DNA of 64,000 nt, taken from assembly GCF_003201205.1 (NCBI RefSeq), contig NZ_QICN01000007.1:124001-188000 (forward strand), written 5' to 3'. A program made the translations under genes and the position numbers. Each line of letters begins with the position of its first letter. Positions within the stretch are counted from its first letter, which is position 1. Of this stretch, positions 1-64,000 are shown one piece after another. The notes beneath the pieces are model-generated. The model was not told the origin of the DNA, did not search any database, and saw only the letters and a list, made by a program, of their open reading frames with translations. Source of the stretch: Sinimarinibacterium flocculans. GTDB taxonomy: Bacteria > Pseudomonadota > Gammaproteobacteria > Nevskiales > Nevskiaceae.

Positions 1-403
1 CGATCGGTGGTGACATGCGCATCGCCGCCATGCCGGCGTAGTGCATCGCGGCGATGCCGCCGCCCATGATGATCCCGGCGCCGAGCAGACTCAGCGCGCC
101 GAGCACGCGGCGGCTGGCGACACTCAGTGCGTAGCCGGAAGTCACCACCGCGATCAGCAGGGAGGCGGCGGTGATCCAGCCGTCATAGAAGACCGGGATC
201 GGCAGCTCGAACGCCAGCATGCCGATGAAATGCATCGACCAGATGCCGGCCCCCATCGCGGCCGAACCGCCGAGCAGCCACAGTGTCGCGGTCCGGCCGC
301 TGCTGTGGGTGACGCGACCCGCCAGATCGAGGGCCGTGTACGACGCCATCGTCGCGACGACGATGGAAAGCAGCACCAGGGTGTTGTCGTAGGTCGCTAT
401 CAC
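1..403 (-). CDS. MHYT-domain membrane sensor protein, 3' part cut by the window edge
   Basis: The reverse strand reads open from a GTG at 403 to the window edge, giving 134 residues of a polytopic membrane protein. Residues near 60 and 120 carry the signature SMHFIGMLAF and MHYAGMAAMR, the conserved Met-His-x-x-Gly of MHYT repeats, which are thought to bind copper or sense diatomic gases. Such N-terminal domains usually precede GGDEF/EAL or kinase output domains, but the output part lies outside the window. The GTG is chosen because it begins just before the first hydrophobic segment; no good Shine-Dalgarno is visible. It is divergent from rpsU. Confidence 0.75.
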   Translation of the reverse strand, partial: MIATYDNTLVLLSIVVATMASYTALDLAGRVTHSSGRTATLWLLGGSAAMGAGIWSMHFIGMLAFELPIPVFYDGWITAASLLIAVVTSGYALSVASRRVLGALSLLGAGIIMGGGIAAMHYAGMAAMRMSPPI

Positions 404-489
404 GGCGGGTTCGCCCGGAACAGGCCGACAGTCAATCACGACTGGCGGGCGACAGCCAGCGTCGCCGTGCACGACCCGCCGGGGCCGTA

Positions 490-518
490 TTGCACCGTCT
501 TGGCGATCCCGCTAGAAT
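490..518 (+). promoter_or_regulatory. Sigma-70 promoter of the rpsU operon
   Basis: A TTGCAC hexamer (490-495), exactly 17 bases, then TAGAAT (513-518) gives a strong housekeeping-type promoter about 55 bases before the rpsU start. Transcription should begin near 525. Confidence 0.75.
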
Positions 519-573
519 CGCGGCCCTTTTTGGGTCGAATGGCCCTGCCCGATCACAAAGCGAGTAAGCGTTT

Positions 574-789
574 ATGCCTTCTGTCCGCGTTCGCGAGAAC
601 GAGCCTTTCGAAGTGGCCGTGCGCCGTTTCAAGCGCACCTGCGAAAAGGCCGGCGTCCTGACCGACCTGCGCAAGCACGAGTACTACGAGAAGCCGAGCC
701 AGGAGCGCAAGCGCAAGCGCGCTGCCGCGGTCAAGCGCCAGGCAAAGAAGGTCCAGCGCGAATCGAACCGGCGGATTCGCCTGTTCTGA
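574..789 (+). CDS. rpsU: 30S ribosomal protein S21
   Basis: A 71-residue, very basic protein starting [19 protein letters not shown] and ending RRIRLF, full length for S21. S21 sits on the small subunit near the anti-Shine-Dalgarno end of 16S rRNA and helps mRNA recruitment. It is the first gene of the macromolecular synthesis operon; a terminator-like hairpin follows it, so S21 can be made in excess over primase and sigma factor as in Escherichia coli. Confidence 0.97.
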
Positions 790-843
790 TCGGCGTCCTG
801 CCCCGTTGCGGCCACCGGCCGCGACGGTTCAGACAAGAACAAC

Positions 844-866
844 ACGCGGCTTCGGGCCGCGTTTTG
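844..866 (+). terminator. Terminator/attenuator between rpsU and yqeY
   Basis: ACGCGGC (844-850), loop TTCGG, GCCGCGT (856-862), then TTT and a T-rich stretch. The perfect 7-bp stem with a stable loop resembles the partial terminator that separates rpsU from dnaG in E. coli. Confidence 0.8.
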
Positions 867-885
867 TGTTTGTGGAGATAAAGCG

Positions 886-1332
886 ATGAGCGACCTCAAG
901 ACCCGCATCACCGAAGACGTGAAGACCGCGATGCGCGCCGGCGACAAGCCGCGCCTGTCGGTCCTGCGCATGCTGCAGGCCGAGCTCAAGCAGCGCGAGG
1001 TCGTCGATGCCGTCGAGCTGACCGAGGCCGTGATCCACGCGGCCGTCGAGAAGATGGTCAAGCAGCGTCGTGACTCGGAGTCGCAGTTCCGCAACGCCAA
1101 TCGCACCGATCTCGCCGACAAGGAAGCCGCCGAGATCGCCGTACTGCTCGACTACCTGCCGCAACAGCTCAGCGAAACCGAGGTCGCCGCGCTGATCGAC
1201 CAGGCCATTGCCGAGACCGGCGCCGCGGGCGGCAAGGACATGGGCAAGGTCATGGGCTGGATCAAGCCCAAGGCCCAGGGTCGCACCGACATGGGCAAGC
1301 TGTCGGGCCTGATCAAAGCGAAACTCGGGTAG
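886..1332 (+). CDS. GatB/YqeY domain protein
   Basis: A 148-residue protein matching the stand-alone YqeY family, which resembles the tRNA-binding C-terminal domain of the GatB amidotransferase subunit. Recognisable pieces are the start MSDLKTRITEDVKTAMRAGD and the C-terminal GKDMGKVMGWIKPKAQGR. The start has a GGAG Shine-Dalgarno 9 bases upstream. Its molecular role is not established; in many bacteria it lies between rpsU and dnaG as here, suggesting a link to translation or growth control. Confidence 0.9.
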   Translation: MSDLKTRITEDVKTAMRAGDKPRLSVLRMLQAELKQREVVDAVELTEAVIHAAVEKMVKQRRDSESQFRNANRTDLADKEAAEIAVLLDYLPQQLSETEVAALIDQAIAETGAAGGKDMGKVMGWIKPKAQGRTDMGKLSGLIKAKLG

Positions 1333-1358
1333 ATTGGGGCTCCGCTTGTTTTGAAAGT

Positions 1359-1378
1359 CGCCGCCATGGATGGCGGCG
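1359..1378 (+). repeat. Perfect inverted repeat in the yqeY-dnaG spacer
   Basis: CGCCGCCAT (1359-1367), GG, ATGGCGGCG (1370-1378) forms a 9-bp hairpin just before the dnaG ribosome-binding site. No T run follows, so it is more likely an mRNA processing, stability or translation-control element than a terminator. Confidence 0.55.
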
Positions 1379-1395
1379 GCTTGTCAGGACGACAA

Positions 1396-3174
1396 ATGTC
1401 CCGCATCCCCGACGCCTTCATCCACGACCTGCTCGCACGCACCGATATCGTCGAGCTGATCGGCGCGCGCATCGAGCTCAAGCGCGCCGGACGCGAGTTG
1501 CGCGGCCTGTCGCCGTTCACCAACGAGAAGACCCCCTCGTTCTACGTGAACCCGAACAAGCAGATGTTCTTCGACTTCAGCTCGGGCAAGAACGGCAACG
1601 CCATCGGCTTTCTAATGGAGTACGACCGCCTGAGTTTCGTCGAGGCGGTCGAGGATCTGGCGCAGCGCGCCGGCATCGAGGTGCCGCGCGAAGGCGGACA
1701 GGACGCCCGCGTGGTGATGGACGGACCGCTCGACGCACTCGCCGCCGCGCAGCGCTTCTTCCGCGAGCGCCTGCGCGAGGCGCCGCAGGCGATCGAGTAC
1801 CTCAAGAAACGTGGCGTCTCCGGCGACACGGCCAAGCACTTCGGCATCGGCTTCGCGCCCGACGGCTGGGACCACCTCACCCGCTTTCTCAAGGACACGC
1901 GCCACGCGATCGACGCCGGCCTGCTGATCGAGAAGGAGCAGGGAGGCGCCTACGACCGCTTTCGCAACCGCGTCACCTTCCCGATCCGCGATACCCGCGG
2001 CCGCGTGATCGGCTTCGGCGGTCGCACACTCGGCAACGACCCGGCCAAGTATCTGAACTCCCCGGAAACGCCCCTGTTCCACAAGGGCCGCAATCTCTAT
2101 GGCCTGTACGAGGCCAGGCAGGCGAGCACCGCCGCACTTCCGTACCTGCTGGTGGTCGAAGGCTACATGGACGTGGTGATGCTCTCGCAGCACGGCATTC
2201 ACGAGGCGGTCGCGACCCTGGGCACCGCCACCACGCGCGAGCACCTGCAACTGCTGTTCAAGTCCACGAGCAAGGTCGTGTTCTGCTTCGACGGCGACCG
2301 CGCCGGTCGCTCCGCCGCCTGGCGCGCGCTTGAGCAGGCGCTGCCGGAAAGCCTTGAAGGCCGCGAATGCGCCTTCATGTTCCTGCCCGACGGCCACGAT
2401 CCGGACACGCTGGTGCAGGCCGAGGGCGCCGAGGCGTTCCGGTCCCGCATCGGCCAGGCGCAGCCGCTGTCGCAGTTCCTGCTCGGCGAGCTGGGCAGGC
2501 AGGTCAACCTCGGCACGCTCGAAGGGCGCGCGCGCCTGATTGCCCTGGCGCGGCCACACCTGGAAAAGCTGCGCGAGGGGCCGCTGCGCACCCTGATGCT
2601 CGACGAACTGGCCCGGCTCGCACGCATGGGTCGCGGCGACGTGGACGCCGCGATGCGCAAGGAGCCGCCGCAACCCATGGCGTCGGCGGCAACCGGCCCA
2701 GTCGAAGCGGTGCCACCCGGAGCCGCCCGTCCGGTGCGGCGCCTGCTGCAGTTGCTGCTGGAACGCCCCGATCTGGCGGAGCGTGTCGACAACATTCCGC
2801 TGCTGCTGCAGGCCGGCGCTCCCGGAATCGACGTGCTGATCGAAGCGGTGGACTGGTTCCACACCCATCCGGACGCGCACGCGGCGCAGTTGCTGGAGGC
2901 GTGGAAGGACCAGCCACGCGGCCGGGCCGTCGGCCGTCTGCTGGCGCAGGGCAGCGTCGCGCTCGACGATGCGGCGATCGAGGCCGAATTTCTCGACGGG
3001 CTGGCGCGGCTGCGCGACAAGGCGCTGCGCGCACGGGTACAGGAGCTGCTGGCGCAGGCGCGGCTGCGCAGTCTCAGCGAGGCCGAGACGCGCGAAATCG
3101 ATGCGATCACGCGACAGATCGGCAACCGGACTGGGCGCGAATCGGTCAAAACATCGCCCGCGGAGGGCGGTTGA
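1396..3174 (+). CDS. dnaG: DNA primase DnaG, zinc ligands lost
   Basis: A 592-residue primase that makes RNA primers at the replication fork with DnaB helicase. The ATG at 1396 is preferred over an upstream in-frame TTG (1351) because the family begins with R-I-P-x-x-F-I-x-D-L-L and CAGGA lies just upstream. The N-terminal zinc-binding domain (residues about 35-75) is recognisable by [11 protein letters not shown], but the Cys-x2-His and Cys-x2-Cys ligands are replaced: the first region reads LSPFT and the second [10 protein letters not shown], and there is no cysteine in the first 100 residues. The TOPRIM core is intact (VVEGYMDVV, then FCFDGDRAG). The C-terminal helicase-binding region is present. 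Confidence 0.95.
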
Positions 3175-3177
3175 GGG

Positions 3178-3183
3178 TATAAT
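3178..3183 (+). promoter_or_regulatory. Possible internal -10 box before rpoD
   Basis: A perfect TATAAT lies 4 bases after the dnaG stop and 52 bases before the rpoD ATG. I see no convincing -35 hexamer at 16-18 bases, so this may be a weak or activator-dependent internal promoter. In E. coli an internal rpoD promoter is heat-shock controlled; nothing here identifies the sigma factor used. Confidence 0.4.
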
Positions 3184-3235
3184 ACGGGGTTCTTTGCGCC
3201 GGTCTGATGCCGGGGCGTCGTCACACGAGATCTGC

Positions 3236-5143
<1,908 letters not shown>

Positions 5144-5166
5144 GCTTCGCTCTCGGATGCAACGAG

Positions 5167-5190
5167 AAAGCCCCGCAATGCGGGGCTTTT
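5167..5190. terminator. Terminator after rpoD, usable on both strands
   Basis: AAAGCCCCGC (5167-5176), loop AAT, GCGGGGCTTT followed by more T. The flanking A and T runs make it work both for rpoD and for the opposing barrel gene ending at 5214. Confidence 0.9.
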
Positions 5191-5213
5191 TCATTTGCGG
5201 GATCGGACGGGGC

Positions 5214-5804
5214 TCAGAAGTTGAACCGTCCGCCCACCGTCCAGCCGTCGGCATCGTCGCTGATCGAGTAGCCCGCGCCCAGCGACAGGGCCGGCGTCAG
5301 GTGGAACAGCCCGGACAGGGTCAGCGTGGTCTCGTCCTCGTCGAAGACATCGACGTAGTCGACGTTCACCGCGCCCTCGACATAGGGCGTGAACAGGTGC
5401 CGCAGTCCCAGACCCAGGCCGTAGCCGGTGTCGTCCTCGCTGCCGTCGGCAATCGTTCCGTCGGAACTGAATTCGACGCTCACGAACGCCGCTTCGGCGG
5501 TCAGGTCGGTCACGGGTGCCAGCGGGATCCGGTAGCCGAGCCCCGCCGTGATCACTTCCTGCTCGAGCGTCGCACCGCCGAGAAATTCGTCGCTCTCGAT
5601 CTCGCCGTAGCTGGCGAACAGATAGGCCTGCTCGGCGATCTGCCCCGAAACCTTGGCGCGAAATCCGTCGTACTCGATGTCGCCTTCATCGGGCTCGACC
5701 TGCACATAGCCGGCTTCCACGTAGTTGTATGACAGCTCCTGGGCGGCCGCGGTCAGCGGCGCGGCAAGGGCCGCCGCCGCACAGAGTGATTCAAGCATGC
5801 GCAT
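5214..5804 (-). CDS. Small outer-membrane beta-barrel protein
   Basis: A 196-residue exported protein. The ATG at 5804 has a strong AGGAGA upstream and opens a signal peptide ending near LTAAAQ. The mature part alternates hydrophobic and polar residues in short acidic-looped strands (for example AYLFASYGEIES, TAGLGYRIPL, LSLGAGYSI) and ends in Phe, the usual C-terminal signature recognised by the BAM machinery. The size suits an eight-stranded barrel of the OmpX/OmpA-membrane-domain kind. Function unknown. It resembles the next gene (5976-6617) and is probably a paralogue. Confidence 0.75.
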   Translation of the reverse strand: MRMLESLCAAAALAAPLTAAAQELSYNYVEAGYVQVEPDEGDIEYDGFRAKVSGQIAEQAYLFASYGEIESDEFLGGATLEQEVITAGLGYRIPLAPVTDLTAEAAFVSVEFSSDGTIADGSEDDTGYGLGLGLRHLFTPYVEGAVNVDYVDVFDEDETTLTLSGLFHLTPALSLGAGYSISDDADGWTVGGRFNF

Positions 5805-5929
5805 GGTCGTTCTCCTGATGGGTCCTGGACGTTCCTGAGTCGTGCGCCCCCTGCTCTGCGGTGGGTCGCGGCGCACATCTAGCCTGCCGATACATTGCTG
5901 CACGCTGAAAGCACCCCCGTAAAAGCAGA

Positions 5930-5949
5930 AACCCCGCTTGCGCGGGGTT
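5930..5949 (-). terminator. Terminator downstream of the second barrel gene
   Basis: AACCCCGC (5930-5937), four-base loop, GCGGGGTT (5942-5949). Read on the minus strand the stem is followed by a T-rich stretch, 27 bases beyond the stop of the gene at 5976. Confidence 0.75.
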
Positions 5950-5975
5950 CCTGGTACGGCGGCGGGGTGTGCGAC

Positions 5976-6617
5976 TCAGAAGCGAAAGCGCATGCCTGCC
6001 CGAACGTCCTCGACGGTGGCCTCGCCGTCGTCGTTCTCCAGCTGGCTGACCCGGTAGTCGGCGAACAGGCCGAAGCTGCGGTCCAGATTGAAGCCCAGCC
6101 CCACGACGTACTCGAGGCCGTCGCTGTCGCCGACGTCGAGGTAACCGACGCGCGCGTCGAGGGTGACGAAGCGGGCGAGGTCGGCCTTGAGGCCCAGATG
6201 CCCGCCCCAGCCGCTCTCCTCACCTTCCCCGGAGAACAGCGTCTGCGCGACTTCCAGATCGTTGCGCACATACTCGACCAGCCCGTAGAGCGGCCAGGGC
6301 GTCTTGTAGCCGAGGCCGATCCGCGTCGTCTCGACGGTTGCCGTGGCGGTCGGAAAGTCGTTGTCGGTCGACTGGTATTCGCCCGACAGGAACACGCTCT
6401 CGCCGAGCATCGCCGCAAGCTTGACGCCGAAACCGTCCCCGTCGTCGGATTCGACCGCAGCGGCACCGTCGAAGTCGAACTCCAGCGTCGAGTCCGCGAT
6501 GTAGTAGATGTCGAGGTAGGCCATGTCGGCCGCCGTGGCGGCCGACGACGCCGCCAGCAGGCCGCCGAACAGCATTGCCGGGACCGTGCCTCTGATTGCT
6601 CTCCCAACCCGTGTCAT
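5976..6617 (-). CDS. Small outer-membrane beta-barrel protein (paralogue)
   Basis: A 213-residue protein with a GGAGGACAAC Shine-Dalgarno, a signal peptide ending near SSAATAA, and short amphipathic strands (SVFLSGEYQST, TRIGLGYKTP, FVTLDARVGYLDVG, GMRFRF) ending in Phe. Organisation and composition match the barrel gene at 5214-5804: acidic loops, Y-x-G-L-G-x strands, similar length. Terminators after each mean they are transcribed separately. Role unknown; possibilities are adhesion, a lipid or ion pore, or an envelope-stress target. Confidence 0.72.
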   Translation of the reverse strand: MTRVGRAIRGTVPAMLFGGLLAASSAATAADMAYLDIYYIADSTLEFDFDGAAAVESDDGDGFGVKLAAMLGESVFLSGEYQSTDNDFPTATATVETTRIGLGYKTPWPLYGLVEYVRNDLEVAQTLFSGEGEESGWGGHLGLKADLARFVTLDARVGYLDVGDSDGLEYVVGLGFNLDRSFGLFADYRVSQLENDDGEATVEDVRAGMRFRF

Positions 6618-6678
6618 GTTGTCCTCCGATTATTCGTATCCGCGCCGGGCTTCCGGCGCCGCGCCTCAGGCCCGCCGG

Positions 6679-6707
6679 AGTATAGCGACCGCATCCTTCG
6701 GGCGGCA
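6679..6707 (-). promoter_or_regulatory. Candidate promoter for the barrel gene at 5976-6617
   Basis: On the minus strand TATACT (6684-6679) sits 62 bases before the ATG. A hexamer TGCCGC lies 17 bases further upstream but matches the -35 consensus poorly, so only the -10 is persuasive. Confidence 0.4.
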
Positions 6708-6726
6708 GTGCCGGGCAACGGCCACA

Positions 6727-6753
6727 AAAAAGGCACGCCATGCGTGCCTTTTC
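6727..6753 (-). terminator. Terminator of the two-cytochrome operon
   Basis: An A run, GGCACGC (6732-6738), loop CAT, GCGTGCC (6742-6748), then TTTT. Placed 24 bases beyond the cytochrome stop at 6777 and symmetrical, so it can act on either strand. Confidence 0.85.
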
Positions 6754-6776
6754 CGAACCACGGGCGCCGGCGCTGC

Positions 6777-7115
6777 CTACTCGGCGGACGGCCCGCTCGC
6801 GGCGTGAACGCTCGGCGTGTACAGCGGGCCGGGCTGGGCCGCGAAGTACCGCGACAGCTCGCGGATGTCCGCGTCGCTGAGCGCGCCGGCCTGTGCGGCC
6901 ATGATCGCGTTCTTGCGCTCGCCGTCGCGATAGCCGCGCAGGCTGTGCTCGAGGTAGTTCGCGTATTGTCCGGCCAGCACCGGGTACTCCGGCAGGATCG
7001 GCTTGGCGCCGCCCTCCCCGTGGCAGGCGGCGCAGGCCGCGGCCTTTTCCGGCGCCTGGGCGAAGGCGCCCAGCGGCAGCAGGGCGAGCAGGGCGATGCA
7101 GGTGATGCGCTTCAT
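6777..7115 (-). CDS. Small periplasmic c-type cytochrome
   Basis: A 112-residue protein with a signal peptide (MKRITCIALLALLPLGAFAQ) and one covalent heme site CAACH near residue 30. The rest resembles a single domain of the cytochrome c4/c553 fold; the conserved Pro-x-Leu-x-x-Gln is seen as YPVLAGQYANYL. The ATG at 7115 has GAGGT upstream. It lies 10 bases behind another monoheme cytochrome, so the pair may work together like a split cytochrome c4, passing electrons in the periplasm to a terminal oxidase or peroxidase. Confidence 0.85.
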   Translation of the reverse strand: MKRITCIALLALLPLGAFAQAPEKAAACAACHGEGGAKPILPEYPVLAGQYANYLEHSLRGYRDGERKNAIMAAQAGALSDADIRELSRYFAAQPGPLYTPSVHAASGPSAE

Positions 7116-7125
7116 GAAGCTGACC

Positions 7126-7449
7126 TCAGTTGGCGGGGGCCGACGACAGGAACGCGGCAATGTCGGCGATGTCCTGGTCGGACAGGCTCGCCGCTTGCGC
7201 GTGCATCGTCGGGTGCGGACGCTCGCCGCTGCGGTAGGCCTTCAACGCCGATGCCAGATACGCGGCCGGCTGGCCGCCGAGCTTGGGCACGCGGTACGTC
7301 GGGTAGGCGTTGTTGTACTTGGGAATGCCGTGGCAGCCCATGCAGGTGCTGGACTTGACGCGACCGGCCTCGGCATCGCCTTGCGCGAACGCCGCGGGCG
7401 CGGTCAGGGAGGCGGCAAGGGCAAGTACGCCCCAACGCGCAAACTTCAT
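7126..7449 (-). CDS. Small periplasmic c-type cytochrome
   Basis: A 107-residue protein with an N-terminal signal sequence cut near AFAQG and the heme site CMGCH at about residue 36. YRVPKLGGQPAAYL corresponds to the same region as in the gene downstream, and MHAQAASLSDQDI supplies a candidate axial Met. First gene of a two-cytochrome operon. The 253 bases upstream to ppx hold no gene that I can see; a TTGACC hexamer there could be a -35, without a clear -10. Confidence 0.85.
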   Translation of the reverse strand: MKFARWGVLALAASLTAPAAFAQGDAEAGRVKSSTCMGCHGIPKYNNAYPTYRVPKLGGQPAAYLASALKAYRSGERPHPTMHAQAASLSDQDIADIAAFLSSAPAN

Positions 7450-7702
7450 GTCTGGGACTCCAGGAAAACCGGGTGGGCCTTGAGCAAAGGCGCGATATGT
7501 TCCGGGAATTGCCCCGCGGGGTCAACGCGTCGGTACGTTGCCGGGATCGGTGCCGCCGTAAGCTGCTACCCTCGCGCCACCGCCCTGCACGTCCGTTCTC
7601 CGTGATCCGGCCAGCGTTTCGCATGCCTTCCGTCCCCACGTTTCTCCGTGCCGGCACCGGTTCTTCCTGCGAAGGCCCGGACCGCCTGCCGCGAGGGCCG
7701 CG

Positions 7703-9223
7703 ATGAGTGCCGTGATCCGGCCGGCGGCGGACGCCTCCCAGGAGATTGCGGCGGTTGACCTGGGGTCCAACAGCTTCCACATGATGGTGGCGCGCAGCGA
7801 CGGCGCCGAGGTGCAGGTCATTGATCGCCTGCGCGAACCCGTGCGCCTGGCCTCCGGCCTGGACGCCGACAAGCGCCTGCAACCGGACGCCGCGATGCGG
7901 GCGCTCTCCTGCCTGCAACGCTTCGGGCAACGCCTGCGCGGCATCCCCGCCGAGCGGGTGCGGGCGGTGGGCACCAACACGATGCGCAAGCTGCGCAACA
8001 GTCGCGATTTCCACGCCGCCGCGGAGGCGGCGCTCGGCCACGAGATCGAGATCATCTCGGGCATGGAGGAGGCGCGGCTGGTCTACGGCGGCGTCACCCA
8101 CGGCATGCGCGCCGAGCAGGCACGCCGCCTCGTCGTCGACATCGGCGGCGGCAGTACCGAGCTGATCATCGGCCGTCGCAGCGAGCCGCGCCTGATGGAA
8201 TCGGTTTCGCTGGGCTGCGTCGTGCACACGCAGCGCTTCTTCGAGGACGGCGAGATCTCGGCGGCGCGCTTCAAGCGGGCCCGCCTCGCCGCGCGTGTCG
8301 AGCTCGAATTTCTCGAGCGGCCCTACCGCCGCGCCGGCTGGGACGTCGCCATCGGTTCGAGCGGCACGATCCGCGGTATCTGGCGCGTGATCATGGGTCA
8401 GGGCTGGAGCCGGCAGCACATCACCCGCGAGGGGCTGGAGAAGACGATCGACCTCGTCCTGCAGCGCCGTCACGTCGACCAGATCGACTTTCCCGACCTG
8501 CGCGAGGATCGCCGACCGGTGTTCATCGGCGGACTCGCCGTGCTGGCCGGCATCTTCGACACGCTCGGCATCGAGGCGATGGAGACCTCGGAACGCGCGC
8601 TGCGCGAGGGCCTGATCTACGACCTGCTCGGCCGCCTGTCGAACCACGACGTGCGCGACGAGTCGGTGCAGGCAATGGCGGCGCGCTATGCGGTCGACGT
8701 CCGTCATGCCGGGGAGCTGTCGCGCACGGCGCTGAAGATCCTCGATCAGGCCGGCCGCAGCTGGAACCTCGACATGCGCGTGGCACGCCAGTTCCTGCAC
8801 TGGGCCGCGCAACTGCACGAGGTGGGGCTGGTGATCACGCACAACGGTTACCACAAGCACAGCCACTACATCCTGCGCAACAGCGACCTGCAGGGCTTCT
8901 CGCAGACCGAGCAGAAGCTGCTGGCGGCGCTGGTCCGCCTGCATCGCGGCCGCTTCGCACTGGAGACGCTCGACGAGCTGCCGACGATCTGGGTCGAGCC
9001 GGTCAAGCGCATGGCGATGATCCTGCGTCTGGCCTACCTGCTGCACCGCTCGCGCTCGCCCGACCTGCGCCCGCCGGTGCGCGTGACCGCGAACCGACGC
9101 GGCTACGAGCTGCAGTTCACGCAGAAGCACTGGCTCGACAAGCACCCGCTCACGCTCGCCGATCTCGAGCGGGAAGCCGAAGTGCTGGCGAGCGCGCAGC
9201 TGCGCCTGAAGCTCGCCAGCTGA
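7703..9223 (+). CDS. ppx: Exopolyphosphatase (Ppx/GppA family)
   Basis: A 506-residue enzyme that removes terminal phosphates from polyphosphate (and in the GppA relatives from pppGpp). The actin-like ATPase-fold motifs are visible: AAVDLGSNSFHMMVA at the N-terminus, VVDIGGGSTELI near residue 145 and a catalytic Glu in ISGMEEARLVY. The C-terminal HD-like part contains HEVGLVITHNGYHKHSHYI. The size fits the longer Ppx type rather than short GppA. It converges on ppk with 21 bases between stops, so polyphosphate synthesis and breakdown are transcribed separately. Confidence 0.93.
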   Translation: MSAVIRPAADASQEIAAVDLGSNSFHMMVARSDGAEVQVIDRLREPVRLASGLDADKRLQPDAAMRALSCLQRFGQRLRGIPAERVRAVGTNTMRKLRNSRDFHAAAEAALGHEIEIISGMEEARLVYGGVTHGMRAEQARRLVVDIGGGSTELIIGRRSEPRLMESVSLGCVVHTQRFFEDGEISAARFKRARLAARVELEFLERPYRRAGWDVAIGSSGTIRGIWRVIMGQGWSRQHITREGLEKTIDLVLQRRHVDQIDFPDLREDRRPVFIGGLAVLAGIFDTLGIEAMETSERALREGLIYDLLGRLSNHDVRDESVQAMAARYAVDVRHAGELSRTALKILDQAGRSWNLDMRVARQFLHWAAQLHEVGLVITHNGYHKHSHYILRNSDLQGFSQTEQKLLAALVRLHRGRFALETLDELPTIWVEPVKRMAMILRLAYLLHRSRSPDLRPPVRVTANRRGYELQFTQKHWLDKHPLTLADLEREAEVLASAQLRLKLAS

Positions 9224-9244
9224 GACCGCCGCAAAGAAGGCGCT

Positions 9245-11356
9245 TCAGGCCTCTTCCATGAAGCGCAGCTGCACCGGCTTGCTGCCGTCCTGCGCTGGGC
9301 GCAGGTAGCTGCCGTCGGGCTGCAGCACCCAGCTCTGGGCGGTATCGGCGAGATAGGCGTGCAGATGTTCGAGCACCCGCTCGCGCAGCTTCTTGTCGAG
9401 CACCGGAAACGCCACCTCGACGCGGCGGAACAGGTTGCGCTCCATCCAGTCCGCGCTCGACAGGTACAGCTCGGCGTCGCCGTCGTTGGCGAACCAGTAG
9501 CAGCGGTGATGCTCGAGGAAGCGACCGATGATCGAGCGCACGTGGATGTTCTCGGAGAGGTCCTTCACGCCCGGACGCAGCGAACACATGCCGCGCACGA
9601 TCAGGTCGACCTTCACGCCGGCGCGCGATGCCCGGTACAGCGCGAGGATCGTCTCCGACTCCACCAGCGCATTCATCTTGGCGATGATGCGCGCCGGCCG
9701 GCCTGCAACCGCATGCGCGATCTCGCGCTCGATCTTCGACTGCAGTTGCCTGGCCAGAGAGAACGGCGACTGCAGCAGGCGGTGCAGCTTGGTGACCTTG
9801 CCCAGACTGGTGAGCTGCAGGAAGACGGCGTGCACGTCCTTGCAGATCTGCGAATCGGCGGTGAACAGGCCGTAGTCGGTATAGATGCGCGCGGTGCGCG
9901 GGTGGTAGTTGCCGGTGCCCAGGTGTGCGTAATAGCGCAGCGTCGAGCCGCCGACGCTGGTGGCGTCCTCGCGGCGCACGACCAGGCACATCTTCGCGTG
10001 CGTCTTGTAGCCGACGACGCCGTAGACCACGTGTGCGCCCACCTCCTGCAGCTGTTCGGCAAGGTCGATATTGGCTTCCTCGTCGAAGCGCGCGCGCAGC
10101 TCGACGACGACGGTGACCTCCTTGCCGTTGCGCGCCGCCTCGATCAGCGCTTCGGCCACGGCCGACTTGTCGCCGGTGCGGTACAGCGTCTGCTTGATCG
10201 CCAGCACGCGCGGATCGCGCGCCGCGTGGCGCAGGAAATCCACGACCGGCATGAACGACTCGTACGGGTGCTGCAGCAGCTGGTCGCGTTCGCGGATCGC
10301 CGCGAACACGTCGGGGCCGGCGAAGGCCTTGGGGATGCGCGGCGTGTACGGGGGATACTTGAGTTCCGGCCGGTCGACCATGTCCGGAATCGTCATCAGG
10401 CGGTGCAGGTTCACCGGGCCGTTGACCTGGTAGACGTCGGCGGGCGTGAGCTGCGCGACGTCCATCAGGTACTGCCAGAGATGCTCGGGACAGTTGTGCG
10501 CGACCTCGAGGCGCACGATGTCGCCCCACTGCCGCTGCGACAGCTCGCCTTCGAGCGCCTCCATCAGGTCCTTGACCTCTTCCTCGTCGACCAGCAGGTC
10601 GGAGTTGCGGGTCAGGCGGAACTGGTAGCTGCCGGTCGCCTCCATGCCCGGGAACAGGTCGTCGACGTAGGCATGGATGACGCTCGACAGGAACACGAAG
10701 TCGTGCGGCCCGGTTCCCGGCACCTCGGGCGGAATCTGGATCAGCCGCGGCAGCGCGCGCGGCGCCTGCACGATGGCGAAGCCGGTGTTGCGCCCGAACG
10801 CGTCCTTGCCCGACAGCTGCACGATGAAGTTCAGGGACTTGTTGAGGATGCGCGGAAACGGATGCGCCGGGTCGAGGCCGATCGGCGAGAGCACCGGCAT
10901 CAGCTCGTTGTGGAAGTAGTTCTTCAGCCAGGCATCCTGCTCCGTCGACCATTCGGAGCGGCGCACGAAGCGGATGCGCTCGCGATCGAGCGCCGGGATG
11001 ATGACGTCGTTGAACAGCCGGTACTGGGCGTCGACCAGCTCGTGCGCGCGCTTGCTGATCGCCGCCAGGGTCTCGGCCGGCGTCATGCCGTCGGCGCCGC
11101 GCTGCAGCGGGTTGAGTTCGGCCATCTGCTGCACGCCGGCGACGCGGATCTCGAAGAACTCGTCGAGATTCGCGCTGGCGATGCACAGGAACTTGAGCCG
11201 CTCCAGCAGCGGCACGGATTCGTCGAGCGCCTGCTCGAGCACGCGCCGGTTGAACTCGAGCAGGCTCAGCTCGCGGTTCAGGAACAGGTCGGCGGGCGCA
11301 AATCCCTGCTCGGAAAGGTCCGGCAGCGCCGGTGGTTCCTTGGTCATCCTCGACAC
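9245..11356 (-). CDS. ppk1: Polyphosphate kinase 1
   Basis: A 703-residue PPK1 that polymerises the gamma-phosphate of ATP into polyphosphate. Family features are the N-terminal FLNRELSLLEFNRRVLEQA, the YESFMPVVDFL region, and the catalytic-domain pieces YKTHAKMCLVVRRE (autophosphorylated His) and YAHLGTGNYHPRTARIYTDY. The GTG at 11356 is the longer start; an ATG at 11347 is three codons in, and neither has an ideal ribosome site. A tandem Pho box lies just upstream, predicting induction under phosphate starvation. Confidence 0.95.
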   Translation of the reverse strand: MSRMTKEPPALPDLSEQGFAPADLFLNRELSLLEFNRRVLEQALDESVPLLERLKFLCIASANLDEFFEIRVAGVQQMAELNPLQRGADGMTPAETLAAISKRAHELVDAQYRLFNDVIIPALDRERIRFVRRSEWSTEQDAWLKNYFHNELMPVLSPIGLDPAHPFPRILNKSLNFIVQLSGKDAFGRNTGFAIVQAPRALPRLIQIPPEVPGTGPHDFVFLSSVIHAYVDDLFPGMEATGSYQFRLTRNSDLLVDEEEVKDLMEALEGELSQRQWGDIVRLEVAHNCPEHLWQYLMDVAQLTPADVYQVNGPVNLHRLMTIPDMVDRPELKYPPYTPRIPKAFAGPDVFAAIRERDQLLQHPYESFMPVVDFLRHAARDPRVLAIKQTLYRTGDKSAVAEALIEAARNGKEVTVVVELRARFDEEANIDLAEQLQEVGAHVVYGVVGYKTHAKMCLVVRREDATSVGGSTLRYYAHLGTGNYHPRTARIYTDYGLFTADSQICKDVHAVFLQLTSLGKVTKLHRLLQSPFSLARQLQSKIEREIAHAVAGRPARIIAKMNALVESETILALYRASRAGVKVDLIVRGMCSLRPGVKDLSENIHVRSIIGRFLEHHRCYWFANDGDAELYLSSADWMERNLFRRVEVAFPVLDKKLRERVLEHLHAYLADTAQSWVLQPDGSYLRPAQDGSKPVQLRFMEEA

Positions 11357-11381
11357 CCGGTCACGAACGGTCTGTCAGTCT

Positions 11382-11410
11382 ATGACAGCCCGGTGGCCGA
11401 AAGGTGACAG
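11382..11410 (-). promoter_or_regulatory. Three-unit Pho box upstream of ppk1
   Basis: On the minus strand, three 7-base elements follow each other at an exact 11-base period: CTGTCAC (11410-11404), CGGCCAC (11399-11393), CTGTCAT (11388-11382). Two match the PhoB half-site CTGTCAT/C perfectly and the middle one at 5 of 7. The distal unit also forms an inverted repeat, CTGTCA-N5-TGACAG (11372-11388). The element ends 26 bases before the ppk1 GTG and lies in the 62-base space after the NADH dehydrogenase stop. Confidence 0.7.
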
Positions 11411-11418
11411 CCCCGCGC

Positions 11419-12744
11419 TCAGCGACCGGTCGCGGCCTGTTCGCGTTCCAGGCGCAGTGCACGCGTCTTCGGCGGCGCGCCGGTGATCAGCCGGTCGCCC
11501 TCCTTGCGCGTGAAGTACTTCCACGCCCACTGCAGGAACACGCGCACGCGCTGCTCGGCATCGATCAGCGACATGATGTGCACGAAGGCCCAGACGAACC
11601 AGGCGAGGACGCCGGAAACGCGCATCACGCGCAGGTCGCCGACGGCCTTGTTCATGCCGATGACCGCCATCGAACCCAGATCGCGGTAGCGGAACGCCGC
11701 CGGCGCCGGCCGGTTGCGCAGCCGCGCACGGATCACGCCGGCGACGTAGCGCCCCTGCTGGATCGCGGCCGGCGCAAGGCCGGGCACCTCGCGCCCGCGC
11801 GCATCGGTGAGCCGCGCCAGATCGCCGATCACGAAGATCTCCGGGTGCCCCGGCAGCGAGCAGTCGGCCTCGACCTTCACGCGACCGCCGCGGTCCAGCA
11901 GCACGCCGGTGCGCTCGGCGAGAATTTCGCCGAAGTACGAGGCCTTGACGCCGGCGGCCCACAGCACCGTCGCCGTCTCGACCCGCTCGGCGTCCTCGCT
12001 GCCGCGCCGCATGCGCACGAAATCCGGCCCGATCTCCTCGACCTTGGTGCCGGTGCGCACGGTGACGCCCAGTTCCTCGAGATGCCGGCGGGCCGCGGTG
12101 CGCAGCTTCGGCGCGTAGACGGGCAGGACCTCGTCGGCCCCTTCCACCAGCAGGATCTGGGCACTGCGCGGATCGATACGGCGGAAGTCCCGCACCATGG
12201 TCTTGTGCGCGAGTTCGCCGAGCGCGCCGGCGAGTTCGACGCCGGTCGGCCCGGCACCGACGATGACGAAGCGCAGCAGTCTTGCCCGCTCGGCCGCATC
12301 GTCCGTCGCCTCGGCGCGCTCGAAGGCCTGGAACAGCTTGCGGCGGATTTCCAGGGCATGCTCGACCGTCTTGAGGCCCGGCGCGAACGCCGACCACGAG
12401 TCGCGTCCGAAGTAGTGGTGCTTGACGCCGGTCGCGACGATCAGCGTGTCGTACGCCAGCGTGCCGTGCTCATGGTGCAGCCGCCGCGCCTGCGGATCGA
12501 GTTCGTAGACCGCCGAGGTCAGGCAGGTGACGTTGCGCCGCCGCCGCAGCACGACGCGGTGCGGGATGGCGATGTCGCCCGGCGGGATCGCGCCGGTCGC
12601 CACCTGGTACAGCAGCGGCTGGAACAGCTGGAAGTTGCGCTTGTCGAGCAGCGTCACGCGGCAGCCGGCGCGACCGAGCCGCAGGGCCGCGTGCAGGCCG
12701 GCGAAGCCGCCGCCGACGATGACCACATGGTGTTGCGCGTCCAA
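11419..12744 (-). CDS. Type II NADH dehydrogenase-like flavoprotein
   Basis: About 441 residues. The N-terminal FAD-binding site is VVIVGGGFAGLHAAL and the second, NAD(P)H-binding, site is FVIVGAGPTGVELAG near residue 165. FQPLLYQVATGAI is the typical NDH-2 signature, and VIGDLAR precedes the last FAD contact. The C-terminal segment (LAWFVWAFVHIMSLI) is an amphipathic or membrane-contacting helix, as expected for a peripheral NADH:quinone oxidoreductase that feeds electrons to quinone without pumping protons. The TTG at 12744 places the start 4 codons before the FAD motif; an upstream TTG at 12819 is possible but adds an unconserved leader. Confidence 0.88.
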   Translation of the reverse strand: MDAQHHVVIVGGGFAGLHAALRLGRAGCRVTLLDKRNFQLFQPLLYQVATGAIPPGDIAIPHRVVLRRRRNVTCLTSAVYELDPQARRLHHEHGTLAYDTLIVATGVKHHYFGRDSWSAFAPGLKTVEHALEIRRKLFQAFERAEATDDAAERARLLRFVIVGAGPTGVELAGALGELAHKTMVRDFRRIDPRSAQILLVEGADEVLPVYAPKLRTAARRHLEELGVTVRTGTKVEEIGPDFVRMRRGSEDAERVETATVLWAAGVKASYFGEILAERTGVLLDRGGRVKVEADCSLPGHPEIFVIGDLARLTDARGREVPGLAPAAIQQGRYVAGVIRARLRNRPAPAAFRYRDLGSMAVIGMNKAVGDLRVMRVSGVLAWFVWAFVHIMSLIDAEQRVRVFLQWAWKYFTRKEGDRLITGAPPKTRALRLEREQAATGR

Positions 12745-12879
12745 ATGCGGAGCATCCCGTAGGCATCGCTGCGATGTTGCAGCGCACAAAAGCCTAGGGC
12801 CGGCCCCGGTGGAACGCAATCACAGCCGCCTGTTAGCAGCGCTAGCAGCGCTCGCGGCGCGGCCTCCGCGCGCCGCCGG

Positions 12880-13713
12880 TCAGCGCGTGCGCTCGACCTC
12901 GTCCTCGAGCTGCGGCAAGCGGCGACGCATCCAGCGGTCCTGCAGCACATAGCGCGCGACGCGGGCGATGTCGCGGATGTACCCGGCATTGATCACGCCG
13001 CCGATCACCGCACCGATCACCGGCGCCACGCCGGCCGCCTTGCGCGTGCCCAGGTGCAGGCCGATGCGCCCGGACAAGGTCTTGAGGCTGAACTGCGCGG
13101 CGTCCTTGGCCAGCTCGCGTTCGGCGACGCGCTCGACACCGTCGCGCCAAGCCGCGTCGAGCATCGGCACGTCGCGCCTGAGCGCCTCCCAGGCCTGCTG
13201 CTTCTCCTCGAAGCTGTTGGCCGAGGCCAGCGCGAAGACGCCGATCGACAGCCCGCCTTCGGCGTGCCAGTCCTCGCCGTAGCAGTAGGCGCTGCGATGG
13301 ATCGTGCGCAGTGCCAGCGTCAGCAGCGTCGGCACGTCGGCGACCATGCCGGCGGCGCCACCGATGCCGAAGGCAGCGCCGCTGCCGCCGCCCAGCGCCA
13401 TTGCCCGACGCTCGACGCGCAAGGCCAGCTCGTCGCAGCGCTGCAGCCCGAACCCGGCGATGTCGGCGACGTGCTCGGCGCCGGCCCAGCGCAGGATGTC
13501 GCGCGGCCCGGAAAAGCGCCCCGCGGTGCGATCGAGCGCGCGCAGACTCGCCCGCAGTACCTCCACCGGAACCAGTCGCTGCGCTGCCTTGGCCGCGACC
13601 TGCCCCGGCCGCGACATGACCCGGGTGCCCCAGTCCGGCGGCGCCGCCAGCCAGCGCTCGATCTCGGCGCGGCGCGCCCAGGCGTAGTCGTCGATCGGCG
13701 GGGTTTCGCTCAT
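12880..13713 (-). CDS. EcsC family protein
   Basis: A 277-residue protein with the EcsC-like features FGLQRCDELALRVERRA, a glycine-rich hydrophobic stretch (GGGSGAAFGIGGAAGMVADV) and a second one near the C-terminus (GVAPVIGAVIGGVINAGYI). EcsC proteins are poorly understood; the name comes from a gene beside an ABC transporter in Bacillus. The ATG overlaps the stop of the upstream alpha/beta hydrolase (ATGA), so the two are translationally coupled. The hydrophobic segments suggest membrane association. Confidence 0.8.
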   Translation of the reverse strand: MSETPPIDDYAWARRAEIERWLAAPPDWGTRVMSRPGQVAAKAAQRLVPVEVLRASLRALDRTAGRFSGPRDILRWAGAEHVADIAGFGLQRCDELALRVERRAMALGGGSGAAFGIGGAAGMVADVPTLLTLALRTIHRSAYCYGEDWHAEGGLSIGVFALASANSFEEKQQAWEALRRDVPMLDAAWRDGVERVAERELAKDAAQFSLKTLSGRIGLHLGTRKAAGVAPVIGAVIGGVINAGYIRDIARVARYVLQDRWMRRRLPQLEDEVERTR

Positions 13714-14507
13714 GGTTGCGCTGCGGCGAGCCGGCGCAGGAAGGCCTGCAACGGCGGATTGACCTGGTCGGGATGCGTGAGGTTCGCGGCATGGGCGGCG
13801 CCATCGACGGCGACCACACCGTCGCAGCCACCCAGGCCGTCGGCCAGCGCCTGCGCGGCCTCCATGCCGATCGCGCTGTCGCGGGTACCGTGGATGACGA
13901 TCGCCGGACAGGTGATTTCGGACAAACGCGGACTGATGTCGTCGCGCTCGAGCAGGCAGCGGCCGGGCTCGCGGATCAGCGCCTTCGGCCGCGCGCGCCA
14001 CTTGGCGATCCAGCGCGCGTTCTCGGCAGGCTCGTCGATGATGATCGTGGCAATCGTCTGCGCGAGCGGGTCGACCGGTCCGTGCTCGGCCCAGGCGTCG
14101 AGCATCTGCCGGTAGGCGGCCCGCTTGTCGTCATGCTCCGCCGCGGCCTGCGTGTCGATCAGCACGAGGCCGAGCACGCGCTCCGGCGCGCTCAGCGCGA
14201 GCCGCAGCGACAGGTAGCCACCCTGCGACATGCCGCCGACGACGGCGCGCTCGAGTCCCAGATGATCCATCAGCCCCAGACAGTCGCGGGCCGAATCCCA
14301 GTAGCTGAACGGCTGTCCGTCGAACTCGGTCAGGCCGAAGCCGCGCTCGTCCCAGGTGATCACGCGGAACTCGCCGGCCAGAACCTCGACCTGCGGCGCG
14401 AACATCTCGTGATCCATCAAGAAGCCGTGCCCGAGAATCACCGGCAGGCCGCTGCCGCCGCTGTCCTCGAAGTACAGGTTCTGGCCGTTGATCCGTGCGT
14501 GCGGCAT
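13710..14507 (-). CDS. Alpha/beta-fold hydrolase
   Basis: A 265-residue hydrolase. The start at 14507 has a perfect AGGAGG. The oxyanion-hole motif is ILGHGFLMDHEMF, the nucleophile elbow GGMSQGGYLS (G-x-S-x-G) near residue 96, and the catalytic His is in VDGAAHAANLTHPDQVN at the end. The fold family includes esterases, haloperoxidase-like enzymes and 3-oxoadipate enol-lactonase, and the overall look is closest to the last group, but no substrate can be assigned. It is coupled to the EcsC-like gene by a 4-base overlap. Confidence 0.88.
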   Translation of the reverse strand: MPHARINGQNLYFEDSGGSGLPVILGHGFLMDHEMFAPQVEVLAGEFRVITWDERGFGLTEFDGQPFSYWDSARDCLGLMDHLGLERAVVGGMSQGGYLSLRLALSAPERVLGLVLIDTQAAAEHDDKRAAYRQMLDAWAEHGPVDPLAQTIATIIIDEPAENARWIAKWRARPKALIREPGRCLLERDDISPRLSEITCPAIVIHGTRDSAIGMEAAQALADGLGGCDGVVAVDGAAHAANLTHPDQVNPPLQAFLRRLAAAQP

Positions 14508-14568
14508 CCCGTCCTCCTCGCTGACACCCGTGTTTGACAGCCCGCGGCGCGAAAACGATTCTCGCGCC

Positions 14569-15345
14569 ATGTGCCTGATTGCTCTCGCGCTCGACGCGCA
14601 TCCGCAGTATGCCTTGGTCCTGGCGGCCAACCGCGACGAGTTCCATCACCGCCCGACGGCGCCGGCCTCGTGGTGGGATGACGCGCCGCAAATCTTCGGC
14701 GGGCGCGACCTGCAGAGTCACGGCACCTGGCTGGCGCTGGCGCGCGACGGCCGCTGGGCGGCGGTGACCAATGTCCGGCGCATGATCCCGCCCGATCCGA
14801 ATGCGCCGTCGCGCGGCAGACTCGTCGCCCACTACCTGCGGCAGAGCGACGATGCTGCCGCCTACGCCGGCGCGCTGGAACCGGAAGCCGACCGCTATGC
14901 CGGGTTCAACCTGCTGCTCGGCGATGCCGCCGGCGCCTGGTACCTGAGCAACCATGACGGCTTCCGGCGCGAACGCCTCGCCGCAGGGGTGCACGCGGTC
15001 AGCAATGCCGCGCTCGACACGCCCTGGCCCAAGCTGGTCGCGCTGCGCGACACGGTGCGCGACTGGTGTGCCGAGGGGCGCACCGATACCGTCGAGCTGC
15101 TGACGGCGCTTGCCCGCGACCGCGTGGCCGACGACGCCGTGCTGCCGGACACCGGCGTCGGCGAAGCCATGGAGCGCTTCCTCGCACCCGCGTTCATCCG
15201 CGGCGACCGCTACGGCACGCGGGCCAGCACCGTGCTGACCATCGACCGGCAGGGTCACGCGCTGTTCACCGAGCACCGCTTCGGCCCGCACGGGGTCCCG
15301 ACCGGGCACACCGTCGAATCCCTGCAGCTCGCCCCGTCGAATTGA
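14569..15345 (+). CDS. NRDE family protein (TANGO2-like)
   Basis: A 258-residue protein starting MCLIALALDAHPQYALVLAANRDEF, the family hallmark: a cysteine at position 2 followed by the Asn-Arg-Asp-Glu tetrad. The start is fixed by this conserved MCLI. NRDE proteins are related to eukaryotic TANGO2, and resemble N-terminal nucleophile hydrolases; proposed roles in heme or lipid handling are not settled. It is a single gene, 50 bases before ada on the same strand. Confidence 0.9.
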   Translation: MCLIALALDAHPQYALVLAANRDEFHHRPTAPASWWDDAPQIFGGRDLQSHGTWLALARDGRWAAVTNVRRMIPPDPNAPSRGRLVAHYLRQSDDAAAYAGALEPEADRYAGFNLLLGDAAGAWYLSNHDGFRRERLAAGVHAVSNAALDTPWPKLVALRDTVRDWCAEGRTDTVELLTALARDRVADDAVLPDTGVGEAMERFLAPAFIRGDRYGTRASTVLTIDRQGHALFTEHRFGPHGVPTGHTVESLQLAPSN

Positions 15346-15395
15346 TTGTCGCTTTTTCGCTGGTCGCGCCGGGGCGGGCGGCCTAGCATCGCGGC

Positions 15396-16448
15396 ATGCA
15401 GCAACTGCCCCCCACCGCCGAGATGCAGCGCGCCTATCTCGCCTCCGATGCGGGCTACGACGGCGTGTTCTACCTGGGTGTACGCACCACCGGCATCTTC
15501 TGCCGGCCGTCCTGCCGGGCGAAGAAGCCCAGGCCCGAGAACGTCGAGTTCTTTCCCGACCCCCGGGCCGCGACCTTCGCCGGCTACCGCGCGTGCAAGC
15601 GCTGCCGGCCGCTGGAAGCGCCGGGCACGCCACCGCCATGGATCGCGCGACTGATCGAGGACATCGAGTGCGACCCGTCGCGCCGCATCCGCGAACACGA
15701 GCTGCGCGCACGCGGGCTCGATCCGGCGCGCGTACGCCGCTGGTTCAAGAATCACTGCGGCATGAGCTTTGCCGCCTATTGCCGGGGACGACGCATGAAC
15801 ACCGCACTGCAGGCCATCCGCAACGGCGAGTCGGTGACCGATCTGGCGATCGGTCACGGCTTCGAATCCGAAAGCGGCTTTCGTGCCGCGTTCGCGCGCA
15901 GCTTCGGCCAGCCGCCGGCGGATGCCGGGCTCGACCCGATCCGGGTCGCCTGGCTCGACAGCCCGCTCGGACCGCTGCTCGCGGCCGCGCGCGACGAAGG
16001 CATCGTGCTGCTCGAATTCACCGAGCGGCGCATGCTCGAAGCACAGTTCGACACGCTGCGCCGGCACTTCGGCGTACCGCTGGTGCCGGGCGAGCACCGC
16101 CACCTCGCACGGCTCAGGACCGAACTCGCGGAGTATTTCGACGGCACGCGCAGGACCTTCACCCTGCCGTTGGCCTACCCGGGATCGGACTTCCAGCGCA
16201 CGGTGTGGAGCGCCCTGCTCGACATCCCCTACGGCCGCACCTGTTCCTACGACGAGCTGGCCAGGGCCGTCGGCCGCCCCGGCGCCTGTCGTGCGGTGGG
16301 CACCACCAACGGCAAGAACCGCATCGCCATCCTCATTCCCTGCCACCGCGTCGTGAACAAGAACGGTCAGCTCGGCGGCTATGGCGGTGGGCTGTGGCGC
16401 AAGCAGCGGCTGCTGGAGATAGAGAACGCGACGAAGAAGCTCATTTGA
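15396..16448 (+). CDS. ada: Ada-type bifunctional DNA repair protein and regulator
   Basis: A 350-residue three-part protein. The N-terminal zinc domain carries the four ligands Cys36, Cys40, Cys67 and Cys70, of which Cys36 accepts methyl groups from phosphotriesters. An AraC-type helix-turn-helix region spans about residues 80-175. The C-terminal O6-methylguanine methyltransferase contains the acceptor Cys316 in IPCHRVV and the GxGGxxWRK end. All parts are intact, so it should repair alkylated DNA and, once methylated, activate the adaptive response, including probably its own gene. Confidence 0.95.
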   Translation: MQQLPPTAEMQRAYLASDAGYDGVFYLGVRTTGIFCRPSCRAKKPRPENVEFFPDPRAATFAGYRACKRCRPLEAPGTPPPWIARLIEDIECDPSRRIREHELRARGLDPARVRRWFKNHCGMSFAAYCRGRRMNTALQAIRNGESVTDLAIGHGFESESGFRAAFARSFGQPPADAGLDPIRVAWLDSPLGPLLAAARDEGIVLLEFTERRMLEAQFDTLRRHFGVPLVPGEHRHLARLRTELAEYFDGTRRTFTLPLAYPGSDFQRTVWSALLDIPYGRTCSYDELARAVGRPGACRAVGTTNGKNRIAILIPCHRVVNKNGQLGGYGGGLWRKQRLLEIENATKKLI

Positions 16449-16539
16449 CACGAGGATGTGTCGGCGGAAATCAGGCGCCACCCGCGCTTGATTCCCGGGC
16501 GCGCAGAAGAAAAGCCATGTCCTTCCGGAGCGCCCTGAA

Positions 16540-16561
16540 AAAGGCCATGGAGGGCCTTCTT
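16540..16561 (-). terminator. Terminator of the pteridine reductase gene
   Basis: AAGGCC (16541-16546), six-base loop, GGCCTT (16553-16558). Read on the minus strand the stem is followed by TTTTT, starting 8 bases after the stop at 16569. Confidence 0.65.
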
Positions 16562-16568
16562 CGGCCAG

Positions 16569-17318
16569 CTATTTCAGCCGCAGTCCCCCGTCCACCGGCA
16601 GGATCGAGCCGGTCACATATGCGGCTTCTGCGGACAGCAGGTAGCGCACCGCGCGCGCGATCTCCTCGCCGCCGCCGAGCCGCTGCATCGGGATGCGCGC
16701 GAGTTCGGCGTCCTGCTGTGCCGCACTCATCTCGTTGCCGGTGGCCCACAGCATGTGGCCGGGCGCGACGCCGTTGACGCGAATCCCCGGCGCCAGCTCC
16801 AGCGCCAGCGTCTCGGTCAACGACGCCAGTCCGGCCTTCGCCGCGTAGTACGGGGCAAAGCCGGGCATCGGCCGGCGCAGCAGGGCATCGACGATATTGA
16901 CGATCGCGCCGCCTTCGCCCATCAGCGGCGCGCAGGCCTGGATCAGCAACAGCGGCGCGCGCAGGTTGCTCGCCACCAGCTCGTCGATCTGCGCCACACC
17001 GATCGCACCCAGCGGCGTGCGGTGGTAGCTGGAGGCGTTGTTGACCAGTGCGTCGAGACGCTGCCAGCGGGCGTGCGCGGCCTTGGCCAGCGGCTCGATC
17101 GCCGCGGCGTCGCGCAGATCGGCGGCGACGGCGACGGCGCTGTCCGGCCGGCGCGCGTTGAGCGATTCCGCGAGTTCGCGGGCGGCGCCGATCGACGTAT
17201 GCGCATGGACGACGACGTTCCAGCCGTCGCCGTGCAGGGCGTCGGCGATGGCGGCCCCGATGCGCCGCGCGGCGCCGGTGACCAGTGCCACTTTCGTTCG
17301 GGCTTTCGTATCGATCAT
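16569..17318 (-). CDS. Pteridine reductase (short-chain dehydrogenase)
   Basis: A 249-residue SDR. The cofactor motif reads TGAARRIG, the T-G-x3-R-x-G form characteristic of pteridine reductases instead of the usual T-G-x3-G-x-G. NNAS is at about residue 93 and the catalytic Tyr-x3-Lys is YYAAKAGL. The C-terminal VTGSILPVDGGLRLK is standard. It should reduce dihydropteridines (dihydrofolate or dihydromonapterin, as FolM does) with NADPH. It is divergent from uppP with 71 bases between starts. Confidence 0.85.
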   Translation of the reverse strand: MIDTKARTKVALVTGAARRIGAAIADALHGDGWNVVVHAHTSIGAARELAESLNARRPDSAVAVAADLRDAAAIEPLAKAAHARWQRLDALVNNASSYHRTPLGAIGVAQIDELVASNLRAPLLLIQACAPLMGEGGAIVNIVDALLRRPMPGFAPYYAAKAGLASLTETLALELAPGIRVNGVAPGHMLWATGNEMSAAQQDAELARIPMQRLGGGEEIARAVRYLLSAEAAYVTGSILPVDGGLRLK

Positions 17319-17389
17319 CGGCGTATTCTATGCAGCCGCCCGCGCGCGCCGCGCCGGCACCTCCTCTCACGACACCGCATCCTCCGCCG

Positions 17390-18190
17390 ATGGATCTGCT
17401 GCAAGCCATCGTCCTGGCGCTGATCCAGGGCCTGACCGAAATCCTGCCGATCTCCAGCTCCGGACACCTGGTGCTGGTCCCGCACCTGCTCGGCTGGCCC
17501 GATCAGGGCCTCGCCTACGACGTCGCGCTGCACGTCGGCACCCTGTTCGCGGTGATGACCTACTTCCGCCGCGAGGTCGTCGGCATGCTCGGCGCGTGGA
17601 CCGGCTCGGCCATCGGCCGGCGGCCGCTCGACGGACAGGCGCTGTTCGCCTGGCGCCTCGTGCTCGCGACGATTCCGGCGGCAATCGCCGGGCTCGCCTT
17701 CAACGATTTCATCGAGACCAACCTGCGCTCGCCGCTGGTGATCGTGTTCACGCTGATCGGCTTCGGCCTGCTGCTCGGCTGGGCCGACCGGCGCGCGCCG
17801 GAAGGCCGCAGCGAACTGCAGACCGGCTGGCGCGACGCGCTGATCATCGGCTGCGCACAGGCGCTGGCGCTGATTCCCGGCACCTCGCGGTCCGGCATCA
17901 CCATGACCGCGGGGCGCTTCCTCGGTCTGTCGCGCATCGGCGCCGCGCGCTTCTCGTTCCTGATGTCGATCCCGGTGATCCTGCTCGCCGGCGGCTACAA
18001 GCTGCTGCAGCTCGCGCTCGGCGACGAACCGGTGGCCTGGGGCCTGATGGCCGTCGGCATGGCGGTGGCCTTCCTGAGCACGCTGGTGAGCATCCACGTA
18101 TTGCTGAGGCTGGTGCAGCGCATCGGCTTCATGCCGTTCGTGATCTATCGGCTGGCGCTCGGCGGCGCGCTGATCGTCATCTTCTACTGA
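17390..18190 (+). CDS. uppP: Undecaprenyl-diphosphate phosphatase
   Basis: A 266-residue polytopic membrane enzyme that dephosphorylates undecaprenyl diphosphate so the carrier lipid can be reused for peptidoglycan and other polymers. Conserved elements are EILPISSSGHLVLVPHLLGW near the N-terminus and IPGTSRSGITMTAGRFLGLSR near residue 165, which together make the active site. The ATG at 17390 gives the family start (MDLLQAIVLALIQGLTE). It confers bacitracin tolerance when abundant. Confidence 0.96.
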   Translation: MDLLQAIVLALIQGLTEILPISSSGHLVLVPHLLGWPDQGLAYDVALHVGTLFAVMTYFRREVVGMLGAWTGSAIGRRPLDGQALFAWRLVLATIPAAIAGLAFNDFIETNLRSPLVIVFTLIGFGLLLGWADRRAPEGRSELQTGWRDALIIGCAQALALIPGTSRSGITMTAGRFLGLSRIGAARFSFLMSIPVILLAGGYKLLQLALGDEPVAWGLMAVGMAVAFLSTLVSIHVLLRLVQRIGFMPFVIYRLALGGALIVIFY

Positions 18191-18197
18191 GCCGGTT

Positions 18198-19019
18198 CTA
18201 CTGCGCCGGCGGCAGCGCCCCGATCGACGCCAGCGCCGCACGCACGATCTGCGTCCGCTTGCCGACGTCGCCGGCGCCGTCGGGCATGTCGATGTTCAGG
18301 GCGAAGAACACCGCGCCTCCGTCGCGACCGACCCAGCCGACATACCAGCCGATCTGCGGCTCGACATCGAAGGCCCAGCCGGTCTTGGCGTGCAGCGTCC
18401 AGCCGTCGCCGCGTTCGAGCAGCATGATGTCCTTGACCGTGCGCTGATCCTCGCGATCGAACGGCAACGCTTCGTCGTACAGGCGCTGCAGGAAACCGAT
18501 CTGCTCGAACGCCGAGATGCGCAGCGCGCCGGTGAGCCAGAACTGCGTCAGCCCGCCGCCGGGATCGGCATTGCCGTAGCCGATGCGGCGCAGGTAGGCG
18601 CGCTCGCGCGCCAGGCCGATGCGCCGCGCCAGCTCCTGATAGACCCAGACCGCCGAGTGCGCGTAGGCACTGCGCAGGCTGTGGTCGCGGTTCCAGGCGG
18701 CAAAGCTGCGCTCGGTGCCGTCCCAGGCGAATTGGCTGTCCGGCGTCAGCGCGGCATCGGCGTCGAGTGCGAACAGCGTGTGCGGAATCTTGAAGGTCGA
18801 GGCCGGCAGGTAGCGCCGCTGTGCGCGTTCGTGATCGTGGACCCAGTGCCGGTCGTCCCGCCGGTCGACCACCACCAGCGTGCCCGGAACTCCGGCAGCG
18901 TCGAACAGTGCCGCCCAGTCCGGGCGCTCCCGCCACGACGGCCCGGCCGGCGGCGCTGCAGGCAGCTGAACGGACGCGAGCACCAGGATCACGCCGGACC
19001 ACAACCGGCACCTGCGCAT
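18198..19019 (-). CDS. bla: Class D (OXA-type) beta-lactamase
   Basis: A 273-residue secreted enzyme with a signal peptide ending near QLPAA. All class D motifs are present: Ser74-Thr-Phe-Lys77 (acylated Ser and carbamylated Lys), Ser122-Ala-Val124, Tyr148-Gly-Asn150, FWLTGALRIS with the Trp that shields the carbamate, and Lys212-Thr-Gly214. It should hydrolyse penicillins; spectrum cannot be predicted. The start codon overlaps the stop of cca by one base (TGATG), so it is a fixed chromosomal gene of an slt-cca-bla unit and not on a cassette or transposon: no attC, integrase or insertion sequence is visible nearby, and base composition is like its neighbours. Confidence 0.9.
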   Translation of the reverse strand: MRRCRLWSGVILVLASVQLPAAPPAGPSWRERPDWAALFDAAGVPGTLVVVDRRDDRHWVHDHERAQRRYLPASTFKIPHTLFALDADAALTPDSQFAWDGTERSFAAWNRDHSLRSAYAHSAVWVYQELARRIGLARERAYLRRIGYGNADPGGGLTQFWLTGALRISAFEQIGFLQRLYDEALPFDREDQRTVKDIMLLERGDGWTLHAKTGWAFDVEPQIGWYVGWVGRDGGAVFFALNIDMPDGAGDVGKRTQIVRAALASIGALPPAQ

Positions 19020-20257
19020 CACGCCGACTCCCGGGGCAGGGCCGCCTGCCAGTCGCGCAACGCCGCGATGCGCCGCAGGCGCAGCTGCTCGCCGATCGCC
19101 GCGCCTTCGTAACCGAGCGGGATCACGTCGCGTGCCTGAGGACCGCGCGCGACCTTCGCCGCCTCGCGCAGATAGTCGGTCTGCGGATACTCGCTGTCCT
19201 CGAAGCCGAGTCGTCCGCGCGCGTCCGACTCGCAGGCCTGCAGGATCAGGGTGAAGCGATCGGGTTGACGCAGGGCGCCGAGACGCTCGATCAGGTCGTG
19301 CAGCGTCGAGGCCTTGAGTTCGCGCACGCGATGCACGTTCAGGTGCTCGCGGGTGTGAACGACGGCGATGTCGCGGCACAGGGCCGGGACGCGCAGGCGC
19401 GCGCTCACGCCCTCGACCAGCGGCACGCCGCGATGTTCGTGCATCTTGTGCGAGGGCCATTCCGCGGCCGGCGTCAGCCCCTTGCCGAGATCGTGCACCA
19501 GTGCGGCGTAGCGCACCGGCAGCGAAGTCCCGGCACGCGCGGCGGCATCGACGCACATCAGCGTGTGCACGCCGGTGTCGATCTCCGGATGGTAGTCGGC
19601 GCGCTGCGGCACGCCGAACAGCGCGTCGACCTCCGGCAGGATGCGCGCGAGCGCACCGCAGGCGCGCAGCGTGTCGAAGAACACGCCCGGGCGCTCGGAC
19701 ATCAGCGCCCGGCTCATCTCCTTCCAGACACGTTCCGGCACGAGATGATCGATCTCGCCGTCGTCGACGATGCGCCGCATCAAGGCCAGCGTCTCGTCGG
19801 CGACGCGGAATCCCAGGTGCGCGAAACGCGCGTGGAAGCGTGCGACGCGCAGCACGCGCACCGGGTCCTCGACGAACGCCTCGGAAACGTGACGCAGCAC
19901 GCGCGCCGCGATGTCCTGCCGGCCGCCGTACGGATCGATCAACACGCCGTCCTCGTCCTCGGCGATCGCATTGATCGTCAGGTCGCGGCGGCGCAGATCG
20001 TCCTCGAGCGTGACGCCCGGATCGGCGTGGAAGACGAAGCCGCGATAGCCCGGCGCCGACTTGCGCTCGGTGCGCGCCAGCGCGTGCTCTTCCTTGGTGT
20101 CCGGATGCAGGAAGACCGGAAAGTCCTGCCCCACCGGCTGGTAGCCGGCCGCGCGCATCTGATCGGGCGTAGCCCCGACCACGACCCAGTCGCGCTCCGC
20201 CGGCTCGAGGCCGAGCAGACGATCGCGGACGGCGCCTCCCACCAGGTAGTGCTTCAC
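19019..20257 (-). CDS. cca: CCA-adding tRNA nucleotidyltransferase with HD domain
   Basis: A 412-residue enzyme that adds or repairs the 3' CCA of tRNA. The nucleotidyltransferase head carries VGGAVRDRLLG and the metal-binding RRRDLTINAIA region; EDPVRVLRVARF is the neck motif. The C-terminal HD phosphohydrolase motif VHDLGK, with the later His-Glu-His (MHEHRGVPL), marks the multifunctional gammaproteobacterial type. The GTG at 20257 overlaps the slt stop (GTGA). It is followed by the beta-lactamase with a 1-base overlap. Confidence 0.95.
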   Translation of the reverse strand: MKHYLVGGAVRDRLLGLEPAERDWVVVGATPDQMRAAGYQPVGQDFPVFLHPDTKEEHALARTERKSAPGYRGFVFHADPGVTLEDDLRRRDLTINAIAEDEDGVLIDPYGGRQDIAARVLRHVSEAFVEDPVRVLRVARFHARFAHLGFRVADETLALMRRIVDDGEIDHLVPERVWKEMSRALMSERPGVFFDTLRACGALARILPEVDALFGVPQRADYHPEIDTGVHTLMCVDAAARAGTSLPVRYAALVHDLGKGLTPAAEWPSHKMHEHRGVPLVEGVSARLRVPALCRDIAVVHTREHLNVHRVRELKASTLHDLIERLGALRQPDRFTLILQACESDARGRLGFEDSEYPQTDYLREAAKVARGPQARDVIPLGYEGAAIGEQLRLRRIAALRDWQAALPRESA

Positions 20258-22185
20258 GACGGTTCGCGCACGGGATGCAGCAGGTCGGACGGCGCCTGCG
20301 GCTCGCCACTGCGGCGCCAGCGATGCACGGTGACGTGCCACAGCACCTTCTGCACGTAACCGCGGGTCTGGTTGTACGGGATGTTCTCGATCCAGATGTC
20401 GGGCGCGAGTGCTTCCTTCGGCAACCAGCGCTTCACCGCATTGGGCCCGGCGTTGTAACCCGCCAGTGCCGGCAGCCACTGCCCGTCGAAGCGCGCATGC
20501 AGCTCGCGCAGAAAGGTGGCGCCGAGCGGGATGTTGACCTGCGGCTGCATCAGGTCGTCGCGGTCGGGGCGCGCGTCGCCGCGGCGACGCGCGACTTCGC
20601 GCGCCGTCGGCAGCAGCAGTTGCAGCAGACCGTAGGCATTGGCCGGCGAGGTCGCGCGCGGATTGAACAGGCTCTCCTGGCGCATGACGCCGTAGACGAT
20701 CTCCGGCGCCAGGCCGACGGCGCGGGCCTGTTCGCGGATGGTGCCGGCATAGGGATCGGGATAGCTCAGCTCGAACATGTCGTGGATGTCGAGCCCGGCG
20801 AGCAGGGTCACCGCCTGGATGTGCCAACCCCAGTGGGACGCGAGGCGGGCGGCCTGCAGCTTGCGCGTCGCATCGAGATCCGCGACCACCCGCCGCCACT
20901 GCTCGTTGGCCCAGCGGTCGCGTTCGGCCAGGAACAGCTCGTGCGCACGCCGGACGCCGTCGCGTTCGAGCAGTTCGCTCTGCACGATCAGGTCGTCCGG
21001 GAATGCCCGCGACGACGGCGCATACCGCTGCCCGAGCCGCCACGCGGCCAGCAGGCAGTAGTAGCCGTTCTCCCGCGACAGCTGCTCGTACAGCGGCCGC
21101 GCCTGACGATCGCGCCCGAGCAGCTCCAGGCTGCGGGCCCGCCAGTAGGTCCAGCGTTGCTCGGCAGCCATGGTCGGCGGCATGGCATGCAGCCACATCG
21201 ATGCCAGGTCGAAGCGCTGCTGCCAGAGTGCGGCACGCACCCGCCATTCGTGGACGCGCTCGTCGACGTGGCTCCGGGGCAAGGCCTCGAACCACGCGAT
21301 CGCCTCCGGGCGCCGATCCCACGACAGTCCCAGGGCCACCCAGCGCTGCAGCTCCGCGTACTGGCCCTCGTCGAAGCGCTCGCGCCCGAGCTGTCCGAGC
21401 AGCTCGGCGGCCCGCATCGGGCTGCGCGGCGCCAGCCGCGAGAACGCCGCCTCGACGGCGGCGAATTCGACGCGCGCGTTCGCGTCGGCCGCGAGTCGCG
21501 CCAGCGCGGCGGACGGATCGCGCAGCAACTGCTCCCATTGCTGCAACGGCCGGGCGCGTGCCTCCGGCAGCGTGCGGATCAGCCACGCCGCCAGGCCAGG
21601 GTTGCCGTCGGCCAGCGCCTTGCGCGCACGGCGTTCGACCGCATCCGGCGTCCAGCGACCCTGTGTCTTGAGCCAGTCGAACGGCGGCACGCAGGCCTGC
21701 GGCATCTGCGGCGCGGTCTGCCAGAAATCGAGCAGCTGGTCGGCGAGCAGCTGCGGCTGCGTCGTCGTCTCGATGCGCGCCTGGTAGTAGTGGCAGACCA
21801 GCGCGGGCTCCGCGCTGTCGACGGCGTAATGGCGCAGGTAGTCGGTCCACAGGCGACGCTCGGCGAGGCTCAGCAGCCAGGCGCGGCGCAGTTCGCCGGT
21901 GACGGGCAGCGACGGTTCGGCCGCGACGAAGGCGGCGATCCCGCGATCGAGCGCCGGTGTCGGCGCGCGCTGCAACTGGGCCAGCAAGCGTGCGCCCTGC
22001 AGGTCGGGATAGAGCAGGTAGGCACGCAGCCCGGCGCTGTCGGGCGCCGCGGGAACCGCACCCTGCTCGGCGGCCTCCAGGGCGGCCCGGAACTGTGCGC
22101 GAACCTCGGGCGTCGCAGGCTCGGCCGTGCGCGGCAGCAGCACGGTCAGGCCAAGCGCAAGGATGGGAAGAGTCCGTTTCATCAT
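20254..22185 (-). CDS. slt: Soluble lytic murein transglycosylase
   Basis: A 643-residue periplasmic enzyme with a signal peptide (MMKRTLPILALGLTVLL), a long alpha-helical superhelical U/L domain rich in Trp-Arg helices (residues about 30-440) and a C-terminal lysozyme-like catalytic domain. The catalytic Glu is in YGVMRQESLFNPRA, followed by SPANAYGLLQL and AGYNAGPNAVKRWL, the GH23 signature. It cleaves peptidoglycan glycan strands to 1,6-anhydromuropeptides. The ATG pair at 22185/22182 leaves a choice of start. Co-transcription with a beta-lactamase is of interest, since anhydromuropeptides are the signals that induce beta-lactamases in other bacteria. Confidence 0.93.
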   Translation of the reverse strand: MMKRTLPILALGLTVLLPRTAEPATPEVRAQFRAALEAAEQGAVPAAPDSAGLRAYLLYPDLQGARLLAQLQRAPTPALDRGIAAFVAAEPSLPVTGELRRAWLLSLAERRLWTDYLRHYAVDSAEPALVCHYYQARIETTTQPQLLADQLLDFWQTAPQMPQACVPPFDWLKTQGRWTPDAVERRARKALADGNPGLAAWLIRTLPEARARPLQQWEQLLRDPSAALARLAADANARVEFAAVEAAFSRLAPRSPMRAAELLGQLGRERFDEGQYAELQRWVALGLSWDRRPEAIAWFEALPRSHVDERVHEWRVRAALWQQRFDLASMWLHAMPPTMAAEQRWTYWRARSLELLGRDRQARPLYEQLSRENGYYCLLAAWRLGQRYAPSSRAFPDDLIVQSELLERDGVRRAHELFLAERDRWANEQWRRVVADLDATRKLQAARLASHWGWHIQAVTLLAGLDIHDMFELSYPDPYAGTIREQARAVGLAPEIVYGVMRQESLFNPRATSPANAYGLLQLLLPTAREVARRRGDARPDRDDLMQPQVNIPLGATFLRELHARFDGQWLPALAGYNAGPNAVKRWLPKEALAPDIWIENIPYNQTRGYVQKVLWHVTVHRWRRSGEPQAPSDLLHPVREPS

Positions 22186-22256
22186 CGGGTTAGGATGCGC
22201 GCGCCGCATTGTAGTCGACCATCCTGAACGCCCCCCGAAGCAGGAACCCCGCGACC

Positions 22257-23051
22257 ATGGAGCAATGGCTGATCTTTCTCGTCACCGGCGCGGCTGCCGG
22301 CGTGCTCGCCGGGCTGTTCGGTGTCGGCGGCGGCCTGATCATGGTGCCGGCGCTGGCCCTGGTGCTGCCGCTGCAGGGCGTGCCGGAACGCGTGTTCATG
22401 CAGGTTGCCATCGGCACTTCGCTGGCGGTGATCTCGGCCACGTCGATCTCGTCGACGCTCGCCCATCACCGTCGCGGCAGCGTCGACTGGCACACGCTGC
22501 AGCGCTTTGCACCGGGGCTCGCACTCGGCGCACTCGCGGGCGCCTTCGTCGCCGACGCGCTGACCGGCACGGCGCTGCAGCGCATCGTCGGAACCGGGGC
22601 GATCCTGGTCGCCGTGCAGATGGCGCTTCCGCGTCGCGCGAGTTCGGCGCCGCCGGGACTGCGCGCCGGTGCGATCGAGTTGTTCGCTGCCGGCGGGGTG
22701 ATCGGCCTGCTGTCGTCGCTGGTCGGCATCGGCGGCGGCTCGCTGAGCGTGCCCTACCTGAGCGGTCGCGGCATGCCGGTGCACCGGGCGGTCGGTTCGG
22801 CGGCAGCCGGCGGCATGCCCATCGCCTGGGCCGGTGCGCTGGGCTTCGTCGTCGCCGGCTGGGACGCGCCAGGCGTGCCGGCGCCGCACCTGGGCTATGT
22901 CAGCCTCGGTGCCTTCGTCGCGCTCGCCGGCACCAGTGTGCTCTGTGCGCCGCTGGGCGTGCGGCTGGCGCACCGGCTGTCGGCGGCGACCCTCAAGCGC
23001 GCCTTCGCGCTGCTGTTGCTGGCGGTCGGCGCGCGCATGCTGATCGCCTGA
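22257..23051 (+). CDS. TauE/SafE family membrane exporter
   Basis: A 264-residue protein with about eight membrane segments and the two repeated family motifs, GLFGVGGGLIMVPAL near residue 20 and SLVGIGGGSLSVPYL near residue 157. Members of the family export sulfite, sulfoacetate and similar organosulfur or C2 anions. No substrate can be read here. Its end lies 9 bases from the convergent end of oxyR. Confidence 0.9.
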   Translation: MEQWLIFLVTGAAAGVLAGLFGVGGGLIMVPALALVLPLQGVPERVFMQVAIGTSLAVISATSISSTLAHHRRGSVDWHTLQRFAPGLALGALAGAFVADALTGTALQRIVGTGAILVAVQMALPRRASSAPPGLRAGAIELFAAGGVIGLLSSLVGIGGGSLSVPYLSGRGMPVHRAVGSAAAGGMPIAWAGALGFVVAGWDAPGVPAPHLGYVSLGAFVALAGTSVLCAPLGVRLAHRLSAATLKRAFALLLLAVGARMLIA

Positions 23052-23060
23052 ACGGGGACT

Positions 23061-23996
23061 TCAGTCGCCGGGGGCGTCGGCGTCCGGCAGCATCGTCACA
23101 CCCTTGATGCCCGAGGCGAGAATGGTCTCGCGCAACATCGCGATCGCCTTGCGCCGCGGGAAGGTCTTGCGCCAGACCAGCGCGATGCGCCGCGTCGGCG
23201 CCGGCGGCACGAACGGCCGGGCCAGCAGCAGGCTGTCCTCGGGCCGGTTGTCCACCGACGAGCGCGGCAGCACGGTGATGCCGAGCCCGCTGACGACCAT
23301 GTGCCGGATCGTCTCCAGCGAGCTGCCGGTCTGCGGCTTGGGGCCGTCGGCATCGGCATCGACGCACTTGGGGCAGGCCTCGATCACCTGTTCGCGGAAG
23401 CAGTGCCCGGGGCCGAGCAGCAGCAGCTTTTCGCCGGCCAGCTGCTTGGCCGGGATATTCTGCGTATCGGCCCAGCGATGATCCGGAGGCATGACGACGA
23501 CGAAATCCTCGTCGTACACGGGCCAGGCCTGCAGACCGTTGAGGTCCACCGGCAGCGCCACGAGAATCACGTCGAGTTCGTTGTCGCGCAGCTGCTCCAG
23601 CAGCTTGGCGGTGAAGTTCTCCTCGATCATCAGCGGCATCTGCGGCGCGCGCGTGCGCAGCAGCGGCACGAGACTGGGCAGCAGGTAGGGCCCGACCGTG
23701 TAGATCGCACCCAAGCGCAGCGGTCCGGCGATCTCGTCTCGACCGTCGCGCGCCAGATCCTCGATCAGCCGCGCCTCGGACAGCACGCGTCGCGCCTGCT
23801 CGATGATGCGCTCGCCGACCGGCGTCGGCCGCGCCTCTCCGCGATTGCGCTCGAACAGGATCACGCCGAGTTCGTCCTCGAGCTTCTTGAGCGCGACCGA
23901 CAGGGTGGGCTGCGACACGAAAGAGCGCTCGGCGGCGCGGCCGAAGTGCCGCTCCTTGTCGAGGTTCACCAGATACCGCAGTTCGGTCAGCGTCAT
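23061..23996 (-). CDS. oxyR: Hydrogen peroxide sensor OxyR
   Basis: A 311-residue LysR-type regulator. With the ATG at 23996 the two redox cysteines fall at Cys199 (GPGHCFREQ) and Cys208 (IEACPKC), the same numbers as in E. coli OxyR, which supports both the start and the identity. The N-terminal winged helix is MTLTELRYLVNL through SFVSQPTLSVALKKLED. A further Cys211 sits three residues after Cys208. The gene follows hemF on the same strand after 88 bases without a clear terminator, so partial co-transcription with heme synthesis is possible. Confidence 0.93.
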   Translation of the reverse strand: MTLTELRYLVNLDKERHFGRAAERSFVSQPTLSVALKKLEDELGVILFERNRGEARPTPVGERIIEQARRVLSEARLIEDLARDGRDEIAGPLRLGAIYTVGPYLLPSLVPLLRTRAPQMPLMIEENFTAKLLEQLRDNELDVILVALPVDLNGLQAWPVYDEDFVVVMPPDHRWADTQNIPAKQLAGEKLLLLGPGHCFREQVIEACPKCVDADADGPKPQTGSSLETIRHMVVSGLGITVLPRSSVDNRPEDSLLLARPFVPPAPTRRIALVWRKTFPRRKAIAMLRETILASGIKGVTMLPDADAPGD

Positions 23997-24084
23997 GGGA
24001 GTTGGTACATCCTGTGCAAGCCGGCGCCATCCATGGCACCGACTTTCAATACAAGCAATGCTACACAAGCGTCTCCACGCTGGT

Positions 24085-28036
<3,952 letters not shown>

Positions 28037-28041
28037 GTTGA

Positions 28042-28057
28042 ACCACCGGTTGGTGGT
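28042..28057 (-). repeat. Hairpin in the topA leader covering the ribosome site
   Basis: ACCACC (28042-28047), GGTT, GGTGGT (28052-28057) is a perfect 6-bp inverted repeat. On the mRNA the GGTGG just before the topA ATG lies in one arm, so pairing would hide the ribosome-binding site. Confidence 0.5.
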
Positions 28058-28069
28058 CGAGTTGCGCGC

Positions 28070-28099
28070 CTTATAAGCGCAAGCCCGAGCCGCTGTCTA
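28070..28099 (-). promoter_or_regulatory. Sigma-70 promoter of topA-tsaC-hemF
   Basis: On the minus strand TAGACA (28099-28094), 18 bases, TATAAG (28075-28070). Start of transcription is expected near 28063, giving a leader of about 27 bases. Confidence 0.6.
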
Positions 28100-28106
28100 G
28101 GCCAAC

Positions 28107-28132
28107 CGCGCGCGCGTATGCCCGCGCGCGCG
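28107..28132. repeat. Alternating CG inverted repeat upstream of topA
   Basis: Ten bases CGCGCGCGCG (28107-28116), a six-base loop, and the same ten bases again (28123-28132). It is both a perfect hairpin and two runs of alternating C/G, which favour left-handed DNA under negative supercoiling. It lies between the smg stop and the topA promoter, 8 bases upstream of the -35. It could also act as a terminator stem for smg, but no T run follows. Confidence 0.6.
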
Positions 28133-28140
28133 AGGCATCG

Positions 28141-28608
28141 TCAATGCTTGAACTCCCCCTGGTAATAGACCATTTCCTCGAGATGACCGAATGCTTCCTC
28201 GGCGTCCGGCTGGTTCATCAGCACCAGCAGGCAGACCCACTTGGTGCGCTCCAGATCGATCTCTTCCCTGAGTGCCATCAGCCGGTCGATCACCAGTTCG
28301 CGCAGCGTGCCGTCGAGAATGCCGAGCTGTTCGAGGTACATCAGGAAGCCGCGGCAATCGACCGGGATCTTCGTCGTCTCCTCGCGGGCGTAGAAGCGCA
28401 TCGCACCGCTAGGCCCGAAGACGATCGGCAACTGACGCTGCGCCGCCAAGCCGTCGAGCCAGTTGAACGCCTGGCGCACCTGATCGTCGGCAAAGCCTGC
28501 GGCGACGAGTTCCTCATGCAGCGCGTCCTGATTGTCGGTATCGGAAAACTCGCCCTCCTGGTAGTTCTCCAGCAGGTACATCAGCACGTCCAGGACCGTT
28601 TCCTTCAT
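28141..28608 (-). CDS. smg: Smg family protein (DUF494)
   Basis: A 155-residue acidic protein beginning MKETVLDVLMYLLENYQEGE, the conserved start of the Smg/DUF494 family, and ending LEEMVYYQGEFKH. Length is normal. The AAGGAG before the ATG is clear. The molecular function is unknown; the gene is almost always beside dprA and topA, as here, which hints at a DNA-related role. Confidence 0.93.
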   Translation of the reverse strand: MKETVLDVLMYLLENYQEGEFSDTDNQDALHEELVAAGFADDQVRQAFNWLDGLAAQRQLPIVFGPSGAMRFYAREETTKIPVDCRGFLMYLEQLGILDGTLRELVIDRLMALREEIDLERTKWVCLLVLMNQPDAEEAFGHLEEMVYYQGEFKH

Positions 28609-28696
28609 CTCGCCTGCTCCTTGCCGATCGTTGTTCGGGTCTCGCAGCCGGGGGCGCCGCCGGCTGCCCGTGACATCGCATCTGTGCGTTGCGGCT

Positions 28697-29824
28697 TCAT
28701 GAACGCGACCGTGCGAGCCGCTGATAGCGTCCTCCCGGTACGCCGGCCACGGCGCCGGCCAGTTCGAGCCGCGTCAGGGCGGCCTGCAGTTCGCCGACCG
28801 GCGCCTGCACGCGGGCCGCGAGCGTGTCCACGGCCACGGTTTCGTCGCCCATCGCCTGCAGCAATGCACGCTCCATCTCGTCCCCCGTGTCCGACACCGC
28901 GGGTGCGGCGGTGGCCGCCGCCGGCAACAGTGTCGCACGCCGCGTGCCAAGCAGGGGGCCGATCTCCACGAGGATGTCATCGACGGTCTCCACCAGCTTG
29001 GCACCCTGACGGATCAGCGCGTGGCAGCCACGCGCCATCGGGTTGTGGATCGAACCGGGGATCGCGAAGACCTCGCGACCCTGCTCCAGCGCCAGCCGCG
29101 CGGTGATCAGCGAACCCGACTCGCGCGCCGCCTCGACCACCAGCACGCCGATCGACAAGCCGCTGATGATGCGGTTGCGGCGTGGAAAGTTCTCGGCAAG
29201 CGCGGCCACGCCGGGCGGAAACTCGGAGACCAGCGCACCGCTGGCGGCGATGTCATGGGCCAGGGCCTTGTGCCGTGCGGGGTACACGCGGTCGAGCCCG
29301 GTGCCGCAGACCGCGACGGTACCGCCGCCGGCAACGAGCGCGCCACGGTGCGCGGCGCCATCGATGCCCAGCGCCAGTCCGCTGGTGACCGCCAGCCCCC
29401 GGCGCGCCAGCTCGCCGGCGAATGCCTGGGCATTCTCGAGGCCCTGCGGACTGGCATGGCGGCTGCCGACGATCGCGATCTGTGGCACCGCGAGCCAGTC
29501 CGCGTCGCCCTGCACGAACAGCACGGCCGGGGGCTGCGCGATCTCGCGCAGCGCCGCCGGATAGTCGTCGTCGCGCCACGTCAGCAGGCGCCGGCCCGGA
29601 GCGGCCAGCCAGTCGAGATCGCGGGCAAGCGCATCGGCATCCGGACGCTGCACCGCCTCGATCTGGGCGACATCGAGACCGGCAGCAGCGAGCGCGGCCC
29701 GGCTCGCGGAGACCGCGTCGTGGGCGCTGGGGAAACGATCGAGAAGGTGGCGGATGGCCGCACCGCCGACCCGCGGCGCGCGGCACAGCACCAGCCAGGG
29801 TCTCAGGGCCTGTGCGTCCACCAC
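28697..29824 (-). CDS. dprA: DNA processing protein DprA
   Basis: A 375-residue DprA that loads RecA on incoming single-stranded DNA during natural transformation. The Rossmann-like core has AIVGSRHASPQGLENA, SGLALGIDGAAHRGAL, GTGLDRVYPARHK and the FPRRNRIISGLS motif. A C-terminal winged-helix segment (about residues 305-370) is present. It starts at a GTG (29824) and sits between the LysM lipoprotein and smg on one strand. Confidence 0.94.
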   Translation of the reverse strand: MVDAQALRPWLVLCRAPRVGGAAIRHLLDRFPSAHDAVSASRAALAAAGLDVAQIEAVQRPDADALARDLDWLAAPGRRLLTWRDDDYPAALREIAQPPAVLFVQGDADWLAVPQIAIVGSRHASPQGLENAQAFAGELARRGLAVTSGLALGIDGAAHRGALVAGGGTVAVCGTGLDRVYPARHKALAHDIAASGALVSEFPPGVAALAENFPRRNRIISGLSIGVLVVEAARESGSLITARLALEQGREVFAIPGSIHNPMARGCHALIRQGAKLVETVDDILVEIGPLLGTRRATLLPAAATAAPAVSDTGDEMERALLQAMGDETVAVDTLAARVQAPVGELQAALTRLELAGAVAGVPGGRYQRLARSRS

Positions 29825-29869
29825 GCTAGCGTCGCCCGAAGCCGGAGCGGCCGCAAGGGCGGTGTGGCC

Positions 29870-31030
29870 TCAGCCCCCGGCCTGCGGTCCGCGCACGCGA
29901 TCGTAGAGATGGATCTCGCGCTCGGCGTCGACCACCAGCGCGAAGCTCACGCGCTCCTCGAGCTTGAACACCATCACCGTGCCGGCGAACACCTCGGGCA
30001 GCGGCACGTGCACGCCGCTGTACGGATCGCGTGTGCGACGTCCGGACTGGAACACGTTGAGCACGTGTCCCACCTCGACGCCGTCGACCGCCCCGCGGCT
30101 CAGGGTCACGACCTGGTACTGGCCGATCTGGGACACGCCGTCGAAGACCGAGATGATGCGGCCGGCGAGCCCGGCATCGGCCGGGCGCGGGTAGAAGTTG
30201 GCGGTGAAAGCGTCCGGCTCCGGTTCGAGCAGGCGGTCGCCGGCACGCGTCTCGCGGTAGCTGCGCGCGACCATCGCCGTCGCCGGCTCGCCGTAGCGAC
30301 GCACTTCCATGTCGGCGACCGGAATCGCCTCCCAGCCGAGGAACTCGCCGCTGTCCGGGTCGACGTAGCGCTCGCCGATGCGCACGGCGTCGTACTGATA
30401 GGTCTCGTCCGCCGGCATGTTGCGCACGTAGACCTCGCTGCCGGCGCCGACGACGAGGCGCGGATCGGCGAAGCCGAGCACGTAGGGCGCGGTCCGCAGG
30501 TCTTCCGCCGACACCACGCGGGCGCGGCGCAGGAAATCGCGGATCGCTTCCAGCGGAATCGTCGGGATCGCTGCCTCGAGCGGCAGTTCGCGCACCCGCG
30601 GCGACAGGTACTCGACGTCGAGAGCCTCGCGCGCGACCATCGGCCGACCATCGCGCCAGATCAGCGTCAGCACGTCGCCGGGGTAGATCAGATGCGGGTT
30701 GGCCACCTGGTCGTTCACGTACCAGATCTCGGGCCACTGCCAGGGCTCGAGCAGGAAGCGCTTCGACACATCCCACAGCGTGTCGCCGGGCTGCACCACG
30801 TAACGCAGCGGCGCGTCCTCGCGGACCTGCGCGACGTCGCGGGGACGGGCCACGGGGGGCGCCTGCTCCGCCATCGGCGTGGCGGTCGGCGCCGTCGACA
30901 CGGCGGGCGCTGCCGACGCAGGCGGGGGCACGTATTCGCGGCGTTCGCCGGTCTGCGCGCAGGCGGCAAGGCACGACAAGGCCACGGCGGCAATGCCGGG
31001 CAGCGTCCTCGAACCGGTATAATCGGGCAT
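29870..31030 (-). CDS. LysM-domain lipoprotein
   Basis: A 386-residue protein with a lipoprotein signal: hydrophobic [13 protein letters not shown] with the lipobox Cys near residue 24. After a Pro/Ala-rich linker comes a LysM module ([17 protein letters not shown] through [15 protein letters not shown], about residues 75-125) that binds peptidoglycan. The remaining C-terminal two thirds is the domain commonly fused to it in gammaproteobacteria next to dprA; its function is unknown. Start at 31030 has AAGGTG upstream. First gene of lysM-dprA-smg. Confidence 0.92.
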
Positions 31031-31068
31031 GGCGGCACCTTCCCCGCGGGTTGCGCCTGAACGGCCAA

Positions 31069-31098
31069 ACTGTAGACGGCTCAATCGTTTGCCGTCAA
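31069..31098 (-). promoter_or_regulatory. Sigma-70 promoter of lysM-dprA-smg
   Basis: On the minus strand TTGACG (31098-31093), 18 bases, TACAGT (31074-31069), 38 bases before the LysM gene start. Confidence 0.55.
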
Positions 31099-31136
31099 CT
31101 TTGAGGGTCATTTCTACACGCAGTCGGTTTGCCACG

Positions 31137-31643
31137 ATGGCTTTGCTCACGATTCTGCATCACCCCGACCCCCGCTTGCGCCAGAAGGCGCGGCCGGTGC
31201 GCGACTTCGACGAGGCCCTGCAGAAGCTGATCGACGACATGTTCGAGACCATGTACGCGGCGCCCGGAGTGGGTCTTGCCGCGACCCAGGTCGGCGTGCC
31301 GCTGCGCGTGGCGGTGATGGACTGTGCCGAGGACAAGGGCCAGCCGGCGCCGATGGTCATGATCAATCCCGAGATCAGCGAACCGCAGCAGGCCGAGATC
31401 ATGGAAGAGGGCTGCCTGTCGGTGCCCGGCGTCGGCGAGAAGGTCGAACGCTACGCGCGCCTGAAGATGCGCGCCCTCGACCGTCACGGCCAGCCGTGGG
31501 AGGTCGAAGCCGAAGGCCTGCTGGCACAGGCGATCCAGCACGAGATCGACCACCTGGACGGCAAGCTCTACATCGACCGGCTGTCGAGCATCAAGCGCGA
31601 GCGCCTGCTCAAGAAGCTGGCCAAGCAGCGGAACGCGGCGTGA
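31137..31643 (+). CDS. def: Peptide deformylase
   Basis: A 168-residue metalloenzyme that removes the formyl group from nascent proteins. The three motifs are complete: GVGLAATQ (44-51), EGCLS with metal ligand Cys93, and HEIDH with ligands His135 and His139 and catalytic Glu136. Start fixed by [18 protein letters not shown]. Followed by fmt, with which it forms the formylation cycle. Confidence 0.97.
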
Positions 31644-31725
31644 GACGAGCGGTTCTTCCTTTCCGGATTCCAGACCCGAAGCGGCGCTGCCGGGACCTGG
31701 CAGCCGGCCGCTGAAGGCTGCCCTC

Positions 31726-32640
31726 ATGCGGCTCGTCTTCGCCGGCACGCCGGAGTTCTCCGTCTCGGCGCTCGACGCCCTGCACGGCGCCGGGCACGAG
31801 ATCGTCGGCGTCTTCACCCAGCCGGATCGCCCTGCCGGCCGCGGACGCAAGCTCATGCCATCGCCGGTTGCGCAACGGGCCGCGGCGCTGGGGCTGCCGC
31901 TGTACAAGCCGGAAAAGCTGCGCGCAGAAGCGCAGGCCGAGCTGCGCCTGCTCGCGCCCGAGATCATGGTGGTCGTGGCCTACGGCCTGATCCTGCCGCA
32001 GGCAGTGCTCGACATCCCGCCTCGCGGCTGCCTCAACATCCACGCCTCGCTGCTGCCGCGCTGGCGCGGCGCCGCCCCCATCCAGCGGGCCATCGAGGCC
32101 GGCGACACCGAAACCGGCATCACCATCATGCGCATGGACGCCGGCCTCGACACCGGGCCGATGCTGCTGCGCGAGGCGGTGCCGATCGACGAAGACACCA
32201 CAGCGGCCGTTCTGCATGACCGCCTCGCGCCGCTGGGCGCGCGACTGATCGTGGAAGCGCTGGCTGCGCTCGAGGCGGGCACGCTGCGCGAACAGGCGCA
32301 GCCTGCCGCAGGGGCGACCTATGCGTCCAAGCTCAGCAAGGAAGAAGCGCGCGTCGCCTGGGCGTCCGACGCCGCAGGGCTTGCGCGGCGCGTTCGCGCG
32401 TTCAATCCGGTTCCGGTGGCCTGGAGCGAACTCGACGGCGAGCGCGTCCGCATCCTCGCGGCGCGGCCGGCGCCGGCCGTCGACCTGCCGCCGGGCACGA
32501 TCGTCGCCGCGGACGACCTGCGCGTCGCCTGCGGCAGCGGCAGCCTCGAGATCACGCGCCTGCAGTGGCCGGGCGGGCGTGTGGTGACGGCCCAGGAGGC
32601 GATGGCCGCGCGGCGACTCGGCGGGCGCCGCTTCGCATGA
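31726..32640 (+). CDS. fmt: Methionyl-tRNA formyltransferase
   Basis: A 304-residue enzyme that formylates Met-tRNAfMet with 10-formyltetrahydrofolate. The hydrolase-fold core has [10 protein letters not shown] at the start, [12 protein letters not shown] in the tRNA-contact loop and [20 protein letters not shown] with the catalytic Asn-His and downstream Asp ([11 protein letters not shown]). The C-terminal OB-like domain is complete. In most gammaproteobacteria rsmB follows directly; here it is 21 kb away. Confidence 0.97.
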
Positions 32641-32855
32641 ACGGCGAAAGGATGGAGAACGAGCCGGGCCTACCGCCGCCGCCGGAACGGCCGGACTGCT
32701 GCTTCGGCGGCTGCGCGCAGTGCGTGCTGGACGACTACACCGAGGCGATGGCGCGCTGGCAGGCGGAGGTCGACGCGATCGTCCGCGCCCGCGGGCGGCG
32801 CGCCGAAGGCGAACCTCAGGGCAGGCGGACGCCGCCGCCCGAACCGCCGCGGTAG
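32637..32855 (+). CDS. Small cysteine-rich oxidoreductase-like protein
   Basis: A 72-residue protein coupled to fmt by an ATGA overlap. The N-terminal half reads [21 protein letters not shown], a Cys-Cys-x3-Cys-x2-Cys pattern typical of the short oxidoreductase-like family (Pfam Oxidored-like), possibly a metal or Fe-S site. The C-terminal half is basic and proline rich, and its last 40 bases overlap, tail to tail, the end of the SH3 gene on the other strand. Function unknown. Confidence 0.7.
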
Positions 32856-33787
32856 GCCGCCTTGAGGGCCTGCACGAGTCCCGATTCGTGCACGAAACCG
32901 TCGCCCTGGGCCAGCTCGAACCAGCCCTGCTCCGCCGTCTCGACCAGCTGCACGGCGGTCCCCGGCTTGAGCCGCGCCACGACACGGCCGTTGATCGACG
33001 GCCGCTCACGGACTGCGAGGTGCGCGCTGCCGACGGTGGCCTGGATGAACGACGCCGCCGCCACCGTGACTGGTGCCGGCGTGCCCGCTTCATCGGCATG
33101 CTCGACCGACTGCAGTGCGCTCGCGTGGACGAAGCCCGGCTGGCCGTGAAGCGCGAACCAGTCGCCGCTCGCGGTCGGCGCGACCTGGATCACCGAGGCC
33201 GGCGCCAGCTTGGCCATGACCGGCGCCTTGAGCGACGGCGCCATGCGCAGGTTCACGCGCCCGTCGATGGTCACGGCAGTCAGGACCGCCTGCACCGGCA
33301 CGTCGGAGTCGGGCATGCGGCGCGCCGCCGCGATGATCTTGTCGCGCTCGCGGTTCATCGCGAAACGCCCGCCTTGGTGCAGCCGGCGTTCGAGCGTGGA
33401 GATCTCGTAGATCGCCACGGCGACGACCTCGTTGACGAGCGTGGCGCAGGGCGCCTGCTGGATCAGCGTGCGTCCGCCGACGGCCGCATCGTCCTCGTCG
33501 AGCGCCTTGCCCGACCATTCGAGGCCGAGCCTCAATTGGTAGAGGCAGGTGCGGGCGTCGAGCCGGCCGGCCACGACGTCGAGCTCGGGCGCGACGGCGC
33601 GCCGCTTGTCGCGGCTCGTGATCAGCGGCAGCTGAGTGGTATAGCGTTGCGGCGTGCGCAGTTCGCCGTGACGGACATCGTCGAGGAACGCGCCGAGTCC
33701 GTCCGCGAATGCGGACACCTCGGCCGAGGCCGACGATCCCGCCACAGCCGCCGCAAGCAGCGCGCCGCTGGCAAGGTGCTTCAACAT
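32816..33787 (-). CDS. Exported protein with two SH3-like domains
   Basis: A 323-residue protein starting at 33787 with a signal peptide cut near SSASA. Residues about 35-150 form an unrecognised helical region with an isolated Cys pair (RTCLYQL, APCATL). Two bacterial SH3 modules follow: DGRVNLRMAPSLKAPVMAKL near residue 175 and AHLAVRERPSINGRVVARL near residue 260. Such modules bind cell-wall peptides or proteins. It lies just downstream of the VIT/VWA exosortase target on the same strand (89-base gap) and may be part of that locus. Confidence 0.75.
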   Translation of the reverse strand: MLKHLASGALLAAAVAGSSASAEVSAFADGLGAFLDDVRHGELRTPQRYTTQLPLITSRDKRRAVAPELDVVAGRLDARTCLYQLRLGLEWSGKALDEDDAAVGGRTLIQQAPCATLVNEVVAVAIYEISTLERRLHQGGRFAMNRERDKIIAAARRMPDSDVPVQAVLTAVTIDGRVNLRMAPSLKAPVMAKLAPASVIQVAPTASGDWFALHGQPGFVHASALQSVEHADEAGTPAPVTVAAASFIQATVGSAHLAVRERPSINGRVVARLKPGTAVQLVETAEQGWFELAQGDGFVHESGLVQALKAAYRGGSGGGVRLP

Positions 33788-33876
33788 GGTCCCCCCGGAC
33801 CCCACAACCATCACCATGGTAAGCGCGACCAGGGGGCGCACGCCAGAAACCGGGCGCTGGTAAATGCACTTCACCC

Positions 33877-35982
33877 CTAAACAGGGGGGGCGGCCGCGCA
33901 AACCGCGCCCCGCCGGCGCCGCAGCAGGCCGGCCGCCAGCAGCAATGCCAGCATGCCGCCCCAGACCGAAGCCTCGGGCCCGGCCGCGCCGACGAAGCTG
34001 TTCGCGGTCGAACCGTAGGCGCGGGGCGTGACGCCCGCGACCGGCGGCAGCGGCACCGCAGCGTCGACGGTGTCCTGCGGCGCCGCGTTGTAGATCTGTT
34101 CGGACACCGCGACGAAAGCGGTCCAGCGCGTGACCAGCGAAAACTGCAATCCCAGATCGGTGACTTCGTTCTTGAGCGTCTCGAAGTCCGGCACCGGCTC
34201 GCCGCGCGCTTGGAAGTACATCGGCGGCAGCGTCATCCGCGTCATGGCGTCGCGGATGGCGGCCCGCGCCCACAGACGCGCCACCGGCGCATCCTTCGCG
34301 GTGCGCGCAGGCAGTTCGACCGGCAGCATCAAGGTCCCCGCACGCCCGCGCGACCGGCCGTGCACGCGAATCCGGCCGGACCCGGGCTGTGTGTAGCGCC
34401 CCTGGATGCGCAACGACTGCCCGGCGAACAGGTCCGGTATCGTCTCCGGCACGATGTCGGTGACCGGCAAGCCGTTCCAGTCGATGGCGATGTCGGTCAG
34501 CACCGGCGACTGCAGGCGCTCGCTGAGTTCGGCGGCGACGCGCTCCACGTCCTCGGTCGGGTCCATGTAGCGGCTGAAGCCGCGGCCGGTGCGTCCGAGC
34601 TCGTCGAGCAGATGCCGGTTGACGCCGGTGCCGACACCGAAGGCGTACAGGCGCGCGCCGCCGCGCAACTCCCCGACTAGGCGCAGGATCTCGGCCTCGT
34701 TGCCGATGTAGCCGTCGGTGAGAAAGGTGACGATGCGCAGGCTGCCGGCCGGCGCCGGGACTTCCAGCGCCTGGCGGATGCCGCGCGCCATCATCGTGCC
34801 GCCTTCGCCGCGCAGGCGGTCGGTGTAGGCCAGGCCGCGGCGGATGTTGTCGGCGCTCGCCGGCAACGGCGCCTCGCTGAACTCGGTGGCGTCGTCGCTG
34901 AAGCGGATGATGCGGAAGCTGTCGGTCGGCCGCAGCTTGCGCAGCGCCTCGCGCATGAAGGCCTTGCTGGCGTCCATCGGCAGACCGTGCATGGAGCCGG
35001 AGCAGTCGAGCAGGAACACCATTTCGCGCGGCGTGACGTCCGCATCGGCCGGCGCCGCCGGCGGCTCGATCAGCAGCGAGAAATAGCCCCCCGTCTCGTC
35101 GGCCTGCACCAGCAGCCCGGCGTTCGTCGCCGCGCCGGCGAGGCGGTAACGCAATACGAAATCGCGGTTGTCGATCGTGCGGCCGTGCCGCAGGCCGACC
35201 GTCCAGCGTGTCGCGGTCTCGGCCTGCGTCGCGATCGCGTGCGTGCGGCTCTCGACGCGCTGCACCGGCAAGCCGCCGTCGATGCGGATGCGCAAGCCGA
35301 CGCGCGCATCGTCGATGGTGGGCGGCAGGTCGAGGCCGAACACCGGCGCGTAGTCCGGCAACGCCGCCAGCGCCCACGTCCCTTCGCGAACCGCAGCCGG
35401 CTCGTCCACCGGTGCCGGCGGCCGATCGGCGCCCGGCGGCTGGAAGCGCGGACCGACGACCAGCGGCAGCACCAGTTCGTAGTCGCCGTCGACCTTCGGC
35501 ACGGTCTGCACGTAGCGCAGCGTCACGCGGACCGGCAGGCCCGGCATCAGGTTCGCGATCTGCTGCGTGAACATGTTCGGCCGGTGCTGCTTGAGCAACG
35601 CGGCGGCGCGACCTTCCGACTTCGCGCGCTCGAACGTGCGCTCGGCCTGCTGCACCTCCTGGATCTGCGCGCGGATGCGTTCGGCGCCGACCTCCATCCA
35701 CATCTCGTGAACGGCGGCGTCGTGGTTCAGCGGAAACAGGTACGTCGCGTGCATCGCCTGCTGCGCCGGATTGGCAAAGGTCTGCACGATGCCCACCGAA
35801 GCCAGATCGCCGGCGATGTCCACTTCGATATCGGTCTTCAGCAGCGGCAGGCGCACCACGCGGCCATCGATATCGGCCTCGATCGTGCCGGCCAGCCGCG
35901 GCGCCTCGGCACGCGCCGCGAAAGCCGGCACCAGGAACAGGGCGAGGACGAAACTGACGAAAAACAGCAAACGGTTGCGCAT
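33877..35982 (-). CDS. VIT and VWA domain surface protein with exosortase-type sorting signal
   Basis: A 701-residue secreted protein. The signal peptide ends near FAARAEA. A VIT domain covers about residues 40-170 (FANPAQQAMHATYLFPL), a VWA domain about 330-510 with the metal site Asp-Cys-Ser-Gly-Ser (FLLDCSGSMHG) and FLTDGYIGNE. The C-terminus has a short GPEASVW motif, a hydrophobic helix (GGMLALLLAAGLL) and an RRRR cluster: the three-part layout of a PEP-CTERM-like signal, with about ten extra residues after the arginines. This domain pairing is that of the marine proteobacterial sortase targets (TIGR03788), yet the adjacent enzyme is an exosortase. Its Shine-Dalgarno overlaps the exosortase stop. 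Confidence 0.85.
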   Translation of the reverse strand: MRNRLLFFVSFVLALFLVPAFAARAEAPRLAGTIEADIDGRVVRLPLLKTDIEVDIAGDLASVGIVQTFANPAQQAMHATYLFPLNHDAAVHEMWMEVGAERIRAQIQEVQQAERTFERAKSEGRAAALLKQHRPNMFTQQIANLMPGLPVRVTLRYVQTVPKVDGDYELVLPLVVGPRFQPPGADRPPAPVDEPAAVREGTWALAALPDYAPVFGLDLPPTIDDARVGLRIRIDGGLPVQRVESRTHAIATQAETATRWTVGLRHGRTIDNRDFVLRYRLAGAATNAGLLVQADETGGYFSLLIEPPAAPADADVTPREMVFLLDCSGSMHGLPMDASKAFMREALRKLRPTDSFRIIRFSDDATEFSEAPLPASADNIRRGLAYTDRLRGEGGTMMARGIRQALEVPAPAGSLRIVTFLTDGYIGNEAEILRLVGELRGGARLYAFGVGTGVNRHLLDELGRTGRGFSRYMDPTEDVERVAAELSERLQSPVLTDIAIDWNGLPVTDIVPETIPDLFAGQSLRIQGRYTQPGSGRIRVHGRSRGRAGTLMLPVELPARTAKDAPVARLWARAAIRDAMTRMTLPPMYFQARGEPVPDFETLKNEVTDLGLQFSLVTRWTAFVAVSEQIYNAAPQDTVDAAVPLPPVAGVTPRAYGSTANSFVGAAGPEASVWGGMLALLLAAGLLRRRRGAVCAAAPPV

Positions 35983-35994
35983 GACTCGGACTCC

Positions 35995-37587
35995 CTAGAT
36001 TGCGTCAGGTACGCGGTGAACGAGATGGACGGGCGCCGACGGCAGGTCGAGCGCGCGCAGCAGGGCGCTCTCCCAGTCGCGACGTTCGGGGTCTTCGGCG
36101 CCGGGCCACGGCGCGATGCGCTGGACCATCGTCCACGTCGCCTCCGGCGCGCGCAGCCAGCGCCACACGGCCTCGCCAACGCTGGCGGCATGCTCGCCAC
36201 GGTCTGACACGTAGGACACGGCAACGCGCCAGCTACGACCGCCCGCATCGGTGGCGCGGTAGAGCGCGCTCGGCAGGCCGGCGTGTTCGAGGCCGAGGTA
36301 GTCGACGCGATAGCCGCTGCCGCGCAGGCACTCGTCCGGCGCATGCAGATGCCGCAGCGGCGCACGCGTGGACACCAGCAGCAGACCGAACGGACCGTAA
36401 GAGGCTTTCGCGGCACCGCCGCCATAGCGCGCGAAATACTCGCGCTCGACCGCATCGAGGGCTTGCGGCTGCGCCGCGTAGGCGCCGAGCACGACGGGTG
36501 CCTGCGGCGGCGGCGTGTCGCGCACGACGTCGACCGGTCGCGCCGGCGCCGACACGGCGACGATGGCGAAACCGAGCAGCAGCCAGGCCCAGGGCCGTGC
36601 GCGCGCCGGTGCCGGGTTCGCGCTACCGATCGCCGGCGCGGCGGCGTCCGGGTCGAGCGGGGCGGACCGAGGCTCGCGATCGCCACGCGCGGCACCGGCA
36701 CCGGCACCGGCAAGGACGCGTTCCCTCGCCGGCGAAGAGAACGGGGTGATACGTCGCGCCCACAGCAGGACCGGCACTGCCGCCAGCAGCAGGGCACACA
36801 GCCCCAACGCTTCGTGTGCCGGCCCGTTCATCAGATCGAGCTGCGGCGCCTGCACCAGACCGACGGCGAGCGCGACGATGCGCAGCGTGTTCGACAGCCA
36901 GGCCCCGGCCAGCGTGAACAGCAGGCCGATCAGCGCCTGAGCCGGCCGCGGACGTCGCAGCGCACACAGGCCGGCGTACAGCGTCAGCACCAGCATCAGT
37001 CCGCGGGCCCCGGAGCACGGCAGATCGACGAGCAGGTCCTGCCCGTCCAGCAGCAGGCGGGTGCCGACGCACAGCAGTCCATCGGTGAACCAGCCGAGCA
37101 GTTCGCACGCTCCGGATGCCGACAGTTGCTGCAGGCCGTAGCCGGCCAGGCGCTGCACGACGCGCTCCAGCGGCAGCGAGAACGCGAACAGCAGCGACAG
37201 CCAGAACGGCGACACGGCGCGCTCGCGCGTCCGCAGTCCGGCCAGCGTCGCCAGCGCGTACACGTCGAGTGCCAGCGTCAGCGCACCGATCACGTTGACG
37301 CGCAACACCTGGCCGACCAGCCGTACCAGGGCGCTGACGGCCAGCAGCGCGAAGGCATAGCGGCGGTTCTGCGCAGATCCCGGCTGCTGCTCGCTGGCCC
37401 ACGACCACAGGAACAGCGCGGCGACTGCCAGACCGACCCACAGCCCCTGCGGGTTGTAGGCGGCGTCGCGCCAGCTGCGCAGCAGCCACCCCGCCGGTTC
37501 GATGGCAAGCAGCAGGGCCGCGACTAGCAACACCGGCGCCGGTCCGATCCGGTCGACCCCCACCCTCGCTCGCATCGCCGCCACCAT
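35995..37587 (-). CDS. Exosortase with C-terminal EpsI-like domain
   Basis: A 530-residue membrane protein. The first 290 residues are a polytopic exosortase with the catalytic triad Cys191 (LPCSGARGL), Arg236 (SNTLRIVAL) and His258 (NGPAHEALG). Then a disordered Arg/Ala-rich linker, a further membrane segment (WAWLLLGFAIVAV) and an exported domain of about 150 residues containing HLHAPDECLRG, resembling EpsI (DUF3485). Fusion of exosortase and EpsI-like parts is known in some exosortase classes (I suspect XrtT but cannot test it). It should cleave and transfer the VIT/VWA protein encoded 12 bases downstream. The start has GGAG upstream. Confidence 0.85.
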   Translation of the reverse strand: MVAAMRARVGVDRIGPAPVLLVAALLLAIEPAGWLLRSWRDAAYNPQGLWVGLAVAALFLWSWASEQQPGSAQNRRYAFALLAVSALVRLVGQVLRVNVIGALTLALDVYALATLAGLRTRERAVSPFWLSLLFAFSLPLERVVQRLAGYGLQQLSASGACELLGWFTDGLLCVGTRLLLDGQDLLVDLPCSGARGLMLVLTLYAGLCALRRPRPAQALIGLLFTLAGAWLSNTLRIVALAVGLVQAPQLDLMNGPAHEALGLCALLLAAVPVLLWARRITPFSSPARERVLAGAGAGAARGDREPRSAPLDPDAAAPAIGSANPAPARARPWAWLLLGFAIVAVSAPARPVDVVRDTPPPQAPVVLGAYAAQPQALDAVEREYFARYGGGAAKASYGPFGLLLVSTRAPLRHLHAPDECLRGSGYRVDYLGLEHAGLPSALYRATDAGGRSWRVAVSYVSDRGEHAASVGEAVWRWLRAPEATWTMVQRIAPWPGAEDPERRDWESALLRALDLPSAPVHLVHRVPDAI

Positions 37588-37752
37588 CGATCCGCTCCGC
37601 TGTCTTCGATGGCGGGCAGTCTGTGTGCCGGCCGTGCAGGCGCCGACGCGACGATGTGCAGCTTCAGCGGAACTTCGTGCAGATGGTGTGCAGACTGGCG
37701 GCGACGCGACAGGGCGCTGCTAAGCTGCGATCCGTTCCCCGGACCGATTCCG

Positions 37753-38436
37753 ATGACGAAGATCCTGGTCGTCGACGACGACGCCAACATCCGCGAGGTC
37801 GTCTGCTTCGCGCTCGCCAAGGCCGGCTATGCGACGACGACCGCGGCCGACGGCGAACAGGCCCTCGCGCGCTTCGTTGCGGAACGGCCGGATCTCGTCG
37901 TGCTCGACATCCTCATGCCGGAGCTCGACGGCACCGAGGTCTGCCGACGGCTGCGCGCCGACCCGCGCAACGCCGGCGTACCGATCATCTTCCTGAGCTC
38001 GAAGGACGACGAGATCGACCGCATCCTCGGACTCGAACTGGGCGGCGACGACTACATGGCCAAGCCGTTCTCGCCACGCGAACTGGTGGCGCGCGTGCGC
38101 GCGCGGCTGCGCCGTCCGGCCGCCGACGCGGCACCGGCGCTGCTGCAGCATGGCCGCCTGCGCCTGGACCCGGAGCAGTACAAGGCCTGGTGGGACGAAC
38201 GCGAGCTGGTGCTGACGCTGACCGAATTCGGCATCCTGCGCACCCTGATCACCCGGCCCGGCCGCGTGTGCACGCGCGACCACCTGATGAACGAGGCCTA
38301 TGCGCTGCACAGGATCGTGTCCGACCGCACGATCGACAGCCACCTGCGCCGCGTACGGGCCAAGCTCGACGAGGTAGGAGCAGATCCGATCGAAACCGTC
38401 CATGGCGTCGGCTACAAGCTTGGACCCTGCACATGA
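37753..38436 (+). CDS. OmpR-family response regulator
   Basis: A 227-residue regulator. The receiver has the acidic pocket DDD at 8-10, phospho-acceptor Asp52 (LDILMPELDG) and Lys in YMAKPFSPRE. The C-terminal winged helix ends SDRTIDSHLRRVRAKLDE then GYKLGPCT. It is divergent from the exosortase gene (165 bases between starts) and is followed by a histidine kinase after an unusual spacer with a second copy of its own 3' end. Likely controls the exosortase target. Confidence 0.93.
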   Translation: MTKILVVDDDANIREVVCFALAKAGYATTTAADGEQALARFVAERPDLVVLDILMPELDGTEVCRRLRADPRNAGVPIIFLSSKDDEIDRILGLELGGDDYMAKPFSPRELVARVRARLRRPAADAAPALLQHGRLRLDPEQYKAWWDERELVLTLTEFGILRTLITRPGRVCTRDHLMNEAYALHRIVSDRTIDSHLRRVRAKLDEVGADPIETVHGVGYKLGPCT

Positions 38437-38512
38437 GCCTCGCATCCCGCGCCGCACCGGCCTGGGCGTCGCCGCCATCCCTGGCGCGGCAGCATCGCGT
38501 CCACCACCCCCT

Positions 38513-38534
38513 GCCCGCACATCCCTGTGCGGGC
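38513..38534. repeat. Hairpin element, copy 1
   Basis: GCCCGCACA, loop TCCC, TGTGCGGGC: perfect 9-bp stem. The hairpin and its flank (CCCCT before, GCG-x-TCGCCGG after) recur at 38701-38722. The opposite strand shows the AGGGATG-type loop common in dispersed hairpin repeats of gammaproteobacteria. Confidence 0.75.
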
Positions 38535-38543
38535 GTTCGCCGG

Positions 38544-38568
38544 GGTGAATGTCCACCGGACATTCACC
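38544..38568. repeat. Perfect 11-bp inverted repeat beside the hairpin element
   Basis: GGTGAATGTCC (38544-38554), loop ACC, GGACATTCACC (38558-38568). Only 9 bases from copy 1 of the hairpin element and 13 before the duplicated regulator end; probably the second hairpin of a compound REP-like element. Confidence 0.75.
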
Positions 38569-38580
38569 TTGCTCCGGCTC

Positions 38581-38634
38581 ACCCGATCGAAACCGTGCAT
38601 GGCGTCGGCTACAAGCTCGGGCCGTGCGTATGAG
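38581..38634 (+). pseudogene. Duplicated 3' end of the response regulator gene
   Basis: These 54 bases repeat 38384-38437 with about 47 identical positions and in the same orientation. Translated they give HPIETVHGVGYKLGPCV plus a stop, against DPIETVHGVGYKLGPCT at the true end of the regulator. There is no start or upstream domain, so it is a non-coding remnant lying between regulator and kinase. Confidence 0.8.
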
Positions 38635-38668
38635 AAGCCGCTTGTCACAGGCGTCGTCGTAGCGGTCC

Positions 38669-40315
38669 ATGGCGCAACCACCGGCCTCTTCCCGACCCCT
38701 GCCCGCACATCCCTGTGCGGGCGCTCGCCGGCTGCGCCTGCGCACGGTGCTGCTGCTGGTGAATCTGGTGATTCTCGCGCTGCCGCTCGGCGGCATCACC
38801 TGGCTGCGGCTGTACGAGAGTGCCCTGATCCGCCAGACCGAATCCGAGCTGATCGCGCAGGCCGCGTTCATCGAGGCGGCGTACCTTGCGGCGCTCGCGC
38901 GCCAGAAGCGCGTGCCGGGAGACTACGGCACGCCGGCGATCGCCCCGCCGCCGCCGAGCGATCCGGAGGGTCGCTGGCGACCGCGCTGGGCCGATCTCGA
39001 CCTCGCCACCGATCCGGTGCTGCCGGCCCCGGCCGATCCGCAACCGACCACGCGCAAACCGGACCGCATTGCGCGCACGATCGGCCGCGAGCTCACGCCG
39101 ATGCTGCGTGCCGCGCAGCAGACGACACTGGCCGGCATGCGCATCGTCGATGCCGGCGGCCTGATCGTCGCCTCGACCGGCGACGAGCGCGCCGACGACA
39201 TCGGCCTGTCGCTCGCGGCGCAGGACGAGGTGCGGCGCGCGCTGACCGGCGAAGCTGTGAGCGCGATGCGCTGGCGCGGCGCGGAAGCACCCCCACCGCC
39301 GCTGGATTCGATCTCGCGCGGCACGCGCATCCGTGTCTACGTCACCGAACCGATCGAGCGCGACGGTCGCGTGATCGGTGCCGTGCTGCTGGTGCGTACG
39401 CCGGCCAACATCCGGCAGGCCATCTACGGTAAGCGCAAGCCGCTGCTGCGCGCCGGCATCGGCCTGCTGCTCGTCGTCATCACGCTGACGCTGCTGATGT
39501 CGGTGACGATCACCGGGCCGGTGAAACGTCTGATCGAGCAGGCGCGCCGCGCCGCACGCGGCGAGCAGAACGCGGTGGTGCCGCTGAAGCGCCCGGGCAC
39601 GCGCGAGATCGCCGAGCTGTCGGAGACGGTGGCCGGCATGGCACAGACTCTCGAAGCACGGGCGCGCTACATCCGCGACTTCGCCGCGCACGTCTCGCAC
39701 GAGTTCAAGACGCCGCTGACCGCGATCCAGGGGTCGGTCGAACTGCTGCGCGACCATGGCGAGGGTATGTCCGTCGACGAGCGCGCGCGGTTCCTCGGCA
39801 TTCTGGCTGCCGATGCGACGCGGCTCGAACGGCTCGTGCAGCGCCTGCTCGAGCTGGCCCGCGCCGACATGCAGCCGGTGAGCGGCGGCAGTGCAGACCT
39901 CGCCATCGTGGCTGCTGCGGTCACCGCACGCCACCGCGAAAGCGGCCTGTCGGTCGAGATCGACGGCGGCGCGCCCTTGCACGTCACGGTCGCCGCCGAA
40001 CTGCTCGATTCGATGCTCGGCAGCCTGCTCGACAACGTCCGGCAGCACGCGGGCGCTGGCGCCCGCGCGCGCTTGGCATGGCGCGACACCGCGGACGACG
40101 TCGAGCTCGACGTGTCCGACGACGGCAACGGCATCTCACCAGCGAACCGCGCACGCATCTTCGAACCCTTCTTCACCACCGCGCGCGACGGCGGCAACAC
40201 CGGCCTGGGCCTCGCGATCATCCGTGCACTGCTCGCCGCGCACGGCGGCGGCATCGAGCTGCTCGACAGTGCGCGCGGCGCCCACTGGCGCCTGCGGCTG
40301 CCGCGCGCGGAATAA
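38669..40315 (+). CDS. Sensor histidine kinase
   Basis: A 548-residue kinase. A membrane segment at about residues 26-46 is followed by a periplasmic sensor domain of about 205 residues (with a Pro-rich insert near 90-120), a second membrane segment around 258-278, a HAMP linker, the phospho-acceptor His344 in HVSHEFKTPLTAI, and a catalytic domain with DNVRQHAGAG, SDDGNGIS and GNTGLGLAI. It resembles CreC/BaeS-type kinases and pairs with the regulator upstream. The first 23 residues are written by copy 2 of the hairpin repeat (38701-38722), so the N-terminus has been remodelled or the true start is slightly downstream. Confidence 0.9.
   Translation: MAQPPASSRPLPAHPCAGARRLRLRTVLLLVNLVILALPLGGITWLRLYESALIRQTESELIAQAAFIEAAYLAALARQKRVPGDYGTPAIAPPPPSDPEGRWRPRWADLDLATDPVLPAPADPQPTTRKPDRIARTIGRELTPMLRAAQQTTLAGMRIVDAGGLIVASTGDERADDIGLSLAAQDEVRRALTGEAVSAMRWRGAEAPPPPLDSISRGTRIRVYVTEPIERDGRVIGAVLLVRTPANIRQAIYGKRKPLLRAGIGLLLVVITLTLLMSVTITGPVKRLIEQARRAARGEQNAVVPLKRPGTREIAELSETVAGMAQTLEARARYIRDFAAHVSHEFKTPLTAIQGSVELLRDHGEGMSVDERARFLGILAADATRLERLVQRLLELARADMQPVSGGSADLAIVAAAVTARHRESGLSVEIDGGAPLHVTVAAELLDSMLGSLLDNVRQHAGAGARARLAWRDTADDVELDVSDDGNGISPANRARIFEPFFTTARDGGNTGLGLAIIRALLAAHGGGIELLDSARGAHWRLRLPRAE
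38701..38722. repeat. Hairpin element, copy 2, inside the kinase N-terminus
   Basis: The same 22 bases as 38513-38534, with matching flanks on both sides. In frame it encodes the LPAHPCAG part of the kinase leader, before the first membrane helix. Confidence 0.7.
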
Positions 40316-40320
40316 AAAGC

Positions 40321-42168
40321 TCAGTCCTGCGGCAGCGCGCTCAGCGGCACCGCCGGCACGACGATGCTCGACGGGTGCGCCGCGTCGCTGTACACGGTCA
40401 TGGCACCGACCAGCTGGTCGACCAGATCGACGAGCGGCGGCAGGCCATGCGGGAAATCGCTGGCGCCGACGGTGACGCGCAGCCGATAGCCTTCCTTGAT
40501 CACGAAGCTCGACGGAAACACCTCGACCGGCAGGTGCACCACGGTGTTCATGCCGACATCCTCGCGCGAGGCTTCGGTGAACGGATGCCAGGGCTGGATC
40601 ATCTGACCGTCGAGGTAGCGCGAGCGCGCCGCATCGACCTGGCGCAGCGACGCCGTGAGGATGCCGTTGGTCAGCTCGCGCGAGGTGCCGTCCGGAGAGA
40701 CCTCGGTGACGCGCACGAGCACGCCGGCATCGAGCGCGGTCGTCGAGATGTGTAGGTCGGCCTGGATCGGCCCGTTGACCACGTAGTCCTCGGCCATCGC
40801 GTCGGTGGTGAAGGCGACCTCGAACAGCGGATTCTCGTTGAGGTTGTTGCTGTCGAAGCACGGCAGCGGCACCAGGCCGAGGATGCCGGCGGTCCATTGC
40901 GAGGTGCTGGTCGAGCAGATGCCGTTGAGCGGCTGCTGCAGCACCACATTGCCTGCTTCGTCGGTTCCCGGTGCCTCGCGGCTGAGGCTGCGGTCGCCGC
41001 GCAGATACCAGCGTTCCGCGCGTGCCTGCGGATGCGGCCAGCCGGTGGTCGTCGCGTAGCGCTCGGCGCCGTAGTAGTACTGCGTGACGTTCGGCACTGC
41101 GGCCGCGCCCACGTCCATGCCCCGGAGATACTGGTCGAACCACATCAGCGCGATGCGGTCGAGGTCCGGCACGTCGTTGGCCGGCAGACCGGCGCCCTGG
41201 GAGCCGTCGAGGTGCTGCCACGGCCCGATCAGCAGCTTCGTGGTCGTGTTGCGCGAGATCGCCTCGTAGAGCAGCGGCTCGCCGCGCTGGAAGATGTCGT
41301 TGAGACCGCCGACGATGAAGGTCGGGATGCGGATACGGTCGGCCTGCTCGATCGGCGAGCGCGTGCGCCAGAACGGGCCGTCGTAGTTGTAGCCGCCGAC
41401 ACCGATCGCCGACTGGGCGATCACCGGCACCTGGAAATTCAGCAGCGCGCTGGTCAGGTGTTCGAGGATCGTCACCGGCGCCGCCGGATCGGGCTCCACC
41501 GGCAGCACGCCGAGCGCGGTGACCAAGCCCATCCACAGCGGAATGAAGCCGATGTTGGTCTGCCCGCCGGTGAAGACGATGTCGCGGTAGCCGTCGGCCA
41601 TCGGCACGATGGCGAACACGGCCTTGTGCGCCGGGTGCTGGTGCGCCGCCGTGTAGAGCTGGGTGATCGCCATGAACGATGCGCCCCAGGTGCCGACGGT
41701 GCCGTTGCTCCAGGTCTGCTTCGACGCCCAGTCGATCACCGCCAGATAGTCGGCCTGCTCGGTCTCGCCGAAAGCCTCCCACTGCCCCTGCGACAGCCCG
41801 GTGCCGCGCACGTCCACCGACAGGTGCGCGTAGCCGCGCTTGACCAGGTAGTCGTTCGACGCCGGGATCGCCGGCACGCTCTTGTTGTAGCCGGTCTGCG
41901 TGAGGATGACCGGGAACGGCTGTTCGACCGTGTTGCCGCTGGCGTCGGCCGGCAACGCCACGCTGGCCGACAGCTCGATGCCGTCCGCCATCGTGATCTT
42001 CAGGCCGGAGATCTGGGCGACGCCCGGATACGCCTCCGCGCGCTCGTAGGTGAACCACTTGGCGCCGCCGCCGTCGCCGACCGGTGCCGGCGCGTCGCTG
42101 CCGTCTCCGCAGGCGGCCAGCCCGAGCACCATCGTCGCGGCCCACAGCCGCAGGATCTTCGCATTCAT
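40321..42168 (-). CDS. CocE/NonD-family hydrolase, lipoprotein
   Basis: A 615-residue exported enzyme with a lipobox (LGLAACGDG, Cys near residue 20). An alpha/beta-hydrolase domain with the nucleophile in GTWGASFMAITQL, acid in GGLNDIFQRGEP and His in GPWQHLDGSQG is followed by a jelly-roll C-terminal domain (residues about 420-605), the pattern of X-Pro dipeptidyl-peptidase and cocaine-esterase relatives. Native substrates may be acyl esters or amides. It converges on the kinase gene with a 5-base gap. Good GGGGAG ribosome site. Confidence 0.87.
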   Translation of the reverse strand: MNAKILRLWAATMVLGLAACGDGSDAPAPVGDGGGAKWFTYERAEAYPGVAQISGLKITMADGIELSASVALPADASGNTVEQPFPVILTQTGYNKSVPAIPASNDYLVKRGYAHLSVDVRGTGLSQGQWEAFGETEQADYLAVIDWASKQTWSNGTVGTWGASFMAITQLYTAAHQHPAHKAVFAIVPMADGYRDIVFTGGQTNIGFIPLWMGLVTALGVLPVEPDPAAPVTILEHLTSALLNFQVPVIAQSAIGVGGYNYDGPFWRTRSPIEQADRIRIPTFIVGGLNDIFQRGEPLLYEAISRNTTTKLLIGPWQHLDGSQGAGLPANDVPDLDRIALMWFDQYLRGMDVGAAAVPNVTQYYYGAERYATTTGWPHPQARAERWYLRGDRSLSREAPGTDEAGNVVLQQPLNGICSTSTSQWTAGILGLVPLPCFDSNNLNENPLFEVAFTTDAMAEDYVVNGPIQADLHISTTALDAGVLVRVTEVSPDGTSRELTNGILTASLRQVDAARSRYLDGQMIQPWHPFTEASREDVGMNTVVHLPVEVFPSSFVIKEGYRLRVTVGASDFPHGLPPLVDLVDQLVGAMTVYSDAAHPSSIVVPAVPLSALPQD

Positions 42169-42291
42169 AGGACTCTCCCCTTCTTCGCACCGCGCTCACG
42201 GCACCGGCAGTGCACCGGACCGCTTGCGCATCATGGCCGGCATCCTGCCAGCGTCCGCGCCGCGACGGATTGGCCGCAGCGCCCCACGGGC

Positions 42292-43692
42292 TCACATCAC
42301 GCGCGACATCACGGCGGGCGCCTGCTCGATCGCGTCCTCGATGATCTCCAGCGTATGCCGGCACCCGTCGCGGTCCGCCGGGCCGCCGAGGCAGACGCGC
42401 ACCGCTTCCGGCGCGGCGCCGCTGACGGTGAAGGTGTCGGACACGACAACACCGACCCCGTGCGCGCGCAGGTGCGTCGCGAACTCGATGCGCGTCCACG
42501 GCGCCGGGACCGCAAGCCACAGATGGAAGGCTTCCGGCTTCGTGAAGTAGTCGGCGCGACGCAGCACCTGCACGGCGATGCGCTGGCGCGCACGCGACTC
42601 CTCGCGGATCGCCAGCGTCATCGCGCGCACGGTGCCGTCGTCGATCCAGCGCGTGGCCAGACGGACCAGCGGCGGCGGAGCCATCACCGTCGTCGTGCGC
42701 ATGATCGCCGACAGTCGCGCCGCATAGCGTGCGCTGGGCAGCGAGACGTAGCCGATACGCATGCCCGCACCGAGGCACTTGGAGAAACCGGTGACATGGA
42801 AGGTCAGCTCCGGCGCCAGCGCCGCCAGCGCGACCGACCGCTGCTGCGGCAGGCAGGCGTAGGGATCGTCCTCGATGATCGGCACGTTGTAGCGCCGCGC
42901 GATCTCGGCCACGGCCTCGCGACGTTCGGGCGACATCACCGCCGTCGTCGGGTTGTTCAGTGTCGGGTTCAGGTACAGCGCCTTCGGCAAGTCGGCCGCG
43001 CAGAGCGCGCCGAAGGCCTCCGGATCGATGCCCGCATCATCCGCCGGCAGACCGGCGAGACGGATGCCCAGCTGCGCCGCCAGGCCCTTGATACCCGGAT
43101 AGGTCACGGCCTCGCAGGCGATGCTGTCGCCGGGCCGCGCGAGCAGGGCGAACAAGGCCAGCAAGGCCCCCTGGGCACCGGGACAGACCAGCACCCGCGA
43201 ACCGTCGACTCCCGGCACATGCCGGGACAGCCAGCGCGCCCCGGCCTCGCGGTCCTCGGGCATGCCGCCGAATTCCTGGTAGCGCAGCATCGACCACGGA
43301 TCGCCGTCGGCGGCGAGGCTGGCGAAGCCGTCGCGCAGACGCTGCAACAAGGCCGGGTCGCGCGGCTCGGGCGGCATGTTCATCGTCATGTCGATGATGC
43401 CCGCCGGCGGCGAGCGCCGTACCGGCCCGCTGCTCAGCGTCTCGCGCACGAAGCTGCCGCTGCCGGCGCGGCTGTCGATCAGGCCGCGACGTTGCGCCTC
43501 GGCATAGCCGCGCGCAACGGTACTGAAATTGAGATCGAGCGCCCCTGCGAGCGAGCGCAGCGTCGGCAGCCGCTGCAGCGCGGCGAGCTGGCCGGACTGG
43601 ATATCCGCGGCGAGCGCATCGGCAAGGGCGACATAGGCCGGTTTGCTGCTGTTGCGGATCGCCGCGGCCCAGCGGCTGGTTTCGTTGGACAT
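42292..43692 (-). CDS. MocR-type transcriptional regulator (GntR-aminotransferase fusion)
   Basis: A 466-residue protein with an N-terminal GntR winged helix (residues about 10-80, RLPTLRSLAGALDLNFSTVARGY) joined to a fold-type I aminotransferase domain. The PLP lysine is in TGFSKCLGAGMRIGY and NPTLNNPTTAVMS is the substrate-cofactor loop. It is divergent from the Nit1 cluster and the obvious candidate for its local regulator. MocR proteins often sense an amino compound that reacts with PLP. Start chosen at 43692 to give the usual short leader. Confidence 0.9.
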   Translation of the reverse strand: MSNETSRWAAAIRNSSKPAYVALADALAADIQSGQLAALQRLPTLRSLAGALDLNFSTVARGYAEAQRRGLIDSRAGSGSFVRETLSSGPVRRSPPAGIIDMTMNMPPEPRDPALLQRLRDGFASLAADGDPWSMLRYQEFGGMPEDREAGARWLSRHVPGVDGSRVLVCPGAQGALLALFALLARPGDSIACEAVTYPGIKGLAAQLGIRLAGLPADDAGIDPEAFGALCAADLPKALYLNPTLNNPTTAVMSPERREAVAEIARRYNVPIIEDDPYACLPQQRSVALAALAPELTFHVTGFSKCLGAGMRIGYVSLPSARYAARLSAIMRTTTVMAPPPLVRLATRWIDDGTVRAMTLAIREESRARQRIAVQVLRRADYFTKPEAFHLWLAVPAPWTRIEFATHLRAHGVGVVVSDTFTVSGAAPEAVRVCLGGPADRDGCRHTLEIIEDAIEQAPAVMSRVM

Positions 43693-43744
43693 GTCGGGAC
43701 ATGCGGAAAGGACAGGGGTGCCCCGTTGATCGCAAGAATCGTTC

Positions 43745-43755
43745 CGCATTGATCG
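43745..43755 (+). promoter_or_regulatory. CGCATTGATCG direct repeat, copy near the regulator gene
   Basis: Identical to 43961-43971, 216 bases away. A shorter TTGATCGCA repeat also occurs at 43726-43734, 23 bases before its second copy at 43749-43757. Candidate operator for autoregulation of the divergent MocR gene. Confidence 0.4.
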
Positions 43756-43869
43756 CATATCCGAACGAAACAAATCGCCGCTTTGCTGCACGCAATCGGC
43801 GCAGCACATGCACCGCCCGGAGGCACGATCGCCTGCTGCAGGTGCGCCCAGATTTCTTTGAAAACAGGG

Positions 43870-43887
43870 TGTTTCGCAGTGTTTCGC
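43870..43887 (+). promoter_or_regulatory. Tandem TGTTTCGC repeats
   Basis: Two TGTTTCGC words (43870-43877 and 43880-43887) at a 10-base period, the inverted word GCGAAACA again at 43991-43998 just upstream of the sigma-54 box. One helical turn spacing suggests a regulator-binding site. Confidence 0.4.
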
Positions 43888-43945
43888 GGCGACGGCGAAA
43901 GCCCCCGCCGGACGCCCGGCTGCGCCGGCAGAAAAATCTTCTGAG

Positions 43946-43971
43946 CATTCCGGAATGTCTCGCATTGATCG
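43946..43971 (+). promoter_or_regulatory. Palindrome and second CGCATTGATCG copy near the sigma-54 box
   Basis: CATTCCGGAATG (43946-43957) is a perfect 12-base palindrome; CGCATTGATCG follows at 43961-43971. Both lie 29-54 bases upstream of the -24 element, where an activator or MocR operator would be expected. Confidence 0.4.
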
Positions 43972-43999
43972 GATCATCACCTCGAATCCGGCGAAACAA

Positions 44000-44015
44000 T
44001 TGGCACATCGATTGC
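44000..44015 (+). promoter_or_regulatory. Sigma-54 (-24/-12) promoter of the Nit1 cluster
   Basis: TTGGCAC-N5-TTGC: the -24 GG (44002-44003) and -12 GC (44014-44015) are separated by exactly 10 bases, as sigma-54 requires, and flanking bases match TTGGCACG-N4-TTGC at all but one position. Transcription should start near 44027, giving a 50-base leader before the first gene. Confidence 0.8.
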
Positions 44016-44076
44016 GCCCTCCACGGGGTCGGCGGGACGGTCCGCCGCATCACCGAACATCCCAAGGAGCGCAGCC

Positions 44077-44559
44077 ATGCCCGCAGTCAGCACCCCGGCC
44101 ACCAAGAAGGGCGATTTCTTCGTCGACTACGAAGAGAAAGTCTTCGAGGACGTGAAGGCCAAACCCGGCGAAAAGGCGCTGGTGACCTTTCATACGGTGG
44201 CGTTCGAAGGCTCGATCGGCCTCGTGAACATCCTTCAGGCCAAGCGCCTCATGCGCAAGGGCTTCGAAACCTCGATCCTGCTCTACGGTCCGGGCGTCAC
44301 CCTGGGCATCCAGCGCGGTTTTCCGACGATCGGCGACGAGGCGTTCCCGGGCGCACAGAACTTCGCCAAGCAGCTCGAAGCCTTCATGTCCGAGGGCGGC
44401 AAGGTCTACTGCTGCCGCTTCGCCCTGCAGATGCTCTACGGCCACGGCGAGCACTCGCTGGTGCCCGGCATCCGCCCGATCAATCCGCTGGACGTGCTGG
44501 ATCTGATCCTGCTTCACCGCAACGACAACGCCTTCATGATCCACACGTGGACCGTGTAG
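44077..44559 (+). CDS. Nit1 cluster protein, MSMEG_0572 family
   Basis: A 160-residue soluble protein, first gene of the Nit1 cluster. It matches the family named after Mycobacterium smegmatis MSMEG_0572 and described as a nitrogen-starvation response protein; the fold looks like the DsrE/sulfur-relay type ([39 protein letters not shown]). A Cys pair ([10 protein letters not shown]) and a terminal His-Thr-Trp are notable. Biochemical role unknown. AAGGAG precedes the ATG. Confidence 0.85.
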
Positions 44560-44572
44560 CCGGGTTCGCAGC

Positions 44573-45598
44573 ATGAGCGCGAAGAAAACCGTCCGCGCCG
44601 CGGCCGTCCAGCTCAATCCCGAGCTGGATTCGGCCTCGGGCACCGTCGACAAAGTGCTCGCGGCCATCGAGGACGCCGCGGCGCAGGGCGTGCAGCTGAT
44701 CGTCTTCCCCGAGACGGTGGTGCCGTACTACCCGTACTTCTCGTTCGTGACCCCTGCGGTGACGATGGGACCGGCACATCTGAAGCTCTACGAGCACGCA
44801 CCGACGGTGCCCGGACCGGTGACCGACGCGGTTGCCGACGCGGCGCGCACGGCCGGCATGGTCGTCGTGCTCGGCGTGAACGAGCGCGATCACGGCACGC
44901 TGTACAACACCCAGCTCGTGTTCGACGCCGACGGCACGCTCGCGCTCAAGCGTCGCAAGATCACGCCGACCTACCACGAACGCATGGTGTGGGGCATGGG
45001 CGACGGCTCCGGTCTGCGCACGGTCGAAACCGCCGCCGGCACCGTCGGCGCGCTCGCATGCTGGGAGCACTACAACCCGCTGGCCCGCTACGCGCTGATG
45101 GCGCAGCACGAGCAGATTCACTGCTCGCAGTTTCCCGGCTCCCTGGTCGGTCCGGTCTTCGCCGAACAGATGGAAGTGACGATGCGCCATCACGCCCTCG
45201 AGTCCGGCTGCTTCGTCGTCAATGCCACCGCCTGGCTGACGCCGGAACAGCGCCGGGCGCAGGCGCCATCGCCGGAACTGGAAAAGGCATTCAACGGCGG
45301 CTGCTACACCGCGATCATCTCGCCGGAAGGCAAGCATCTGGCCGAACCGCTGCGCGACGGCGAGGGCATGGTGGTCGCGGACCTCGACTTCGCCCTGATC
45401 GACAAACGCAAGCGGATGATGGATGCGGTCGGCCACTACGCGCGGCCGGAGCTGCTGAGTCTGCAGCTCGACGCGCGCGCCGCGACGCCGCTGACACGCA
45501 CCGACGCCCCGTCGGCGACGCCACCCGCGCCGTCCACGCGCCCGGATGCGGTCGAAGCCGCCTACATGCAGGCCATCACCACCCTGATGGGGAAATGA
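44573..45598 (+). CDS. Nit1-type nitrilase
   Basis: A 341-residue member of the nitrilase superfamily, branch 1. The catalytic triad is Glu47 ([12 protein letters not shown]), Lys129 ([11 protein letters not shown]) and Cys163 ([14 protein letters not shown]). The CWEHYNPL context is that of true nitrilases that convert a nitrile to a carboxylate and ammonia, not of amidases. Natural substrate not known from the sequence. Embedded in the conserved Nit1 neighbourhood behind the MSMEG_0572 gene (13-base gap). Confidence 0.93.
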
Positions 45599-45599
45599 C

Positions 45600-46745
45600 A
45601 TGGACGACACCGCCCTGCCACTGGCACAACTCGGCCAGCACCTGATCACCGAAGTGCAGGCGCTGGGGCTGCGCCTGGAAGACCCGCAGGCCGGCGCCGC
45701 GGCACGCAGGGGCGGCGCCGGACCGACCGACCACAAGGCCGTCACGCTGGCCGGGCGTACGGTCATGGTGCCGGTGCACAGCAACGCGGCGAAGGCCTCG
45801 CCGTTTCTCGCACGGACGCCGGACGCACACGGCGTCAGCGTGCTGGAGCGCAACGGCCTGGCCGTCGCGAAGCTGGAGTTTCCACGTCAGCCGCGCTTCT
45901 ACAGGATGCAGACCTTCGACGGCATCCCGTACTCGAAGATCGCGCAGCTGCACGGCGCCGACGTGCTGGCGACAACCGTGCTGCAGACCTGCATCCGCTA
46001 CGGCCGGCGCAGCACCTCCTGCCAGTTCTGCGCGATCGGCGAGTCACTCAAGGAAGGCCGCACGATCAACCGCAAGACCCCGGAACATCTTGCCGAAGTC
46101 GCCCGTGCGGCCGTGCTCCTCGACGGCGTGAAGCACATGGTGATGACCACCGGCACGCCGAACTTCACCGATCGTGGCGCCGCGATCCTCTGCGAAAGCG
46201 CGTTCGCGGTGAAGGCCGCCGTGGACCTGCCGATCCAGGCCCAGTGCGAGCCGCCCGACGACCCCGCATGGTTCGCGCGACTGAAGGCATCGGGCGTCGA
46301 CAGTCTCGGCATGCATCTCGAAGCGGTGACCCCGGACGTGCGTCACCGCATCATGCCGGGCAAGGCCAGTGTCGGCATCGACGAATACCTGCGCGCATTC
46401 GAGAGCGCGGTCCATGTCTTCGGCCGCGGTCAGGTCAGCACCTACATCCTCGCCGGGCTCGGCGACACGGACGCGGCGATCCTCGCGATGTGCGAAACGC
46501 TGATCCGCATCGGCGTCTATCCCTTCGTGGTCCCGTTCGTGCCGGTGGGCGGCACGCCGCTGGAATATCAGCCGTCGCCCAGCGCCGCCGCGATGCGCGC
46601 GCTGCTCGCGCCGCTGGGCCGCATGCTGGTCGAAGGCGGACTGAAGTCGGCGGACATCAAGGCCGGCTGCGGCAAATGCGGCGCCTGCTCTTCCCTGGCC
46701 GCCTACGAGCAGGACGCCCCGGCGGTGCGTGCGCATGCGATCTGA
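45600..46745 (+). CDS. Nit1 cluster radical SAM protein, MSMEG_0568 family
   Basis: A 381-residue radical SAM enzyme. The cluster-binding cysteines are Cys131, Cys141 and Cys144 (CIRYGRRSTSCQFC), a C-x9-C-x2-C spacing instead of the usual C-x3-C-x2-C. SAM-domain strands follow (VMTTGTPNFTDRG, IQAQCEPPDD, LGMHLEAVTPDVR, YILAGLGDTDAAI). A second Cys group at the C-terminus, CGKCGAC, could bind an auxiliary Fe-S cluster. The layout resembles biotin synthase/lipoyl-type enzymes. ATG is one base after the nitrilase stop. Confidence 0.9.
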   Translation: MDDTALPLAQLGQHLITEVQALGLRLEDPQAGAAARRGGAGPTDHKAVTLAGRTVMVPVHSNAAKASPFLARTPDAHGVSVLERNGLAVAKLEFPRQPRFYRMQTFDGIPYSKIAQLHGADVLATTVLQTCIRYGRRSTSCQFCAIGESLKEGRTINRKTPEHLAEVARAAVLLDGVKHMVMTTGTPNFTDRGAAILCESAFAVKAAVDLPIQAQCEPPDDPAWFARLKASGVDSLGMHLEAVTPDVRHRIMPGKASVGIDEYLRAFESAVHVFGRGQVSTYILAGLGDTDAAILAMCETLIRIGVYPFVVPFVPVGGTPLEYQPSPSAAAMRALLAPLGRMLVEGGLKSADIKAGCGKCGACSSLAAYEQDAPAVRAHAI

Positions 46746-47316
46746 GCCGGACACGACTGCGACCACGGACTGGGTGCCGGCCTGCGCGGTCGCACGCGCC
46801 GTCGCGTTCGTCCCCAGCGAGTACCTCGTCAAGCCGGCAAGCGAACGCTGGGAACGCCGCGAGGCGATGCGCCTGCGACGGGCGGTGTTCTGCACGGAGC
46901 AGGGCCTGTTCGAACGTGACGATCGCGACGCGCTGGATCGCGAGGCGACGCTGCTGGTCGCGGTCGCCTGCGTTTCCGGCATGCCCGAACAGGTCGTCGG
47001 CACGGTGCGCATCCTCGAGTCCGCGCCGGGCCAGTGGCAGGGCTCGCGGCTCGCGGTGCATCCCGACTACCGCCGTGTCGCGTGGCTCGGCAGCGAACTG
47101 ATCCGGCTCGCCGTCGGTATCGCCCATGCGCGCGGAGCCCGGCAGTTCACCGCGCAGGTACAGTCGCAGAACGTGCCGCTGTTCCGCCGCCTGCACTGGC
47201 AGACGCTCGAGGAGACCGAGCTGCAGGGCCGGCCGCATCACCGCATGCAGGCCGAGCTTGCGAAGTATCCGCCGTGCACGGGCACCGCCGGTTTCGTGGC
47301 GAGGCGCGCCGCATGA
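46735..47316 (+). CDS. Nit1 cluster GNAT acetyltransferase, MSMEG_0567/Sll0786 family
   Basis: A 193-residue GNAT-fold protein: LRRAVFCTEQGLF in strand/helix 1, VVGTVRILES and SRLAVHPDYRRVAWLGSELIRLA for the acetyl-CoA loop, LFRRLHWQTLEETELQG at the end. The family always sits in Nit1 clusters and is called a nitrogen-starvation N-acetyltransferase. The ATG at 46735 overlaps the radical SAM gene by 11 bases; a GTG two codons earlier is possible. It overlaps the next gene by ATGA. Confidence 0.87.
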   Translation: MRSEPDTTATTDWVPACAVARAVAFVPSEYLVKPASERWERREAMRLRRAVFCTEQGLFERDDRDALDREATLLVAVACVSGMPEQVVGTVRILESAPGQWQGSRLAVHPDYRRVAWLGSELIRLAVGIAHARGARQFTAQVQSQNVPLFRRLHWQTLEETELQGRPHHRMQAELAKYPPCTGTAGFVARRAA

Positions 47317-48302
47317 ACCTGCAGGCCCTGATCGCCGCCCTGCACGACAGCCGCGGCCTCGCCGCCAAGCGCGATATCGCCGGCGTCATGCGCACGCTCG
47401 AACTCGGCGCGCATGCGCCGGTGCCGGTCGGCGACGACTGCGCGGCCATCCCGGACGGCGACGGCTGGCAGCTGCTCGCGATCGAGGGCTTCATCCAGAC
47501 CTTCGTCGAGCGCGATCCGTGGTTCGCGGGCTGGTGCGGCGTGATGGTCAACGTCTCCGACATCTACGCGATGGGCGGACGCCCGATCGCCGTCGTCGAT
47601 GCGATCTGGGGGCGCAGCGACGAGGCGCTGCAGCCGCTGCTCGCCGGCATCGCTGCGGCAGCGCGCACTTACGGGGTGCCGGTCGTGGGCGGGCACAGCA
47701 ACGCGCGCAGCCGGGGCGAACAGCTCGCCGTGTCGATCCTGGGCCGCGCCACCACGTTGTTGAGCAGCTTCGACGCGCAGCCGGGGGACGTGCTGATCGT
47801 CGCCATCGACCTGCGCGGCCGTTATCGCGAACCGTTTCCCCACTGGAACTGCACCGACGGCGCCCCGCCAGAGCGGCTGCGCGGCGATCTGGAACTGCTG
47901 CCGCGCATTGCCGGCGATGGCCTGTGCAAAGCCGCAAAGGACATCAGCCAGGCCGGACTGATCGGCACCTTGATGATGCTGCTCGAATGCTCCGGTGTCG
48001 GCGCCACGCTGGAGATCGACGCGGTGCCTTGCCCCGCGGACACCGATCCGCAGCGCTGGCTGCTGTCCGCATTCCCCAGCTACGGCTTCATCCTCGCGGT
48101 GCCCCCGCGGCATGCCGACGCGGTCCTCGAACGCTTTCGCGGCCGCGACATCGCTTGCGCCACGGTCGGCCGTTGCGACGACACGCGGCAGCTACGCCTG
48201 GCCCGCGACGGGCAGCACGCCCCGGCCTGGGATTTCCGCCGCGACAGCGTCATCGGCTGCGCGCCGGACCCGGTCCGAATCGCCGAGGAGGCCCATGCCT
48301 GA
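47313..48302 (+). CDS. Nit1 cluster AIR-synthase-like protein, Sll0787 family
   Basis: A 329-residue protein of the PurM/ThiL/SelD fold. The glycine and acidic metal/ATP-binding part is HAPVPVGDDCAAI, followed by VMVNVSDIYAMGG and VVGGHSNARSRG. These enzymes phosphorylate or use ATP to activate an oxygen; the small-molecule substrate is not known. Start is fixed by the ATGA overlap with the acetyltransferase. It overlaps the next gene by 8 bases. Confidence 0.88.
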   Translation: MNLQALIAALHDSRGLAAKRDIAGVMRTLELGAHAPVPVGDDCAAIPDGDGWQLLAIEGFIQTFVERDPWFAGWCGVMVNVSDIYAMGGRPIAVVDAIWGRSDEALQPLLAGIAAAARTYGVPVVGGHSNARSRGEQLAVSILGRATTLLSSFDAQPGDVLIVAIDLRGRYREPFPHWNCTDGAPPERLRGDLELLPRIAGDGLCKAAKDISQAGLIGTLMMLLECSGVGATLEIDAVPCPADTDPQRWLLSAFPSYGFILAVPPRHADAVLERFRGRDIACATVGRCDDTRQLRLARDGQHAPAWDFRRDSVIGCAPDPVRIAEEAHA

Positions 48303-48582
48303 GATGACCTTCCGCGTCCGCTGGCCGGACGACAGCGTGACCGCCTGCTACTCGCCGTCGAGCACCATCCGCGACGCCTTCGAAACCGGCAGACGCTATC
48401 CGCTGGATGAGTTCGTCGCCCGCAGCCGCGCGGCACTCGAACACGCGAGCACGCGCGTCGCCGAGAAGTACGGTTTCGGCTGCGGGCAGGCACTCGCGCA
48501 GATTCGCGCGATCGAGCAGCGCGCCACGCAGTACCGCAACCATCCCGCCGCGGATGTGGTCGTCGAATCCTTCGATAGCTGA
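48295..48582 (+). CDS. Nit1 cluster small protein, MSMEG_0570 family
   Basis: A 95-residue protein, MPEMTFRVRWPDDSVTACYS to VVESFDS, with GAGGAG before the ATG. Its length and the opening FRVRWPDD-x4-CYSPS match the MSMEG_0570 family of Nit1 clusters. One Cys at 19 and one in the FGCGQAL motif. Function unknown; small size suggests a carrier, adaptor or subunit for the oxidoreductase that follows. Confidence 0.85.
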   Translation: MPEMTFRVRWPDDSVTACYSPSSTIRDAFETGRRYPLDEFVARSRAALEHASTRVAEKYGFGCGQALAQIRAIEQRATQYRNHPAADVVVESFDS

Positions 48583-48591
48583 GCACCTCAC

Positions 48592-49863
48592 ATGAACGCG
48601 CCAACGTCCCCCGAACCCCGCGTCACCGCCGTCGCCATCGTCGGCGGCGGACAGGCCGGCCTGTCGATGAGCTGGCATCTGAAGCAGGCCGGCATCGACC
48701 ACGTCGTCTTCGAACGCGATCGCTGCTTCAGTGAATGGCGCACCGCGCGCTGGGACTCGTTCTGCCTGGTGACGCCGAACTGGCAGTGCCGGTTGCCGGG
48801 CTTCCACTATGCCGGCCCCGATCCGCACGGCTTCATGCTGCGCGACGAGATCGTGCAGTACCTCGACGCCTACGTCGCCCATTTCGACCCGCCGCTGCGC
48901 GAAGGCGTCAACGTGGTGCGCATCGAGCGCACCGCGGACGGCCGCTTCCTGCTGACGACGACGGACGGCAACTGGATCGCCGGCCAGGTGGTGATCGCGA
49001 ACGGCGTCTACAGTCGCCCGGTGATCCCGCGCGCTGCCGAGCGGCTGCCGCAGCAGATCCTGCAGCTGCATTCGTCGAACTACCGCAACCCGCAGTCATT
49101 GCCGCCGGGCGCAACCCTGGTGGTCGGCAGCGGACAGTCCGGCTGCCAGATCGCCGAGGACATTCATCTCGCCGGCCGGCAGGTACACCTGTGCGTCGGC
49201 GGCGCACCGCGCTCGCCGCGTGTCTACCGCGGCCGCGAAGTCACCGACTGGCTCACGGAATCCGGCTACTACGACATCCCGTACGAGCGTCATCCGCAGA
49301 AGGCCACCGTGCGCGAGAAGACCAACCATTACCTGACCGGCCGCGACGGCGGTCGCGAGATCGACCTGCGCCGGCGCGCGCTCGAGGGCATGAAGCTCTA
49401 CGGTTCGTTCAGGGGTGTCGACGACACGAAGCTGCAGTTCGCGCCGGATCTGGCGCGCAATCTCGACGAAGCCGACAGGTCCTACAACAACATCCGCGCG
49501 CTGGTCGACCAGTACATCGCCGAGGCCGGCATCGACGCCCCGATCGAGCCGCCCTACCAGCCGCCGTGGTCGCCGTCGCACGAAGTCACGGAACTCGACT
49601 TCGTCGATGCCGGCATCGGCAGCATCGTCTGGGCCATCGGCTTCACCCCGGACTACGGCTTCATCGACCTGCCGGTCTTCAATGGCCGCGGCCATCCGAT
49701 ACACCACCGCGGCGTCACGCCGGTGCCCGGCGCGTACTTCCTCGGCCTGTCCTGGCAGAACACCTGGGGATCGGGCCGTCTCGCCGACGTCGGCAAGGAC
49801 GCGCAGTATCTGCTCGATGCGATCCGGCGCACCGACGAGAGCTGCCACGCGAGGGCCGCGTAA
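48592..49863 (+). CDS. Nit1 cluster flavin-dependent oxidoreductase, MSMEG_0569 family
   Basis: A 423-residue FAD/NAD(P)H enzyme of the flavin monooxygenase type. Dinucleotide motifs are VAIVGGGQAGLSMSWHLKQ at the start and LVVGSGQSGCQIAEDIHLAG near residue 180; VWAIGFTPDYGFIDLPV is the ATG-like motif before the C-terminus. It likely oxidises nitrogen in the pathway, for example an amine to an oxime or nitrile precursor, but this is inference. Last gene of the cluster, 9 bases after the small protein. Confidence 0.9.
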   Translation: MNAPTSPEPRVTAVAIVGGGQAGLSMSWHLKQAGIDHVVFERDRCFSEWRTARWDSFCLVTPNWQCRLPGFHYAGPDPHGFMLRDEIVQYLDAYVAHFDPPLREGVNVVRIERTADGRFLLTTTDGNWIAGQVVIANGVYSRPVIPRAAERLPQQILQLHSSNYRNPQSLPPGATLVVGSGQSGCQIAEDIHLAGRQVHLCVGGAPRSPRVYRGREVTDWLTESGYYDIPYERHPQKATVREKTNHYLTGRDGGREIDLRRRALEGMKLYGSFRGVDDTKLQFAPDLARNLDEADRSYNNIRALVDQYIAEAGIDAPIEPPYQPPWSPSHEVTELDFVDAGIGSIVWAIGFTPDYGFIDLPVFNGRGHPIHHRGVTPVPGAYFLGLSWQNTWGSGRLADVGKDAQYLLDAIRRTDESCHARAA

Positions 49864-49872
49864 GGCCGGCGA

Positions 49873-51282
49873 TCAGGCTTCGGCGAGCGCACGCGCCAGG
49901 GCCCCGAGCCTCGCGATGCCCGTACGCAGCGCATCGTCCCAAGGGTGACCGTAGTTCAGGCGGATACAGTGCCGGTAGCCGCCACGCGGCGAGAACATCG
50001 GCCCCGGCGACAGGCCGATACCTTCTGCCGTGGCGCGACGATGCAGCGCCAGTGCGTCGACCCGTCCGGGCAGCTCGACCCAGGTGAAGTAGCCGCCGTC
50101 GGCGCGTGTGGCCCGCGTGCCCGCCGGAAAGTGCGCGGTGATGGCCTGCAGCATCTCGTCCCGCTGCGCACGCAGCGCGCGACGCAGACGCCGCAGATGC
50201 GCTTCGAACCCGCCGCGCTGCAGGTAGTCGGCCAGCGCCTCCTGCGACGGCACGCTCGTCGCCAGCGAACTCATCGCCTTGAGCCGGACCACGCGCTCGG
50301 CGTGGCGCCCGGCCGCAACCCAGCCGATGCGAAAGCCCGGCGCGAGACACTTGGAGAAACTGCCGCAGTACAGCACCTCGCCCAGGGTGTCGAAGCTCTT
50401 GAACGGGCGCAGCGGACGCCGGCCGAAGTACAGCTCCGCATAGACGTCATCCTCGATCAACGGGATGCCGCGCTCGGCCAGCAGCCGCACGACCTCGCGC
50501 CGCCGGGCTTCCGGCACCGTCGCACCCGTCGGATTGTGGAAGTTGCCCATGAACCAGCAGGCCCGCACCGGCTGCGCGTCGAGCACCGCACGCAGCGAAT
50601 CGGCATCGATGCCGCTCGACGGATCGGTGCGCACTTCCACCGCGCGCAGGCCCAGCCGCTCGATGGCCTGCAGCGGTGCATAGAAGGTCGGCGATTCGAT
50701 CGCGACCACATCCCCCGGCGAGGTCACCCCCTGCAGGCTCAGGCTCAGCGCTTCCATCGCGCCGTTGGTGATCAGCAGATCGTCCGGCGCCACGGTCACG
50801 CCGCTGGCGAGCAGGCGCCGGGCGATCTCCCGGCGCAGCGCCGCGCTGCCCGGTGGCAGGTCCGCCACCGAGGCCCACGGATCGAGCCGGCGCGCACTGC
50901 GTGCCAGCGAATTCGCGAGACGTTCCAGCGGAAACAGCAGGGGACTCGGAAACGCCGAGCCGAACGGCAGCAGCCGACGTTCGCGCGTGGCCCCGAGGAT
51001 GGCGAAGACCAGATCCGAAACCGCGACGTCCGCGGCTGCGGCCGGACCCGCGTCGCCCGCGACCGCCGGTGCCGCCGCGGTTGCGACGAAGTATCCGGAG
51101 CGCGGACGCGCCTCGACCAGGCCGCGACGCTCCAGCAGCGCATAGCCCTGCATCACCGTGGCCGCGCTGACCCCGCGGCGACGGCGCAGCTCGCGCACCG
51201 ACGGCAGCCGCTCGCCGGCACGCAGCACGCCGTCGGCGATGCCCTGCGCAATGTCGTCGGCCAGTCGTTCGTAGAGGTTCAT
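49873..51282 (-). CDS. MocR-type transcriptional regulator, second copy flanking the Nit1 cluster
   Basis: A 469-residue GntR-aminotransferase fusion. The winged helix is MNLYERLADDIAQ through RLPSVRELRRRRGVSAATVMQGY; the PLP lysine is in CGSFSKCLAPGFRIGW and MGNFHNPTGATV marks the aminotransferase loop. It differs substantially from the MocR at 42292-43692, so they are separate family members, not a recent duplication. It converges on the Nit1 flavoprotein (9-base gap) and diverges from the cytochrome operon. Confidence 0.9.
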   Translation of the reverse strand: MNLYERLADDIAQGIADGVLRAGERLPSVRELRRRRGVSAATVMQGYALLERRGLVEARPRSGYFVATAAAPAVAGDAGPAAAADVAVSDLVFAILGATRERRLLPFGSAFPSPLLFPLERLANSLARSARRLDPWASVADLPPGSAALRREIARRLLASGVTVAPDDLLITNGAMEALSLSLQGVTSPGDVVAIESPTFYAPLQAIERLGLRAVEVRTDPSSGIDADSLRAVLDAQPVRACWFMGNFHNPTGATVPEARRREVVRLLAERGIPLIEDDVYAELYFGRRPLRPFKSFDTLGEVLYCGSFSKCLAPGFRIGWVAAGRHAERVVRLKAMSSLATSVPSQEALADYLQRGGFEAHLRRLRRALRAQRDEMLQAITAHFPAGTRATRADGGYFTWVELPGRVDALALHRRATAEGIGLSPGPMFSPRGGYRHCIRLNYGHPWDDALRTGIARLGALARALAEA

Positions 51283-51403
51283 GCGTCGCGATCGGTCCCG
51301 GCAGTGCGGCAACTGTTACGGCGGATCCCGGGCGCATCTGTGCCTGTTGCCGTGCCGCGCCCGTCCCTATGATCGCAGCCGCCGCACCGCAGGAGTAACG
51401 ACC

Positions 51404-51631
51404 ATGACCCACGACAGCGAGAGACGCGAGGCACGCGTCGGCGTGCTGACGACCATCGGCAGCGTGCTGTCCGCCTTCTTCGGCGTGCAGAGCTCGCGGG
51501 CGCGCCAGCGCGATTTCTCGCACGGGTCTCCGGCGCTGTTCGTGGCCGTTGCCGGCGGCCTGACGCTGGCCTTCGTGGCGACGCTGGCACTGGCCGTGCG
51601 CATCCTCGTCGCCACCACGGCCGGCGGATGA
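51404..51631 (+). CDS. DUF2970 small membrane protein
   Basis: A 75-residue protein with an AGGAG ribosome site. A polar N-terminus carries VLSAFFGVQSSRARQRDFSHG, the DUF2970 signature, and one C-terminal membrane helix (LFVAVAGGLTLAFVATLALAV) follows. The family is usually found beside cytochrome oxidase assembly genes; here it leads an operon of two cytochromes c (ATGA overlap). Confidence 0.8.
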   Translation: MTHDSERREARVGVLTTIGSVLSAFFGVQSSRARQRDFSHGSPALFVAVAGGLTLAFVATLALAVRILVATTAGG

Positions 51632-52320
51632 AGGCAGCACTGCGACTGCTCGCCGCGGTCGTGCTGACCGCGGCCTGCGCCCCTGCCCGGGCAGAACTCG
51701 ACACCATGGCCCAGCGCATGCGGGCCTGCGAGACCTGCCACGGCGACCGCGGGCGCGCGACGCCCGACGGCTACTTCCCGCGGATCGCGGGCAAGCCGGC
51801 CGGTTATCTGTACGCACAGCTCCTGCACTTTCGCAGCGGTCGCCGTCAGCACGCGCAGATGGCCTACCTGCTCGACCGGCAGACGCCGGCCTATCTGATG
51901 CGGATGGCGACCTACTTCGCGACCCTCGACCTGCCGTACCCGGCGCCGCCGGTGCCACAGGCATCGCCCGCCGTCCTCGCGCGCGGTGCGGCGCTCGTGC
52001 GCGACGGCGATCCCGGACGCAGACTGCCGGCCTGTACGGATTGTCACGGCGCCGCGCTGACCGGGCTGCAGCCGGCGGTCCCCGGGCTCCTCGGACTGCC
52101 GCAGGACTACCTCGCCGCGCAGCTCGGCGCCTGGCGCAGCGGCACACGCAAGGCACGCGAGCCCGACTGCATGGCGACGATCGCGCGGCAGCTCGACGCC
52201 GGCGACATCGAGGCCATATCCGCGTGGCTCGCCGCGCAGCCGCTGCCGCGCGACGCGCACGCGCCCGCCGGCGAGGTGCACGGCACGCTCCACTGCGGCA
52301 GCCTGGAGCCGACGCGATGA
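51628..52320 (+). CDS. Diheme cytochrome c (c4-like)
   Basis: A 230-residue exported protein with two heme sites, CETCH near residue 35 and CTDCH near residue 137, each heading a class I domain (PRIAGKPAGYLYAQL and PGLLGLPQDYLAAQL are the matching Gln-containing helices). This is the c4 architecture, one heme per half. The signal peptide ends near APARA. It overlaps both neighbours (ATGA at each junction), so three genes are translated as one unit. Confidence 0.9.
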   Translation: MKAALRLLAAVVLTAACAPARAELDTMAQRMRACETCHGDRGRATPDGYFPRIAGKPAGYLYAQLLHFRSGRRQHAQMAYLLDRQTPAYLMRMATYFATLDLPYPAPPVPQASPAVLARGAALVRDGDPGRRLPACTDCHGAALTGLQPAVPGLLGLPQDYLAAQLGAWRSGTRKAREPDCMATIARQLDAGDIEAISAWLAAQPLPRDAHAPAGEVHGTLHCGSLEPTR

Positions 52321-53588
52321 CGCGCAGTCGCGTCGCCGCGGCCCTGCTGTTCGCGCTGCTGGGAACGGCGGCGGTGCTGTTCGGCGACCGGCCGACGGGC
52401 GACAACGGCGACGCCCCGCAGATCGCTGCGGACATCGCCGACCCCGTCGCCCGCGGCGCCTATCTCGCGCTCGCCGCCAACTGCCGCGGCTGCCACACCG
52501 CACGCGCTGGCGTTGCGTATGCCGGCGGACGCGCCATCCCGACACCGTTCGGCACCTTCTACGCGCCCAACATCACGCCCGACGACGACACCGGCATCGG
52601 TCGCTGGGACGCCGACGATTTCTGGCGGGCCCTGCATGAAGGTCGCGGCGACGGCGGCGAACCGCTCTACCCGGTGTTCCCGTACACGCATTACACGAAG
52701 CTCACGCGCCGCGATGCGGATGCGATGTTCGCCTACCTGCGCAGCCTGCCCGCGGAACGCCGCGAGAACCGCGGGCATGCGCTGCGCTTTCCCTACGACC
52801 AGCGCTGGATGCTCGCCGGCTGGCGCGCATTGTTCTTCACGCCCGGCGTCTACGCCGCGGACGCGGATCGCGGCGCGCAATGGAATCGTGGCGCCTACCT
52901 CGTGCAGGGTCTCGGCCATTGCGGGGCCTGCCACGAGGCCCGCAATGCGCTCGGCGCCATCCGCTCGCGCGAGCACCCCGCCGGCGGCATCGTGCTCGAC
53001 TGGTATGCACCCGCACTCGACGTCGCCCGCGAGGCCGGCCTCCACGACTGGACGCACGAGCAGGCCGTGGCCCTGCTGCGCGACGGCCAGGCCAACGGCG
53101 CATCGACCCTGGGCCCGATGGCCGAGGTCGTGCACGACAGCCTGCAGCACCTCGAGGCCGAGGACCTCGACGCGATGGTGACGTATCTGCAGGCCCTGCC
53201 GGCCCGCGACCCGGCGCCGTCGCCACCGGCTCCGGCAACCGATGCGACGATCGCCGCCAGCCGCGAGCGCGGCGGCGTCCTCTACCGGGACCACTGCGCC
53301 GACTGTCACGGCCGGCGCGCCGAAGGTCGGTCCCCGGCGGCCCCGGCGCTCGCCGGCAACCGCGCGCTGACGATGGACAGCGCGGTCAACCCGATCCGCG
53401 CCATCCTCTACGGCGGCTTCGCGCCGGGCACGCACGCGGTGCCGGAGCCCTTCGGCATGCCGCCGTTCAGCGCCGAACTCGACGACCAGCAGATCGCCGA
53501 CATCCTCAACTGGCTGCGCCGGGACAGCGCGGCCGCCGTGGTCCGCGACTACGACGTGCGGCGCCAGCGCACCGGACCGCTCTGGTAG
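52317..53588 (+). CDS. Triheme cytochrome c subunit (alcohol/aldehyde dehydrogenase type)
   Basis: A 423-residue exported protein with three heme sites: CRGCH (near residue 60), CGACH (near 205) and CADCH (near 328). The order and the segments YAPNITPDDDTGIGRW and YPVFPYTHYTKL are those of the cytochrome subunit of membrane-bound alcohol, gluconate and sorbitol dehydrogenases. The N-terminal hydrophobic stretch may be an anchor. The expected flavin or PQQ catalytic subunit is absent from this operon, so the partner must be elsewhere or the diheme protein next door is used. Confidence 0.9.
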   Translation: MTRSRVAAALLFALLGTAAVLFGDRPTGDNGDAPQIAADIADPVARGAYLALAANCRGCHTARAGVAYAGGRAIPTPFGTFYAPNITPDDDTGIGRWDADDFWRALHEGRGDGGEPLYPVFPYTHYTKLTRRDADAMFAYLRSLPAERRENRGHALRFPYDQRWMLAGWRALFFTPGVYAADADRGAQWNRGAYLVQGLGHCGACHEARNALGAIRSREHPAGGIVLDWYAPALDVAREAGLHDWTHEQAVALLRDGQANGASTLGPMAEVVHDSLQHLEAEDLDAMVTYLQALPARDPAPSPPAPATDATIAASRERGGVLYRDHCADCHGRRAEGRSPAAPALAGNRALTMDSAVNPIRAILYGGFAPGTHAVPEPFGMPPFSAELDDQQIADILNWLRRDSAAAVVRDYDVRRQRTGPLW

Positions 53589-53647
53589 CACGGGGCGATC
53601 GGGCGCCCCTATCGCGCGGCCCTTGTGCCTGCGATGATGCGCGCCCC

Positions 53648-55357
53648 ATGAAGAACCGCCCTCCGTCCCGCCCGTCCGGCCACCCCGCCGGCCGATCGCC
53701 CGGCAGCCCGTCCGGCAAGACACCGCCGCGCAACGGTCGCCCCGGCAACGGTCCGCGCACACCCGCCGCGGGCGCGCCGGCTCGCGCCGGCGGTTCCAGC
53801 CGGAACGGCGCCGCCAAGGGGCCCTACCGCGGGCCGAAGCCCGATGGCGGCGCGCGTAGCGGCAGTGGCGCGCGATCGGACCATCCGAGAGCCGGCGACA
53901 CCCGGTCCGGCGCCCCGCGACCTGGCGGCGCCGGCCGGCCCGGCGGCAGCAAGCCGGTGTCGGTCCAGCACCGACCGTCGCGCGTCGGCGCCGGCAGCGC
54001 CGCGTCGCACAGCCTGTCGACCGGCCATCGGGCCGGCCACGACGCGCCGCAGCGCGGCAACCATCGGCCGCTGGCCAACGTGCGCGCGGTCGCCGCGCGC
54101 ACGATCAGCCGCGTGCTGCGCGGCCGCTCGCTCGACGACGCGCTCGAACCGGCATCGCGCCTGCGCATGGCATCGGATGCGGCCATGGTGCGCACACTGT
54201 CGTACGGCGTGCTGCGCGAGCTGTCCGCATTGCAATGGCTGACGGTGCAGTTGCTCGACAAGCCGCTGGCCGCTGACGACGATGTCGCCGCGCTGCTGCT
54301 CGTCGGCATCCACCAGATGCGCACGCTGCGCACGCCGGCGCACGCGGCGATCCACGAGACCGTCGACGCCGTCGAAATCCTCAAGCAACCGCAGCTTCAT
54401 GGCTTGGTCAATGCCGTGCTGCGCCGCTACTCGCGCGAAGCCGGCGTGCTCGAGCAGCGCCTGCCGAAGGACGCGACGATCCGCTACTCGCACCCGGCGT
54501 GGATGGTCGAGACGCTGCAGCGCGACTGGCCGCAGCAGTGGGAGAGCGTCCTCGCCGCGAACAACGTGCAGGGGCCGCTGACGCTGCGCGTCAACCGCCG
54601 CCGGCTGTCGCGCGACGAGTACCTCAAGCGCCTCGCCGAGATGAACATCGCGGCCGAGGCGCATCCGCATGCGGCCGATGCGGTCACGCTGGCCGAGCCG
54701 CGACCGGTCGAGAAGATTCCCGGCTTCGTCAGCGGACAGGTGTCGGTGCAGGACGCCTCGGCCCAGCTCGCCGTCGACCTGCTCGATCTCAAGCCGGGCC
54801 AGCGCGTGCTCGACGCCTGCGCCGCACCGGGCGGCAAGACGGCGCACATGCTCGAACGCGCGGACGTCACCGTGACCGCGCTCGACGCCGACGGCGCGCG
54901 CCTGATCCGCGTCGACGAAAACCTGCGACGCCTCAAGCTGCAGGCCAACGTGCTCGCGGGCGATGCCTGCGAACCGGCGCGCTGGCACGACCGCAAGCCC
55001 TACGACCGCATTCTCGTCGACGCACCGTGCTCCGGCACCGGCGTGATCCGCCGGCATCCGGACATCAAGTGGCTGCGCCGGCCGGGCGATATCGCGACGC
55101 TGCAGCAGACCCAGCTCAGGCTGCTCAAGGCACTGTGGCCGCTGCTCAAGCCGGGCGGGCGGCTGGTCTACGCCACCTGCTCGATCCTGCGCGACGAAGG
55201 CGACGAGATCGCCGGACGCTTCCGCCTGCTCGGCGAGGACCTGCGTGTGGTCCCGGTCGCTGCAACCTGGGGTGAGAAGACGGACTACGGTCGACGCATC
55301 GCACCGGGCGGCGCCCACGACGGCTTCTACTACGCAGTGTTCGAGAAGAAGGCCTGA
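53648..55357 (+). CDS. rsmB: 16S rRNA m5C967 methyltransferase with long disordered N-terminus
   Basis: A 569-residue protein; the usual RsmB has about 430. Residues about 1-145 are a basic, Gly/Pro/Ser/Arg-rich low-complexity stretch. Then comes the NusB-like RNA-binding domain (NVRAVAARTISRVLRG to GLVNAVLRRYSREAG) and the methyltransferase with SAM site VLDACAAPGGKTAHM and the two catalytic cysteines in DAPCSGTGVIRRHPD and VYATCSI. A GTG at 54080 would give a normal-length protein starting in the NusB domain. Normally follows fmt. Confidence 0.92.
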   Translation: MKNRPPSRPSGHPAGRSPGSPSGKTPPRNGRPGNGPRTPAAGAPARAGGSSRNGAAKGPYRGPKPDGGARSGSGARSDHPRAGDTRSGAPRPGGAGRPGGSKPVSVQHRPSRVGAGSAASHSLSTGHRAGHDAPQRGNHRPLANVRAVAARTISRVLRGRSLDDALEPASRLRMASDAAMVRTLSYGVLRELSALQWLTVQLLDKPLAADDDVAALLLVGIHQMRTLRTPAHAAIHETVDAVEILKQPQLHGLVNAVLRRYSREAGVLEQRLPKDATIRYSHPAWMVETLQRDWPQQWESVLAANNVQGPLTLRVNRRRLSRDEYLKRLAEMNIAAEAHPHAADAVTLAEPRPVEKIPGFVSGQVSVQDASAQLAVDLLDLKPGQRVLDACAAPGGKTAHMLERADVTVTALDADGARLIRVDENLRRLKLQANVLAGDACEPARWHDRKPYDRILVDAPCSGTGVIRRHPDIKWLRRPGDIATLQQTQLRLLKALWPLLKPGGRLVYATCSILRDEGDEIAGRFRLLGEDLRVVPVAATWGEKTDYGRRIAPGGAHDGFYYAVFEKKA

Positions 55358-55428
55358 TCCGCTTGCGCGGTGCCGCGCCGGCATCGCATGGTTGCGGTCC
55401 AGCCCCTGACCGAGACGCCGCCGCAGAC

Positions 55429-57828
55429 ATGGACGACGCTGAGCGCTGGTCGCGCATCGAGCAGCTTTTCGACGACGCGATCGATCTCGATGCCGAAGAA
55501 CGCGGCGCCTTTCTCGACCGTGCCTGCACGGATCCGGCGCTGCGCGCCGAGGTCGAGAAGCTGTTGCAGGCGGCTCAGGCGAGCAGCGATTTTCTCGAAT
55601 CGCCAGCCGACACCGCCGCGCGGCTCGCGCCCGGCAGCGTGGTCGGCGACTGGCGCGTGGGCGCGCTGCTGGGGCGCGGCGGCATGGGCGAGGTCTATGC
55701 AGCCGAGCGCGTGCACCGCGACTTCAGCCAGCGTGCCGCACTCAAGCTCCTGCACCGCTTCGATTCGCCCGAGGCCCGGCAGCGCTTCGCCGAGGAGCGC
55801 CGCATTCTCGGTCGTCTCGAACACCCGGGCATCGCCCACCTGCTCGACGGTGGCGAGCACGCGGGCGTGCCGTTTGCGGTCATGGAGTTCGTCGAGGGCA
55901 CGCCGCTGACCACCCATGCCCGGCCGCTGCCCCTGCGCTCGCGCATCGGACTGTTCCTGCAGGTCTGTGCCGCGGTCAGCCACGCGCACCGGCATCTGGT
56001 CGTCCACCGCGACCTCAAGCCCGGCAACATCCTCGTGACCGCGGATGGCCGCGTGAAGCTGCTCGACTTCGGCATCGCGAAACCGCTCGACGCGACGACG
56101 ACCGGCGACGTCACCCAGGTGATCCGCGCCTCGCCGGACTACTGCGCCCCGGAACAGTTGCGCGGCGAGCCGGTCTCGGCCGCCACCGACGTCTACGCGC
56201 TCGGCGTGATCCTGCACGAACTGCTGACCGGCCGCCGCCTGTGGGACATGCGCGGCGCCGCACTGGTGCAGACCATCGAACGGCTGACGGAAGGCGAGCC
56301 GCCGCTGCCGAGCAGCCGGACCGATGCAACGCTCGCCCGCCGCCTGCGCGGCGATCTCGACAGCATCGTGCTCAAGGCCTTGCGCGCGCGCCCCGAGCAA
56401 CGCTACGCCAGCGTCGAGGCACTGGCCGCCGACCTGCGCGCCTGGCTCGACAACCGGCCGGTCGCGGCCCGCGACGGCACGCTGCCGTACCTGCTGGGGC
56501 GCACCATCCGGCGCCACCGCTGGTGGTTCGCGGCCGGCGCGGCGGTCTTCGCCGCGCTGCTGGTCGGCCTGGCCGGCGTGCTATGGCAGGCCCGCGAGGC
56601 GCGCATCGAGCGCGATCTGGCACGCCGCGAAGCCGAGCGTGCCGATGCCGTGCGGCAATACCTGATGCTCATGTTCCGCAGCGCCGGCGACCAGCCGGAC
56701 GGGACGTCGATCACGGCCAAGAGCGTGCTCGACCAGGCAGCCGCCCGCGTGCACGACGAGTTCGCGGGCGATCCCGGCGCGTACGCCGACATCGTCATCG
56801 CGCTCGCCGAGCTGTACTTCTCGCTCGACGACTACACCGGCGCGCGGCCGCTGCTCGAACGGCTGCTGCGCGAAGGCAGTGCGGTCCCCGCGGAACAGCG
56901 GGCGATGGCGCAGCATGATCTCGCGCAGATCGAGTTCCGCAACGACCAGCAGTCCGAGGCCGCGGAGATGCTCGCGGCGGCCCAGTCCTTCTGGAACGCG
57001 AGGCCCCAGGCCTATCGCGAGGAACTGGCGATGAGCCGCCTGTTGGAGTCGCAGCTCGAGCGCATCGACGGCAATCCGGAACAGGCCTTGCGCACGCTTG
57101 AGCAGACGCTGCCGGAGCGCATTGCCCTGTCCGGCGAGAACCACCGCGAAACCGGCAAGCTGGTCAACAATCTCGGCATCGCCTACTACCAGGTCGGCCG
57201 CTTCGACGACGCGATCGTGCGCTTCGAACAGGCCAGCCGGATCTGGGCCGCACTCGGCCTCGGCCGCAGCGCCGATGCGCTGAATACCCTGAACAACTGG
57301 GCCGCCGCAGAGATGCGCAGCCAGCGACCGCAGGCGGCCGTGCCGCTGTTCGAGCGCGCACTGGCCCTGCGGCGCGAGCTGTACCCGCCCTCCGCGGCGC
57401 TCGCGGCGCTGATCAACAACCTCGGCAAGACCCTGACCCAGCTTGGCCGCGCCGATGAAGGCCTGCCGCTGCTGCGCGAAGCCGCTGCGCTCGGTGCCGA
57501 GTACGCCGGCGCCGCCAGCGTGCTCACCGTGTCCGCGCGCCTGGGCGTCGCCGACGCGCTCAGTGCCAGCGGCCAGACCGATGCGGCCGCGACCGAACTC
57601 GATACGCTGTCACCGGTGCTGCTGTCGACCTATGGGGAGACGCATGTGCTGACGGCGATGCTCGACCTGTCGCGCGCGCGGCTCGCGAAAGCGCGCGGTG
57701 ACGCCGGCGAGGCCCTGCGCCATGTGGACCGTGCGGAATCGCGCCTGCGCGAACTGGGCGCCGGCGGCGCCCCGTACCTGCCGCAGGTCGAGGCGCTGCG
57801 GCAGCAGTGGACCGGTACGCCGTCCTGA
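55429..57828 (+). CDS. Transmembrane Ser/Thr protein kinase with TPR-like sensor domain
   Basis: A 799-residue kinase of the PknB type. The cytoplasmic catalytic domain (about residues 65-345) has GRGGMGEVYAAE, Lys in AALKLLHRF, HRDLKPGNILV, DFGIAKP and SPDYCAPEQL. One membrane helix (FAAGAAVFAALLVGLAGVL, about 362-380) leads to a C-terminal region of about 400 residues made of TPR-like helical repeats (for example YADIVIALAELYFSLDDYTGA, LVNNLGIAYYQVGRFDDAI). The short N-terminal helix EQLFDDAIDLDAEERGAFL is typical of kinases genetically linked to TIGR02999 sigma factors. It converges on the sigma operon. Confidence 0.93.
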   Translation: MDDAERWSRIEQLFDDAIDLDAEERGAFLDRACTDPALRAEVEKLLQAAQASSDFLESPADTAARLAPGSVVGDWRVGALLGRGGMGEVYAAERVHRDFSQRAALKLLHRFDSPEARQRFAEERRILGRLEHPGIAHLLDGGEHAGVPFAVMEFVEGTPLTTHARPLPLRSRIGLFLQVCAAVSHAHRHLVVHRDLKPGNILVTADGRVKLLDFGIAKPLDATTTGDVTQVIRASPDYCAPEQLRGEPVSAATDVYALGVILHELLTGRRLWDMRGAALVQTIERLTEGEPPLPSSRTDATLARRLRGDLDSIVLKALRARPEQRYASVEALAADLRAWLDNRPVAARDGTLPYLLGRTIRRHRWWFAAGAAVFAALLVGLAGVLWQAREARIERDLARREAERADAVRQYLMLMFRSAGDQPDGTSITAKSVLDQAAARVHDEFAGDPGAYADIVIALAELYFSLDDYTGARPLLERLLREGSAVPAEQRAMAQHDLAQIEFRNDQQSEAAEMLAAAQSFWNARPQAYREELAMSRLLESQLERIDGNPEQALRTLEQTLPERIALSGENHRETGKLVNNLGIAYYQVGRFDDAIVRFEQASRIWAALGLGRSADALNTLNNWAAAEMRSQRPQAAVPLFERALALRRELYPPSAALAALINNLGKTLTQLGRADEGLPLLREAAALGAEYAGAASVLTVSARLGVADALSASGQTDAAATELDTLSPVLLSTYGETHVLTAMLDLSRARLAKARGDAGEALRHVDRAESRLRELGAGGAPYLPQVEALRQQWTGTPS

Positions 57829-57886
57829 CCGGAGGCGATGCGGCGCAGCGTGCGGCGCCTCGTCGCAGCGACAGGCCGACGCCCGA

Positions 57887-58462
57887 TCAGCGTCCGAGTC
57901 GCCACAGCCGGTAGTGACGCCAGGCCAGTTTCATCAACTCGTCACGGCGCTGCGCGTGCGGGCGCTGCGGATGATCGTAGCGATAGTGTGCGACCAGGGT
58001 GCTCTGTTCACCCGCGCCGTCCTCCGGGCCGTCGATGCCGGTGACCAGCAGCAGGTAGGTATGTTCGCCGTCTTCGAACACGTAGGCCGCCTCCCCCGGG
58101 TAGGGAAGCTTCTCGTCGTGTGTCAGGCCGCCGCTCGCAAAGCCAGCATTGAAATCGAGCTGCTCGGGCGGCAGGGCGTCGGCATCGAACATCGCCTTGA
58201 CCATGAACTTGAAGGCGACGCTGATCATGTATCCGCCGCGCTCCAGACCGCTGAAGGCGCACTGGCTGTGAAACGTCGGGATGTGCTCGTTCGACGCCAG
58301 CGGCTTGACCGGCTGGCCCAGCAGCTCGACGGCGAGTGGCACGGTCAGCAGCGAGCAGGCATCGGTGATTTCGCCGAGACGCCGGTCCGCAGCGTGCAGC
58401 GGCGCCGAAGGCAAAAAGGCTGCGGCGATCAGTGTCGCGAGCAATGTTGCACGTCCTGACAT
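57887..58462 (-). CDS. Exported protein of unknown function
   Basis: A 191-residue protein with a GGAGG ribosome site and a signal peptide (MSGRATLLATLIAAAFLPS) ending near LHAAD. The mature part, starting RRLGEITDACSLLTVPLAVELLGQPV, contains two Cys (DACSLL, SQCAFS) that could form a disulfide, and reads like the small DUF3558-like family of extracytoplasmic proteins. Last gene of the operon headed by the ECF sigma factor. Confidence 0.7.
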   Translation of the reverse strand: MSGRATLLATLIAAAFLPSAPLHAADRRLGEITDACSLLTVPLAVELLGQPVKPLASNEHIPTFHSQCAFSGLERGGYMISVAFKFMVKAMFDADALPPEQLDFNAGFASGGLTHDEKLPYPGEAAYVFEDGEHTYLLLVTGIDGPEDGAGEQSTLVAHYRYDHPQRPHAQRRDELMKLAWRHYRLWRLGR

Positions 58463-58501
58463 GGCTTTTCCTCCGTGTTGACCAATCAACAGGCGCCGTA
58501 T

Positions 58502-59161
58502 CTAGCCTCCAAAGCAATTTTCGCTGCCTTGCCTGGCCCCCCTGTTGACGCGAGGCACGACGGAGAACTCGGTTCTCACGGTCAGGGAGGGGGGCCACGG
58601 GGACTCGGCTTCGCCATAGGTCCGTCGCGGCAGACGGCCGACGACCTCCACCTCGCCTTCGAGCAGGCCCGGCGAGAACGTGGTCAGCGACAAGGTTCCG
58701 GATGCCGCCGTGTAGGTAACGCGGTCGCGCCCCTTGCCGAAGCTGAAACCCGCGAGAAACCGTCCGGGCGCGGTCTCCGGAGCCACGGCGTCTGCCGCAT
58801 CGTACCGGCCTGGCGCCATCGGGCCGTCGTTGTCCATCTGCAGCGAAAAACTGGCGTGGGTTTCGGCGTCCTTCATGCTCAGCCGCAGCATGCAGGGGCG
58901 CCCGATACCGGCCTTGGCCTGCACTTCACCACCCATGGTCATGATGTCGCGCATCGGAAACCGCTCGAAGCCCACATCGATCGGCGAGCCGGCCAGCTCA
59001 CCCTGACCGGGCGAGGCGCTGGTCATCCGCGCCGTGCTCTGCGTGCGACTTGCTTTCGATGGCGACGAGGGCTCGGCCGATGAGGCTTCGCTGCCCGACT
59101 GGCAGCCCATGGCGGCGAGGCTCAGGAACAACGGACACGCGCGCTTCAGCAAGCTCATCAT
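58502..59161 (-). CDS. Lipoprotein of unknown function
   Basis: A 219-residue protein with a strong GGAGGTGATC ribosome site and a lipobox (LSLAAMGC, Cys at 20). After a Ser/Ala-rich linker the mature domain reads like a beta-sandwich (GRPCMLRLSMKD, RVTYTAASGTLSLTTFS, GEVEVVGRLPRRTYGE). A lone Cys near the end (ENCFGG). Unrecognised family. Third gene of the sigma operon; its ribosome site overlaps the end of the gene before it. Confidence 0.7.
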   Translation of the reverse strand: MMSLLKRACPLFLSLAAMGCQSGSEASSAEPSSPSKASRTQSTARMTSASPGQGELAGSPIDVGFERFPMRDIMTMGGEVQAKAGIGRPCMLRLSMKDAETHASFSLQMDNDGPMAPGRYDAADAVAPETAPGRFLAGFSFGKGRDRVTYTAASGTLSLTTFSPGLLEGEVEVVGRLPRRTYGEAESPWPPSLTVRTEFSVVPRVNRGARQGSENCFGG

Positions 59162-59166
59162 CGCGA

Positions 59167-59688
59167 TCACCTCCGGGGGTCCTTGTCGAACACGGCATCG
59201 AACTGTGCGCGGGCCCCACCGCAAAGAAGCGAGCCCGACAGCTCGGCATGAAAGGTCTTCTTGTCGTCGTCGAGCACCCGGAACGTCGTTGGCTGCGCGC
59301 CGTCCACCTGGCACCGGGTGCCATCGGCAAGCACCACGCGAATCGTCGTGGCGGTGTTGTCGCCCATCGTCATGACCGTGCCGTTGAAGCCCTGGGTGGC
59401 CTGCGACTTGAGGTCCGGCGCCAGCGCGCCGCCGGCAAGCGTGACCCGCGGACCGCCCGCCCCCTGCATCGACATCACCGTCAGGATCGTGCCTTCGACG
59501 CTGCCGTTCACATCGCCCGAGTAGTCGAACCGCCAGTTCGGTGCGCGCCGCGTACGTGCGGAAGTCGCGTCGGCCTGCGCCTCGCGGGCGATCTCGCCGG
59601 TATCCGGCACCGTCGGCGCCGTTCCGCCGGCGTCGCGCCCGCCGCAAGCCGCGAGTACGATGAACAAGAGGGGAAGGGACTTCTTCAC
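59167..59688 (-). CDS. Lipoprotein of unknown function
   Basis: A 173-residue protein with GTG start, GGGAG upstream and a short lipoprotein signal (LLFIVLAACGG, Cys near 15). The mature domain has a repetitive beta pattern (WRFDYSGDVNGSVEGTILTV, TTIRVVLADGTRCQVDG) and two Cys (TRCQ, LLCGG). Domain not recognised. It is the first gene after the sigma factor, 99 bases away. Confidence 0.7.
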   Translation of the reverse strand: MKKSLPLLFIVLAACGGRDAGGTAPTVPDTGEIAREAQADATSARTRRAPNWRFDYSGDVNGSVEGTILTVMSMQGAGGPRVTLAGGALAPDLKSQATQGFNGTVMTMGDNTATTIRVVLADGTRCQVDGAQPTTFRVLDDDKKTFHAELSGSLLCGGARAQFDAVFDKDPRR

Positions 59689-59787
59689 GGCATTCTCCCG
59701 ACAAGGAAACGAGGGCGGGCATTCGCCTCGCCTGATCCAAGAACACGGGATCGATGTCCGGATCCGGACACGTCGCGCGAAAGAACG

Positions 59788-60339
59788 TCAGTCTTCGGCA
59801 ATCTCGCGGTACAGCCACGCCCGCGCCTTGACCCAGTCGCGGCGGACCGTGCGCTCGGTCAGGCCCAGCGCCTCGGCCGTCTCGAGTTCGGTGTAGCCGG
59901 CGTAGTAGCGGCATTCGACGACGTGCGCGAGGCGCGGACTGATCGCGGCCAGCCGTTCCAGGGCTTCGCCGACGGCGATGACGCGCTCGTCCGGCTCGGT
60001 CTCGCCGGCGACCTCGGCCACTTCTTCGGCGTCCAGCGACAGCGGGGTCTGGCCGGCGCCGCGCCGCTGCGCCAGCCGCCCGCGGGCCTCGTCGACGAGG
60101 ATCTGGCGCATCGCCAGTGCCGCGGCGGCCAGAAAATGTCCACGGTCCTTCCAGCCGCCGCCGCGCGCGAGCTTCAGGAAGGCTTCGTGAATCAGCGCCG
60201 TGGTCTGCAGCGTCTCGCCGGCGCGGGCGCCGGCGCGGATGCCGCGGGCGGCGCGGCGCAGCTCCGGATACAGCTGCGGGGCGAGGTCGGCGGCGGCCTG
60301 CCTCGCGGAAGAGTCCTGCGATCCGATGTCCGGTTTCAC
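59788..60339 (-). CDS. ECF sigma factor, TIGR02999/ECF43-like
   Basis: A 183-residue extracytoplasmic-function sigma factor. Region 2 is LYPELRRAARGIRAG then QTTALIHEAFLKLAR; region 4 is ARLAHVVECRYYAGYTELETAEALGLTERTVRRDWVKARAWLY. The region 2.2 helix has Thr46-Thr47 where ordinary ECF sigmas have acidic residues, matching the Xanthomonas/planctomycete TIGR02999 type, which are linked to Ser/Thr kinases instead of anti-sigma factors. No anti-sigma gene is adjacent. Start uncertain: GTG 60339 gives the family N-terminus but lacks a good ribosome site. Confidence 0.88.
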   Translation of the reverse strand: MKPDIGSQDSSARQAAADLAPQLYPELRRAARGIRAGARAGETLQTTALIHEAFLKLARGGGWKDRGHFLAAAALAMRQILVDEARGRLAQRRGAGQTPLSLDAEEVAEVAGETEPDERVIAVGEALERLAAISPRLAHVVECRYYAGYTELETAEALGLTERTVRRDWVKARAWLYREIAED

Positions 60340-60433
60340 CGGTGAAGTACGTGTACGGGAGTGCAGGCCCCATTCTGGCCTGTTTTGACGCCGCGATGCG
60401 GCATCGGAATCACGGATGGTCACAGGCAATCGA

Positions 60434-61918
60434 ATGTCACGCATCAGGCGGGTCGCCGCCGCATCGCTGCTGCTGCCCACGCTGGCGGCCTCGGCGGGCC
60501 AGTCGGTACTCGTTCTGGATGCCTCCGGCTCGATGTGGGGGCGCCTCGACGGCAGGACCAAGATCGAGCTGGCGCGCGAGGCCGTCGACGGCATGCTGCA
60601 GAGCTGGCCGCAGGACGAGACCCTGGGGCTGGTCGTCTACGGCCACCGCCGCAAGGGCGACTGCACCGACATCGAAACCCTGCTGGCGCCCGACAATGCC
60701 GACAGGGATGCACTGCAGGCGCAGGTGCGCCAGCTCACGCCCAAGGGCATGACGCCGATCACGGCATCGGTACGGGCGGCTGCCCAGGCGCTGAAGTTCA
60801 CCGAACAGAAGGCGACGGTGATTCTCGTCAGCGACGGCGAGGAGACCTGCAACGCCGATCCGTGCGCGCTCGGCGCGGAACTCGAGGACCTCGGCGTCGA
60901 CTTCACCGCCAACGTCATCGGCTTCGACCTGCCGGAAGGCCGCGCGCGCGAACAGCTGCAATGCCTGGCGCGCAGCACCGGCGGCCGCTACCTGGAGGCG
61001 CGCGACGCCGCCGAGCTGAGCGAGGCGCTCGGCGAGGTCGCCGCGGCGCCGACGCCGACACCCGCGCCGACGGCGGCCTCGGCAGCCATCGACGCGCCGG
61101 CGGAGGTCGAGGCCGCCAGCCGGCTCGAGTTCGGCGCGAAAGGGCCGGTCGGACCGCGGCACTGGATCGGTTTCGCCGCTGCCGGTGCGCCGGACGCCGA
61201 CTACATCTCCGGCCACTACACCCGGCCGCTGGCCGCCGAAGGCCAGGTCACCCTCGACGTTCCCGGCACACCCGGCGACTACGAAATCCGCTATGTCCTC
61301 GACGAAGGCACGCAGGTCGCCGCCCGCCATGCCATCAAGGTGGTGCCGCCGGCAACGACCGTCGACGGCCCGGCAACGGTGATGGCCGGCGACCGCGTGC
61401 AGCTCACGGCGTCCGGCCCGGTCGGCGACACGCACTGGATCGGCTTTGCGCCGGCCGGCGAGTCCGCCGGCGCCTACATCACCGGCAGCTACATCCGGCC
61501 GCAGGGCGCGCAGACCACCGCGATGGTGAATACGCCGAAGACGCCGGGTTCCTACGAATACCGGTACGTGCTCTACGAAAGCCAGGAGATTGCCGCACGC
61601 AAGCCCGTCACCGTGACCGAAGCCAGCGCCGAACTCGAAGGGCCCGCGACGAGCGCGCCTTCGACGCCCGTGGAGATCGCGTTTCGCGGACCGCGCGGCG
61701 AAGGCAACTGGATCGGCTTCATCCCGGTGGGCGGCGACGGCGGCGAGTACGTCGGCTGGTCATATGTGCCCGACCAGGGGGATTCGCTGACGATCGAGGC
61801 ACCCGCCGAAACGGGTGCCTTCGAGCTGGCCTACGTCGTCGACAGCCGGGTCATCGCCCGCAGACGCATCGAGATCGCGCCGCTGCCGGGCGCGCCGTCC
61901 ACCGAGACCGCGCCGTGA
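60434..61918 (+). CDS. Secreted VWA protein with three beta-type repeats
   Basis: A 494-residue exported protein. The signal peptide ends near ASAGQ; the VWA domain (about residues 22-205) has a MIDAS motif Asp29-Ala-Ser-Gly-Ser33 and ILVSDGEETCN. The rest consists of three tandem units of about 90 residues (near 218-306, 307-396 and 397-486), each with GPVG-x2-HWIGF, a TPG-x-YE-x-RYVL strand and a final AAR-x3-V; the third is diverged. They look like Ig-type beta modules. Divergent from the sigma operon (94 bases between starts). Confidence 0.82.
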   Translation: MSRIRRVAAASLLLPTLAASAGQSVLVLDASGSMWGRLDGRTKIELAREAVDGMLQSWPQDETLGLVVYGHRRKGDCTDIETLLAPDNADRDALQAQVRQLTPKGMTPITASVRAAAQALKFTEQKATVILVSDGEETCNADPCALGAELEDLGVDFTANVIGFDLPEGRAREQLQCLARSTGGRYLEARDAAELSEALGEVAAAPTPTPAPTAASAAIDAPAEVEAASRLEFGAKGPVGPRHWIGFAAAGAPDADYISGHYTRPLAAEGQVTLDVPGTPGDYEIRYVLDEGTQVAARHAIKVVPPATTVDGPATVMAGDRVQLTASGPVGDTHWIGFAPAGESAGAYITGSYIRPQGAQTTAMVNTPKTPGSYEYRYVLYESQEIAARKPVTVTEASAELEGPATSAPSTPVEIAFRGPRGEGNWIGFIPVGGDGGEYVGWSYVPDQGDSLTIEAPAETGAFELAYVVDSRVIARRRIEIAPLPGAPSTETAP

Positions 61919-61941
61919 TCAGGGCGCATCAGGAGATCATC

Positions 61942-62679
61942 ATGTCGATTCACAAGTGCCTGCTCGCCGGCCTCACCGCCGTCACCCTCACCGCCTGCGG
62001 TGGCAGCGACGCGGCATCCGCCGGCGAGGCGGGCGGGCAGGCGTCCGCGGAAACCTCGGCGCTCAAGCCCAACGAACGCCTGCAGGGCACGATCGAACTC
62101 GACATCGGCAAGGGGCCGGTCGCGTACCGGTCCATCGCGACGAAGCTCGCCGACGATCTCGGCAAGACCGCGGCGCAGCATCTGGAGAGCGCGGAGGGCC
62201 AGCGCCGGCTCGACGATGCCAACGCGCGCCTGAAGGGCGATGTGAAGGTTCAGGCCAGCGACGTCCAGGCGTTCGCGGACAGCGTGGCCGGCAAGACGAT
62301 CTACACCTCGGAGCTGCGCGACATCGAGCTGATCCGGCGCCGCAACGTGTCGATCCGCGGCATTTCCGCGGCAGGTGCGGCGGCCGCGCTGGTGCTCACG
62401 TTCCCGATGGACGGCGGCGAGCTGGAGTCGGCGGTCCTCGAATACGCGCCCGATCACCGCAAGACGATGCAGACCTTCACCACCGGCGACGAACTCCCGG
62501 TCGACGTGACCATCGAGCGTTTCGAACGGATCGACGAGGACACCTGGTCCATCGCCGGCCGGTTCACCGCCGCGAAGCTGGAACCCGGCGTGCTGGCCAA
62601 GCAGCTCGCGGGCCAGAGCATCGCCGGTGCCAGCGGCCGCTTCGACATCGCCGAACTGCGCGTGCGGCCGAAGATCTAG
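61942..62679 (+). CDS. Lipoprotein of unknown function
   Basis: A 245-residue protein with AGGAG ribosome site and lipobox (TAVTLTACGG, Cys at 19). The mature part has a mixed helical and strand pattern, with ELRDIELIRRRNVSIRGI and ESAVLEYAPDHRKTMQTF. Family not recognised. 23 bases behind the VWA gene, so likely co-expressed with it. Confidence 0.75.
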   Translation: MSIHKCLLAGLTAVTLTACGGSDAASAGEAGGQASAETSALKPNERLQGTIELDIGKGPVAYRSIATKLADDLGKTAAQHLESAEGQRRLDDANARLKGDVKVQASDVQAFADSVAGKTIYTSELRDIELIRRRNVSIRGISAAGAAAALVLTFPMDGGELESAVLEYAPDHRKTMQTFTTGDELPVDVTIERFERIDEDTWSIAGRFTAAKLEPGVLAKQLAGQSIAGASGRFDIAELRVRPKI

Positions 62680-62813
62680 GCACCACGCACATGCACGCGG
62701 AACGTGCCGACGATCACGCATATGAGCGAACGGGCGACGTAGAGTCGCTCGGCGCCGGCAACGGCGATGGGGTTTCACGCAACTCGGATCGGATCTAGGG
62801 AAGGGAACTGACG

Positions 62814-63806
62814 ATGTGGGATTTCGAACTCGGCCGCGCGATCGGCCTCATGGCACGCACGGCACCGTTCATCGCTCTGCGGCTGGCCATCTACCTGGGC
62901 ATCACGCTGGCCTATGTCGTGGCGACCGGCGGCGGTGGCGGCATCGGTTACATGATCGGCAGCACCGGCGATGCCGAGGCGGCCGCAAACGGTGCGTTCT
63001 GGGGCGCCAGCACCGGCTTCGCGCTGGTGTCGGGCGTGCTGTACTTCGCACGCGAGTACCTGTTGTACATGGTCAAGGCCGGGCACATCGCAGTACTCGT
63101 CCCGCTGCTCGACAATCAGCCGATTCCCGAGGGCCGGAACCAGATCACGCACGCGACCGCCGTGGTCAGGGAGCGCTTCGTCGAATCGTCGGTCCTGTTC
63201 GGCGTGGACCAGCTCATCAAGGGTATCCTCAAGGCCTTCAACGCCACCGTGCTGACGGTGTCCGCCATCCTGCCGATCCCCGCGCTGCAGAACGTGATGA
63301 AGTTCGTCACCGCCGTGATCAACATGTCGCTGACCTACGTCGACGAGGTGATCCTGGCGTACAACATCCGCACGCAGCAGGAGAACCCCTGGGCCGGCGC
63401 GCGCGACGGCGTCGTGCTGTACGCCCAGAACTACAAGAACCTGCTCAAGAACGCGGTGTGGCTGACCGTCTTCGTCTGGTTCCTCACCCTGCTGGTGTTC
63501 ATCATCGTGTTCGCGCCGGTCGCCGCGCTGGTCGCGCTGTTCCCGGGCGTGGCCGGCTTCTGGACCTTCGCGATCGCAGCGGTGACCGCCTACGCCCTCA
63601 AGGCGGCACTCATCGACCCGATCGCCATGACCTGCCTGATGCAGGCCTATTTCAAGGCCACCGAAGGACAGGCGCCGCGGCAGGACTGGGCCGACAAGCT
63701 CAACTCGGTGTCCGGAAAGTTCAAGCAGCTGGGTGACAAAGCCATGGCCTTCACCAAGAATCGCTTCACCCCCGCGGCGGCGGCAACGCCCGCCGCCAAC
63801 CCGTGA
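62814..63806 (+). CDS. Polytopic membrane protein of unknown function
   Basis: A 330-residue membrane protein with about five or six hydrophobic segments (LRLAIYLGITLAYVVATG, GFALVSGVLYFAREYLLY, VWFLTLLVFIIVFAPV, VAALVALFPGVAGFWTFAI) separated by soluble loops, one with AYNIRTQQENPWAGARDG. Layout resembles choline-transporter-like or stomatin-partner families, without a motif I trust. Ribosome site GGGAAC. It follows the VWA and lipoprotein genes and precedes another exported protein, so it may be the membrane part of one envelope system. Confidence 0.75.
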   Translation: MWDFELGRAIGLMARTAPFIALRLAIYLGITLAYVVATGGGGGIGYMIGSTGDAEAAANGAFWGASTGFALVSGVLYFAREYLLYMVKAGHIAVLVPLLDNQPIPEGRNQITHATAVVRERFVESSVLFGVDQLIKGILKAFNATVLTVSAILPIPALQNVMKFVTAVINMSLTYVDEVILAYNIRTQQENPWAGARDGVVLYAQNYKNLLKNAVWLTVFVWFLTLLVFIIVFAPVAALVALFPGVAGFWTFAIAAVTAYALKAALIDPIAMTCLMQAYFKATEGQAPRQDWADKLNSVSGKFKQLGDKAMAFTKNRFTPAAAATPAANP

Positions 63807-63853
63807 GCGCAGCGCGCGCGCACGATGTCCCTTCACGCGAACAGGAGCAGCGC

Positions 63854-64000
63854 ATGAACCTCTCACGAACCCTCATCGCCATGGCCATGGCCGCGGCGCC
63901 GGTCTGGGCCTGGGCCGGCGGCAAGGCCGTGGTCGAAGGCGGAACCGGCGGCGACAAGGCCCGGATGACCTACGAATTCGACGGCGACCTGCTGCGCATG
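63854..64000 (+). CDS. Exported protein, 5' part only
   Basis: An ATG with CAGGAG upstream opens 49 codons to the window edge: a signal peptide (MNLSRTLIAMAMAAAPVWAW) cut near AWAGG and the start of the mature chain (KAVVEGGTGGDKARMTYEFD). Function cannot be assigned from this much. Confidence 0.65.
   Translation, partial: MNLSRTLIAMAMAAAPVWAWAGGKAVVEGGTGGDKARMTYEFDGDLLRM

Follow-up and report, generated by a model that had tools for sequence, protein, structure and literature searches.

An exosortase T gene and its VIT/VWA target lie under a predicted operator that precedes creD in relatives and probably serve a Cre-type envelope-stress regulon as its effector

In a 64,000-nucleotide stretch of Sinimarinibacterium flocculans DNA (the window), we found that xrtT and the gene of its VIT/VWA target probably act as the effector of a Cre-type envelope-stress regulon, either standing in for CreD or working alongside it. 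The first-pass annotation had described an exosortase, its target, a kinase and a regulator here; all four genes are real and placed as it said, and the regulator and kinase genes, on the plus strand, diverge from xrtT and the target gene on the minus strand. The locus comprises the following features.

33877..35982, minus strand: VIT/VWA target gene, 701 aa; signal peptide-like N-terminus (judged by eye); C-terminal GPEASVW, hydrophobic helix and RRRR
35995..37587, minus strand: xrtT (exosortase T), 530 aa; membrane exosortase domain and C-terminal alpha/beta domain
37656..37692, plus strand: predicted operator for the response regulator, GTGCA-N16-GTGCA-N6-GTGCA, in the xrtT-regulator intergenic region; conserved at xrtT in relatives
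37721..37726, plus strand: candidate -10 element TAAGCT of the regulator promoter, 28 nt past the operator
37753..38436, plus strand: OmpR/PhoB-type response regulator, CreB-like; the frame spans 37609-38436, with ATG 37753 the likely start from sequence
38669..40315, plus strand: sensor histidine kinase, CreC-like; predicted alpha/beta periplasmic sensor region

The enzyme is an exosortase T. It matched NF033770 over its full length (658.3 bits, cut-off 250), carries the catalytic cysteine, arginine and histidine as well as the extra C-terminal domain that is part of this model, and showed no difference from it in sequence. The residues named at first pass, Cys191, Arg236 and His258, were invariant across 15 aligned XrtT proteins and sit in helices 190-211, 215-246 and 256-279 of a predicted structure (mean pLDDT 71.4), with which a fold search returned no match at E ≤ 0.001. 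The enzyme had also been called, rightly, dedicated to one adjoining target. TIGR02602 matched a single exosortase genome-wide (E ≤ 0.001). The proposed domain fusion stood, but the EpsI-like identity of the fused domain fared poorly: no EpsI model matched at E ≤ 10, and hhalign against the C-termini of other exosortase fusions aligned the motif H-x-P-x-x-C-x-x-G-x-G at P 0.0021 and a probability of 13.5%, a weak resemblance.

The target contains a VIT domain (PF08487, 95.7 bits) and a VWA domain (PF13768, VWA_3, 51.5 bits), whose metal-site residues D326, S328, S330, T396 and D423 were invariant among 16 aligned homologues. Its C terminus reads GPEASVW...LLRRRRG, as annotated, and has the tripartite layout of PEP-CTERM signals (motif, hydrophobic helix and basic tail) with PEA as the motif. 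PEP, in the form GPEP, TPEP, APEP or VPEP, occurs in 14 of the 16 aligned targets, at the place where the window has GPEA; the target of locus L047 has neither, though the enzyme there keeps its catalytic residues. XrtT would cut or transpeptidate this protein. TIGR03788 gave one full-length match in the window genome, the target itself at 454.7 bits (cut-off 551.65), plus one partial match of 187 profile positions (E ≤ 0.001), and a search of 445 kb (the window and 20 further stretches, about 10% of the genome) for other PEP-like C-termini returned one implausible match. Separately, distant VIT/VWA proteins (L137-L149) showed, by eye, C-terminal signals that we take to be of the GlyGly type; in the four of these proteins tested, no model for such a signal matched at E ≤ 0.05.

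The operator at XrtT loci is new here. Its half-sites stand at offsets 0, 21 and 32. The exact triple was present at xrtT in 14 of 18 XrtT loci, and at least the GTGCA-N6-GTGCA pair in 17 of 18; G450 (L037) has the pair only, and L038, whose target is broken, lacks the motif. Searched without mismatches, the pattern matched the window only at this operator, and the whole genome has no second triple site; with 3 mismatches allowed, matches were as frequent as chance predicts. Of 14 distinct XrtT genomes, 13 had one such site, at xrtT, and none of the eight congeners without XrtT had any. Across 40 genome entries, the reversed-pattern control matched once, and the exact spacing occurred three times outside XrtT genomes, each time beside an orthologous regulator gene or creD. 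GTGCA also ranked first among 5-mers recurring at 11-nt pitch ahead of window-type two-component systems (in 9 of 14 regions, against at most 2 after shuffling), a count made after the motif had first been spotted by eye. The candidate -10 element TAAGCT, exact or with one mismatch, was seen in six of eight scored loci with an adjacent regulator gene versus one of seven without; L047 has no element, and that of L094 lies outside the scanned interval.

The regulator and kinase resemble CreB and CreC more than any other models, both under cut-off. The regulator scored 226.8 bits with the CreB model (cut-off 273) versus 164.6 with TIGR03787 (cut-off 335.7), and the kinase 177.5 bits with the CreC model (cut-off 356) versus 76.6 with TIGR03785 (cut-off 612.2); the tree put CreC beside the window's two-component clade as a possible sister group (86/83), with GN a further candidate (AU p 0.084). 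In the kinase, HisKA and HATPase_c were above cut-off and Cache_WalK weak and below it. A fold search with its structure model (mean pLDDT 67.8) returned generic histidine kinases, best WalK-YycH, and gives no sensor ligand.

What occupies this chromosomal slot in the window's family is xrtT with its target, an xrtT remnant with creD, or creD. G392 holds the exact operator, an N-terminal remnant of xrtT and creD within the same rsmB-fmt-def slot; G399 has an exact-spacing site at the orthologous regulator gene, with creD divergent; and G417 has such sites both at the orthologous regulator gene, beside a target remnant, and at a creD. In all three, the operator precedes creD, and the exchange that these data do show is between the xrtT-target pair and creD. 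Because creD is found behind the same operator and in the same slot in relatives, the exosortase-target pair probably replaces CreD functionally or acts together with it. An earlier publication (PMC4689548) describes TTCACN6TTCAC, the cre/blr tag, ahead of creD. The window's N6 pair has the geometry of that tag, but its half-site is GTGCA, in three copies, rather than TTCAC, of which no exact pair was found in the window. The locus differs further from CreBC (BlrAB)-CreD systems in having an exosortase and a VIT/VWA protein as effector.

A second case arose independently. In G311, where creB and creC exceeded their cut-offs, the order is creB/creC, the canonical cre tag TTCACACTCGCTTCAC, and then a VIT/VWA target with the exosortase XrtQ, where creD would be expected. 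VIT-domain targets adjoining an exosortase are the feature that XrtQ/XrtN-type systems (NF012182, TIGR04477) have in common with the window. XrtQ-like systems in G301 and G159 (147 and 139 bits with the XrtQ model, cut-off 270) also share its two-component clade and GTGCA repeats, but have another exosortase, a target with its VIT domain beginning around residue 300, and a separate gene for the part that is fused in XrtT. Neither G301 nor G311 has the triple site; G301 has the pair. We put at about even chances the broader reading that CreD and VIT/VWA-exosortase pairs can stand in for each other as chief Cre-type effectors, the slot having been filled at least twice independently (XrtT with GTGCA, and XrtQ with TTCAC and genuine creBC).

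These recurrences bear on whether xrtT and its target might instead have a housekeeping role, sorting a protein for the assembly of exopolysaccharide or of biofilm surfaces in the manner of EpsH/PEP-CTERM systems, with Cre-type control a detail of the lineage. XrtT does belong to the exosortase superfamily, and the PEP motif is frequent in its targets (14 of 16). However, the enzyme stands beside a single target, no exopolysaccharide genes were recognised among the open frames at 30000-44000 of the window, and a second type of exosortase, XrtQ, also comes with Cre-type repeats; we consider this explanation unlikely.

Co-inheritance speaks to another possibility, that the two-component system regulates nothing beyond itself, or else some unrelated envelope regulon, with xrtT and its target as chance neighbours. 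XrtT exceeded its cut-off in 4 of 369 genomes in a class-wide sample, 3 of 85 in a sample of the order and 3 of 11 in the genus, and similarity (42-49% identity in the best-matching segment) showed XrtT relatives at 15 contig loci, of which three are on the contigs of G068, G199 and G038 and the other twelve are assigned by similarity alone; the locus is thus not unique to the window. The earlier claim that the pair has its own two-component system fits its inheritance: two of the 10 congeners have XrtT, and the target and an orthologue of the kinase occur in these two and in no other. The kinase clade also occurs in three genomes (G001, G305 and G074, of nine with the clade) without an XrtT or XrtQ match (E ≤ 0.001), so that a regulator pair conserved without the exosortase, raised at first pass as a counter-indication, does exist in part. 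These three lack the triple; near the regulator gene, G001 has a one-mismatch pair and G305 none, and the one-mismatch pair about 650 bp from the regulator gene in G074 is expected by chance. The chance-neighbour explanation can draw on these genomes and on the operator lying within a shared divergent region in 8 of 18 loci, those with an adjacent two-component system. Yet the exact operator is still at xrtT in 7 of the 10 loci with no such system adjacent on the stretch examined, the kinase is present in all four XrtT genomes of the 369, and XrtT, target and kinase come and go together in the genus. We regard chance neighbourhood as very improbable, and a regulatory link of the two-component system to xrtT and its target as well supported on these sequence patterns.

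The first-pass annotation had derived the locus from a class GN sortase system: an unrelated transpeptidase would have taken the sortase's place, with target and regulators retained. The targets are homologous, as the TIGR03788 match indicates, a two-component system adjoins both kinds of system, often nearby in class GN, and the AU test did not reject a common ancestry of the two regulatory clades further back (p 0.084). The differences are extensive, however. TIGR03784 found no class GN sortase anywhere in the window genome (E ≤ 0.001), the target falls under the TIGR03788 cut-off, and regulator and kinase score far below the class GN models. In the target tree, the 16 XrtT targets used (18 loci less L038, which is broken, and L045, which is cut) and the 19 GN targets (20 loci less L099, also cut) each formed a clade of their own, with neither arising from within the other, and VIT/VWA relatives with no enzyme found nearby branched beside each. 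The window's regulator and kinase likewise grouped apart from the GN pair, in trees with 14 (of 20) and later 5 GN rows. The recognition helix reads DRTIDSH in the window's regulator clade, whereas the three GN regulators compared have D[SA]TITSH, and GTGCA-N6-GTGCA, the pair at 11-nt pitch, was absent from all 14 upstream regions of GN regulators and all 20 GN loci. The window's sorting signal is PEP-like, whereas one GN target gave a weak LPxTATN match (15.4 bits, cut-off 32). In the available parts of the literature, the term 'class GN sortase' was met only in work on the genus Denitromonas. Since GN targets and regulators keep to their own clades and the window's regulator and kinase score best against CreB and CreC, the replacement history is not supported: a takeover of the sortase's job is highly unlikely, and we reject the version with everything else kept in view of the trees, model scores and operator.

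Returning to the Cre-type reading, the CreC-like kinase would sense an envelope signal and phosphorylate the CreB-like regulator, which would bind the direct GTGCA repeats in the divergent intergenic region and drive both the xrtT-target pair and its own operon. The target would be exported and retained through its C-terminal helix until XrtT cuts it at the GPEA/PEP motif, after which it would be released or joined to a molecule of the envelope. What this operator and slot would drive in close relatives is creD.

Our literature search found no publication joining XrtT or XrtN with exosortase, or joining exosortase, sortase and VIT domain, and no link between exosortases and CreBC among the matches listed, as far as their available text goes; we thus found no tested role for XrtT and its target. 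That CreD takes the pair's genomic place in related bacteria suggests a purpose for such pairs. By tying xrtT and its target to a Cre-type regulator, the operator predicts that stress that induces creD should induce them too, and that one might substitute for the other. The motif also finds regulon members independently of protein homology, and here led directly to creD. If the two are interchangeable, CreD and sorted VIT/VWA proteins would share one role in envelope maintenance.

The genes named by the first-pass annotation are present in the window and are listed here with the two genes that adjoin the system.

32816–33826: putative double SH3-type protein, judged by eye
from 37587 downward, minus strand: xrtT, 530 amino acids, NCBIfam exosortase T
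downstream of xrtT, minus strand: VIT/VWA target, 701 amino acids
divergent to xrtT, plus strand: OmpR-type regulator and histidine kinase gene pair
40321–42168: S15 peptidase

The enzyme exceeded the cut-off of the NCBIfam exosortase T (XrtT) model by a large margin (658 versus 250 bits), and its catalytic residues C191, R236 and H258 are invariant across aligned XrtT proteins (n = 15). At E ≤ 0.001, its own genome encodes one exosortase (TIGR02602), no class GN sortase and one full-length TIGR03788-type protein, a second match spanning only 187 profile positions. The VWA metal-site residues are conserved in the target. At another XrtT locus (L047, 4735–6834), the target has lost its PEP motif (APAAG), and the catalytic residues of the neighbouring XrtT are intact. 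Homologues of the SH3-type and S15 genes lie next to the XrtT locus of genome G413, and the S15 homologue also in G411 and G417. The regulator–kinase junction (38386–38731) looks like an insertion: the last 52 nt of the regulator gene are duplicated (38386–38437 and 38583–38634, 88%), and there are two copies (38508–38543 and 38696–38731, 97%) of a 36-nt element that contains an internal palindrome and by eye resembles REP sequences, the second copy lying within the first codons of the kinase.

The first-pass annotation had proposed that the exosortase replaced a class GN sortase while the target and regulators stayed. The window pair is not the TIGR03785/TIGR03787 pair of GN systems, because its scores fall far below those required (kinase, 76.6 versus 612.2 bits; regulator, 164.6 versus 335.7). 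The best models were CreC for the kinase (177.5 versus a cut-off of 356) and CreB for the regulator (226.8 versus 273), both below cut-off. In trees of modest size, the XrtT-linked kinases and regulators, those of two XrtQ-like systems and three orphan pairs formed one clade apart from the GN pair (kinases, 100/99, with 100/100 for five GN rows; regulators, 94/93, with 100/100 for GN); quick trees with 14 GN rows gave 100 for GN kinases and 86 for GN regulators. The nearest sister of the XrtT-linked clade may be either CreBC or the GN pair: CreC branched beside it at 86/83, and holding the clade with GN gave an AU p of 0.084. Likewise, 16 XrtT targets and 19 GN targets formed two clades (100 and 99), neither nested in the other, with VIT/VWA relatives lacking an enzyme branching beside each. 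As both regulators and targets form separate clades, sortase replacement does not describe the data. Distant VIT/VWA proteins (loci L137–L149) end in a glycine-rich stretch, a hydrophobic helix and a mostly basic tail. This layout resembles a GlyGly-CTERM signal and may mark a third type of sorting chemistry for VIT/VWA proteins; no GlyGly-CTERM model match was found in the four tested.

XrtT is present in 3 of 11 genomes of the genus. Among ten congeners, the target was found only in the two with XrtT, as was the kinase orthologue (749 and 759 bits; other listed kinase matches, ≤104.2 bits). In the class sample, 9 of 369 genomes carry the kinase clade (E ≤ 1e-70): four with XrtT, which are all the XrtT genomes over cut-off, two with XrtQ-like systems and three with neither (G001, G305 and G074). 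A regulator pair without the exosortase, which the first-pass annotation had named as evidence against its reading, thus occurs in three of the nine. These three pairs are at L161, L162 and L163, and neither XrtT nor XrtQ matched in their genomes; the G001 pair adjoins a divergent lgt, and the neighbours of the G305 and G074 pairs have no visible link. The two-component system (TCS) is divergent and adjacent in 8 of 18 XrtT loci (window, L039, L040, L041, L043, L047, L093 and L094). It is more distant in three (L035, about 9 kb; L036, another contig; L044, regulator at 7 kb), and no same-clade TCS lies on the available stretch in seven (L034, L037, L038, L042, L045, L046, which covers only 109 nt before xrtT, and L048). 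By their titles, all 15 genome_contigs loci come from metagenome assemblies.

Reading the divergent regions revealed three GTGCA copies at fixed spacing. The predicted operator, GTGCA-N16-GTGCA-N6-GTGCA, fixes 15 bases. One exact copy, and no more, occurs in each of 14 of the 18 XrtT loci, located at the conserved xrtT start or immediately before it; among these are 7 of the 10 loci in which the TCS is not adjacent. In L039, the three copies are spaced 10/11; L037 and L046 have only the N6 pair, and L038 has no GTGCA motif. Across 17 sites (three outside XrtT loci), mean information was 1.29 bits per column in the motif versus 0.62 and 0.23 in the flanks; because all sites were picked for the motif, only flanks and spacer can be fairly compared. 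The window has a single exact match, with three-mismatch matches at chance. A scan of 213 loci found the operator in 47, many being overlapping stretches of the same sites, and in none of the GN loci L096–L115. When 40 genome handles (39 of them distinct, G457 repeating G199) were searched with the first gap free (5–16), 13 of 14 distinct XrtT genomes had exactly one triple site, always at xrtT, and none occurred in eight of eight congeners without XrtT. The reversed pattern, used as a control, matched once, and three matches of other spacing (G381, G402 and G279) had no visible link. Upstream of TCSs of the XrtT-linked clade, GTGCA was the 5-mer most often repeated with an 11-nt pitch (9 of 14 regions versus at most 2 in shuffles, counted after the motif had been seen), and it was found at that pitch in none of 14 GN regions. 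Control loci (about 612 kb) held one exact GTGCA-N6-GTGCA pair versus about 1.2 expected. A TAAGCT-like element lies 27–29 nt past the last repeat in six of eight scored loci with an adjacent regulator versus one of seven without; this placement would be compatible with activation.

Outside XrtT genomes, the 40-handle search found three sites with the exact spacing, all of them informative. In G399, the operator separates an orthologous regulator–kinase pair (368 and 593 bits) from a divergently oriented creD (PF06123, 436 bits versus a cut-off of 23), a gene known from the CreBC (BlrAB) regulon. G417 has two sites: one separates the orthologous pair (regulator start about 480 bp away) from a 289-residue VIT remnant of the target, and the other is about 110 bp before a creD (424 bits). 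Two genomes with weak NF033770 matches carry xrtT remnants too short for the catalytic residues: G392 has an exact operator, an N-terminal remnant and then creD, and G382 an operator pair and a remnant beside which creD was not found. LysM-def-fmt flanks one side in G399, G392, G382 and the window; rsmB flanks the other in G399, G392, G382, G413, G411 and G417, and lies 14 kb away in the window. Thus, across a single family, one chromosomal slot behind a common operator is occupied by xrtT-target, remnants or creD.

Cre-type repeats also accompany exosortase Q (XrtQ) at two examined loci. As an independent case, G311 encodes creB and creC over their NCBIfam cut-offs (315.8 versus 273 and 578 versus 356 bits), in the order creB, creC, TTCACACTCGCTTCAC, VIT/VWA target, exosortase Q (310 versus 270 bits); no creD was detected when this 18-kb stretch was queried with CreD. 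The cre/blr tag before creD is described as TTCACN6TTCAC, and as TTCACACTCGCTTCAA in Stenotrophomonas (PMC4689548); E. coli has the exact tag before creD. The XrtQ-target locus of G399 has an exact GTGCA-N6-GTGCA pair upstream. Thus, both examined loci with XrtQ over cut-off carry a Cre-type repeat. Two XrtQ-like systems (L142, 8075–14417; L053, 1519–8358) use the same TCS clade as XrtT; they differ in having another VIT target, XrtN-like by model, whose VIT domain starts at about residue 300, and the portion that XrtT carries as a fusion is encoded there by its own gene. The L053 kinase gene (6646–8358) is broken by an in-frame stop codon.

In the proposed mechanism, an envelope signal may act through the CreC-like kinase on the CreB-like regulator, whose predicted binding to the GTGCA repeats would drive expression of xrtT-target and of the regulator–kinase pair. 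In line with the general view of exosortases, the exported target would be cut by XrtT at the PEP-like motif and then either set free or joined to a lipid or sugar of the envelope. Loss of PBP4 is described as activating CreBC in Pseudomonas (PMC2654508), and creD loss as harming envelope integrity in Stenotrophomonas (PMC4689548). We therefore propose a role in envelope stress, in which xrtT-target would be the equivalent of CreD.
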